42,448 nucleotides of DNA from a virus. Positions 1-42,448 of this stretch are shown here, piece after piece (positions within the stretch are counted from its first letter, which is position 1; the number at the start of each line of letters is the position of its first letter). The notes beneath the pieces were generated by a model, which saw nothing but the letters and a program-made list of their open reading frames with translations, was not told where the DNA came from and ran no database searches. The stretch is taken from positions 1 to 42,448 of IMG/VR virus record IMGVR_UViG_3300022744_000937; one strand, 5' to 3'. The translations under genes and the position numbers were made by a program.

Positions 1-12
1 CCTTGTTCAATT

Positions 13-89
13 TGGTGCGGCTGGCAGGAATCGAACCCACGACCCCTTGGTTCGTAGCCAAGTACTCTATCCAGCTGAGCTACAGCCGC
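13..89 (-). tRNA. tRNA-Arg (anticodon ACG)
   Basis: Read on the minus strand this folds as a complete cloverleaf. The 7-bp acceptor stem is GCGGCTG/CAGCCGC, the T-loop is GTTCGATTC-like, and the anticodon stem is CTTGG/CCAAG around the loop CTACGAA, which gives anticodon ACG. The 3' CCA is encoded. The 5' end of the tRNA faces the accessory region. Integrases that use tRNAs usually leave the element on the 3' side, so this tRNA is not an obvious attachment site for what follows. Confidence 0.95.
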
Positions 90-159
90 TCTGGAAAACC
101 GAAAGTATATCACAGATATTTGGTAGCGGGCGGAGGGCCACTCACCAACTTTCTATTTA

Positions 160-199
160 CGCTCAATCATGCTGGGTAGCGCTAGAGAGTGATTGAGCG
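160..199. repeat. 40-bp inverted repeat, candidate recombinase site
   Basis: Perfect 10-bp arms CGCTCAATCA (160-169) and TGATTGAGCG (190-199) flank a 20-bp centre that contains the palindrome TAGCGCTA (177-184). It lies between the tRNA and the recombinase module, where nothing else is coded. A dyad of about 40 bp is the size of a large-serine-recombinase attachment site, but it could equally be a structured leader or a regulator site. No second copy was recognised in the window. Confidence 0.5.
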
Positions 200-263
200 G
201 TAATTCTACCGCCCTCCCCTCTCGCCCTTGATCACAGCCGCCTATATGTAGAAATTAGATGTG

Positions 264-287
264 CGCGAGCGTTGGCCTAAGCTCGCG
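264..287. repeat. Short inverted repeat in leader of zinc-finger gene
   Basis: Arms CGCGAGC (264-270) and GCTCGCG (281-287) are perfect complements separated by 10 bp. The dyad lies about 70 bp upstream of the start of the zinc-finger-like gene. It could be an operator or an mRNA hairpin. There is no U-tract, so it is not a typical terminator. Confidence 0.4.
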
Positions 288-359
288 TGATTGCCGGTCC
301 AGCTCCGTCCTTTCCTCCAGGCGATGTTCTTCAGTCCCTCAACTGACTGGAGAACATCC

Positions 360-824
360 ATGACCAAGCTTCGCTGCGCCCACTGTGGCATCCTTTTCAC
401 ACCAGCGCCTCAAGTGGCGAACCAGGCGTACTGCTCCAAGACCGTCTGCCAGAAAGAGCGCCGCCGCCAATGGCAAAAGAGCAAGCTCAAATCCGACCCC
501 GATTACAGAGACAACCAGTCGCGTGCTCAGAAGGCCTGGACTGGCAAGAATCCGAATTACTGGCGCCAGCGCCGTCAAAACAGCCCTGATTATGGAAACC
601 CCCAACTCGGCGAACAAGATTTGAGCGCCCCGGAGCATGCAAATTCATCCGTCAAGATGGACTCGATAAATCTACCCAGCACCCTACGAAAAGCCTTGCA
701 GGACGGGGTTTTCAGGCTCACGGTGCTTGCAGAGCCTGATGGCGTCAAGATGGACTCGTGGATTGTGGAACTTTCCAGCATTCATGCGGGATCCAGAATG
801 ATTTCGCGTCGCGTCAAGAGATGA
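360..824 (+). CDS. Small Cys4 zinc-finger-like protein next to the recombinase
   Basis: This is a 154-aa protein when started at the ATG at 360, which has a GGAG ribosome site 7 bases upstream. An in-frame upstream TTG extension lacks such a site. The N-terminus carries C6-x2-C9 and C25-x4-C30, which fits a single zinc ribbon or finger. A very basic stretch with Lys/Arg-Gln-rich and Asn-Pro-x-Tyr-Trp segments follows, suggesting nucleic-acid binding. The C-terminal third is acidic to neutral and unrecognised. I recall similar small proteins as frequent neighbours of large serine recombinases in proteobacterial islands, so it is probably part of the integration module. The molecular function is unknown. 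Confidence 0.75.
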   Translation: MTKLRCAHCGILFTPAPQVANQAYCSKTVCQKERRRQWQKSKLKSDPDYRDNQSRAQKAWTGKNPNYWRQRRQNSPDYGNPQLGEQDLSAPEHANSSVKMDSINLPSTLRKALQDGVFRLTVLAEPDGVKMDSWIVELSSIHAGSRMISRRVKR

Positions 825-955
825 CTAGATAGCCACACCGAAGTGAGCAGGCTACCTTAGGGCCTGTGTACTTCTGCCCCCTAGTCGCCCCTCTCTTGCG
901 GGCGGCCCTGGGTTGGCGTGGCTACAAAACACAAGAACAAAAACGGCGATGAAAT

Positions 956-2515
956 ATGGCACAACTTCACGACGGGGTGGCAGCCCAGAAATCGATCTTC
1001 AAGGCGGTCAAGTACGTCCGCATGTCCACCGAGCACCAGCAGTACTCGACGGAAAACCAGGCCGACAAGATCACCGAGTACGCAGTTAAGCGCGGGATCG
1101 AGATCATCCGGACCTATGCCGATGAGGGCAAGAGCGGCCTGCGCATCGAAGGTCGCCTGGGGCTGCAGGAGCTGCTCCGGGTCGTCGAATCTGGCCAAGC
1201 CGACTTCCAGATCATCTTGGTCTATGACATCAGCCGCTGGGGGCGGTTCCAGGACGCCGACGAGAGTGCCTATTACGAGTACATCTGCCGACGGGCTGGA
1301 ATTCAGGTGGCCTACTGCGCCGAGCAGTTCGAGAACGACGGCTCCCCCGTCTCCACGATCGTCAAAGGCGTCAAACGGGCCATGGCGGGCGAATACAGCC
1401 GGGAGCTGTCCACCAAGGTATTTGCCGGTCAGTGCCGCCTGATCGAGCTCGGTTACCGCCAAGGGGGGCCTGCGGGATATGGCCTGCGGCGGGTGCTGAT
1501 CGACCAAACCGGCTCCATGAAGGGTGAACTCACCCGAGGCGAGCACAAGAGCCTGCAGACCGATCGTGTGATCCTGATACCCGGGCCAGACACCGAAGTT
1601 CAGACAGTCAACCAGATCTACGACTGGTTCATCAACGAGGGCTTGGTTGAAGCGGAGATTGCCAAGCGCCTAAATGGCCTGGGACTCACAACTGACCTCG
1701 ACCGTCCCTGGACCCGCGCCACCGTCCACCAGGTTCTGACGAACGAAAAGTACATCGGCAACAACGTCTACAACCGCATCTCATTTAAGCTCAAGAAGCA
1801 CCGGGTGGTGAATACCCCCCAGATGTGGATCAAGAAAGAGTCTGCCTTCGATGCGATCGTCCCCTCCGAGGCCTTCTACACCGTTCAGGGAATGATCCGT
1901 GCTCGCTCCCACCGGTACACCAATGAAGAACTGATAGAGAAGCTGCGCGCCCTATATCAAAGCCGGGGACTCCTGTCCGGGATGATCATTGATGAAACAG
2001 AGGGCATGCCATCCACCTCGGCATACATCCAACGGTTTGGCAGCCTGATTCGTGCCTACGAGACCGTTGGTTTTACTCCGGACCGGGATTACAGGTTTTT
2101 GGAAGTCAACCGCTACTTGCGGCTGATGCACCCTCAGGTGGTACGGGAGACAGAGCGCCAGATCGAAGACATCGGGGGCAGCACGGAAAGAGACATCGGC
2201 ACCGACCTCCTGAAGGTCAACCGTGAATTCACCGTCTCCATTGTGCTCTCCCGATGCCAGACATTCGAGTCCGGCAGCAGGCGCTGGAAGGTTCGGTTTG
2301 ACACGAGTCTGCAGCCCGACATCACCGTGGCCGTGCGACTCGACGAAACCAATCAGGCGCCCCTGGACTACTACCTCCTGCCCAGACTGGACTTTGGCGG
2401 AAAAGGCTTCAACCTGGCCGAGCGCAACAGCATCGAGTTCGAGAGCTACCGCTTTGACAACCTGGACTACCTGTACGGCATGGCCGAAAGAACCCGCGTG
2501 AGGAGAGCAGCATGA
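956..2515 (+). CDS. Large serine recombinase (resolvase/invertase family)
   Basis: This 519-aa site-specific recombinase has an N-terminal resolvase catalytic domain. The nucleophile is predicted at Ser24 in the motif YVRMST, followed by the conserved region with DISRWGRF and, near residues 145-160, a segment typical of the end of the catalytic domain (AMAGEYSREL). The recombinase DNA-binding domain (about residues 165-330) contains PAGYG, TRATVHQVLTNEKYIGN and similar signature segments. The C-terminal 180 residues are a family-specific extension without the Cys zinc ribbon seen in many large serine integrases. Such enzymes cut both strands through a 5' phosphoserine and join attP and attB. 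The stop codon overlaps the ATG of the next gene (ATGA), so the ParB-like protein is probably translationally coupled. Confidence 0.93.
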   Translation: MAQLHDGVAAQKSIFKAVKYVRMSTEHQQYSTENQADKITEYAVKRGIEIIRTYADEGKSGLRIEGRLGLQELLRVVESGQADFQIILVYDISRWGRFQDADESAYYEYICRRAGIQVAYCAEQFENDGSPVSTIVKGVKRAMAGEYSRELSTKVFAGQCRLIELGYRQGGPAGYGLRRVLIDQTGSMKGELTRGEHKSLQTDRVILIPGPDTEVQTVNQIYDWFINEGLVEAEIAKRLNGLGLTTDLDRPWTRATVHQVLTNEKYIGNNVYNRISFKLKKHRVVNTPQMWIKKESAFDAIVPSEAFYTVQGMIRARSHRYTNEELIEKLRALYQSRGLLSGMIIDETEGMPSTSAYIQRFGSLIRAYETVGFTPDRDYRFLEVNRYLRLMHPQVVRETERQIEDIGGSTERDIGTDLLKVNREFTVSIVLSRCQTFESGSRRWKVRFDTSLQPDITVAVRLDETNQAPLDYYLLPRLDFGGKGFNLAERNSIEFESYRFDNLDYLYGMAERTRVRRAA

Positions 2516-3417
2516 GCGAGCAGGCAAGACAAGCCCATTTGAAAATGATCCCGATAGCAGCGATCGAAGTGCTCAACCCACGGGAACGCAACCAGCGAAT
2601 CTTTGATGACATCGTGGGCAACATCAAGCAGATCGGCCTGAAAAAGCCCATCACGGTCACCTCCCGCCCCAATGCCGATGGCGAGATACGCTACCTGCTG
2701 GTCTGTGGTGAGGGACGAATGAAGGCGTTCAAGTCTCTGGGCGAGACCGAAATTCCGGCCATGGTCATTGATGTGGACGACGATGATGCGTTCATCATGA
2801 GCCTGGCCGAGAACATCGCACGACGTCAGTGCCGCACCTTGGAACTGCTGGCAGGTGTTCAAAGGCTCCGGGACCAAGGCTATGACAAGAAGGCCATCGC
2901 CGAGAAAACCGGGCTAAGCGTGGAATACATCCACGGAATCCTTCAACTGCTGGAGCAAGGTGAAGACCGGCTGCTGATTGCGGTCGAGTCTGGAAAAATT
3001 CCACTGAACGTCGCCCTGGACATTTTCGGTGCAGGCAACGACGACAAAGTCATCCAGCAGGCCCTGCAAGAGGCCTACGAGTCGGGTCACCTGCGCGGCA
3101 AGCAGCTCATCAACGCCAGGCGCCTGATTGCCAAGCGTCAGACCTTGGGCAAGTCCATGCGCAAGCGGGTCAAGGTCAAATCCACGGCCGAGGTGACCTC
3201 TGCCAGCCTGATTCGGAGCTACCAAAGGGAAGTCGAGCGACAAAAGCTCATCGTCAAGAAATCCGACTTCACGCAACAGCGGCTGATGTTCGTGATTGGC
3301 GCTCTTCGCGCTTTGCTCTCGAACGAAAACTTCACCACCCTGCTGCGCGCAGAAAAGCTGGACACCCTGCCGACATTTCTGGCCGAGCGGGTCTGGCCAA
3401 CGGGACATGCAGCATGA
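2512..3417 (+). CDS. ParB/RepB-like partition protein, first copy
   Basis: This 301-aa protein has an N-terminal ParB nuclease-like fold (about residues 10-110). Family motifs appear as variants: CGEGRMKAF in place of the usual GERRxRA, then SLAENIAR. A helix-turn-helix follows (KKAIAEKTGLSVEYIHGIL, about 123-142), and the C-terminus resembles the plasmid partition protein RepB. It should bind a specific DNA site, and may bind and hydrolyse CTP as ParB proteins do. It is coupled by 4-base overlaps to the recombinase upstream and to the second ParB-like gene downstream. No ParA ATPase is present, so it may act as a regulator or recombination accessory factor rather than in true segregation. 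That role is inference. Confidence 0.88.
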   Translation: MSEQARQAHLKMIPIAAIEVLNPRERNQRIFDDIVGNIKQIGLKKPITVTSRPNADGEIRYLLVCGEGRMKAFKSLGETEIPAMVIDVDDDDAFIMSLAENIARRQCRTLELLAGVQRLRDQGYDKKAIAEKTGLSVEYIHGILQLLEQGEDRLLIAVESGKIPLNVALDIFGAGNDDKVIQQALQEAYESGHLRGKQLINARRLIAKRQTLGKSMRKRVKVKSTAEVTSASLIRSYQREVERQKLIVKKSDFTQQRLMFVIGALRALLSNENFTTLLRAEKLDTLPTFLAERVWPTGHAA

Positions 3418-4292
3418 GCCAGATCGCACTGGGATTCATCCCCGAACCACTGCTCGTTCCCTTTGAAAAGCTGCTTCCGAGCCGAAAACTGCCTGAAAAC
3501 ATCAATGGAACCAAGAAGTACCGGCAAATCGTCGAATCACTGAGATCTATCGGGCTGATCGAACCGCTGACCATCGGTCCATCCACCGATGACGGTCTAC
3601 ACCTCCTGCTGGACGGGCACACCCGTCTGATGGCCATGAAAGAGCTGGGAATCACAGAAGCGCAGTGCCTGATCGCCACGGACGACGAGACTTACACCTA
3701 CAACAACCGGATCAACCGCCTATCCACCGTGCAAGAGCACATGATGATCAAGCGGGCAATCAATCGTGGCGTCTCCCCAGAAAAGCTAGCCAAGAGCTTG
3801 AACGTGGACCTAAGTCACATCATGCGCAAGGTCAAGCTGCTCGACGGCATCTGCTCGGAGGCGGCCGAGCTGCTTAGAGACCAGGTGTTTTCTGCGAAGC
3901 TCAGCGATGTGCTTCGCAAGATGAAGTCCACCCGGCAGGTCGAATGCGTAGAGCTGATGATATCGGCCAACAATATTACTATCCCCTACGCCGAGGCCCT
4001 TCTCGCCGCATCCCCTGCCCATCTGCTGGTCAGCGAGGTCAAACCCAAGAAAGTCAAGGGCGTAAGTGCCGAGCAGATGCTCAAGATGGAACGGGAGATG
4101 GGCAACCTGCAGGAACAGTACAAACTGGTCGAAGAATCCTACGGACAAGATGTCCTAAACCTGGTCCTTGCCAAGGGCTATCTCACCAAGCTGCTCGAAA
4201 ACGATGAGGTTTCGCGGTACATCCAGAATGCCCAGCCAGATGTGTTTTCTGAATTCGTAACCATCGTCGAGACCGTCTCCCTCGACAAATGA
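3414..4292 (+). CDS. ParB-like protein, second copy
   Basis: This 292-aa protein has a ParB N-terminal-like domain. The motif LLDGHTRLMAMKELG (about residues 64-78) replaces the canonical GERR box. A predicted helix-turn-helix lies near residues 118-140 (SPEKLAKSLNVDLSHIMRKV). The C-terminal half is helical and charged. It is clearly diverged from the preceding ParB-like protein, so the two are not a recent tandem duplication and may form a hetero-complex. The ATG overlaps the upstream stop (ATGA) and its own stop overlaps the DUF3987-like gene in the same way. Confidence 0.85.
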   Translation: MSQIALGFIPEPLLVPFEKLLPSRKLPENINGTKKYRQIVESLRSIGLIEPLTIGPSTDDGLHLLLDGHTRLMAMKELGITEAQCLIATDDETYTYNNRINRLSTVQEHMMIKRAINRGVSPEKLAKSLNVDLSHIMRKVKLLDGICSEAAELLRDQVFSAKLSDVLRKMKSTRQVECVELMISANNITIPYAEALLAASPAHLLVSEVKPKKVKGVSAEQMLKMEREMGNLQEQYKLVEESYGQDVLNLVLAKGYLTKLLENDEVSRYIQNAQPDVFSEFVTIVETVSLDK

Positions 4293-5641
4293 CGGGCGTA
4301 CATGAATTCGATGAGCCTGTCCCGGACCCGGATGGCGTCTCTGGCCAGGATCAGGACTTTCACAGAAACAGTCCTCAAGGCGATCCAGCCTGCTTGTATG
4401 GCCTGGTCGGGGCAGTCGCACGCGCAGGCAGCGAGGGCAACGAGACCAATCCGTATGCGATTGCGGCCAACTTTCTGACCTACCTGTCCTGCGCGGTGGG
4501 CCGTGGGGTGTATCTGCAGGTTGGCAACACGGAACACCACCCCAGGCTTTTTAGCCTGCACATCGGGCGTTCTGGCAGAGGGCGCAAGGGTGACTCTCTG
4601 GCACTTGTCCTGAAAATCAATGACGCTTTGCAAACGCTTGATCCCACGCTGTGTCCACAAATTCACCGGGGTGGCCTGTCTTCTCGAGAGGGATTGGCCA
4701 CCCTCATCCACGACGGATTTCAGCATGGGAACCGGGAAGTTCCAGCCATTACGGACAAACGGCTGTGGGTTGTGGAATCTGAATTTGCCAATGTTCTGCA
4801 GCAATCCCGGCGTCAGGGGAACACCCTATCCACCGCCTTGCGGGACTGCTGGGATGGCGTGTGCATCAAGCCTGCCACCAAGAACAATCGGATATTCGCC
4901 AGCCACCCTCATGTGTGCCTGAGCGGCGCCATCACACCCAATGAACTCACTGGGCTGATGTCTACCAAAGACCTGAGCAACGGCTTTGCTAATCGATTTC
5001 TCATGATCTGGGCAGAACGGACCAGGATCACAGCCTTCCCCAAGGCCACACCGCAGTCAAAGGTTAAGCAGCTGGCTCAGCAAACCCATGCCGTCCTGAC
5101 ATTTACCAATGCCAGCAACCATCTGGAAAGGAACCATACCCCCATGGAGCTGAGCCCCGGTGCCAAATGGCACTATGGACGGCTCTACCGCGACGTTCTC
5201 TGTCAGGACCTTGGCAATGACCGAGTGACGGCCATTTTGGAAAGGCGAGCGCCGTTGTTGCTGCGTCTTGGGATGCTCTTTGCGCTTTGTGACCTCACTA
5301 CCCGGATTGAGGTAGAACACTTGGATGCCGCTCTAGCCTGGATTCGATATTTCGCTGACTCAGTGCAGTACGTTTTCCTGTCGGCCAAAGATGAGCGGCT
5401 CAGCGCCAAAGCCAGCCAGCATGTGGAGTTGGTTCTGAATTTCCTGAACCAACACCCAAGTGCCAGTCGGAGCGATATCGTCCGGAAGTGCTTTCAAGGA
5501 CACCTCAGCAAGGTGGAAATTGATACCTGCCTCGATCACTTGCTCGACATGTCACCACCGAAGATCCAGGTGAAGGTGGTGGCTCGCGCCGACGGTCTAC
5601 CTGGAGGGTCAGCCAGGATTTACAGCTTGGCGAACCGCTGA
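4289..5641 (+). CDS. DUF3987/YfjI-like P-loop protein of the integration module
   Basis: This 450-aa protein resembles the DUF3987 (YfjI) family of mobile-element proteins, judged from segments such as NPYAIAANFLTYLSCAVGRG, GLSSREGLATLIHDG, VESEFANVLQQ and SGAITPNEL. The expected P-loop is degenerate (GRSGRGRKGDS, residues 93-103), with no canonical GKS/T, so ATP binding may be altered or lost. The C-terminal 90 residues look like a winged helix. Family members are often linked to replication or primase functions of phages and islands. It is the last gene of the four-gene overlapping chain. Confidence 0.75.
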   Translation: MTGVHEFDEPVPDPDGVSGQDQDFHRNSPQGDPACLYGLVGAVARAGSEGNETNPYAIAANFLTYLSCAVGRGVYLQVGNTEHHPRLFSLHIGRSGRGRKGDSLALVLKINDALQTLDPTLCPQIHRGGLSSREGLATLIHDGFQHGNREVPAITDKRLWVVESEFANVLQQSRRQGNTLSTALRDCWDGVCIKPATKNNRIFASHPHVCLSGAITPNELTGLMSTKDLSNGFANRFLMIWAERTRITAFPKATPQSKVKQLAQQTHAVLTFTNASNHLERNHTPMELSPGAKWHYGRLYRDVLCQDLGNDRVTAILERRAPLLLRLGMLFALCDLTTRIEVEHLDAALAWIRYFADSVQYVFLSAKDERLSAKASQHVELVLNFLNQHPSASRSDIVRKCFQGHLSKVEIDTCLDHLLDMSPPKIQVKVVARADGLPGGSARIYSLANR

Positions 5642-5847
5642 TTTCGCATATTTCGCCAAACGAATCAACACGTAAGATATTGATTTCAAACAAAATTTTC
5701 TAAATTCTCTGAATTCGCTGAATAACACGTTGCGACAACAGATCGATGTCGAAAATCAGGTGTTTATTCGGCATTTCAAGTACGCTACCGTTTTATGGAA
5801 TCAATGCATTTCGGCACGATGCAGCCAACCTCTAATCAATGTCGAGA

Positions 5848-5876
5848 GGTATCCATCCTGGATGGCGATACCTTTT
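5848..5876 (+). promoter_or_regulatory. Hairpin with short T-run upstream of the NTPase gene
   Basis: The sequence GGTATC-CATCC-T-GGATG-(GC)-GATACC forms an 11-bp interrupted stem with a 2-base bulge. It is followed by TTTT and ends about 20 bases before the ATG of the NTPase gene. It resembles a weak intrinsic terminator or attenuator in the leader, or an operator. The rest of the 250-bp gap (5642-5847) is AT-rich and holds no convincing gene. Confidence 0.4.
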
Positions 5877-5895
5877 AGATGCTACTCCGTGAACT

Positions 5896-8800
5896 ATGTC
5901 CACTCATCCGATATCACTTTCAGCAGCACTAGTAAGTCTTTGCAAGAACCAAATAAGTCAGGCAGGGCAAAGATATACGCCAGGCATCGATCCGAGTGCA
6001 CCCAATCTTCGGATTGCCACGTTGACAACCGCCATAGACAACGTTGCATGCAGCGATAGTGCACGAGCGCGCTTCCAATCGGTCCTTGACATATTTTCCG
6101 AAGCTTGGAAACGTGCCAAACATCACAGCCAAAAATCTGCAGAGATCGAGCAGCTTGTAGATGCCGCGGGCACATCGCTGCCGACGTTGATGGATCACCT
6201 GCGTTCGCGTGATGCCTTTGCGAGCGATAAATGGATAGATCAATTGTCTCAAATCGACAATTATTTAATGGAGGATTTCATTCATTGGCAAGCAGAGGAG
6301 GCTAAGCTAGGTTCGGACGACGGAAGTTACTCTTCCGAGCGAAATACCGTACGAGGAAATATTGAGGCAATTGGCGGCTGCCTTCGTGTTGTTCGAGACG
6401 AACTAGAGTACGCAACCTCCTCCTCGTTCAAGCTGTTGTTCGAACCGGTCCTCCTCATCTGTGGCGAATGGGGCACGGGCAAGACGCACTTGCTATGTGA
6501 TGTCACCAGTGATCGCCTTACTCATAAAGCTCCAACAGTCTTAGTACTAGCGAAGAACTTCGAAGGTGATGTGCTTGCAGATATTTGTGAGCAACTTGGT
6601 GAAGCCAAATCAGTTGAGGACATGTTCGCGGAGCTGGAGGTTTCTGGCCAAGGGACAGCAGGCCGCACTGTATTTATTGTCGACGGCGTCAATGAAGGAC
6701 GTCGACGCCAGTGGAAAATTGCGATTAATACCCTGCTCTCACTTGTCGAAAAACACCCCAACATTGGGGTGGTCGTAACATGCCGAACTCCATTTGAGGG
6801 CATAGCTATTGAAAAGACCGACCTCGAAAAATTTCATCGCCTAGAGCACTACGGTTTTGAAGATCAGGAGTTCGATGCGCAGGCAGCCTTCTTCCAGTAT
6901 TACCAGCTTCCACTACCAGAGGTACCGCTATTGGATCGCGAGTTCTCGCGACCTCTCACGCTGAAACTGATTTGCCAATCGTTACAAAACCTGTCAAGCA
7001 AGAAACAGGCAAAAGGCTTCGCAGGCATTGCATCCGGACAACGCGGCATGACGTACGTGCTAGAGTCATTCGTCAATCGCGTTGGGGAGCCAATCGAACA
7101 CCTGTTCGGGCTGCAACCTAAAGGCTGCTGGTTATTGCTTAAGGGTAATGATCACTTAATCGACCAAAAAATTTCCGGTTTCGCCCCATGTATGGCTGCA
7201 AAACTCCGTGGTTATGTACGTCCAACAGAGGCAGACCGAATCGTCGCTGCGAGCTATCCTGCGCTACGACCCAATCAACGACGCGAGCTTTTGGAGGCCA
7301 TGCGAACGAATGGGCTCATCGAAGAAGATGCAATCTGGTATTCAACGAGCTCTGGGCAGCAGAAATCCCAACTGGTTTATCGGTTACCTTACCAACGGTT
7401 CAGCGACCATTTAATTGCCAGGCATCTACTGAAGGCTTACCTAGACACTTCATCCCCAGCGGCCATCAAAGGCAGCTTTTCGAACCAATCTCCACTTGCC
7501 AAAGTATTTCAGCTGACCTTCGGTCATTATGCAGACCCCGGATGGGCTCAAGCGTTGATAACAGAGTTTCCAGAACGTGTAGGCAACAAACTTCCTCCCA
7601 ATCAACGCGAGCTCTTCTTTTCATTGCCACAAAAAGAACAAGACCTGACCGCGTATTTTGAGCCGTTCATTGATGGAATGTTTTGGCGGCATCCTTCCGC
7701 GTTTACCGATGGCACAGAGATTGTTATCAACAAGTACTTGAGCGGAAATTCTCATGCTTGGGAGCGCGTCGTGGATGGATTGGCGGCTGTCGCGACAAAG
7801 CCTAATCATCCCTACCATGCCAAGCGCCTATACAAGTATCTGTCACGCTATCCGATGGCTGAACGGGATCTGCAATGGTCCGAGTACCTGAGACGAAGGT
7901 ATGTCTCACCAACTATTCATCGGTTGCTGACCTGGGCTGAAAAGCTCAATACCGTGGACATGACCCGGGCTGCAGCAGCTGAACTTGTGGTGTTGTTCTC
8001 CTTGGTCTTGACGACCGTCGTTCGCAGGGATCGCGATCTTGCGACCAAGGCGCTTGTGCTGATTGGAGAGCAACATCCTGAAGTTCTGTTCTCGCATGCC
8101 GTGGCATGCCTGGACTTCAACGACCCATACTTGCCGGAGCGAGTTCTTGCAGCGGCCTATGGGACAACCCTTTCGATGGTCGACTCGGAAAAGGCAGCTT
8201 CGTTTAGACCCCTCCTTGGGGAGTTGGCCAAAAATCTCTATTTTGAAATGTTTGCACCACGTGCACGCCACGCAACGCACCATACTCTTATTCGGGACTA
8301 TGCACTTGGAATCATCGAGGTCGCACAGCGAGCGGAGTGTGTCAAACTACCGAAAAAGGCGCTCCATTATCTGAGCCGACCGTACCCCAATACCCTATCG
8401 TCATTTAGCAGCGATGGAACACCTGACACCGAAGTCAAGGATGCCATTGGTCATGCCATCCGGATGGATTTCGGCAACTACACAATCGGTCGCTTAATAC
8501 CCCAAAGGACCAACTATGACGAAACGAGTCCAGACTACGTGCGGACACGGACAAAGATTGAGCGACGTGTATTTGACCTCGGGTATCGGTACGAGCGGTT
8601 CAAAAATCTTGATTCGGAAATTGGCAGGGACTCTTGGAACGCCAGGGACAGACATAAGGTTGATCGTTACGGAAAAAAATATTCTTGGATCGCCTACTTC
8701 GAGATGTGGGGAGAGCGCGATGCAAGCCGTAAGCTCCCGGATTGGCGCCAGGGCAGCAGAACTTCAGACTGCGACATAGACCCCACATTCCCCAAGGAGC

Positions 8801-9774
8801 CACCCGATTGGCGGCCCCCTTTGCCAGATCTTTTTGGTCCGCCTGCTGAAACCACTGAGGATTGGGTCGCAGGCGGATACGCTCCCAATTGGCATTCGCT
8901 CCTAACAGTTCCAAAGATCAACGGGCGTGAAGGTGAATGGGTGCTGCTTGAAGGATTTGTTCAAGGAATTGACAGTGTTCACGATCGTGAACTCTTTGCC
9001 TTCCTTCGCGGGATGTTCGTATCCAGAAACGATGTGGACAAACTGAGATCAAAGTTTATGTCGATTAATTACCCCGGCAATCATGAAATTCCAGAGGGGG
9101 CCGAGGAGCATTATCTTTTCGCAGGAGAACCAAGCCATCGCAACAATTTTGCGCAGCATCTTCTCAAATCCAATAATCAATACCGTCGACAGATGGCGGA
9201 GGCTTTAGATACATACATTCGCGACTACAGTGCAGATGACAACCGGTCTCAAGCCATCAAGATTTCCTGGATGTCTGATGCGAAATCGAGTAACGAGGAT
9301 ACTTCCATAATTCAGTTAAAAACTCCCACCACCCAACATATTCCAGGTGTCCGATTTGAGCTGCCATCCATCCAATTTAGCTGGGAGTCGTACCATTCCG
9401 CACAAAACACTTTCTCGGGGTTTCACATCCCAGCACCAAGCCTGATTCAGCGTCTTGGTCTCTCCTGTCGAAACCGCGAAATCGATTTCTTCGATGCAAA
9501 TGGCGATCCTGCAACGCTTTACAGACAAGCAGGTGAGGGTTATTTTGGCGATAAACACAAATTACTCTACATACGGGCAGATCTGCTTCGCCGGTATCTG
9601 AGGAAAACCCGTCAGGTCCTCGTTTGGTGCAACTGGGGCGAACGTGACTGGTTGAGGAAGATGGATGGGGATGACTTGATCTCCAACGAGGGGAGAACGC
9701 GAGTTTTTCAAACTTATGCACACATCCATCGGAATTTTTCACAATGGTCGGCCAAAGAAGGCGTCATACTTTAG
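5896..9774 (+). CDS. Large STAND-like NTPase, candidate anti-phage sensor
   Basis: This 1292-aa protein has a helical N-terminal domain (about residues 1-175) and a P-loop NTPase core. Walker A is GEWGTGKT (190-197) and Walker B is VFIVDGVNE (259-267), followed by a sensor-like VVTCRTPFEG. A long helical, repeat-like C-terminus extends to about residue 1290. The hydrophobic-DGxNE Walker B and this size and layout are typical of STAND NTPases such as the Avs antiviral proteins, where the C-terminus senses phage protein and the N-terminus is the effector. No known effector nuclease motif was recognised. Base composition is clearly lower in GC than the upstream module, suggesting separate acquisition. 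It is followed after 39 bases by an unknown gene and then a protease. Confidence 0.75.
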   Translation: MSTHPISLSAALVSLCKNQISQAGQRYTPGIDPSAPNLRIATLTTAIDNVACSDSARARFQSVLDIFSEAWKRAKHHSQKSAEIEQLVDAAGTSLPTLMDHLRSRDAFASDKWIDQLSQIDNYLMEDFIHWQAEEAKLGSDDGSYSSERNTVRGNIEAIGGCLRVVRDELEYATSSSFKLLFEPVLLICGEWGTGKTHLLCDVTSDRLTHKAPTVLVLAKNFEGDVLADICEQLGEAKSVEDMFAELEVSGQGTAGRTVFIVDGVNEGRRRQWKIAINTLLSLVEKHPNIGVVVTCRTPFEGIAIEKTDLEKFHRLEHYGFEDQEFDAQAAFFQYYQLPLPEVPLLDREFSRPLTLKLICQSLQNLSSKKQAKGFAGIASGQRGMTYVLESFVNRVGEPIEHLFGLQPKGCWLLLKGNDHLIDQKISGFAPCMAAKLRGYVRPTEADRIVAASYPALRPNQRRELLEAMRTNGLIEEDAIWYSTSSGQQKSQLVYRLPYQRFSDHLIARHLLKAYLDTSSPAAIKGSFSNQSPLAKVFQLTFGHYADPGWAQALITEFPERVGNKLPPNQRELFFSLPQKEQDLTAYFEPFIDGMFWRHPSAFTDGTEIVINKYLSGNSHAWERVVDGLAAVATKPNHPYHAKRLYKYLSRYPMAERDLQWSEYLRRRYVSPTIHRLLTWAEKLNTVDMTRAAAAELVVLFSLVLTTVVRRDRDLATKALVLIGEQHPEVLFSHAVACLDFNDPYLPERVLAAAYGTTLSMVDSEKAASFRPLLGELAKNLYFEMFAPRARHATHHTLIRDYALGIIEVAQRAECVKLPKKALHYLSRPYPNTLSSFSSDGTPDTEVKDAIGHAIRMDFGNYTIGRLIPQRTNYDETSPDYVRTRTKIERRVFDLGYRYERFKNLDSEIGRDSWNARDRHKVDRYGKKYSWIAYFEMWGERDASRKLPDWRQGSRTSDCDIDPTFPKEPPDWRPPLPDLFGPPAETTEDWVAGGYAPNWHSLLTVPKINGREGEWVLLEGFVQGIDSVHDRELFAFLRGMFVSRNDVDKLRSKFMSINYPGNHEIPEGAEEHYLFAGEPSHRNNFAQHLLKSNNQYRRQMAEALDTYIRDYSADDNRSQAIKISWMSDAKSSNEDTSIIQLKTPTTQHIPGVRFELPSIQFSWESYHSAQNTFSGFHIPAPSLIQRLGLSCRNREIDFFDANGDPATLYRQAGEGYFGDKHKLLYIRADLLRRYLRKTRQVLVWCNWGERDWLRKMDGDDLISNEGRTRVFQTYAHIHRNFSQWSAKEGVIL

Positions 9775-9813
9775 AAAGTAGCTTTCTCAAGCTGCTGCAC
9801 GCATCCCCGCAAT

Positions 9814-10536
9814 ATGGAACCACCGAAAATCGATCTCATCTATCCCGACCAAGTCATCAAGGAGTTGTTTGAAGACGACCGCTGGGTAAAGAACGAGTTT
9901 GCCAATCACCTCGCTACAGACTTGACCGAGCTCTCCGAAAGTCTCGCTATGTGCTTCAAAGTCCTGCCCCAACTGAACACTGCGGCCGAGAAGATCGGGA
10001 CACAGCAAGCTGCACTCGTCGCTGGGTTTGCATTTGGCGTTGTCGATGATCTATTGATATCGACCAAGTTGCTGATTTCAGGAAAATTGATGGCTTCCGG
10101 CAACCTAATGCGTCAGGCAGTTGAAGGCATCGCCGTCGCCGTGCTGTGCTCCAGCAAAGATCTGCTGATCATCGATCAAGAAAAGAGCACTCCGACGACA
10201 GCTCGCTACTGGGAAAAGCTTGTTGCTGGTGACCGGCGCGTACATGGGCATCGAGCCGTCGCGTTGCTCGCGTTAAATCAAATCAGCCTTGGCATCAGTG
10301 CTGATGCCGTGAAGCGACTGCAACAAGCACGCTCACACTACAACCTGTTTAGCCATCCGGGGACGTTTGGTCTCGCCAGTCGGGTTGCACTCGGCCAGGA
10401 AGGCCAAGTCTATGCCGGTGGTCATTTTGATATAGAGAAGTTGGCAGGTTATCGCATAGAGGTTGGTGAACGCATCGGGCTGTGCAGAGTACTTCCCAAT
10501 CTTATTGAAAACTTGATCAAACGAATGAGAGCATGA
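9814..10536 (+). CDS. Unknown helical protein between NTPase and protease
   Basis: This is a 240-aa protein with no family I can name. It is predicted mostly alpha-helical with no signal peptide. A non-polar segment near residues 65-115 (including GVVDDLLISTKLLISGK and RQAVEGIAVAVL) is more likely a buried helix pair than a membrane segment. A histidine-containing stretch near 170-180 (SHYNLFSH) might suggest a HEPN-like fold, but the classical Rx4-6H motif is not clearly present. Its place between the STAND-like NTPase and the protease, on the same strand with short gaps, suggests it belongs to the same defence unit. Confidence 0.6.
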   Translation: MEPPKIDLIYPDQVIKELFEDDRWVKNEFANHLATDLTELSESLAMCFKVLPQLNTAAEKIGTQQAALVAGFAFGVVDDLLISTKLLISGKLMASGNLMRQAVEGIAVAVLCSSKDLLIIDQEKSTPTTARYWEKLVAGDRRVHGHRAVALLALNQISLGISADAVKRLQQARSHYNLFSHPGTFGLASRVALGQEGQVYAGGHFDIEKLAGYRIEVGERIGLCRVLPNLIENLIKRMRA

Positions 10537-10593
10537 CTTGCGTCGGACCCTGAAAATTGAAAAAACCAGCACGCCTAGTCGGACAACACTTTT

Positions 10594-11424
10594 ATGAAAA
10601 ATGAACAGCAGCCAGTACCTACAAACTTGCTAGACGTTGTTATTCCGACGGTCAAGTCGCTATATATCGAAACCTATTTCGGCAAGCAATTGCTTAGTTC
10701 CGCAACTTGCTTTTTGCTCAGTAGAACGAAGGAATCTCATTGTGTCGCAGTAACCAATCGACACGTCGTTACTGGGCGGCATCAAGAAACGGGTAAACCA
10801 CTGGATCCTCGCGGAGGAATTCCTGACGCAGTTGTCATCCACTTCAACAAGGCTGGATCAGCATTGACGGAATGGACCGCCATCAGGCTTCCGCTCTATC
10901 GGGAGGATGGATCACCATACTGGATTGAGCACCCTAGCTTAGGTACTGAAGGTGATCTTGTTGCACTTAATGTGGTGTGGGGATCTGATGTTGAAAGGTT
11001 ACCTTACTACCTCGATTTGGATATGGACCGCGTGCAGATGGTCCTCAGTCCGGCCGAACCAGTTAGCGTGATCGGGTTTCCTTTTGGCATGTCGAGTTAT
11101 GCAAAGTATCCAATCTGGGCCACAGGATTTCTTGCTCAAGATCTTGGGTTCGTCACGCCTGAAAATCCCACCTTCTACATAGACTGTCGGTCACGACAAG
11201 GGCAATCAGGTTCTCCAGTTATTGCGTTTAGAACACAAGGCGCGAGACTGCGGCGAGATGGGCGAGTTAGCGCAACTCTAGACCCAAACCCGAAATGGGA
11301 GTTCCTAGGTATCTACTCCGGCCGGGTGAATACAGAGTCAGATCTCGGCATCGTATGGCATGTATCAATTCTGGGAGACCTAGTAGACGCAGCAGAGACT
11401 GACATGCGCAAACGCAGTCTCTAA
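10594..11424 (+). CDS. Trypsin-like serine protease of the NTPase locus
   Basis: This 276-aa chymotrypsin-fold peptidase has a visible catalytic triad: His57 in VTNRHVV, Asp121 in EGDLVAL and Ser205 in GQSGSP. There is no signal peptide, so it should act in the cytoplasm. Trypsin-like proteases are established partners or effectors of STAND NTPases in several bacterial conflict systems, including type I AVAST. The simplest inference is that it is the toxic effector or processing factor switched on by the 1292-aa NTPase. The gene stands 57 bases after the unknown helical gene and is the last plus-strand gene before a convergent pair. Confidence 0.82.
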   Translation: MKNEQQPVPTNLLDVVIPTVKSLYIETYFGKQLLSSATCFLLSRTKESHCVAVTNRHVVTGRHQETGKPLDPRGGIPDAVVIHFNKAGSALTEWTAIRLPLYREDGSPYWIEHPSLGTEGDLVALNVVWGSDVERLPYYLDLDMDRVQMVLSPAEPVSVIGFPFGMSSYAKYPIWATGFLAQDLGFVTPENPTFYIDCRSRQGQSGSPVIAFRTQGARLRRDGRVSATLDPNPKWEFLGIYSGRVNTESDLGIVWHVSILGDLVDAAETDMRKRSL

Positions 11425-11539
11425 CTAGAAGATAGAAATCGGACAAGATTTACCAAGCGAAAAAATCTCATCCCGTCTGCAAAAGGTTGTCCTAACCCTG
11501 ATCCATGCTGTGGCAACGCTTCATCACCTGATCAGCGAT

Positions 11540-12373
11540 TCAGGCCACTTTGGGCAACCAAATCAAGTCTGCCCCAATATGGCGACGAACAAACGCATTG
11601 AGAAGTAGGCGTTCAAAAAACGTCTCAACGTTTTCTGATGCGAGACGGACCTTTTGCGTCGTAATACGCTCTAAATCTGCACTCCAACTTTCATCACCGC
11701 CTCCTCCGATTTCGTGCAGGGCCGCATAAATTTCTTTGTTTGACTCAGCGAGATTTGTCCAGCGGCTTTGTACAAGTTGGTCTAGGCGTTCAGAGAAACT
11801 GCCTTTTCCGGTTTCTTCTTTTTCGCTATGAAGAATGAAATGCGTCGCATCTGCCGCGAAAGTCACATGCTTGTGAAGTGATGAAACACCTCGAACATCG
11901 AGCAACGGCACCTGATCCAACAATGTACCGTCGGTCAGCGTTTTCTGAAGCTGAGCCTTTTGAAGTGTTGAATTTGTCGCATAAAAAGTGGGGTACCCTT
12001 TATCTGCAAGAATCTTGAGGCAACTCCACTGGTGGTAATCATCTATAAACTTGCCTGCTGTATCTCTAGTGCTATGCGGGATCTTGAATCTGAAGTACTC
12101 TTCCCCCCAATGAGACCATTCTTTGGCTCCAGGACTGGTAAGCGCGCATGACAACTTGTACTGCAGAAAGAAGTTGCATCCTTCATCACTGTCTAAAGGT
12201 GCATGCGAAAACCACGGAAGATAGAAACCAGTATCCCAGCCGAGCTCAAACTCCGCAATAAGAGAAGGAACATGTGCGAACGCCCACACTCGATACCTTT
12301 CAAATATTCTCCGAATGAATGCTGTGTTCGTTGCTTGCTGTAGTTGTGACTCTGAAAAATTTGGTTCGCGCAT
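11540..12373 (-). CDS. Unknown protein, possible PD-(D/E)XK-like nuclease
   Basis: The protein is 277 aa when started at the ATG at 12373. Alternative starts at 12445 (ATG) and 12454 (GTG) add 24-27 residues of less protein-like sequence, and no start has a strong ribosome site. I do not recognise a named family. The N-terminal half contains GWDTGFYLPW followed about 20 residues later by FLQYK, a D...QxK spacing that could be a diverged PD-(D/E)XK core, and then YFRFKIPHS. It is downstream of the NYN nuclease gene on the same strand, so the two may be co-transcribed. The 243 bases between them hold no convincing gene. Confidence 0.6.
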   Translation of the reverse strand: MREPNFSESQLQQATNTAFIRRIFERYRVWAFAHVPSLIAEFELGWDTGFYLPWFSHAPLDSDEGCNFFLQYKLSCALTSPGAKEWSHWGEEYFRFKIPHSTRDTAGKFIDDYHQWSCLKILADKGYPTFYATNSTLQKAQLQKTLTDGTLLDQVPLLDVRGVSSLHKHVTFAADATHFILHSEKEETGKGSFSERLDQLVQSRWTNLAESNKEIYAALHEIGGGGDESWSADLERITTQKVRLASENVETFFERLLLNAFVRRHIGADLIWLPKVA

Positions 12374-12616
12374 GTCAGAAGAATAAGGGTTAAGGACAGC
12401 GCTGGCAATAAGTCTCCGCCTGTAACTCAGCCACTCTGGAAGCATTCGCACCAAGCCGTTCGTTATGGAACTTTGGAGCGGCTATCATTTGGTATAAACA
12501 GCTAGTAGCACGCTGTCTTCCACCGTCCGAACGTACACGACGCAGCCAAACTAGGGGCTTCGCGCCATAAGTCTCGATGAACGCTCCGGTGGAGTCCCAG
12601 AGCGTTGTTGGCCAAA

Positions 12617-13480
12617 CTAAAAACCCCGTCGCTCCCATTCCAGCCTGAAGTGAGTCACTCCAAAGTGGTGACCGAGCCGCAGCTCGAAGTAACGCTTGAC
12701 GCACTCATAGTCCTGACCACGCACGCTTAAGTAGTGACCCTGAGAAGTCGGCTGGGTAGTCCTGAAGCAAAGCATTGACCCGTTGGCTTCTTTCCACCCT
12801 TTACCGATCATGCGGTTGCCCTGCATACCATCCCATGTCCAGGTCGCGTTGTCAGGCTCCGCCTGAGTTTCCCAAGAGGCTTGTGGAAATGCGTGCCCGC
12901 GCCTGAAATCCTCTGTCGCGATGCCGAAAAGAAAGTCGATGTCCATCGGCATGGCAACGTCTGCGAAGTACTTCAGATCCCGTGAAGTGTGCCCCTCTGG
13001 GTAAAGTAATTCGACGTACATGCCATCGCGCACAACGGCTTCCAAGAGAGGTGCGAAGTCCTGATCACCGGACAAAAAGGTGAGCCGATCCATGTTTTTT
13101 CGGTGGGTGTGGGTCAACACGTCCACCGCGATGAGAATGTCGACCTCTTTTTGCTCCTGCCGCTCTTTCTTGCGATGTCGAGCCAGTCCTTCGCTGACAT
13201 GCCAGCCAGGCAGCGATCGCAACCCGTCAAAGAACATCTGCTTCTCCTGGAGTTTGTGCTGGTACTCGGTCTCGTTCAACGGGTCTCGCTTGGCAGGCAG
13301 GCAGTCGTAATAAAAGACCTTCTGACAATCGCGCTGCAATTTCCGATAGTCAATGTCGATTGGCTTGCCGAACCAGAACGTGCCCACCTCCTTCAACGTT
13401 TGACGAAGCTGCTCACCATCGATAAACAGATAGTGAATCTGATGCGGTCCGCTGTACCCTTGCGATATACCCATGGTCAT
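12617..13480 (-). CDS. NYN-domain (PIN-like) ribonuclease
   Basis: This 287-aa protein has an N-terminal NYN/LabA-like domain. Acidic residues occupy the positions expected for a PIN-fold metal-dependent RNase: Asp21 in FIDGE, Asp114 and Asp120 in EVDILIAVD, and Asp139/Asp141 in LSGDQDF. The C-terminal 100 residues are an uncharacterised Trp-rich domain. Two starts are possible, at 13480 and 13474. The gene is divergent from a WYL-domain regulator, with an 83-bp intergenic region full of inverted repeats, so it is probably controlled by that regulator. It is plausibly an RNA-cleaving defence effector or toxin paired with the downstream unknown gene. Confidence 0.85.
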   Translation of the reverse strand: MTMGISQGYSGPHQIHYLFIDGEQLRQTLKEVGTFWFGKPIDIDYRKLQRDCQKVFYYDCLPAKRDPLNETEYQHKLQEKQMFFDGLRSLPGWHVSEGLARHRKKERQEQKEVDILIAVDVLTHTHRKNMDRLTFLSGDQDFAPLLEAVVRDGMYVELLYPEGHTSRDLKYFADVAMPMDIDFLFGIATEDFRRGHAFPQASWETQAEPDNATWTWDGMQGNRMIGKGWKEANGSMLCFRTTQPTSQGHYLSVRGQDYECVKRYFELRLGHHFGVTHFRLEWERRGF

Positions 13481-13493
13481 TCCTTGGTCGAAG

Positions 13494-13559
13494 TTTGATA
13501 CTTCATCAAATTAGATCTTAATATATCATCATATTGATGATATGATTTGCGCAAAATCA
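13494..13559. promoter_or_regulatory. Three inverted repeats in the NYN/WYL divergent promoter
   Basis: There are three perfect dyads, each with a 5-bp spacer. TTTGAT/ATCAAA is at 13494-13510, ATATCATC/GATGATAT at 13523-13543, and TGATTT/AAATCA at 13543-13559. A -10-like TATGAT at 13541-13546 overlaps the second and third dyads. The constant spacer suggests binding by dimers of one regulator, most likely the adjacent WYL-domain protein, giving autoregulation and control of the divergent NYN gene. Confidence 0.65.
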
Positions 13560-13563
13560 GTCC

Positions 13564-14490
13564 ATGCATACAGCAAAGGTTATTAGAGGCATGAAAGCCC
13601 AGCGCGTCGAGAACTTGAGCCACGCCCAGCGCGAGCGACTGGCCTACATCGACTTTCGCCTCTACTTCCTCGGTGAAATCGGTCGTCCCGACCTGATTGA
13701 GCGCTTCGGTGTAGCTCCAGCAGGCGCGACGCGCGACTTGGCGCTTTACCGTGAAATCGCGCCACAGAACATCACCTTTGACGGCAGTAACAAGATCTAC
13801 CGCATCGGTCAGGCGTTCACCCCACTGTTCAACCACGTATCGCAGCGTGTGCTGTCGGCGCTTGCTTTGGGCTTTGGCGATGGCGTGAACGGGACAACGC
13901 AACCCCAGCTGTCGTGCGAGTTCCCCACAGCCTTGAGCAACCCGAAGATGGATGTACTGGCCCCGATCTGCCGTGCTATCCACGCCAATCAACCAGTCGC
14001 GATCCGCTACTACTCTATGAGCAGCGGTGAATCCGATCGGGTCATCGTGCCCTTTGCCCTGGTGGACACTGGACTGCGCTGGCATGTCCGGGCTTTTGAT
14101 CGCAAAACTGGGGAGTTCCGCGATTTCGTCATCACACGAATCGAAACACCAACGCTGCTTGATGAAGTGCCGCAAGCGAACGAACGGGCGGATAACGATA
14201 TCCAGTGGACGCGCATCGTCGAGCTGGACTTCGTGCCTCACCCGCGCCTTGAACGCCCCGAAATCATCCAGATGGACTACGGGATGACCGACGGCTCGAT
14301 TCGGATGCGCGTGCGCGCAGCTGTGGCGGGCTACATGCTGCTACGCTGGAGTGTGGATTGCTCATCCGACCACCATCTTAAGGAAGAACAGTACCGCCTA
14401 TGGCTCAGCGATCCGCTGGCGCTGTACGGTATTGAAAATGCAAAACTCGCGCCAGGCTATCGACCACCAATCGGTGCTTTGAAGAAATAA
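13564..14490 (+). CDS. WYL-domain transcriptional regulator (CapW/BrxR-like)
   Basis: This 308-aa protein has an N-terminal winged helix (about residues 20-75, with RPDLIERFGVAPAGATRDLALY). A central WYL domain (about 140-200) contains AIRYYSMSSG and the conserved RWHVRAFD segment, and a C-terminal WCX-like extension follows. The same layout is found in CapW and BrxR, regulators that repress defence operons until infection. An alternative ATG at 13591 would leave the third inverted repeat fully upstream. It lies 31 bases before hsdM on the same strand, so it could regulate the restriction system, the divergent NYN gene, or both. Confidence 0.87.
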   Translation: MHTAKVIRGMKAQRVENLSHAQRERLAYIDFRLYFLGEIGRPDLIERFGVAPAGATRDLALYREIAPQNITFDGSNKIYRIGQAFTPLFNHVSQRVLSALALGFGDGVNGTTQPQLSCEFPTALSNPKMDVLAPICRAIHANQPVAIRYYSMSSGESDRVIVPFALVDTGLRWHVRAFDRKTGEFRDFVITRIETPTLLDEVPQANERADNDIQWTRIVELDFVPHPRLERPEIIQMDYGMTDGSIRMRVRAAVAGYMLLRWSVDCSSDHHLKEEQYRLWLSDPLALYGIENAKLAPGYRPPIGALKK

Positions 14491-14520
14491 CAAAGTGCAA
14501 AACGAAACGAGAATGACACT

Positions 14521-16077
14521 ATGAGCAGCATCCAACAACGTGCCGAACTGCAGCGGCGTATCTGGCAAATCGCTAACGATGTGCGAGGCGCAGTCGATGG
14601 CTGGGATTTCAAGCAATACGTGCTCGGTACCCTGTTTTACCGCTTCATCAGCGAAAACTTCGCCAGCTACATCGAAGGCGGTGACGACAGTATCCGTTAC
14701 GCCGGATTGGCCGATAGCGTCATCACTCCGGAGATCAAAGACGACGCCATCAAGACCAAGGGCTATTTCATCTACCCTAGCCAGCTGTTTGCCTCCGTTG
14801 CGGCCAGTGCCAACACCAACGAAAGCCTGAACACCGATCTGGCCACTATCTTTGCCGCCATTGAAGCCTCTGCCAATGGCTATCCCTCAGAACGCGACAT
14901 CAAAGGCCTGTTTGCCGATTTCGACACCACCAGCAATCGCCTCGGCAACACAGTCAAAGATAAAAATCTCCGCCTCGCCGCCGTTCTTAAAGGCGTTGCC
15001 GAGCTGAACTTTGCTGATTTTGAAGGCAGCAATATCGACCTGTTTGGCGATGCCTACGAATTCCTCATCTCCAACTACGCTGCCAATGCTGGTAAATCCG
15101 GTGGTGAATTTTTCACCCCGCAACATGTGTCCAAGCTAATTGCCCAGCTCGCCATGCACAAGCAAACCAGCGTCAACAAGATTTATGACCCAGCCTGCGG
15201 CTCTGGTTCGCTGTTGCTGCAAGCAAAAAAACACTTCGATGCGCACATCATTGAAGAAGGCTTTTTCGGGCAAGAGCTCAACCACACCACTTACAACCTG
15301 GCGCGTATGAACATGTTCTTGCACAACGTTAACTACGACAAGTTCAATGTTCAGCTTGGCGATACCTTGATCGAGCCCCACTTTGGTGACGACAAACCGT
15401 TTGACGCGATCGTCTCCAACCCGCCGTACTCAGTGAAGTGGGTGGGCAGCGATGACCCCACGCTCATCAACGATGATCGCTTTGCTCCTGCTGGCGTGTT
15501 GGCCCCTAAATCCAAAGCCGACTTTGCCTTTGTGCTGCACGCACTCAGCTACTTGTCTGGCAAAGGCCGCGCCGCCATCGTCTGCTTCCCCGGTATCTTC
15601 TACCGAGGTGGGGCCGAGCAAAAAATTCGTCAGTATCTGGTGGACAACAACTATGTCGAAAGCGTGATTTCGCTGGCGCCCAACTTGTTCTACGGAACCA
15701 CCATTGCAGTCACGATCCTGGTGCTGTCCAAACACAAAACTGACACCACCACGCAGTTCATCGACGCCAGCGGCCTATTCAAGAAAGAAACGAATAACAA
15801 CGTGCTGTTAGGCGAGCACATCAAAGATATCATGGCCGTGTTCGACAGTAAGGCGAATATTGATCACTTTGCTCAGTCCATCCCGTATGAGAAGGTGGCC
15901 GCCAACGACTACAACCTGTCAGTCAGCAGCTACGTCAAAGCCAAGGACAACCGCGAGGCGGTGGACATTACACAGCTCAATGCCGAGCTAAAAACCACTG
16001 TAGCCAAGATCGATCAGCTGCGCAAAGACATTGATGCAATAGTCGCTGAAATCGAGGGTGAGAGGCTGGAAGCATGA
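14521..16077 (+). CDS. hsdM: Type I restriction enzyme methylase subunit HsdM (EcoR124-like)
   Basis: This 518-aa N6-adenine methyltransferase subunit has an N-terminal HsdM helical domain. S-adenosylmethionine binding motif I is [11 protein letters not shown] (residues 223-233) and the catalytic motif is NPPY (300-303). With HsdS it forms the M2S1 methylase, and with HsdR the restriction complex. The sequence closely follows the type IC family of EcoR124 as I remember it. The ATG of hsdS overlaps the hsdM stop (ATGA), which couples the stoichiometry of the two subunits. Confidence 0.96.
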
Positions 16078-17351
16078 GCGGCGTGAATTTTTTGGCCAAA
16101 CTGCTGGATGGCGTTGATGTGGAATGGAGGGCGCTGGGCGCGGTCGCCAACTTGATTCGTGGTAACGGGCTCCAAAAGAAAGATTTCACCGAAGAGGGCG
16201 TGCCAGCCATTCATTACGGTCAAATTTATACCCATTACGGCCTATACACAACAAAAACAAAATCTTTCGTATCACCCGACTTGGCTAAACAACTAAAAAG
16301 GGTTGAAATGGGTGATGTCGTAATTACCAATACGAGCGAAAACCTTGAGGATGTAGGTAAAGCGCTGGTTTATCTTGGCGAGCGCCATGCTGTTACGGGA
16401 GGACATGCGACCATCTTGAAGCCTGGTGACTGCTTGCTGGGTAAATACTTTGCTTATTTCACCCAAACGGACGAGTTCGCTGTCGAAAAAAGAAAATACG
16501 CAAAAGGGACCAAGGTGATTGACGTTTCTGCCACAGACATGGCAAAAATCAAAATCCCTATCCCCTGTCCAAACAATCCCAAGAAATCGCTTGAAATTCA
16601 AGCCGAAATCGTTCGAATTTTGGATGTATTCGCCGAGCTTACAGCCGAGCTTACAGCCGAGCTTACCACCCGCAAAAAACAATACAACTACTATCGCAAC
16701 CAATTGTTGAGTTTCGAAGAAGGAGATGTGGAGTGGCGAACGCTCGGGGACGTAACAAAGAAATGGTACTCAGGTGGGACACCAACAGCTGGTGAACCAG
16801 AGTACTACGAGGGTGGAAGTATTCCTTGGCTTAGGACTCAAGAGGTTAAATTTTCCGATATCAAAACCACAGAAGTAAAAATAACTCAGGCTGCATTGAA
16901 AAACTCAGCGGCAAAGTGGATTCCTGAGAATTGCGTAATTATTGCAATATCTGGGGCGACAGCAGGCAGATCTGCAATCAATAAAATCTCTTTAACAACA
17001 AATCAGCACTGCGGCTGCTTGGAAATTGACAGCACCAAGGCGTTATATCGCTATGTTTATCATTGGGTGAGTTTTAATTATGAAAATATTAAAGCGCTAG
17101 GACAAGGAGCCAGAGGCGACCTAAATTCAAGCATCATCAAGGGCTTTAAGCTCCCTCTTCCCTACGCAGACGATCCCGAAAAGTCACTTGCAGAACAAGC
17201 ACGCATCGTAGCCATCCTCGATAAATTTGATATCTTGGCTAACTCCATAAGCGAAGGTTTACCCCGCGAAATTGACCTTCGACAAAAGCAATACGGGTAC
17301 TACCGCGATCTGCTGTTGAGCTTTCCTAAGCGGGATTCGATAGAGGCATAG
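16074..17351 (+). CDS. hsdS: Type I restriction specificity subunit HsdS with TAEL repeats
   Basis: This 425-aa protein has two target-recognition domains (about residues 15-160 and 220-370). They are separated by the central conserved region and followed by a matching C-terminal one: [15 protein letters not shown] and [16 protein letters not shown]. The spacer helix carries tandem AELT units (residues 187-198), the element whose copy number sets the half-site spacing in EcoR124I versus EcoR124II. The C-terminal conserved region is nearly the EcoR124 sequence as I recall it, whereas the recognition domains are free to differ. The DNA specificity cannot be read from the sequence. One base separates it from prrC. 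Confidence 0.95.
16632..16667 (+). repeat. Three 12-bp tandem repeats in hsdS (AELT units)
   Basis: Three head-to-tail copies of GCCGAGCTTAC(A/C) start at 16632, 16644 and 16656 and are in frame, encoding AELT three times. Slippage by one unit would add or remove four residues and keep the frame. In the EcoR124I/EcoR124II pair exactly such a change alters the length of the non-specific spacer in the recognition site. Confidence 0.93.
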
Positions 17352-17352
17352 C

Positions 17353-18474
17353 ATGGGCAAGACGCTGAACGAAATTGCACAACAGTTGAAAGACGCCAAC
17401 AAAAAGGTGCAGCTGATCTATGCGTTCAACGGCACGGGCAAGACGCGTCTGTCACGAGCATTCAAAGAATTGATTTCGCCCAAAAACGAGGCAGATGATG
17501 GGTCGCAGTCAGAGTTGGCACAAAAGAAAATTCTCTATTACAGCGCATTCACCGAAGACTTGTTCTATTGGGATAACGATCTAGAGGGTGATGCCGAACC
17601 CAAACTAAAAATACAGCCAAACTCATTTACCCAATGGGTGCTTGACGAGCAAGGCCAAGATCGGAATGTGACCTCCACATTTCAGCATTACACCAACGAC
17701 AAATTGACGCCGAATTTCAACGCAAATTTTTCGGAGGTTAGTTTTTCATTCGAGCGCGGCAACAAAGAACATGAGCCCAACATAAAGATTTCCAAGGGCG
17801 AGGAAAGTAACTTTATTTGGAGCGTGTTTTATTCGTTGATTGAGCAGATGATTTCCGAACTGAACATTGCAGAGCCAGAAAATCGATCAACTGATGTTTT
17901 TAACAATTTGGAGTATGTTTTTGTTGATGATCCGGTCAGCTCTCTGGATGAGAATCATCTGATCGAATTAGCGGTAAATTTGGCTAGCCTGATCAAATCC
18001 AGTCAATCCGATCTGCAGTTCATTGTCACAACGCACAGCCCACTGTTCTACAACGTACTTTTCAATGAGCTTAATGGCAAAGCCTGCTACATGTTGGAAC
18101 GCTTTGAAGATGGGAGCTTTTTACTCGCTGAAAAGCAAGGTGACTCCAACAAGAGCTTCGCCTATCACCTGTATCTAAAGCATGCCATCGAACAAGCGAT
18201 TGTTGAAAACAAGGTCGAAAAGTATCACTTCACTTTACTGCGCAATCTTTATGAGAAAACGGCCAGCTTCCTGGGTTACCCGAAGTGGTCGGAACTTTTG
18301 CCCGATGACAAACAGCTCTACCTGAACCGAGTCATCCAATTCACAAGCCACAGCACGCTATCAAATGAATCCGTTGCAGAGCCAACGCAGGCAGAGAAAG
18401 CGACTATCAAGTTATTGCTCGATCACTTGAAGAGTAACTATGGCTACTGGCAGCAGGAACAACAAAATGGTTGA
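17353..18474 (+). CDS. prrC: Anticodon nuclease PrrC
   Basis: This 373-aa protein has an ABC-ATPase-like N-terminal domain: Walker A NGTGKT (26-31), signature SKGEES (147-152), Walker B YVFVDDP (188-194) and H-loop TTHS (226-229). The C-terminal nuclease domain has Arg297, Glu301 and His333. These correspond to the E. coli PrrC triad Arg320/Glu324/His356 with a constant offset of 23, equal to the length difference. PrrC cleaves tRNA-Lys in its anticodon loop. It is held silent by the associated type IC restriction enzyme and released when a phage such as T4 inhibits that enzyme. The position between hsdS and hsdR is the classical one. Confidence 0.95.
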
Positions 18475-21400
18475 TTACGTCAAACCCATCGCTGAATCTA
18501 GCAATTTCATCGTACTGGATAAATATTGCCAGGAATGGAAGGTGGCAGAAAGCTACCAGAGCGAAAGCGATCTTGAGCGGGAGTTCATTCAGGATTTACA
18601 AAATCAGGGCTATGAATACCTACCCGGTCTTAATGCGCCCGAAGCCTTGCTTGCGAATTTGCGCTTGCAACTTCAAACACTCAATAACGTACAGTTTCTA
18701 GACGGCGAATGGCTGCGTTTTGTTGAGACATGGCTGGACAAGCCAAGCGATGGCATCGTCGAGAAGACTCGCAAGATTCACGACGACTATATCCACGACT
18801 TCGTATTCGACGATGGACGCATCCAGAACATCTACCTGCTGGACAAGAAAAATATCGCTCGCAACAAAGTACAGGTGATTCAGCAGTTTGAGCAGACTGG
18901 CAGTCACGCCAATCGCTATGACGTGACGATTCTGGTGAATGGTTTGCCACTGGTGCAGGTGGAGCTGAAGAAGCGCGGCGTGGCGATTCGTGAAGCCTTC
19001 AATCAGGTGCATCGCTACAGTAAGGAAAGCTTCAACAGCGAGCATTCCCTGTTCAAGTATTTGCAGTTGTTCGTAATCTCCAACGGCACCGATAGTCGCT
19101 ACTTCGCCAACACCACGCAGCGCAACAAAAACAGTTTCGACTTCACCATGAACTGGGCAAAGGCGGACAACAGCCTGATCAAGGATCTGAAGGACTTCAC
19201 GGCCACGTTCTTTCAAAAGCACACCCTGCTCAATGTGCTGCTGCACTACTCGGTGTTTGACGTCAGCAACACTCTGCTGGTGATGCGCCCTTACCAGATT
19301 GCTGCCACCGAGCGGATTCTTTGGAAGATCAACAGCGCGTTCCAGGCCAAGCGCTGGAGTGACCTGGAGGGCGGTGGCTTTATCTGGCACACCACAGGTT
19401 CGGGCAAGACCCTGACCAGCTTCAAGGCGGCGCGGCTGGCCACCGAACTGGACTTCATCGACAAGGTATTTTTCGTGGTGGACCGCAAGGATCTGGACTA
19501 CCAAACCATGAAAGAATACCAGCGTTTCTCGCCAGACAGCGTGAACGGCTCAGACAGTACATTGGGCTTGAAACGTAATCTGGAGAAAGACGACAACAAG
19601 ATCGTCGTCACCACCATCCAGAAGCTCAACAACCTGATGAAGAGCGAGGGTGACCTGTCCATCTACGGCAAGCAGGTCGTGTTCATCTTTGATGAATGCC
19701 ATCGCAGCCAGTTTGGCGAGGCGCAGAAGAACCTCAAGAAGAAGTTCAAGAAGTTTTACCAGTTTGGCTTCACCGGCACGCCGATCTTCCCTGAAAACGC
19801 GCTGGGCGCTGAAACCACGGCCAGCGTGTTTGGGCGGGAACTGCATTCGTATGTGATCACCGATGCCATCCGCGATGAAAAGGTATTGAAGTTCAAGGTG
19901 GATTACAACGATGTCCGCCCACATTTCAAAGTCATCGAGACCGAGCAGGATGAGAAAAAGCTGAGCGCGGCAGAGAACAAGCAGGCGTTGCTACACCCAG
20001 ACCGCATTCGTGAGATCACCCACTACATCGTGAACAATTTCCGGCAGAAGACCCACCGGCTGCAAGCAGGCAATAAAGGTTTCAACGCCATGTTCGCGGT
20101 CAGCAGCGTGGATGCTGCCAAGCTGTACTACGAGTGCTTCAAGGAGCTACAGAAGAACGGTGACAAGCCATTTAAGGTAGCCACCATCTTCTCGTTCGCA
20201 GCGAATGAGGAGCAGGATGCGGTGGGAGACATTCAGGACGAAAGTTTTGATGTGTCGGCTATGAACAGCAGCGCCAAGGAATTTTTGAGCGCAGCAATCG
20301 CCGACTACAACGCGCTGTTCAAGACCAACTTCAGTGTCGATAGCAATGGCTTCCAGAACTATTACCGCGATCTAGCCAAACAGGTTAAATCTAAGGAAAT
20401 CGACCTGCTGATTGTGGTGGGCATGTTCCTTACCGGCTTTGATGCGCCCACACTTAACACCTTGTTTGTGGACAAGAATCTGCGCTACCACGGGCTGATG
20501 CAGGCCTACTCACGCACCAACCGAATTTTTGACGCTACCAAGACCTTCGGCAACATCGTCACCTTCCGTGACCTGGAGCAGGCAACCATCGACGCCATCA
20601 CGCTGTTCGGCGACAAGAACACCAAGAACGTGGTGCTGGAGAAGAGCTACAAGGAATACATGGAAGGCTTCACCGATGCGGCTACCGGAGAAGCGCGGCG
20701 TGGCTTTGTGGAGGTGGTGAAGGAGCTCGAAACGCGCTTCCCCGACCCTGCCGCCATTGAGACGGAAGCCGACAAAAAAGCATTCGCGAAACTGTTTGGC
20801 GAGTATTTGCGCGTAGAAAACGTGCTGCAAAACTATGACGAATTCGCCAGCCTGAAGGACCTGCAAAGTGTCGACATGACCGATCCGGTAGCGGTGGAGG
20901 CGTTCAAGGCTAAGCACTACCTGAATGATGAAAATCTGACCGCGTTGCAAGCCATCACGCTCCCGGTGGAACGAAAAATTCAGGATTACCGCTCCACTTA
21001 CAACGATGTGCGCGACTGGTTGCGCCGGGAAAAAACTTCCAACGAGAAGGAAAAATCCACGATCGACTGGGATGACGTGGTCTTTGAGGTGGACTTGCTG
21101 AAGTCGCAGGAAATCAACCTGGACTACATCCTAGAGCTGATCTTTGAGCACAACAAGAAAGCAAAGAGCAAATCAGAACTTGTGGATGAAGTTCGTCGCG
21201 TAATTCGCGCCAGTTTGGGCAATCGCGCCAAAGAGAGCCTGCTAGTCGATTTCATTAATCAAACCAATCTGGACCAGATTGGTGACAAGGCCAGCGTGAT
21301 CGACGCTTTCTTTACCTTTGCCCAAGCAGAACAGCAGCGCGAGGCCCAGGAGCTGATCAGCACTGAAAAACTGAATGCTGAGGCTGCTCGCCGCTATCTT

Positions 21401-21568
21401 GCCACTTCACTCAAGCGGGAGTTTGCTAGCGATAGCGGCACGGAACTGAACGACCTACTGCCCAAGATGAGCCCGCTAAATCCGCAATACCTGACTAAGA
21501 AGCAGACCGTGTTCCAGAAAATCGCGGCTTTTGTGGAAAAGTTTAAAGGCGTAGGCGGAAAAATTTAA
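18467..21568 (+). CDS. hsdR: Type I restriction endonuclease subunit HsdR (EcoR124-like)
   Basis: This 1033-aa motor and nuclease subunit has a nuclease motif with Asp152, Glu166 and Lys168 (VELKK). Walker A is TGSGKT with Lys314, and the helicase box DECH is at 409-412. A later helicase motif is [10 protein letters not shown]. All fall one residue from the positions known for EcoR124I. The enzyme translocates DNA and cuts at a distance from unmethylated sites. I chose the ATG at 18467, which has an AGGA site 8 bases upstream. An in-frame ATG at 18440 is possible. The start lies inside the end of prrC, so PrrC and HsdR are co-translated. Confidence 0.96.
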
Positions 21569-21608
21569 TCGAGATCAAACAGTTTTCAATCACTTAAAGG
21601 GGAACTTT

Positions 21609-21992
21609 ATGGCAAAGAAATTTCGCATATTCACCAGCTTCGCCATTGAAGACGCTAATTTGCGCACGATGCTCGTAGGTCAAGGTCGCAACAAAAAAAC
21701 ACCGTTTGAATTTGTAGACATGTCTGTAAAGGAACCATGGGACAACGCCTGGAAGACCAACTGTCGCACAAAGATAAAAGGGTGTGATGGCGTAATTGGC
21801 ATCATTACCAATAACTCATCTAAAGCCACTGGACAACTTTGGGAATTGCAATGCGCTTACGACGAGGGCATTCCCGTGCTGTTAATTTATGGCAATGCAG
21901 ACAGGCCGTCGAATTTGCCTGACCCTGTCAAAGGACGCCGCATTAATCTCTGGACATGGGACAATATTTCTGCATTTCTTGACAAACTATAA
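21609..21992 (+). CDS. TIR-like protein (ThsB-like) of a Thoeris-type pair
   Basis: This 127-aa protein matches the TIR-like (MTH538/ThsB) fold. It starts with a beta-strand and FTSFAIED, has CDGVIGIIT in the middle, and a putative catalytic Glu79 in LWELQCAYDEGIPV. It would cleave NAD+ and produce a signalling nucleotide on phage detection. A strong ribosome site (AAGGGGA) precedes the ATG. The next gene encodes a caspase-like protease. TIR plus caspase is the architecture described as type IV Thoeris, in which the TIR-made cyclic ADP-ribose isomer activates the protease. The assignment is by architecture and motifs only. Confidence 0.85.
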   Translation: MAKKFRIFTSFAIEDANLRTMLVGQGRNKKTPFEFVDMSVKEPWDNAWKTNCRTKIKGCDGVIGIITNNSSKATGQLWELQCAYDEGIPVLLIYGNADRPSNLPDPVKGRRINLWTWDNISAFLDKL

Positions 21993-22034
21993 GCAGATTT
22001 TTTGGCTGCCAGTCAGCGCAATGTGAGGAATCCC

Positions 22035-23012
22035 ATGAGAAAAGCATTGATCGTCGGAATCGACCACTACGTTACTGCCTCGCCTCTTTATGGGTGCGTA
22101 AACGATGCGCACTCGGTGAAAGCAGTGCTTGAAAGGCATGCAGACGGTGCAATTAACTTTTCGGTAAAACTACTAACCAGTTCAGGTCCATCTAATACGA
22201 TTTCGAGATCGGAACTAAAAGACGCAGTCAAGGATTTGTTTTCAGGTGATGCAGAAACTGCTCTATTTTATTTTGCTGGACACGGATTCATTGAGGTTAC
22301 CGGCGGTTATCTAATTACCAGCGAGTGCAGATCAGGTGACGACGGGCTCTCGCTGAATGACGTTTTAGCTCTTGCTAACGCATCAGCGGCCAAAAACAAA
22401 ATAATAGTTTTGGACAGCTGTCATTCCGGCATCGCTGGCTCATCTGTCAACAATAAAACTTATTCTGCCGAACTCGCAGAAGGCATCACCATACTTACCG
22501 CATCGACAGCTGCTCAGTACGCCGACGAAAAAAATGGATCGGGAGTCTTCACATCGCTGTTTGTCGATGCACTTGCCGGAGCGGGCGCCAATCTTGTCGG
22601 CGACGTAACGCCAGGAAGCGTGTACGCCCACATTGATCAATCACTTGGCCCTTGGGAACAGCGTCCGGTATTTAAGACAAATGTGAAGAGCTTTGTTTCT
22701 CTTCGCCGAGTACAGCCACCTATCGCGCTATCAGAACTTCGAAGACTGTCTGAACTGTTCCCCCATCCCGGCTTCGAATTTTCACTTGATCCATCCTACG
22801 AACCAGAGATGAAAGGGCGCGATCCAGGAATGCTGCCGCCTGACTCTGAGCACACGAAGATATTTGCAATTTTGCAGAAGTACAACAGGCTCAACCTTCT
22901 TGTACCCGAGGGCGCTCCTCACATGTGGCACGCAGCTATGCAAGGTAAGGCGTGTCGCCTTACTGCTCTAGGTGAGCACTATCGGCGCTTGGTCGAATGG
23001 AATCGAATTTAA
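22035..23012 (+). CDS. Caspase-like (C14) protease, Thoeris-type effector
   Basis: This 325-aa caspase-fold peptidase has the dyad His83 in YFAGHGF and Cys129 in VLDSCHSG. The peptidase domain spans about residues 1-225. The C-terminal 100 residues form a separate domain that could bind the activating nucleotide. I chose the ATG at 22035 with GAGGA 5 bases upstream over an upstream in-frame start at 22002 in the spacer. Together with the TIR gene 42 bases upstream it fits a two-gene abortive-infection module. The likely outcome is broad proteolysis after TIR signalling, by analogy with type IV Thoeris. Confidence 0.87.
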
Positions 23013-23110
23013 GCAGGACAGATTCTTGCGACGGAGCATTCAGCTCTTGGGCATTTGCAAGGAGTGAACACTGAGATCACGAAGTTGTTCAAACTTTGAG
23101 GAGAATTTCT

Positions 23111-24052
23111 ATGGCATTGAATTTAGCGAAAGCCGTACTTGGCTATTTGAAGGAACGGCCTGATGAGAAGCTGACTGCTCGGCAGATTGCCGAGTGGATC
23201 TTTGCCACGTTCCCAGACGAATGCCAAGCGAAGAAACAGAGCAGCCAGTACGTGACCACGGACGCTCAGCTAGTGCAACAACTAGTCGCGGAAATCAGCT
23301 CGCAGCGTCCGCGCTTGCAGAAACGGCACCCAGAGTTGAAAACTACCGAGGGTCGCCCACGCAAGTACTACTTTTCGGAGAAATCTGACGTTGCCGAAGT
23401 TGCTGCGGCTGAGAGCTTAGTTGCTGCATCAACGAATGACAGTGATGATGCCAAGCTCGGGGAACACGCTCTGTACCCTCTGCTCTCGTTGTACCTATGG
23501 GAAGAGTTCGCTGTCTATTCGAAGCGCATCGACGAGAAGCGCTCGTCGAACAAGAGAGGGCCAAATGGCAACCGTTGGCTCTATCCGGATGTGGTCGGAA
23601 TGGAGGACTTGGGTGCTGACTGGCATCAAGAAGTTCGAGATTGCGTGAATCAATATTCCGATAAGCGCACCAAGCTGTGGTCGTTCGAGGCCAAGTTATT
23701 GATTAATCGATCAAATGTCCGTGAGTGCTTTTTTCAAGCTGTATCCAACTCATCCTGGGCTAATTTTGGCTATCTGGTCGCGGCTGAAATTGAGGGCCAG
23801 GACACGCTCAAAGAATTGCGAATGCTGTTCGCAGCGCATGGCATTGGCTTGATCAAATTAGACGCAGACAACCCAGCGGAAAGTCAAGTTTTGATTCCAG
23901 CCCGTGAAAAGGATGAGATTGACTGGGACATGGCCAATCGACTGGCAACGGAAAACCGAGATTTCCTAGAGTACCTGAAACTCGTGAAGCAGTTCTACCA
24001 GACTGGTGAAGCGCGTCAAGCGGATTGGGACGTTCCGGAAATAAAGGACTGA
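23111..24052 (+). CDS. hrgA: HrgA-like protein: HARE-HTH plus PD-(D/E)XK-like domain
   Basis: This 313-aa protein belongs to the COG2958/HrgA type. The N-terminus (residues 1-88) is a HARE-HTH winged helix found in restriction-associated proteins. The C-terminus has a nuclease-like pattern with Asp160 in YPDVVG and Glu193/Lys195 in SFEAKLL, the spacing of a PD-(D/E)XK core. I chose the ATG at 23111, which has GAGGAG 7 bases upstream, over the upstream TTG at 23096. HrgA genes are known beside restriction systems, for example in Helicobacter. Here it closes the defence island, ending 4 bases from the convergent prophage genes. Confidence 0.8.
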   Translation: MALNLAKAVLGYLKERPDEKLTARQIAEWIFATFPDECQAKKQSSQYVTTDAQLVQQLVAEISSQRPRLQKRHPELKTTEGRPRKYYFSEKSDVAEVAAAESLVAASTNDSDDAKLGEHALYPLLSLYLWEEFAVYSKRIDEKRSSNKRGPNGNRWLYPDVVGMEDLGADWHQEVRDCVNQYSDKRTKLWSFEAKLLINRSNVRECFFQAVSNSSWANFGYLVAAEIEGQDTLKELRMLFAAHGIGLIKLDADNPAESQVLIPAREKDEIDWDMANRLATENRDFLEYLKLVKQFYQTGEARQADWDVPEIKD

Positions 24053-24056
24053 CGGG

Positions 24057-24347
24057 CTATTCCAAATGGCCAATTACGTCGAGGCGTTGGTCGCCGCGCT
24101 GAAAAGCGCCGAACCAACTGTCGCGTGAATCGGCAAGTGCACGGCTTAGCAACAGCGTAAAACCCTCGCAGCCGAGTTCCTTGGCGGTGGAAAAGTCGGT
24201 GGTGTCGAATTTTGCCTCGCGCACCAGCGTTGTAGCCACCGATTTCATAGCCGATTCGAATAAGTCGAGCAGCTTATCTTTCAGATCGACATCGATGTTG
24301 CGCGCGATGACGTCATCGATGATGGCCGTCTTGAATTTGTAGCTCAT
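24057..24347 (-). CDS. Small unknown protein at the end of the phage late operon
   Basis: This 96-aa protein starts at the ATG at 24347, which has an ideal AAGGAG site 7 bases upstream. It is acidic and helical with no membrane segment and no family I recognise. It is the last gene of the minus-strand phage late region, converging on hrgA. Distal late-operon genes of this kind are often accessory, for example superinfection or lysogeny functions. Confidence 0.6.
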   Translation of the reverse strand: MSYKFKTAIIDDVIARNIDVDLKDKLLDLFESAMKSVATTLVREAKFDTTDFSTAKELGCEGFTLLLSRALADSRDSWFGAFQRGDQRLDVIGHLE

Positions 24348-24348
24348 T

Positions 24349-24462
24349 TCATGCTCCTTCAAATGTGCTGACATGAACGCTCTTTTGCACGCTAAAGCCA
24401 AGTTCTTCAGCAGATTCCGGGATCAGGTGTTGCTGCGCGGCCAATAGTCCTCTTTGTTTCAC
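24349..24462 (-). CDS. Candidate 37-aa protein coupled to Rz
   Basis: A 37-codon frame starts with GTG overlapping the Rz stop (GTGA) and stops one base before the next ATG. It contains PESAEELGFSVQKSVHV and fills the gap between two genes exactly. Tight packing supports translation by coupling. The lack of its own clear ribosome site and the short length keep confidence modest. No function is suggested. Confidence 0.42.
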   Translation of the reverse strand: MKQRGLLAAQQHLIPESAEELGFSVQKSVHVSTFEGA

Positions 24463-24956
24463 TGGAGAACTTTTGACTGGAGCTCATACCACCTCTGAAT
24501 TTCCAGAAGCATCAACGTAGTCTGGGCAGCATCCCTGCTCAGCTGTTCGCAGCTCATCTCTCTTGGATCTCGCCGGGGAGCAGGTAGAGAGTCGGTGCGG
24601 GTTGGAGCAGCTCCGGCGGGAGCTTTGGAAACGCTGGACAGATCGCTGCGACCGGCTGCGTGGACGTTGCACACCCCGCCAACATGATCGTCAGGCTGGC
24701 GATCAGCCAACAGATTTGACTTTTTTGTGAATTCACGTGAGATCTCCTGCGTGATTTGAGATTGGGATTGACGAACATCTGCAACGTGTTGCTCTTGCTT
24801 GGCCTGTATCTGAGCGATCTCTTGTTTTTCTTCGTCCCAGGATCTCTGGACACGGGACTCCCCTATCTGAATTCCACACAGCAACGCCATGGTCAATAGA
24901 AGTGCGTCAAAGATGTGCGACCAGTTGGTCAGCAAGAATCGATTGATCCAATTCAT
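24459..24956 (-). CDS. Rz: Phage i-spanin (Rz-like)
   Basis: This 165-aa protein has a short N-terminal segment and one signal-anchor transmembrane helix (about residues 13-30). A long charged coiled-coil-like periplasmic region rich in Glu, Gln and Lys follows. This is the layout of inner-membrane spanins, which pair with an outer-membrane lipoprotein to fuse the two membranes in the last step of lysis. The ATG overlaps the endolysin stop (TGATG). The o-spanin is embedded in another frame inside this gene. Confidence 0.88.
   Translation of the reverse strand: MNWINRFLLTNWSHIFDALLLTMALLCGIQIGESRVQRSWDEEKQEIAQIQAKQEQHVADVRQSQSQITQEISREFTKKSNLLADRQPDDHVGGVCNVHAAGRSDLSSVSKAPAGAAPTRTDSLPAPRRDPREMSCEQLSRDAAQTTLMLLEIQRWYELQSKVLQ
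24554..24736 (-). CDS. Rz1: Embedded o-spanin lipoprotein (Rz1-like)
   Basis: This 60-aa protein lies wholly inside the Rz gene in a shifted frame. I chose the GTG at 24736, which has AGGAG 8 bases upstream. It has a lipoprotein signal peptide with lipobox LAGC and Cys22 as the lipidation site. The mature part is short and proline-rich (FPKLPPELLQPAP), as in Rz1. It partners with Rz for outer-membrane disruption. Confidence 0.88.
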   Translation of the reverse strand: MNSQKSQICWLIASLTIMLAGCATSTQPVAAICPAFPKLPPELLQPAPTLYLLPGEIQER

Positions 24957-25417
24957 CAGGCACCTCCGTCCAAGTCCAGCAGGTTGTGCTGCTTCATCAG
25001 ACCAATGACCTTGTCCGGATAGGCTGGATCAGTGGCATAGCCAGCCTGAGCGAGTGCCCTGGCGAATGCTTGTGCACTGGTGCATGCAAAGCAGTCCTTG
25101 TAACGAGGGTTATGCTTGAGAAACGCTGCATGATCGTCAATGCTGGCTTGCCAGCTAGGGTACTTGCGCCACAGGGCTGGCACCACCACCCACCGGCCCT
25201 TGATGAACTCCTTGGTGTTCATAGGCAGGGTCTGCCCGCGCCAGAGGCTGTCGGCCTTGATGCCGAAGAGGTTGCTGCCCATCTTGGTCAGAGCAGACTC
25301 GCCCCAGCCAGACTCAAGTGCCGCCTGAGCAATCGTGATGCTGGCAGGAACACCTGTAGCTTTGGCTGATGCAACAGCAGCCGAGGTGAGTCGCATGATG
25401 AATTCACTTGGATTCAC
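24956..25417 (-). CDS. Phage endolysin, glucosaminidase (FlgJ-like)
   Basis: This 153-aa peptidoglycan hydrolase of the GH73/FlgJ glucosaminidase type has the catalytic region AQAALESGWGES (Glu expected as the acid), then NLFGIKA and the conserved YPSWQASIDDHAAFL and GYATDPAYPDKV segments. There is no signal peptide, so export depends on the holin. The start is GTG at 25417, overlapping the holin stop (GTGA), with AAGGAG 6 bases upstream. Confidence 0.93.
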   Translation of the reverse strand: MNPSEFIMRLTSAAVASAKATGVPASITIAQAALESGWGESALTKMGSNLFGIKADSLWRGQTLPMNTKEFIKGRWVVVPALWRKYPSWQASIDDHAAFLKHNPRYKDCFACTSAQAFARALAQAGYATDPAYPDKVIGLMKQHNLLDLDGGA

Positions 25418-25797
25418 AGCAACTCCTTCAAGTCTTTGGCCACCTGATCGATGGAATCATCTCGGCGCTTGTCGATGAAAGCAAATGTCCAACGCACCAT
25501 CGCCCATCCGGGTAGACCACACGCAAAAATCACCCCACCCAAGGCGCAAAGCCCCATGGTTGAGAAAGCCCAGTGATGAAGCCCAAAGTGTTCGACGGTA
25601 ACGGCACCACCACCGATGCTGGACACCACGGTGCTGATCAGCCCAACGGCCCACTCGCGTTTGTTGCGAGGCGGGGTCATCAACATGACCACCACAGCTG
25701 CCAAGGTGGCGCCACTGGCTACAGCGGCTGCAGTGCCACCCAGTGCTTTGTAGGCGACCGCCGCTCCAGCGACCCCACTGCTTGTCGGTTCTGGCAT
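25414..25797 (-). CDS. Phage holin
   Basis: This 127-aa protein starts at the ATG at 25797, with GGAG 6 bases upstream. An in-frame extension to 25860 would run through the terminator just upstream and is unlikely. Three hydrophobic segments are visible (about residues 15-40, 53-75 and 82-108), followed by a short charged C-terminus, as in class I holins. Its position directly before the endolysin fits its role in timing lysis. Confidence 0.85.
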   Translation of the reverse strand: MPEPTSSGVAGAAVAYKALGGTAAAVASGATLAAVVVMLMTPPRNKREWAVGLISTVVSSIGGGAVTVEHFGLHHWAFSTMGLCALGGVIFACGLPGWAMVRWTFAFIDKRRDDSIDQVAKDLKELL

Positions 25798-25807
25798 TCG
25801 TAACTCC

Positions 25808-25840
25808 AAAAGAAAAGCCGCCAGGGCGAACCATGGCGGC
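25808..25840 (-). terminator. Intrinsic terminator before the lysis cassette
   Basis: On the minus strand GCCGCCA and TGGCGGC form a perfect 7-bp GC-rich stem with a 10-base loop, followed by TTTTCTTTT. It lies between the end of the radical SAM gene and the holin start. It would end the fibre/modification transcript unless an antiterminator overrides it or the lysis genes have their own promoter. Confidence 0.85.
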
Positions 25841-25889
25841 CGATAACAAAAGATGAACAAAGAATGAAATGAAAGGCTTCGAAGCAGAT

Positions 25890-27311
25890 CTATGCGGCAA
25901 CGACCGCAATCGGAAACGCTTTTCGGACCTGCAGGATAGGAAGCACGACCTGCATGTCCCCGCCAGACTCCACAAACGCAAGACTGATGACGTCAATCAC
26001 GTTCTGTCGTGACGAACGAATAGCATCAGCCTCAATCCGGGTCAAGATCAGCCCTTGGGTCTGGTAGTACAGCGCTGCGGCCATGACCGCCAGGTTGTGC
26101 GCGAACGAGTTGTCGCAGGCTGCGCCCCAGTAAGCGTCTTCCAGAAACAGGCAGGCCCCTTTGCAAAGTTGCACCACTGGGCAACGCGGGCATTCGATTC
26201 GGGTGCTGAAGTGGTACGCCGTATTCAGCGCGATGTCGTCAAATTGCTCAACGTGACCGATCCTGTGATGTGTCGAAGCGCTCATGTTCTGGCAGGTCGT
26301 GACATTACCTTTCATGTCCACAGCAATCGAATCATCCCGGTCCATTCCGCACTTTTGACCCAAAGATTTCAGTGGTCTGGACTGTGCCTGCGCCCGCATG
26401 AACTCGTCGACTTTGTCGCGCATCGTCCCCACCGACATGCCAGCACCTGTCACCAGTTCCCAGAACATCTGGTGGCGATATCGATCGAGATCAGTACCTT
26501 CCAGCGTCAACGATAGACCTCCATGGTCATAGGGCAGCATCACTTCCTCGGTGGCCAGCACAATGGCCTGCACTGGCAGATCGAGCTTTTCAGCGAAAAA
26601 CTGCCGAACTGCCTTGAGGGATTGGTTGTGTCGGTGCAGAACCGTGTTGAAACTCATCCGATCCAGCGGCATGCGCCTGGATACCCATCGCTTGATCTGG
26701 ACAAGCTTTTCAGGATCAGCCAATGGATCCGGGCCACGGTATGACTGAGCAGGTCCGTCATGAGACAAGCCAATCCCGATATCCAACGCTTCCACCCAAG
26801 CCAGTTTTTCATCATCGAATAACGATCCGTTCGTCACGATCGACAACTGAGCATTGGGGTAGCGGCGTTTGACTTCTTCACCCAGGGGCTTGAGCAATTT
26901 CCAGTAAACAAAGGGCTCTCCACCCCAGAACTCGATCTTGACGCCAGCACCCCTGCCATCCTCTCCTCCAGCGAACCATCCCTCGAGTTGCTGCATGAAA
27001 GGCTGAACATCGTCCGGGTGCCCGTCAAGGTCATGGGGCTGGTGCGCCTGTGAGCAGTATTGGCATGCGTAATTGCATTTGAGGCCCAGCTGCAGCTTGA
27101 GATGACGAATGGCCCTTGATTTTCCGGCCGGATTGGAGGGGTGATGCAAATGCCAAAAGGGCTGCCACTGCATGCCCTCCTGGCGAGCAAATGCCTGTGG
27201 CAATGGCAAAGGCTCTCCAGTGTCTTTCCAGACCAGGCTGGAGTCCTCAGGGTTGTAGACGGCCTGTCGCTCAAACCCGTTTTTGCCATTGATGGTGAGT
27301 GTGAATTTCAT
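25890..27311 (-). CDS. Radical SAM/SPASM peptide-modifying enzyme
   Basis: This 473-aa protein has the radical SAM cluster motif C79-x3-C83-x2-C86 (CNYACQYC) in a core with IEFWGGEP, SIVTNGS and GIGLSHDGP segments. The C-terminus carries a complete seven-cysteine SPASM pattern, C-x13-G-x4-C, then C-x2-C-x5-C-x3-C, then C. This matches anaerobic sulfatase-maturing enzymes and RiPP maturases, which hold two extra Fe-S clusters and modify side chains of proteins or peptides. The start at 27311 overlaps the preceding 69-aa gene (ATGA). A family member in a phage late operon is unexpected. Its likely substrate is the Cys/Asn tail of the fibre protein encoded upstream, which is inference. Confidence 0.93.
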   Translation of the reverse strand: MKFTLTINGKNGFERQAVYNPEDSSLVWKDTGEPLPLPQAFARQEGMQWQPFWHLHHPSNPAGKSRAIRHLKLQLGLKCNYACQYCSQAHQPHDLDGHPDDVQPFMQQLEGWFAGGEDGRGAGVKIEFWGGEPFVYWKLLKPLGEEVKRRYPNAQLSIVTNGSLFDDEKLAWVEALDIGIGLSHDGPAQSYRGPDPLADPEKLVQIKRWVSRRMPLDRMSFNTVLHRHNQSLKAVRQFFAEKLDLPVQAIVLATEEVMLPYDHGGLSLTLEGTDLDRYRHQMFWELVTGAGMSVGTMRDKVDEFMRAQAQSRPLKSLGQKCGMDRDDSIAVDMKGNVTTCQNMSASTHHRIGHVEQFDDIALNTAYHFSTRIECPRCPVVQLCKGACLFLEDAYWGAACDNSFAHNLAVMAAALYYQTQGLILTRIEADAIRSSRQNVIDVISLAFVESGGDMQVVLPILQVRKAFPIAVVAA

Positions 27312-27517
27312 GACAAAGATTCCTCGAATGCGATGGGGTATGCCTCTCGGCAAAGCTTTGCCGGATCAGCACCCGGCATCGTTTGGATGTTGAAGACATG
27401 ACGGCCAGAAGCTTTGCCGTCGGGATTGGTGACCAACACAGTCATGCGCAGGTTGCTGTCGTCCACACGGACCACATCTACCTCGTAACCTGGACGGGTA
27501 TGTAAATTCAAAGACAC
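27308..27517 (-). CDS. 69-aa protein coupled to the radical SAM gene
   Basis: This small protein starts with GTG at 27517, preceded by a very strong AGGAGG site and overlapping the end of the oxygenase gene before it. It ends in an ATGA overlap with the radical SAM gene. It looks beta-strand rich with one Cys and no membrane segment. The coupling suggests equal amounts with the maturase. A role as an adaptor or recognition partner is possible, but I see no RRE/PqqD signature. Confidence 0.7.
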   Translation of the reverse strand: MSLNLHTRPGYEVDVVRVDDSNLRMTVLVTNPDGKASGRHVFNIQTMPGADPAKLCREAYPIAFEESLS

Positions 27518-28191
27518 GGCGCCCCTCCTCTGAGCTCGGTGTACAGATCGCTGTAGTTGTGAGAGGCGACCCGAAGGGTCACCACAAGAAGGGTTCGCTC
27601 ACCCTGGGCATTGAAAGGGTTGGTTTCATGCCAGATGCGCGATGGATGCAGTACCACCAGACCGGGAAAGGTTTCGATGTAGCGAACCTTCTCCCAAAAT
27701 GGAAACCCCGCCATTGGGCGGGGGTCCTGCAAGATAAGTTCACCGTCACCGACGGTCCAGCTGCGTTGATCCGGTGGACTTCGTCCTTGCCCGCAATCCA
27801 GATACAGACACAGGACATGGTCACAGGTGTGGTGGTAGTGCGGCTGAGCCCGCATGCCAGGCTGGTAATGCACAGGAATGCATCTAGCCTCGATTTTTAG
27901 CTCCTGGGCATTGCGCACACCATGTGCTTCGAGCAGGTAATTGCGGTAGGTACTCTCCACCCAGAGCTTCCATGGATGCCAGACTGCCGGTGCATGCATC
28001 TCATGATGAGCATGAAACAGATTGAGCTGGACCCTCAGCCTGACGTCCACATCGGGCAAGCCGTGCACGGGTGGATTGGTCTGATGGTCACGAAATCTTT
28101 CGACCGTGTAGCGCCGAAGTTCATCCATTTCAGATGGAGTCCAGGGCGCCGTGTCCTTGAGTACTGGCGTTGGCCAGAGGTATTCGATCAT
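27508..28191 (-). CDS. 2OG-Fe(II) oxygenase-like protein 1
   Basis: This 227-aa protein resembles the putative 2OG-Fe(II) oxygenase family (PF13759-like). A His-rich strand, PHYHHTCDHV (residues 117-126), should supply iron ligands. The distal His188 is in RIWHETNP and the 2-oxoglutarate-binding Arg199 in GERTLLVV. The first ligand pair is not a textbook HxD, so activity is less certain than for the next two. The start at 28191 has GAGGTGG upstream and overlaps the previous stop (ATGA). It would hydroxylate a protein side chain using 2-oxoglutarate and oxygen. Confidence 0.75.
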   Translation of the reverse strand: MIEYLWPTPVLKDTAPWTPSEMDELRRYTVERFRDHQTNPPVHGLPDVDVRLRVQLNLFHAHHEMHAPAVWHPWKLWVESTYRNYLLEAHGVRNAQELKIEARCIPVHYQPGMRAQPHYHHTCDHVLCLYLDCGQGRSPPDQRSWTVGDGELILQDPRPMAGFPFWEKVRYIETFPGLVVLHPSRIWHETNPFNAQGERTLLVVTLRVASHNYSDLYTELRGGAPCL

Positions 28192-28766
28192 GGCGCCACC
28201 TCTGAACCAAACGCCACCGCGATACGCAAGGCGTTGCAATAACGGGAGATCGGACGGACAGCATGGCGCATGCAGCCATTGATCTGGACCATCCGATTGG
28301 GTTTGACTATGGTTGCCGCCTGGATTTCATCCAGATCGTCCAACACCACCAAATCCCCTCCCCAATCCGCGCTCCACTCGGCTACCGGGTACCAGATCAC
28401 GGATCTTGCCGTGTTCTGAAACTCAGTTGGGAAGTCCCTGTGCAGCGAAGCCTCATCTCCGAACGCTTGCACATTGACCCACAGGCGCGTGATCTCTGCG
28501 TTGGGAAAGAACTGCTCTTTGACCTGCAGGGCCACTCGGGCCAGTGGTCCCCCCTGGGCCACAAACGCATCAAAAGTATGTTCTGGCTGCCACGCACCTG
28601 CGTCATAGTGGTGGTTGTGCTTTCCTGGCAGCACAAAATTTCGGTGCCAAAACACCCCAGGAGCCTTGGCATGCGCTTTCCAGCCAAACACCAGGTTCTG
28701 GCTCAACAGCCACTGGCGGCATTCAGCGGTCAGCTCGGGCTCAATCAAGCCGTCAACGATTTGCAT
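28188..28766 (-). CDS. 2OG-Fe(II) oxygenase-like protein 2 (prolyl-hydroxylase type)
   Basis: This 192-aa protein has the double-stranded beta-helix pattern of prolyl 4-hydroxylase-like oxygenases. The iron-binding triad is HRD (His109, Asp111) with His168 in MRHAV, and a following Arg (171 or 175) could bind 2-oxoglutarate. NVQAFGDEASLHRDF and WGGDLVVLDD are typical segments. It overlaps the third oxygenase gene by 14 bases and the first by 4. The likely role is hydroxylation of a structural protein encoded in the same operon. Confidence 0.85.
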   Translation of the reverse strand: MQIVDGLIEPELTAECRQWLLSQNLVFGWKAHAKAPGVFWHRNFVLPGKHNHHYDAGAWQPEHTFDAFVAQGGPLARVALQVKEQFFPNAEITRLWVNVQAFGDEASLHRDFPTEFQNTARSVIWYPVAEWSADWGGDLVVLDDLDEIQAATIVKPNRMVQINGCMRHAVRPISRYCNALRIAVAFGSEVAP

Positions 28767-29352
28767 GGGCTTGTCCCTTCAATGCCTGAACCCGGAACTC
28801 AAAATGGACCTCCACACTCGGCCGGGTACCGTTGTAGGGGTGGGAATGGTGCGCCAGGTAGCTCGGGAAAATCACCAGCAGGCCGGGGTACGGATGGATG
28901 ATTTCCGAGCGCCAGCCTTCCCAGGGCAATTTGCGGCTACCGTAAGCGCCGCTGGGGTTGACCAGCACAAAAGCGCCGGAGTAGTCCTGGCGAGAAGGAT
29001 CTGGCCGAGCATTTCCGTCAATCCAATACACCGCCGAGAGATCGGTGTCTTCGGCATGCAGCGGAATGAACTGACCAGGCTGAGTAATGACCTCTCGAGC
29101 GGTTTGCCACACGGGTTCACACTGGTAGGCGTGCCCAATGGCTTTACGAACCTGATTGACCAGGGGTCTGAAGACGTCACAGCAGCTTTCATGATCGATC
29201 AGAGACTGACGGCTTTTACGCGCCCAGGGCTGCCCATCCCGATTGAGCCGCTGATGAAAATCCATTGCCCCTTTGAGCATCTGATCACGCAGGCCATCCT
29301 CAAAACTCAGTTGCCCTTGGTAGACCCGTGCAGAAAACAGTTCGCGAATCAT
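28753..29352 (-). CDS. 2OG-Fe(II) oxygenase-like protein 3
   Basis: This 199-aa protein is close to the putative 2OG-Fe(II) oxygenase family PF13759. Ligands are expected at His99 and Glu101 or Asp102 in PLHAEDTDLSAVYWI, and at His168/169 in SYLAHHSHPY, with Arg177 after it. The segment PGLLVIFPSYLAHH is characteristic. It overlaps the preceding beta-rich protein gene by ATGA. It is diverged from the other two oxygenases of the operon, so the three probably act on different residues or steps. Confidence 0.82.
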   Translation of the reverse strand: MIRELFSARVYQGQLSFEDGLRDQMLKGAMDFHQRLNRDGQPWARKSRQSLIDHESCCDVFRPLVNQVRKAIGHAYQCEPVWQTAREVITQPGQFIPLHAEDTDLSAVYWIDGNARPDPSRQDYSGAFVLVNPSGAYGSRKLPWEGWRSEIIHPYPGLLVIFPSYLAHHSHPYNGTRPSVEVHFEFRVQALKGQAHANR

Positions 29353-30155
29353 GAAAGGACCACCTGAGCATCGGCGCAGCCGGGGTAGAACTTGAAGCCT
29401 GCTTTCAATCGGACGGTGTCGCCTGCTTGAAGCCCCAGGGTCATGACGGTGACTGTGGTCAGCCCACCCTGCGTTCGGCGTCGACTGACGGGCAGATAGC
29501 CATTAACCGACTCCAGGTGAATTTCCGCATCACGGTTGCTGGGGTTGCCCAGGCCGTCGAGCATCTGAACAGTGAATTCGACTGGATCCCCCGCTATGAC
29601 ATTTGCGGGGGCAATCACCCGCAAGTCTGGAAACTCCATTTCCCTCACCTGAGCGGAGGACTGGTAATCGGTGTGTTCTACATCCGTGGACGCCACACCT
29701 TCAACCAGACATCCTCCAAGCGTGGGATGAAGGTTCACCGTCACGAAGCATTCATCAAAGCGGCTGTCCGCAAAGGGCACGTTAAATCCGGTCAGGAAGT
29801 TCCCGTTCCAGACATGCCCCGAAGCTTCTGGCGCTGTGAAACGCGTGGACAGGGTGTAGACATACAAGGGCAATGGGTCGATGAGCCGTTTTTCTGCCCA
29901 GCGGTAACCGGTCATGAAGGACTGTCGGTCGGACCACCCACGGTTGTTTCTCAGCTCACTATAGGCAAACAACTGCTCAGCAACCACCTGGTAAGTCACC
30001 CCCTCCACAGAGAAGTCAAAAGGCTGATCACTATCCGGACGGTGTCGCAAGCCAAAGCGCATGAGCACCTGCTCAGTCGCCTGGTCCACTTTGAGGTGAA
30101 TGGCGTAATCCAGCGCAGTCGAGAGCTTGCCCGCGCGCACAAGAAAGACTTTCAT
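29349..30155 (-). CDS. Beta-rich phage protein following the tail fibre
   Basis: This 268-aa protein is of unknown family. The N-terminal 170 residues contain YRWAEKRLIDPLPLYVYTLS and look like a globular structural domain. The C-terminal 90 residues resemble an Ig-like/invasin-type beta-sandwich (VIAPANVIAGDPVEFTVQML). The start at 30155 is 9 bases after the fibre stop, with an AGGA site. It may be a fibre-associated structural protein, a fibre chaperone, or another substrate of the modification enzymes. Confidence 0.65.
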   Translation of the reverse strand: MKVFLVRAGKLSTALDYAIHLKVDQATEQVLMRFGLRHRPDSDQPFDFSVEGVTYQVVAEQLFAYSELRNNRGWSDRQSFMTGYRWAEKRLIDPLPLYVYTLSTRFTAPEASGHVWNGNFLTGFNVPFADSRFDECFVTVNLHPTLGGCLVEGVASTDVEHTDYQSSAQVREMEFPDLRVIAPANVIAGDPVEFTVQMLDGLGNPSNRDAEIHLESVNGYLPVSRRRTQGGLTTVTVMTLGLQAGDTVRLKAGFKFYPGCADAQVVLS

Positions 30156-30164
30156 GGTGATCCT

Positions 30165-31175
30165 TCAGCAACAACCGCAGCAGGCACAGTTGCAATTGCA
30201 GTTCGTTCGACAGTTGAAAGCCGTGTTGCCGCAGTTGCAGTTGGTGTAGCTGCCACAGTTGCAGTTGCAATTGCAGGCTCGGTACCAGCGGTGGTATTCA
30301 CCTCCACCGATCTCGTCTTGGGCCAGGTAGTAACCGTCGTAGTTGTAGCCTGTGCTGGGTACAGCGTTGTAGGCATAGGTTGTTCCCCCTGCACCGTCGT
30401 ATTGGCCAGTGTTAGCGCAGTAGTTAAATCCCAGGCCCCACGTCCACCAGCTGGTATTGGAAGGTTTCCAGTACGTATTGCCTGCGCAGTTGCCGGTCGG
30501 CAAGATTCCGTTGCAGTTGCCCGCCAGGTCGTCGTAGTACTGGTTGCTGCGCCCCATCTCGCCAATATCCTGACCATCGTTCATGCGATAGCCAGTGTTG
30601 CGAGCGTTATCAGCCGCACCGGATTGCGAGGAATAGATCACCGCACCACTGCCCATATACAGATGACCTGTCATCGTGTCACCGGATTTGGCCAATCGAC
30701 TGGACAAATCGATCGGTACGGTGGCATTACCAGAGGCATCCGGTGCGTTGCCATTGACTGAGCGCACAAAGGCCGTGGAGTCATAGCCATCGAGCTTGTC
30801 AGCGTCCGCTGCCTTGGCCGTGATGCCCAGATATGCCGCGTTGTGGTTGTGGCCCAGCGCTGCATACGCCGCATCGTGGTTGTGCCCACTGAGTGCAAAA
30901 CCAGTGGAATCGATGCCGTCCAGCAGGTCAGCATTGGCCACCTTGCCCAAGGTGGCTGAGAGGTCAATGACCATCTTCCACGTGACGGGACTGACCACGG
31001 TCAGGATGTAGAGCTTTTGCTCATCGGTCCTGAAACACGGCATGCCTTGCTGCAGATTCACAGTCGGAAACGCCGTTCCGCTGGAGAGCGAAAGCGCCGT
31101 CTTGTCGTTGTTCAGGATCTGCGACAGCGAGTCCGAGAGCGTCGTCGTGGATGGGATTTCGGTGTAGTTTTGCAT
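30165..31175 (-). CDS. Tail-fibre-like protein with Cys/Asn-rich C-terminal array
   Basis: This 336-aa protein has an N-terminal attachment-like domain. Phage-fibre repeats follow (GHNH at residues 97-100 and 108-111, then LDGYDSTAF and SGDTMTGHLYM), as in many siphophage side or tip fibres. Residues 205-300 form a Gly/Tyr/Trp/Asn-rich region containing Cys221, Cys230 and Cys253, two of them in Asn-Cys pairs. Residues 301-336 are almost only Cys, Asn and Gly: 14 Cys and 10 Asn, mostly alternating, ending CCGCC. Such a tail is not part of any fibre family I know. It heads the operon with the oxygenases and the radical SAM/SPASM enzyme, and is the obvious candidate substrate. Confidence 0.88.
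   Translation of the reverse strand: MQNYTEIPSTTTLSDSLSQILNNDKTALSLSSGTAFPTVNLQQGMPCFRTDEQKLYILTVVSPVTWKMVIDLSATLGKVANADLLDGIDSTGFALSGHNHDAAYAALGHNHNAAYLGITAKAADADKLDGYDSTAFVRSVNGNAPDASGNATVPIDLSSRLAKSGDTMTGHLYMGSGAVIYSSQSGAADNARNTGYRMNDGQDIGEMGRSNQYYDDLAGNCNGILPTGNCAGNTYWKPSNTSWWTWGLGFNYCANTGQYDGAGGTTYAYNAVPSTGYNYDGYYLAQDEIGGGEYHRWYRACNCNCNCGSYTNCNCGNTAFNCRTNCNCNCACCGCC
30168..30275 (-). repeat. Cys-Asn codon array at the end of the fibre gene
   Basis: The 36 codons before the stop are dominated by TGC-AAC/AAT hexamers, arranged in three blocks: CNCNCNC, NCNC and NCNCNC, with a CACCGCC-type Cys/Gly end. The two longer blocks are near-identical at DNA level (runs of CAGTTGCAATTGCAG on the plus strand). 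The array could grow or shrink by slippage or recombination without frameshift. Confidence 0.9.
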
Positions 31176-31186
31176 TCAGTACCCTT

Positions 31187-32377
31187 TCAATACCCCTGGG
31201 CAACCCAAGAAATGGCTCCCGTCACGCGGGCGCCAGAGGTGTTTTCCAAAATGGCGGTGAAGCCTGCGGTGGTGACCGTTCCAAGAATTCGAGGAATGGC
31301 CACGGTGGTACCGCCCTTGAAGGTCAGCGTGACCTCCGGCGAGACCCGGAAAGTCCGCACAAAAACGACCGCTACGCCACTGGACGCGGTGACCACCTGC
31401 GCCGTGCCTCGATCGAACACATCGGGCACGTCCACAGTTACCCGCAGGCCATCGATGTAGCCTCGGTCTGCATTGCTTGAAGTCAGGATTGCCCTGAAAA
31501 GCGCCCGCTGGTAGGTGTAGTCGCCCTGGATGAAGTCCCGGAAGTTGGTGTAACCGGGTGGATGACCAGACTCCAGGATGTCCATGAAGTCCTGCTCGGT
31601 GATCTCGGTGTTGGCAACAATCATGTCGCTGATCACCCCATTGGCCCGGCGCCGGTACTGCTCGGCAAGACCAAAGGCCTCGCTGAGCTTCAAAATCTGT
31701 GCGCGCCTGATCGCCTCGCCAATGGCAAAGCCTTCGTTGATGGCACGGCGATACGCGACCGTTCGGCCCAGCGCTTCGGCCAGACTGAATGCCGCGGAGA
31801 TTTGCTTGACCTGCGACTTGACCAGTGCATCGCTCAGCCTGAAGTTTTCAGCCTGTGGCTTGGTCATCCCCTTGGAAGGCTTCTCGGAAAAACTCAGGCT
31901 CTCGGATACCCGCAGGATGAACGCAATGAGGTCCGTATAGGTCTCAGCCAGCGCCAGCGTCTCGTATTTGCGCAATACCAACTGCCGTGCCAGTCCCTCC
32001 CCCACCTGAAACGTCTCGAAGACGGCTTTGGTGCCCGTGCGAGCGTACTTTTCCGTGAACGTCAGGGACTCAACGAAACGCAGCACAAAGGCAATCAGGT
32101 CGGTGTAGGTCTCGACAAAGTTCAGGTTCTCGTACTTGTTGAGTGCCAAAGCCCGGCTGGATTTATCCGAGAAGGTCAGGCTCTCGGAATTGCTCTTGAT
32201 GCCCAATTTCTGAACCAACTCGGCAAAACTCAGGTCAGTGGCCACGGTCAGGGCGTAGACCGCCGGGTAGGCCGTTGTCCAGTTCTTGCCTGCCGTAGCG
32301 CTGCCCCAGGAAAACTTGCCGGAAATCCAGGTGTAGTTGGCCCCCGGCGAGCTGGAGACGTTGACGGTCTCGGCCAT
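31187..32377 (-). CDS. Phage tail/fibre protein with ~19-residue tandem repeats
   Basis: This 396-aa structural protein begins with a small N-terminal domain containing ANYTWISGKFSWG. About ten degenerate repeats of 18-20 residues (about residues 65-247) share the pattern E-x-[LF]-x-[FLV]-x-[ED]. A C-terminal domain follows with a beta-sandwich-like end. The repeats suggest an extended rod. It lies between the small structural protein after J and the Cys/Asn fibre, and the next gene starts 11 bases downstream, so it is probably part of the same tail tip or fibre assembly. Confidence 0.75.
   Translation of the reverse strand: MAETVNVSSSPGANYTWISGKFSWGSATAGKNWTTAYPAVYALTVATDLSFAELVQKLGIKSNSESLTFSDKSSRALALNKYENLNFVETYTDLIAFVLRFVESLTFTEKYARTGTKAVFETFQVGEGLARQLVLRKYETLALAETYTDLIAFILRVSESLSFSEKPSKGMTKPQAENFRLSDALVKSQVKQISAAFSLAEALGRTVAYRRAINEGFAIGEAIRRAQILKLSEAFGLAEQYRRRANGVISDMIVANTEITEQDFMDILESGHPPGYTNFRDFIQGDYTYQRALFRAILTSSNADRGYIDGLRVTVDVPDVFDRGTAQVVTASSGVAVVFVRTFRVSPEVTLTFKGGTTVAIPRILGTVTTAGFTAILENTSGARVTGAISWVAQGY
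31637..32185 (-). repeat. Tandem protein repeats in the tail protein
   Basis: About ten units can be aligned, for example ESLTFTEKYARTG, ETLALAETYTDLIAF, ESLSFSEKPSKG and SEAFGLAEQYRRR. Two longer blocks (residues 81-110 and 137-166) are strongly similar with a period of 56 residues, indicating duplication of a three-unit block. They encode a likely fibrous shaft. Confidence 0.75.
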
Positions 32378-32390
32378 ATCAGGTGCCCGA

Positions 32391-32837
32391 TCAGCTCATG
32401 GTGAAGGTGAAAACAGCCGTCAGACTGTCGTCCACGCCTTTGTTCACCACCGGGAAAACGACCCGATCGAACATGGCGCCAGCCGAGGCTGCATTGAAAA
32501 CGCCCGCCTCGGTGAGCGCACCAGTGGCATCACCCGCTGGATAACTAGCCGTGAAAGTGAACACCTTGGTGCCAGCCGTATGGGCATACGTGGCCGCATT
32601 GCGCTTGATTTCGGTGACCAGGGCCGTCTGAGTGGCGGCAGCGGTCGTGGAGCCAGTGCCCACCGCAATCCAGCCCATGACACCGGGACGGCTGGCCGAA
32701 TTGCCAATGGCATCGGCCACAAAGTCAAAGCCGCCATTGACGATGATGTTGTCTTTGTGCACCACCTCGACTTCGCCTGTGGGCTTGGCCAGCAGCAGCG
32801 TGATTGAGCCTTTGATGCTCATGCCTTCTTCAATCAT
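32391..32837 (-). CDS. Small phage structural protein after J
   Basis: This 148-aa protein starts at the ATG at 32837. An ATG at 32822 is also possible. A longer frame from a TTG at 32918 is rejected because it runs through the terminator at 32856-32893. The sequence is beta-rich with Ala/Thr/Gly segments (VGTGSTTAAATQTALV and LTEAGVFNAAS) typical of tail-tip or fibre base proteins. No precise family was recognised. Confidence 0.7.
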   Translation of the reverse strand: MIEEGMSIKGSITLLLAKPTGEVEVVHKDNIIVNGGFDFVADAIGNSASRPGVMGWIAVGTGSTTAAATQTALVTEIKRNAATYAHTAGTKVFTFTASYPAGDATGALTEAGVFNAASAGAMFDRVVFPVVNKGVDDSLTAVFTFTMS

Positions 32838-32855
32838 GGAGTTTTCCGTTTCTTC

Positions 32856-32893
32856 AAACAAAACGGGCGCTGCACCATTCGATGCAACGCCCG
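32856..32893 (-). terminator. Intrinsic terminator after the J gene
   Basis: On the minus strand CGGGCG-TTGCA and TGCAG-CGCCCG form a 10-bp stem with one mismatch and an 8-base loop, followed by TTTTGTTT. It lies 20-60 bases after the J stop. It would separate the core tail genes from the fibre genes, implying read-through by antitermination or a local promoter. Confidence 0.82.
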
Positions 32894-32914
32894 GGTTGGG
32901 GTTCTGGGTTACGT

Positions 32915-35900
32915 TCAATACAGCTTGAGGACCGTGTATCCGGCAGTGGGTTGCAAAGGACTGCTTGCGCTTTGCACATCGCCGCCCATCTTTCCGACAA
33001 AGAGCCTGCGTTCAGTGGCCGTCTGACACACACCAACGCAAATTCGGTCGCTGACACTCACGGTGTACGGCACCACGATCCGGTTAAACAAGTGGTCTTC
33101 CAGAAAGAAGCTGCCTGCCGCCGCATCGAAGCCCACAAGCAGGCTCACCCCTGCACCAGATGCTGTCCAGATGACCGAGGTGGTGATCTGGTTCGGGATG
33201 AACCAAAAGCTCACATGGAACACCCCCGGGATGCTCACGCCCCAGGAAACCCGGGTCGTGTCCTTGATGAGTACCCCACTGCCGTACCGCCCGTCGCCAT
33301 AGCTCACGCCCACGGCCTCCCCACTGGCGGGGCTACCGTACCCTGCCAGCGCACCATTGAGGCGCCAGCCGTACAGCTCTCCGGCCTGCAATGCATCTTC
33401 GCGCGCCATCTGAAACCTCGCTTCGATGCTTTTGAGCGCGCCGTCATAGGTCCATTGCCGTTTGGCAGCATTGCTGCTCCAGACATAGTTCGCTGTCGAC
33501 CAGGTTTCTCGATCATCCAGCGTGGCCCCGATGCTGGCCAACAGGGTGTTTTGCGCCCGGTAGCTGGTGGGCAGATTCACCTCGAACAGGTACTCGGACT
33601 GCGCCACGCCACTGTCCATGCGCAGCACATCCAGGCTGTTGACCGACTCGACCGATGCGAAATGCTTCACCCCTGGAAACCGGGTGGCCTGTGCATCGAT
33701 GGTGACCAGCAGGTTGGCGTTCTGGGGCTGGGCCACCACCGTCGAGACGAAGGTGGCCTCGTCCGAGTAGATGCCTGGCGAGGCGATTGCCTTGATCCAG
33801 AAATTGCGCTCACCGTCAAAGCCTGAAGGCAAAGTGAAGCTGCTGGACTTGACCTCGGCAATGAAGATCGAGGTGTCCCACGCCGTGCCTTCTCGCAGCT
33901 CATAGGCCACCACCTCCGGTTCAGGATTAGGCAGCCAGCGAAACTCCAGCCGGTTGGCCGACTGGACCACATCAAACTGCCGCACTGCGGCTGGTGCCAG
34001 CAGGAGCAACTCGAAGGTAGCGACATGCTGGCTGTACTTGCCAGAGGTGTCAAAGGCCCGGATGAAGTAGTTGTACCGACCTGATTCGCTTTGATCATGC
34101 ACGAGCTGGGTCCCAGCGGTCTGCCCAACCAGTGTGCCTGCATCCCAGCCCGCGCCCACTCTCACCTCGTACCCTGCCAGATCGGCATCCGTGTTGGCGC
34201 TCCAGCTCAGCAGCAGATCGGTCGTGCGGCGCAGCACCGCAAAGTCCTGCACATCATCGGGCGGCTGCAACTTGCCAAGGATGGTCTGGCTCAAAGTGGC
34301 CGAGGCCCCAAGCTTTCCGGACACTCCCACAGCCCGAACCGTGAAAACATAATCCCCGGCCTCGGCGTTTCGAATCTCCAGATAGGTATTCGAACTCCGG
34401 GGCAAGGTGACGGTGTTGCCGCCATTGACCCGGTAGCTCACCTGGTACTCCAGGGCGCCGAAGACCTGCTCCCATCCCAACTGAATGAGCACCAGCGCCT
34501 GATCCTTGACCCGGTACAGGCTCTCGGTGACCAACAGGCCCGTGGGCGCCACAGGCGTTGTGGAGAGCACTGTGATATCACGCGGCTGCAGTGCCAGCCC
34601 CCGCTCAATGGCGTCGTACTTGCTCGGATTGTGAGCCAGTGCTGTGACTTCATGGATGCCTGGCTCGCTCTCGGCGACCTGCACCACCCTGAACAGTTGT
34701 GCCTCCACTTGGGTGGATGCCAGCACCCAGATGGCACCCACCTGAGGTGCCAAGGAGAATGCGCTCGTCACACCGACCGTGCGGCCAGACAGGGATCCGA
34801 CTTGGCGCTCTTCCACCACTCCCGTGGGCAGCAGCACAGAGATGCGCCACGAACCGGCGGGCAGGTCCTGATCCAGCGTGACGCTTATCGTGGTGGCCGC
34901 AGCGATGCGTCCGCCCAAGCGCAGGCCACCCCGGCTGCTGTCTGCCACCTTGATGACATCGCCGGGACGAACAACAGCGCCTTCCAGACCCGTACGGAAG
35001 GTGATGATTTCCGATTCGGACTGTTCGGAATACAGCAGCCACTTGCCCACCCGGTGGGCTTGACCTCGGGAGGTGCAGCCCATGGCCACCACATCGGCCT
35101 GAACCACGCCATAGCGGGCAATGCCTGCGATGTCTTCGACGTATTCCACCTTCTGACGGTAGAAATCATCCGGATCCACCCAGCTGACCAGAGCCACCGT
35201 GTGCCGGGCTTTGGCAGACGATCCTTGGTAGGCGAACTCTCCACCGATGACGTTGGCAGCCGTGAACTGATAGACGGGATCCTGGGGTGCATCCTGCGTG
35301 ACCGTGATTGCTCCACCAGACCAATAAGCCATGCCCCTGAAAATCGAGGCCATGTCCTGCACAACCTTGTAGGCCTGCTCGCGGCTTTGCAGATACAGAT
35401 TGCAGGTAAATCGCGGCTCATAGCCACCCAGTCCATTGGGCACGAGTTCGTCACAGTAGCGCGCCACCCGGTACAGCGCCCACTTATCCACCTGCGACTC
35501 GGGAATGAAACTGCCCAGACCGTAGCGGGTATTGGTCACCAGGTCATAAAAGCACCAGGCAGGGTTGTCTGTCCACGCCACCTTGAAGGTGCCGTCCCAG
35601 ATGCCGCTGTACGACCGGGTCTCGGGAGAGTAATTCGAGGGGATGCGAACGCGCAGGAGCTTGAGGTCATAGCTGCGCCTTGGAATCGAGGTGAACTGAG
35701 AGGCATCCACCCGCAAGGCCATCAATGCGCTGTTGGGGTAACGCAGCTTGCTTTCGATTACCTCGGTATACGAGTCCAGAAATGTTTTGTTTTGCAAGCT
35801 GGTCTGCGTCGAGTCGGCCGTGATGCGGCGCAGGCGCACATCCCAAGGACCAGCGCCAATGAGCGGGACGTAGTAGCTGCGCTGGTACCGCGAAGTGGTT

Positions 35901-36424
35901 TTGCCCGAGACCGTGTCGGAGACCACCTGCACATACCCGGCTCCCCGCGCCTGCACGTCGATCGCGTAGCTGACCGAAGTGCCGTTCAGGTCACCGTTGG
36001 TAGTGTCTTGCAGCGTAAGCGTCGGTATGCTGACCTTGATGCGCACGGCATCCACGTCAGGGTCAGTGATGGAGCGCACCACCGGCTGATTGGCCTTGCA
36101 CTCCACCCCAACAGCCACTTCGTTTTCCACAGCGGAGAAGCCGGGGATGTAGCTTTGTTGCTGGGTGCCAGGGCGGGTTTCGAGCGTTACCCCCGTGAAG
36201 TTGTAGCTGCCGTCCGGATTCTGGATCGGGGTGTCGTCCAGGTAGACGGATTGCAGGTTTGCGGCCAAGCCCTCAATCTCACCCTCGCAGACGAGGTCAA
36301 CCACCCTGGCATAGGCCTTGGAGCGCAGGCTGTCGGGCGCTTCCTGTGCCACACGTGCGCTGCCACCCCCACCCTTTCCACCGCCACCGGCGCCAATGAT
36401 CAGAGAAGTGCTCTGTGTGCTCAT
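32915..36424 (-). CDS. J: Tail tip / host-specificity protein J (lambda gpJ-like)
   Basis: This 1169-aa homologue of lambda gpJ begins with a Gly-rich N-terminus. The conserved J core follows (about residues 25-560), with LVCEGEIEGL, DDTPIQNPDGSYNF, WDVRLRRITAD and NPAWCFYDLVTNTRYGLG. Fibronectin-type III-like domains lie near 600-900. The C-terminal 250 residues look like a lectin/laminin-G-like sandwich (SWGVSIPGVFHVSFWF), probably the receptor-binding part. The start overlaps the gpI stop (ATGA). It forms the central tip and determines host binding in lambda-like phages. Confidence 0.95.
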   Translation of the reverse strand: MSTQSTSLIIGAGGGGKGGGGSARVAQEAPDSLRSKAYARVVDLVCEGEIEGLAANLQSVYLDDTPIQNPDGSYNFTGVTLETRPGTQQQSYIPGFSAVENEVAVGVECKANQPVVRSITDPDVDAVRIKVSIPTLTLQDTTNGDLNGTSVSYAIDVQARGAGYVQVVSDTVSGKTTSRYQRSYYVPLIGAGPWDVRLRRITADSTQTSLQNKTFLDSYTEVIESKLRYPNSALMALRVDASQFTSIPRRSYDLKLLRVRIPSNYSPETRSYSGIWDGTFKVAWTDNPAWCFYDLVTNTRYGLGSFIPESQVDKWALYRVARYCDELVPNGLGGYEPRFTCNLYLQSREQAYKVVQDMASIFRGMAYWSGGAITVTQDAPQDPVYQFTAANVIGGEFAYQGSSAKARHTVALVSWVDPDDFYRQKVEYVEDIAGIARYGVVQADVVAMGCTSRGQAHRVGKWLLYSEQSESEIITFRTGLEGAVVRPGDVIKVADSSRGGLRLGGRIAAATTISVTLDQDLPAGSWRISVLLPTGVVEERQVGSLSGRTVGVTSAFSLAPQVGAIWVLASTQVEAQLFRVVQVAESEPGIHEVTALAHNPSKYDAIERGLALQPRDITVLSTTPVAPTGLLVTESLYRVKDQALVLIQLGWEQVFGALEYQVSYRVNGGNTVTLPRSSNTYLEIRNAEAGDYVFTVRAVGVSGKLGASATLSQTILGKLQPPDDVQDFAVLRRTTDLLLSWSANTDADLAGYEVRVGAGWDAGTLVGQTAGTQLVHDQSESGRYNYFIRAFDTSGKYSQHVATFELLLLAPAAVRQFDVVQSANRLEFRWLPNPEPEVVAYELREGTAWDTSIFIAEVKSSSFTLPSGFDGERNFWIKAIASPGIYSDEATFVSTVVAQPQNANLLVTIDAQATRFPGVKHFASVESVNSLDVLRMDSGVAQSEYLFEVNLPTSYRAQNTLLASIGATLDDRETWSTANYVWSSNAAKRQWTYDGALKSIEARFQMAREDALQAGELYGWRLNGALAGYGSPASGEAVGVSYGDGRYGSGVLIKDTTRVSWGVSIPGVFHVSFWFIPNQITTSVIWTASGAGVSLLVGFDAAAGSFFLEDHLFNRIVVPYTVSVSDRICVGVCQTATERRLFVGKMGGDVQSASSPLQPTAGYTVLKLY

Positions 36425-37014
36425 ACAGCGATCTCATCCACATCAATGCCCGCGCTGATCACGGCCGAACCCACAATGAGTCGGCCGTAGCCCACAGGTA
36501 CGGGATGGCCCTGCGCCGTGGTGTTGACGGCCCCGTTGAAAACATAACTGGGCTGGTTGCCTGGCCGCTCAGAGGGATCTTGGGCTTTGGCGGTGGGAGC
36601 AATCATCTGAGCCACACCGCCCAGGATCATGGATGTGCCCACTGAATACAAAGTGGCCTGCGACAGAAAAGAGCCTGCTGCGGCCCAGCCCATCGGATTC
36701 CACCAGGATACGGCGATCAGGGCAGCGCCCAGCAGGATCTGACCCAGCCCGTTACCACCGGCCCCGGACACGACCGGCGCGATGGTGATGCGCTGTCGGC
36801 CACTGGGCTCGTGCAGACGATCAAGGCTCAGCGCATCCCGTCCAGCCAGCACCCGATAGCCCACTCCTCGCTCACCCGAGGCGACCAATTCCCGCTCAAA
36901 ACCGGGAAAGTTGGCACAAAGGGCGCGCACGGCCTCAGCCGCCGAGGTCACCGCCATCCTGTGCCGACGCCCGAAGCGCTTGCCCAGTTCACCGAGAAGA
37001 AGGATCGTGACCAT
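36421..37014 (-). CDS. I: Tail assembly protein I (lambda gpI-like)
   Basis: This 197-aa protein has an N-terminal ubiquitin-like fold (TILLLGELGKRFG through about residue 80). A Gly-rich hydrophobic middle follows (ILLGAALIAVSWWNPMGWAAAGSF), then a C-terminus ending YVFNGAVNTTAQGHPVPVGYG, which is characteristic of gpI. It assists assembly of the J tip complex. Confidence 0.92.
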   Translation of the reverse strand: MVTILLLGELGKRFGRRHRMAVTSAAEAVRALCANFPGFERELVASGERGVGYRVLAGRDALSLDRLHEPSGRQRITIAPVVSGAGGNGLGQILLGAALIAVSWWNPMGWAAAGSFLSQATLYSVGTSMILGGVAQMIAPTAKAQDPSERPGNQPSYVFNGAVNTTAQGHPVPVGYGRLIVGSAVISAGIDVDEIAV

Positions 37015-37021
37015 GCTGGTG

Positions 37022-37729
37022 TTACTGCAAGAGTTGATGTCTCAGGGTGTGGGTGGTGATCTTTTGCCAGTAGCCGCCATAGACATCGCGACTGGAGAGC
37101 CTGCCCTGCAGGTGGTGCAGGATGAGACCATCTCCCAGGTAAATGGCAGCGTGGTTGGGCACGGGAGATGCGACCTGCATCAGCAGGACATCACCCAAAT
37201 TCATGTCAGCTGGCTCCACCACATGAAAGCCTGCGCCAGCGAAGTTGTCCAGGTACAGGTTTTCACCGCGCTTCCACCACTCGTCAAAGCGGGTGAAATC
37301 CGGCAGATCGATGCCGCGCTCCTGGGCGTACCAGTCCCGGATCAACGAGTAGCAGTCGAGCACACCATGCGACCATTCGCGCCCGACCAGCGGTGCGGCA
37401 TAGCCTTGCGGGAGCAACTCGATCCACTGCGTGGCAGGAAAACTCGCAATGAACCAGGGCAGTGCCGTGGCTTCGCATGCCACACGGTCCGCCTGGCTGG
37501 GTTCAGGGCTCAAGTTGGGGTGGGAGTGAAACACCCCCACGATCTCGCCAAGCTGGTCGGCGCGCACATAGTCCTCGGGGTGGATCACAAACTGATCGGT
37601 TCCCACGCCAATGTTGCGGCACGGAGCATAGGTCTCCCTGCCCTTGTGAATGACGAGCAAGCCACAGGCTTCGCGGGGAAACTCCCGAGCAGCATGAGCC
37701 AGCGCCAGCGTCTGATTAGCCTCGAGCAT
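37022..37729 (-). CDS. K: Tail assembly protein K: JAB plus NlpC/P60 domains
   Basis: This 235-aa protein has an N-terminal JAB/MPN metalloprotease-like domain (REACGLL, and VFHSHPN with the HxH zinc ligands). The C-terminal NlpC/P60 peptidase domain has Cys in GVLDCYSLIRDWY and His in VPNHAAIYLGDG. It is the lambda gpK type, with a role in tail-tip assembly and possible cell-wall hydrolysis. The ATG at 37729 is used; a GTG one codon upstream overlaps the L stop. Confidence 0.94.
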   Translation of the reverse strand: MLEANQTLALAHAAREFPREACGLLVIHKGRETYAPCRNIGVGTDQFVIHPEDYVRADQLGEIVGVFHSHPNLSPEPSQADRVACEATALPWFIASFPATQWIELLPQGYAAPLVGREWSHGVLDCYSLIRDWYAQERGIDLPDFTRFDEWWKRGENLYLDNFAGAGFHVVEPADMNLGDVLLMQVASPVPNHAAIYLGDGLILHHLQGRLSSRDVYGGYWQKITTHTLRHQLLQ

Positions 37730-38433
37730 CACCGGATCAACCCCGCTGCAGGAAACCCGCCAAAGGGCAACTCAGCATTCACGCCAAAGCGCTTCTGACA
37801 GGACGCCAGGCGTTTGCCACAGGCATCCTGCGCGCGGGAGCTGACGGTTTCATCGTTAGCGTTGAAGTACGCGGTTCCGGTGTAGCCGCATTCGGCACCC
37901 TGGTATTGCCAGGGACAGACGTTTTGCACGATCTGGCGCCGGGGCAATGACACCCCTTCCAGATCAAAGGCGGCAGCCAACTCGAACTCGACCACATCCC
38001 GGGTTTCCCGGGACTTGCGGTCAATGAAATACACGTCGTCCGCGAATTCAGCGGTAGCGTCCGCCGTCGGGTTGGACCCAGAGGCGAAATTCACCGCATC
38101 CAGGTATTTCAGGAGCGTGCGCTTTCTGGTGACTTTGGCCCCCACCAGGTCCTGATAGGACAGGATAAGTGCGGTGATGCTGCCTGTGACATTGGCCACC
38201 TTGAGTTTGGGACGTGACACCTGGCCGTTGCCGTTGAACTCAAAGCCTTCGGCCTGGATGGGGAACGGCTCATAGGTATTGCCCTGCCAGACCACCTGCT
38301 GACGCAGCTCATTGGTTCCGGCATGAAACCTCACCACCCCCTCGTTGAACAGGGACAGGTCGAGCACAAAAAGCTCGATGACTGCACTCGGGGCCAGTCT
38401 CTGAATTTCTGAAGTGATCGCTTGGCTGGTCAT
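37729..38433 (-). CDS. L: Minor tail protein L (lambda gpL-like)
   Basis: This 234-aa tail-tip protein has the conserved N-terminal part containing RFHAGTNELRQQVVWQGNTYEPFP. A C-terminal four-cysteine region (CPWQYQGAECGY, then DACGKRLASC) corresponds to the iron-sulfur cluster site described for lambda gpL. The gene overlaps M upstream by 4 bases. Confidence 0.94.
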   Translation of the reverse strand: MTSQAITSEIQRLAPSAVIELFVLDLSLFNEGVVRFHAGTNELRQQVVWQGNTYEPFPIQAEGFEFNGNGQVSRPKLKVANVTGSITALILSYQDLVGAKVTRKRTLLKYLDAVNFASGSNPTADATAEFADDVYFIDRKSRETRDVVEFELAAAFDLEGVSLPRRQIVQNVCPWQYQGAECGYTGTAYFNANDETVSSRAQDACGKRLASCQKRFGVNAELPFGGFPAAGLIR

Positions 38434-38768
38434 GACATATCAAACACCTGCCGGAAGGTGGCGTGGATGTTTTCCAGATTGGGTTCTTCGATGCTGCGGC
38501 TCCACTCCTCACAAAGGAACTTGCCAACAATGCCGCTCGGAGTGGTCCAGTCAAATGACTGAACCGCCCCTCTGGCGCGCAGAAAGTTGTCGATCGCAGC
38601 GGCTTCTACTGTGGATTTGCCACGAAATTCAAGCGACCAGACCTCAGCCTGGGTGTTGATGCCGTAGGCAAGGCGCTGCTCATACCCGTCTCCAAAGGAG
38701 ACCTTGCGGACATTGGGTTTGAGGGTGAGGGACGCCCCGATCGAGGCGATCCATGTGAATGTCGCCAT
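38430..38768 (-). CDS. M: Minor tail protein M (lambda gpM-like)
   Basis: This 112-aa protein has the family pattern VRKVSFGDGYEQRLAYGIN near the N-terminus and a single compact beta-rich domain, as in lambda gpM. It lies between the tape measure gene and L, as in lambda. An AAGGA site precedes the ATG. Confidence 0.92.
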   Translation of the reverse strand: MATFTWIASIGASLTLKPNVRKVSFGDGYEQRLAYGINTQAEVWSLEFRGKSTVEAAAIDNFLRARGAVQSFDWTTPSGIVGKFLCEEWSRSIEEPNLENIHATFRQVFDMS

Positions 38769-38785
38769 GAGAATCCTTCAATACA

Positions 38786-41230
38786 TCACTGCCGACGCGG
38801 GTCCAGCAGACCCCCGGCCCGCTTTTGGTTGAGCAGCTCCTGGCGCACCGCGCTGGAAATCGCCCGCCCAAGATCTTTGCCCTGCCCTGCGCTGCTGGTC
38901 ACTCCACCCTCGGCTACGTTGACCGAGATGTTGAATACATCACCGCCCCCTGACGAGGACTGGTTCATCGTGACGGGGATCGAGCGACCATCGGGAAGCG
39001 GCACATAGGCCTCGGCCATAGAACCCTCGCCAAAGACCGCCAACTGAGGCGTGGTGGCCACACCGCCGCTGGCGTAGGCACGCAAGGGCAAGGGACCAGC
39101 CGAGGTCATGATCCCGCCATCGGCAAACCCGAACATGCTGCCCAACGCCTTGGCCATGGGCAGCGTGATGGCACGCTGGATCTGGATGCGGATCAGGTCC
39201 GAAATGATGGAGGTGGCCAGCGACTTGAAGTCGAGCTTGCCCGTCATCACAAAGTTGGTGAGCGCATCTGTCATTCCATTGAAGGCCTTGGTGGTCACCG
39301 CCTCCATCTGCTTGCCCACCTGCTCGGTTTCTTCACCCAGGGTGCGAAGCGCCTTGGAGAACCCCGCCCCGGGGTCTGACAACTCAAGGGCCCGTTGCCC
39401 CAGCAAGGTCGCCCCATCGGCTGCCTGACGGGCCGCCTCCTCAATGCGCCTAAACGATTCGGCCAACTTGTCGTTGCCAGGCGTGGCCTCCACCAGCTCT
39501 CTGGCCTTGGCAGCGAAATCCGCAAGCTCATCGGCGCTGGAACGCCTGGCAGCGGACAGACGTTTCAGCGCATCGATCTCGCTGATCGAACCGGTCTCGC
39601 GCAGGACCTTAATCTGCTCTTCGGTCGATCGCAGCTGACCCTGGCTTCTGGCTACTTGCTCCTGCAGGTCTTTGAGTGTTTCACCCGGCAGCTTGATCTC
39701 GCGCTCGAGGTTGGACTGCTGGGCTTCACGCTCGAGCTTTTCTCGGCGCAGGGTGATTTCTGAGAGCTTGTCCTGCAGCTTCAATTTGTCCTGGGCTGTC
39801 TTGGCCACGGTGGCCAGGCCACGCTTCAAGATGGACTCTTCCTGCGCATACAACTCACCCAGGCGGTCCGTGAATTCCTGCTGGGCGTTCAGCCGGGCCT
39901 CACTGGCCTCCTTGTAGCTGATGTAACCCTGCCCCTCGTAGAGGTCGATGATCTTTTGCCGGTCCTTCAGGAGGCCCGTTTCTACATCGGTCAACCCCTG
40001 CAGCTGTTTGATGTCGCTCTCAATCTTGGCCATGGCCGCTGCGGTCAGCGCACCAGTGGCTGAGTTGTAGTTCAACTTGGGTTTGGCGGCCTCACCGGCC
40101 GCTTCGGTCTCGCCTCGGTTGATGGCGTCGAAGCGCTCTTTGACCGCATCGGCCAGGAGCGGCATCTTCCAGAGGTCAACGTAGGTCTGATTGGCCTTTT
40201 CGACGATCGCATTGCGTTTTTCCAATGCGGTCTTGAGGGTGGCCTGGTTCTCCTCAGAAAATGGGTTCAGTCCTTTGCCACCAGCGAGGAACGTGCCAAG
40301 CAGCTCAATATCGGCCCAGACCGCCTCGAAGCTGCCCATGACCGCCTTGGCCATCTGGATCACACCACGAAGCGCATCGATCACGATGGCAATGCCATAC
40401 GCTGTGTCCTGAGCCCAGGTCTTGAGCGTGCCATCGTCTCGCAGCTTGACCATGGCTTCAGCCGTGTTGTGCGTGCCCAGCATCACAGCTTTTAGCTCAC
40501 CGACCAATTCTTCGAGTGCAGGCAGCGCCGCCGTCACGATGGTCTGGGCGACGAAGTTGTGCTCGGCCCGCATGCGGCCCAGTGCCTTGGAGGCCTTCTC
40601 GGCAGATTCGATCTCTGCTTCAGTGAGCCGGATGTTCAGGTCCTGGTTGGCGGCCAGGTCCTTGAGGAAGGGCAGTAGTCCCGCCCCAGATTTGCCAAAC
40701 AGTTCAAGCGCAATGGCCGTCTTGCCTGCCCCGTCCTCGAAATTGGACAGTTTCAGGGCAATGTCGTTCATGACTTCGGCCGGATCGCGCAGGTTTCCAC
40801 CCGCATCCTTGGCCTTGATGCCCAGAAACTGCAGGGCCTGAGAAGCCCCCTTGGTCTCATCGTCCACCCCGGCCAGCCCCTTGGAGAGCTTGGTCAGGCC
40901 TACGCCAATCTGCTCCATCGCCACGCCAGAAATGGTGGCCACGGGCGCAAAGCCGGACAGGGCAGTGGCGCTCGCCCCGGTCTGTTCGGCCAGATCCTGC
41001 AGGGCGGCTACCGTTTCCAGCGTGTGGGCCACCAACTCCTTGAGCGCCCCCACCGATTCCACGCCGATGGCGATGGCAAAGGTGGTTTTGGCGACTTCGG
41101 CCACCTTCTCCAAGGAACCACGCATGGATTCCGCGTGGCGCTCCAAAAGCAATGAACTCTTGCCCAGGTCCTCGCGGAAATCGGCCGTTTCCGCTGCGAG
41201 TTTGACCACGAGGGAGCCGATATCAGCCAT
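38786..41230 (-). CDS. H: Tail tape measure protein (lambda gpH-like)
   Basis: This 814-aa protein is mainly helical and coiled-coil. The N-terminal region resembles phage tape measure proteins (IGSLVVKLAAETADFREDLGKS). The C-terminal segment GMTDALTNFVMTGKLDFKSL through GFADGG is the lambda tape-measure C-terminal signature. Its length sets tail length. At 814 residues a tail near or slightly shorter than that of lambda (853-aa gpH) would be expected. Confidence 0.95.
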   Translation of the reverse strand: MADIGSLVVKLAAETADFREDLGKSSLLLERHAESMRGSLEKVAEVAKTTFAIAIGVESVGALKELVAHTLETVAALQDLAEQTGASATALSGFAPVATISGVAMEQIGVGLTKLSKGLAGVDDETKGASQALQFLGIKAKDAGGNLRDPAEVMNDIALKLSNFEDGAGKTAIALELFGKSGAGLLPFLKDLAANQDLNIRLTEAEIESAEKASKALGRMRAEHNFVAQTIVTAALPALEELVGELKAVMLGTHNTAEAMVKLRDDGTLKTWAQDTAYGIAIVIDALRGVIQMAKAVMGSFEAVWADIELLGTFLAGGKGLNPFSEENQATLKTALEKRNAIVEKANQTYVDLWKMPLLADAVKERFDAINRGETEAAGEAAKPKLNYNSATGALTAAAMAKIESDIKQLQGLTDVETGLLKDRQKIIDLYEGQGYISYKEASEARLNAQQEFTDRLGELYAQEESILKRGLATVAKTAQDKLKLQDKLSEITLRREKLEREAQQSNLEREIKLPGETLKDLQEQVARSQGQLRSTEEQIKVLRETGSISEIDALKRLSAARRSSADELADFAAKARELVEATPGNDKLAESFRRIEEAARQAADGATLLGQRALELSDPGAGFSKALRTLGEETEQVGKQMEAVTTKAFNGMTDALTNFVMTGKLDFKSLATSIISDLIRIQIQRAITLPMAKALGSMFGFADGGIMTSAGPLPLRAYASGGVATTPQLAVFGEGSMAEAYVPLPDGRSIPVTMNQSSSGGGDVFNISVNVAEGGVTSSAGQGKDLGRAISSAVRQELLNQKRAGGLLDPRRQ

Positions 41231-41242
41231 GCTGTGATTGCC

Positions 41243-41596
41243 TTATGTGGGCCCTGTGTGGACCTTGTGCGCGAACATGGCCTTGAACCGGGCCACATTG
41301 AGCTGTGTTTCGTCTTGAGGTTGGGTGGGTTGCGGCTTATCCAGGAAAGGCATGAAGTCCTCTGGCCGAAACGGCCCCGCATCCTTGGCCCGGTGGGCAT
41401 TGGCAAAGGTGGAGGCCACCACACCGGTCCTGTAATCAGCCCGGTAGTCCCCGAAGGGCTCGAGCTGGTAGTACGCCATCCACTCCGTCAGCTCGTCCGA
41501 GCCCATCGATGCGAGCATCTCGCGCACCGGCAGGCCCAAAGCCAGCGCCAGCCGGAACACAAAGCGTCGCGAAGGATGGGCGATCAGTCGTTTTTT
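41243..41596 (-). CDS. T: Tail chaperone T domain, expressed by -1 frameshift from G
   Basis: This reading frame is open without a stop from the slippery site (41590-41596) to its stop at 41243. It is exactly the -1 frame of the upstream G gene. The product (VREMLASMGSDELTEWMAYYQLEPFG) matches the DUF4035/gpT domain of tail-assembly chaperones. A GTG at 41560 lacks a convincing ribosome site, so the domain is probably made only as the G-T fusion, which recruits tape measure and tail tube subunits. Confidence 0.88.
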   Translation of the reverse strand, partial: KKRLIAHPSRRFVFRLALALGLPVREMLASMGSDELTEWMAYYQLEPFGDYRADYRTGVVASTFANAHRAKDAGPFRPEDFMPFLDKPQPTQPQDETQLNVARFKAMFAHKVHTGPT

Positions 41597-41922
41597 GCGG
41601 CGTCCACCTGATCAGTGCCAATGCCGTTCAGACGCTGGGACACGGCAAACACTCGGTCCAGTGCCTTGGCGCTCTTGCCTCCGAGCGACGTGATGTCACC
41701 ATCGCTGAAAAGACGGTTGCCCGTCTCATCACACATGGTGAGGGAGACCAGGCGGGCACGCACGTTCTCAAGGCGGCCCTCCTTGCCAATCAAGCTGGCT
41801 TCGAAGGCGTCCCGGTCAGTACCGGTCATGGTACGCACTTGCACCTCACCGCCCCACTCCGGGACTTGGACAGTTTCACGAGGCAGATCATCGCTCTGCA
41901 GGATTTGTTCACGGGTCAACAT
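41584..41922 (-). CDS. G: Tail assembly chaperone G (lambda gpG-like)
   Basis: This 112-aa protein starts at the ATG at 41922. It contains GEVQVRTMTGTDRDAFEASL and LVSLTMCDETGNRLFSDGD, typical of short tail chaperones. Its stop follows six bases after a canonical -1 slippery heptamer, so most ribosomes make G and a minority make G-T. A longer in-frame extension to 42045 would overlap the tail tube gene and is rejected. Confidence 0.9.
   Translation of the reverse strand: MLTREQILQSDDLPRETVQVPEWGGEVQVRTMTGTDRDAFEASLIGKEGRLENVRARLVSLTMCDETGNRLFSDGDITSLGGKSAKALDRVFAVSQRLNGIGTDQVDAAKND
41590..41596 (-). promoter_or_regulatory. Programmed -1 ribosomal frameshift site (A AAA AAC)
   Basis: The minus strand reads GCA AAA AAC GAC TGA in the G frame, which contains the heptamer A AAA AAC. 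The downstream frame after slipping is open and encodes the T domain. The position at the very end of G and the frame relationship are those of lambda G/G-T. Confidence 0.9.
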
Positions 41923-41936
41923 GGATGTGTCTCTCT

Positions 41937-42347
41937 TTAAGCTTCGGTGATGTCGCCATCGATCTCGATGGTCACGGAGGCCTGCACGACCGCATCCACG
42001 CCGCCTTGCACGCTGAAGTGCGTGACATAGCCGTAGAAGGTCCAAGTGGCAGGATTGGTGTCGGTAAAAGTGATCTTGAACTGGCGGCGCACCCGGTTGG
42101 CCCGGTCGGTTCTCAGGCCCTGGTGCACCAGATCGTCGGGGTTGTAGTGCAGGGTCAGGGAAAGTTGCCCCTCGTCGCGCAGGCCCACTCGCTTTTCCTT
42201 GGCGGTGGAAGTCAGATTGGTCACGTCGATCACGGCGGCCTGCCCGCCAGGGCCTTGAAACGAAACCACGTTGGGGATGGTTTCAAAGGCGGTGGTGCCA
42301 AACCGGGCAATGGCAATGCCCTGCGCGGTGATTGCGGTGCTGCTCAT
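41937..42347 (-). CDS. V: Major tail tube protein (lambda gpV-like)
   Basis: This 136-aa beta-rich protein has the tail-tube pattern IPNVVSFQGPGGQAAVIDVTNL and NPDDLVHQGL near the middle. It would polymerise into the tail tube around the tape measure. A strong AAGGAG site precedes the ATG at 42347. It lacks the extra Ig-like domain present in lambda gpV. Confidence 0.9.
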   Translation of the reverse strand: MSSTAITAQGIAIARFGTTAFETIPNVVSFQGPGGQAAVIDVTNLTSTAKEKRVGLRDEGQLSLTLHYNPDDLVHQGLRTDRANRVRRQFKITFTDTNPATWTFYGYVTHFSVQGGVDAVVQASVTIEIDGDITEA

Positions 42348-42363
42348 GCAGATGCTCCTTGTT

Positions 42364-42448
42364 TCACGGTGAACCCACCGGCCGGTGGTAGGTGTAGTCC
42401 ACGCTCACCCGGTACAGCCGGGCCTGATCTTCAAATTCACTGAGCCCC
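42364..42448 (-). CDS. Tail completion/minor tail protein, C-terminal fragment
   Basis: Only the last 27 codons are inside the window. They end with RLYRVSVDYTYHRPVGSP and a stop. The end resembles DUF3168 or gpU-type tail terminator proteins, which precede the tail tube gene in lambda-like phages. The gene continues beyond the right edge. Confidence 0.6.
   Translation of the reverse strand, partial: GLSEFEDQARLYRVSVDYTYHRPVGSP

Follow-up and report, generated by a model that had tools for sequence, protein, structure and literature searches.

Within the known radical SAM superfamily, the SPASM maturases of RiPPs (e.g., CteB, PapB and NxxcB) combine a CX3CX2C motif with the cysteines of an auxiliary cluster, are encoded near the gene for a Cys-rich substrate and act on small leader-core peptides. 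The links formed in such systems include the Cys-Asn C-beta thioether of NxxcA (PMC8326336). In Cys-Xn-Asp, PapB can cross-link the Cys and the Asp for n as low as 0, i.e., when the two are directly adjacent (PMC9413430). QhpD, which acts in quinohemoprotein amine dehydrogenase maturation, forms radical SAM thioethers within a functional protein as opposed to a released peptide. Among phages, fibre C-termini that undergo autoprocessing are represented by the S74 chaperones, T5 pb1 and the K1F endosialidase, and some fibre tips are known to hold iron in HxH sites, as in the His-x-His iron needle of T4 gp37 (PMC11705849). Here we describe a phage module that resembles the RiPP systems in the cysteine motifs of the enzyme and in the proximity of a Cys-rich gene, but differs from them in that the proposed substrate is a virion tail protein with a C-terminal target, the candidate unit is an adjacent Asn-Cys pair and the enzyme matches no NCBIfam equivalog. 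Like QhpD, its enzyme would operate within a functional protein; QhpD, however, has another host protein, lacks arrays and belongs to a bacterial enzyme-assembly pathway.

The window, i.e., the whole 42,448-base stretch analyzed, is an IMG/VR virus record whose minus strand encodes lambda-type tail genes (tape measure and gpJ) followed by a 336-aa ORF (30165..31175, read from 31175 to 30165). We infer that this ORF is a tail fibre from its place downstream of the lambda-type gpJ and its weak tail-fibre PHROG matches (best 1.5e-4); no Pfam domain was identified in it. Its C-terminal sequence, RWYRACNCNCNCGSYTNCNCGNTAFNCRTNCNCNCACCGCC, ends in an array of Asn-Cys and Cys-x-Cys units (residues 301-336; 30168..30275, minus strand), the predicted site of modification. 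Of the last 36 residues, 14 are Cys and 10 are Asn, with 9 Asn-Cys pairs among them, bearing out the Cys/Asn-rich end described in the initial annotation. The protein has 18 Cys in all, and in 20,000 shuffles of its sequence this end never received 14 or more of them. The two earlier pairs that it had pointed to, at Cys221 and Cys230 (30486..30518, minus strand), are likewise each preceded by Asn, and the near-duplicate DNA blocks that it had called longer do exist, with TGCAATTGCAACTG present twice in the array DNA, but are short. The array runs to the stop codon with neither an S74 nor a Hint domain after it, and no processing site is evident in this fibre. Homologues of the fibre were recovered from prophages, IMG/VR contigs and the Achromobacter phages JWF and 2-1. 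Across the close homologues the residues of the array hardly vary, whereas the Cys, Asn, Gly and Arg codons drift synonymously with changes in their third positions, indicating that selection acts on the protein rather than on a DNA repeat.

The genes around the fibre form a minus-strand series. Upstream lie a lambda gpJ-type tail tip protein (32915..36424; PF24801 5.3e-46, PF13550 1e-28), a 175-aa tail-associated protein (32391..32918; phrog_5417 7e-23, the tail fibre family phrog_4176 5.2e-14) and a 396-aa protein (31187..32377), which is probably a virion protein judging by its position and a weak PHROG match. After the fibre, the series continues with a 268-aa protein (29349..30155) and three 2OG-Fe(II) oxygenases: A (28753..29352; PF13759 3.5e-6, above the cut-off; phrog_81 4e-14), B (28188..28766; PF13640 9.6e-6, 0.1 bit under the cut-off; also FlmC-like at 1.6e-11, far under the cut-off of that model) and C (27508..28239; PF13759 4.9e-6, above the cut-off; phrog_81 5.3e-12). 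Thereafter come a 69-aa conserved protein (27308..27517), retained next to the enzyme in nearly all close relatives, and the radical SAM/SPASM enzyme itself (25890..27353; PHROG 1802), beyond which are probable lysis genes, including one for a glucosaminidase. The peptide export and protease genes of SPASM RiPP systems were not seen in the module of the window. The same record also carries a dense plus-strand defence island (5896-23012), with an Avs2-like protein (PADLOC 1.2e-174), type I restriction-modification genes on either side of a PrrC-like one (1.9e-149), and a caspase-domain protein (4.3e-22) adjoining a 127-aa gene. At its left end (956-4292) is a large serine recombinase with Resolvase and Recombinase domains, followed by two proteins that appear by sequence to be ParB-like.

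We collected relatives of the enzyme from IMG/VR, bacterial genomes and the isolated Achromobacter phages JWF and 2-1, and scored an array wherever at least four alternating Cys occurred in frame on the same strand, considering loci with at least 4 kb upstream of the enzyme. An array was found on the same strand at 121 of 142 loci, one of which (L297) is a false array formed by a shadow ORF, and on the opposite strand at 4 of 142. These locus counts hold near-duplicates arising from overlap within IMG/VR (e.g., L012 and L152); clustering the enzymes at 85% identity leaves 114 representatives, of which 91 have an upstream array. Eight loci scored as array-less in fact hold shorter or variant arrays, e.g., a C-terminal YNCNCNC or NCNCSNC, and 14 have no recognisable array. 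In 186 of 190 cases the carrier gene precedes that of the enzyme, and the median distance between carrier and enzyme is 1.4 kb.

The reciprocal search used a CNCNCNC DNA pattern and ignored the enzyme; this Asn-Cys pattern replaced a generic seven-fold Cys-x-Cys one, which gave mostly out-of-frame or simple-repeat matches. Every C-terminal array with at least 4 kb of downstream sequence (22/22) has the enzyme downstream, and the 13 C-terminal arrays recovered by this search without an enzyme all have less than 4 kb downstream. Among 301 genomes of one bacterial family, five carry the enzyme: in four it is accompanied by a genuine array, C-terminal or pre-Hint, and the fifth has the enzyme only, which belongs to the array-less chromosomal clade. 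None of the 296 enzyme-less genomes of that family has such an array; the other pattern matches examined were out of frame, of low complexity or, in one case, at a cut contig end (Fisher p 1.5e-8 for co-occurrence). Thus, to the question raised in the initial annotation, namely whether a SPASM enzyme is always near such an array, the answer is affirmative for the 22 testable arrays and for all four array genomes in the family sample. The refuting case that it named, an array in a genome devoid of modification genes, was not found, within the limits set by arrays with less than 4 kb of downstream sequence. A survey of 50,697 phage records yielded close enzyme relatives only in Achromobacter phages JWF and 2-1 (three records), and no plasmid match was found. 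The radical SAM enzyme of Campylobacter phage CPt10 is distant (68 bits), with no NCNCNC array in the 10 kb examined.

Together, these comparisons show that, at the level of gene content, the phage radical SAM/SPASM enzyme and the C-terminal or near-C-terminal Asn-Cys arrays of tail proteins constitute a near-obligate pair; array and enzyme form a widespread module. The two are very probably an enzyme and its substrate. Of the 14 loci without an array, 10 are bacterial chromosomal contigs that form separate clades on the enzyme tree, and the five array-less loci that were inspected lie outside tail modules, some of them near transporter or secretion-type genes. Six chromosomal relatives (L295, L297, L298, L299, L302 and L304, from Variovorax, Ramlibacter and others) form one clade with no nearby array. 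Two further relatives, from Sulfuritalea and Sulfuricella, are found, respectively, near genes that look by sequence like ABC-transporter and HlyD-type genes (L243) and near a 2,333-aa protein (L250), which suggests a secretion context for these enzymes.

Single-linkage clustering of the carrier parts that precede the array gives 15 groups, between which no similarity is detectable; by this comparison the array is shown to be a transferable feature that has been attached to carriers lacking detectable homology. At four loci (L201, L202, L214 and L219) three consecutive small carriers each end in an array and are accompanied by one enzyme. Many carriers are full-length tail proteins, and in some lineages the predicted processing sits downstream of the array: where the array is not C-terminal, a self-cleaving Hint or S74 domain usually comes next, such that the array would become the mature C-terminal end. 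For instance, in phage JWF the Hint domain starts at the last Cys of the array, and in two marine relatives an S74 domain follows immediately after it (L031, PF13884 2.4e-13 from residue 159; L027, PF13884 2.1e-11 from residue 132). Both S74 domains have a Ser with a Lys at +5; in T5 pb1 the cut precedes that Ser and is activated by the Lys (PMC4690869). The array carriers depart from the known autoprocessed fibre C-termini in that cleavage would expose a Cys array and in that Hint replaces S74 in other lineages; when mapped on the enzyme tree, the Hint label requires at least 5-6 changes. Judging by these domain types, it is probable, by a good margin, that cleavage bares the array and that it is exposed at the mature C-terminus.

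Several relatives encode additional enzymes. The two marine loci with S74 domains (L027, 679-17306; L031, 993-16977) have 25-27 alternating Cys (KCKCKC) before that domain, and adjoining the array are tryptophan halogenase genes, many genes that appear by sequence to encode 2OG-Fe-like oxygenases and a second radical SAM protein; this gene set constitutes a putative large virion-modification cluster. Another locus (L029, 5084-6591) has two fatty-acid-desaturase-like genes between carrier and enzyme, the first matching PF00487 at 4.2e-16. A second, shorter radical SAM protein adjoins the main one in L023 (7001-7885), L024 (7001-8053), L345, L346 and L189, and the arrays of L023 and L024 are mostly of the form YCSYCSYCSYC.

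The enzyme of the window matches the radical SAM domain above the cut-off (PF04055 5.7e-7) and the SPASM model TIGR04085 with 33.7 bits against a cut-off of 27, and aligns with phrog_1802 over residues 74-435 (2.5e-53); homologues suggest that it starts at 27311 (MKFTLTING). The PHROGs label for this family is radical SAM domain-containing protein, of the kind 'other'. The CX3CX2C motif is present in 209 of 209 full-length members and the auxiliary-cluster pattern CX2CX5CX3C..C in 208 of them. The solved structure that best matches the AlphaFold2 model (pLDDT 89.8) is the thioether-forming maturase CteB (Z 23.1, rmsd 4.4, 351 aligned residues), after which come ChlB and anSME; the alignment with CteB begins at model residue 13. 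The N-terminal domain is predicted to be a three-stranded sheet without the usual RRE helices, and a canonical RRE was not identified in the model. None of the NCBIfam equivalogs reaches its cut-off for this enzyme: the PapB and SCIFF maturase models score far below their curated cut-offs, as does that of QhpD (TIGR03906, 3.4e-14).

The best-surviving alternative to thioether formation accepts that the enzyme acts on the array but assigns it another cysteine chemistry, namely formylglycine formation as in the anaerobic sulfatase maturases, C-alpha sactionines or another oxidised Cys. The enzyme resembles anSME in both sequence and fold over nearly its full length (profile match at 7.2e-17, with CteB also matching over almost the full length; model comparison Z 19.6, rmsd 3.8, 322 aligned), and that of JWF is indeed annotated as an anaerobic sulfatase-maturating enzyme; moreover, a C-alpha reaction would accept varied spacer residues. 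Nevertheless, the anSME residue next after the second Cys of the auxiliary cluster, an Asp that we take to be the catalytic base, is Gln in all 182 readable members of the phage enzyme family, arguing against formylglycine formation, and the array of the window has no sulfatase motif (Cys-x-Pro/Ala-x-Arg). We regard these other chemistries, taken together, as unlikely. Ranthipeptide-like thioethers are the likeliest single option, one that we put forward tentatively, by analogy with CteB, NxxcA and PapB, and at somewhat less than even chances.

The composition of the arrays bears on this chemistry. In distinct contexts, the residue before the first array Cys is Asn in 117 of 134, and Asn occupies the first spacer in 126 and the second in 114 of the 134; farther along, most spacers are Asn, Ala, Asp or Lys. 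The bias extends far upstream of the array and includes Cys221 and Cys230 of the window: 578 of 808 carrier Cys outside the array (72%) are preceded by Asn, against 132 of 4151 (3%) in other proteins of the same loci. These counts show Asn directly before Cys to be the preferred unit, as far as sequence preference can tell, though not a required one. The Ala, Asp or Lys spacers sit awkwardly with a thioether to Asn only, and since non-Asn spacers are tolerated the chemistry may be residue-independent.

We consider it quite unlikely that the tip is instead a metal-binding one, in which a trimeric fibre stacks metal ions with its Cys-x-Cys pairs and the enzymes merely tune the site. The alternation would face the Cys to one side of a beta strand, and the HxH iron sites at fibre tips are a precedent (PMC11705849); the array, like T4 gp37, presents alternating potential ligands at the fibre tip, but these are Cys rather than His, are linked to a radical SAM enzyme and lie at the extreme C-terminus. 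A metal site by itself calls for no SPASM radical SAM enzyme, although array and enzyme occur together almost without exception, and Asn at -1 in isolated Asn-Cys pairs distant from the array is no metal-site signature.

Less probable still, and in our estimate very unlikely, is that the array is unmodified, its thiols remaining free or forming a disulfide net after lysis, and that the enzyme targets another protein such as the 268-aa partner. The abundance of Cys at the tip would suit a disulfide net, and the partner family also occurs at 66 of the 91 non-redundant array loci; however, it goes undetected at the remaining 25, all of which have an array, the three-carrier loci repeat the arrays, and the alignment of the partner family has no conserved Cys column. 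The partner was also considered as an RRE, but its modelled fold (AF2 pLDDT 94.4) has an N-terminal beta domain and, in its C-terminal half, an Ig-like domain: residues 175-268 resemble Ig-like domains, including that of the phage Chi neck (8vhx_H; Z 10.8, rmsd 2.2, 90 aligned). This fold makes a tip partner or chaperone a likelier role. Taken alone, metallothionein-like or disulfide options account for neither the dedicated SPASM enzyme nor the Asn at -1. Finally, these genomes abound in AACTGC repeats, which produce numerous matches out of frame, but an origin by chance or as an artefact of the TGCAAC hexamer is so improbable that we consider it refuted, as the in-frame arrays keep their residues under synonymous drift, lie C-terminally or before a self-cleaving domain, and accompany the enzyme.

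The preferred reading, then, is that the enzyme modifies the Asn-Cys array at the fibre tip, which the pairing and residue preferences make likely. The enzyme would bind the nascent or folded fibre tail and alter its Asn-Cys units by radical chemistry; in the thioether version, a C-beta thioether would join Cys to Asn (or to a different residue at or close to position -1), each link lowering the mass by 2 Da. The 2OG-Fe oxygenases, a family present in 43 of the 91 representative loci and lacking in about half, would add hydroxylations, and the 268-aa Ig-like protein may accompany the tip as its partner or chaperone. Such reactions would leave the fibre with a covalently locked tip of unusual chemistry; by its position, a role for it in adsorption or stability has about an even chance. 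The RiPP-like cross-linking core proposed in the initial annotation thus has strong genetic backing from the enzyme pairing (22/22 arrays, and all four array genomes of the family sample), whereas the chemistry (thioether, metal or disulfide) is one that we infer.

A literature search that covered few subscription journals found no description of an array-enzyme pairing on phage tail tips, and neither NCBIfam nor Pfam has an entry for such a pairing. The usual view of phage adsorption is of recognition through unmodified protein tips. We lean slightly toward the broader proposition that the module represents a general route for finishing the host-contact tip of phages, whereby a mobile Asn-Cys tail on unrelated tail proteins would be turned into a cross-linked, non-proteinogenic surface by a dedicated radical SAM enzyme along with oxygenases and, in some marine phages, halogenases, with self-cleaving domains baring the tail. 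PHROG 1802, hitherto annotated as 'radical SAM domain, other', becomes a testable candidate virion maturase, and the presence of the module in the cultured Achromobacter phages JWF and 2-1 makes these practical test systems. If the proposal is true, sequence alone would fail to predict part of the host-contact surface of many environmental phages and prophages, and chemists would gain a maturase for adjacent Asn-Cys units within a large folded protein.
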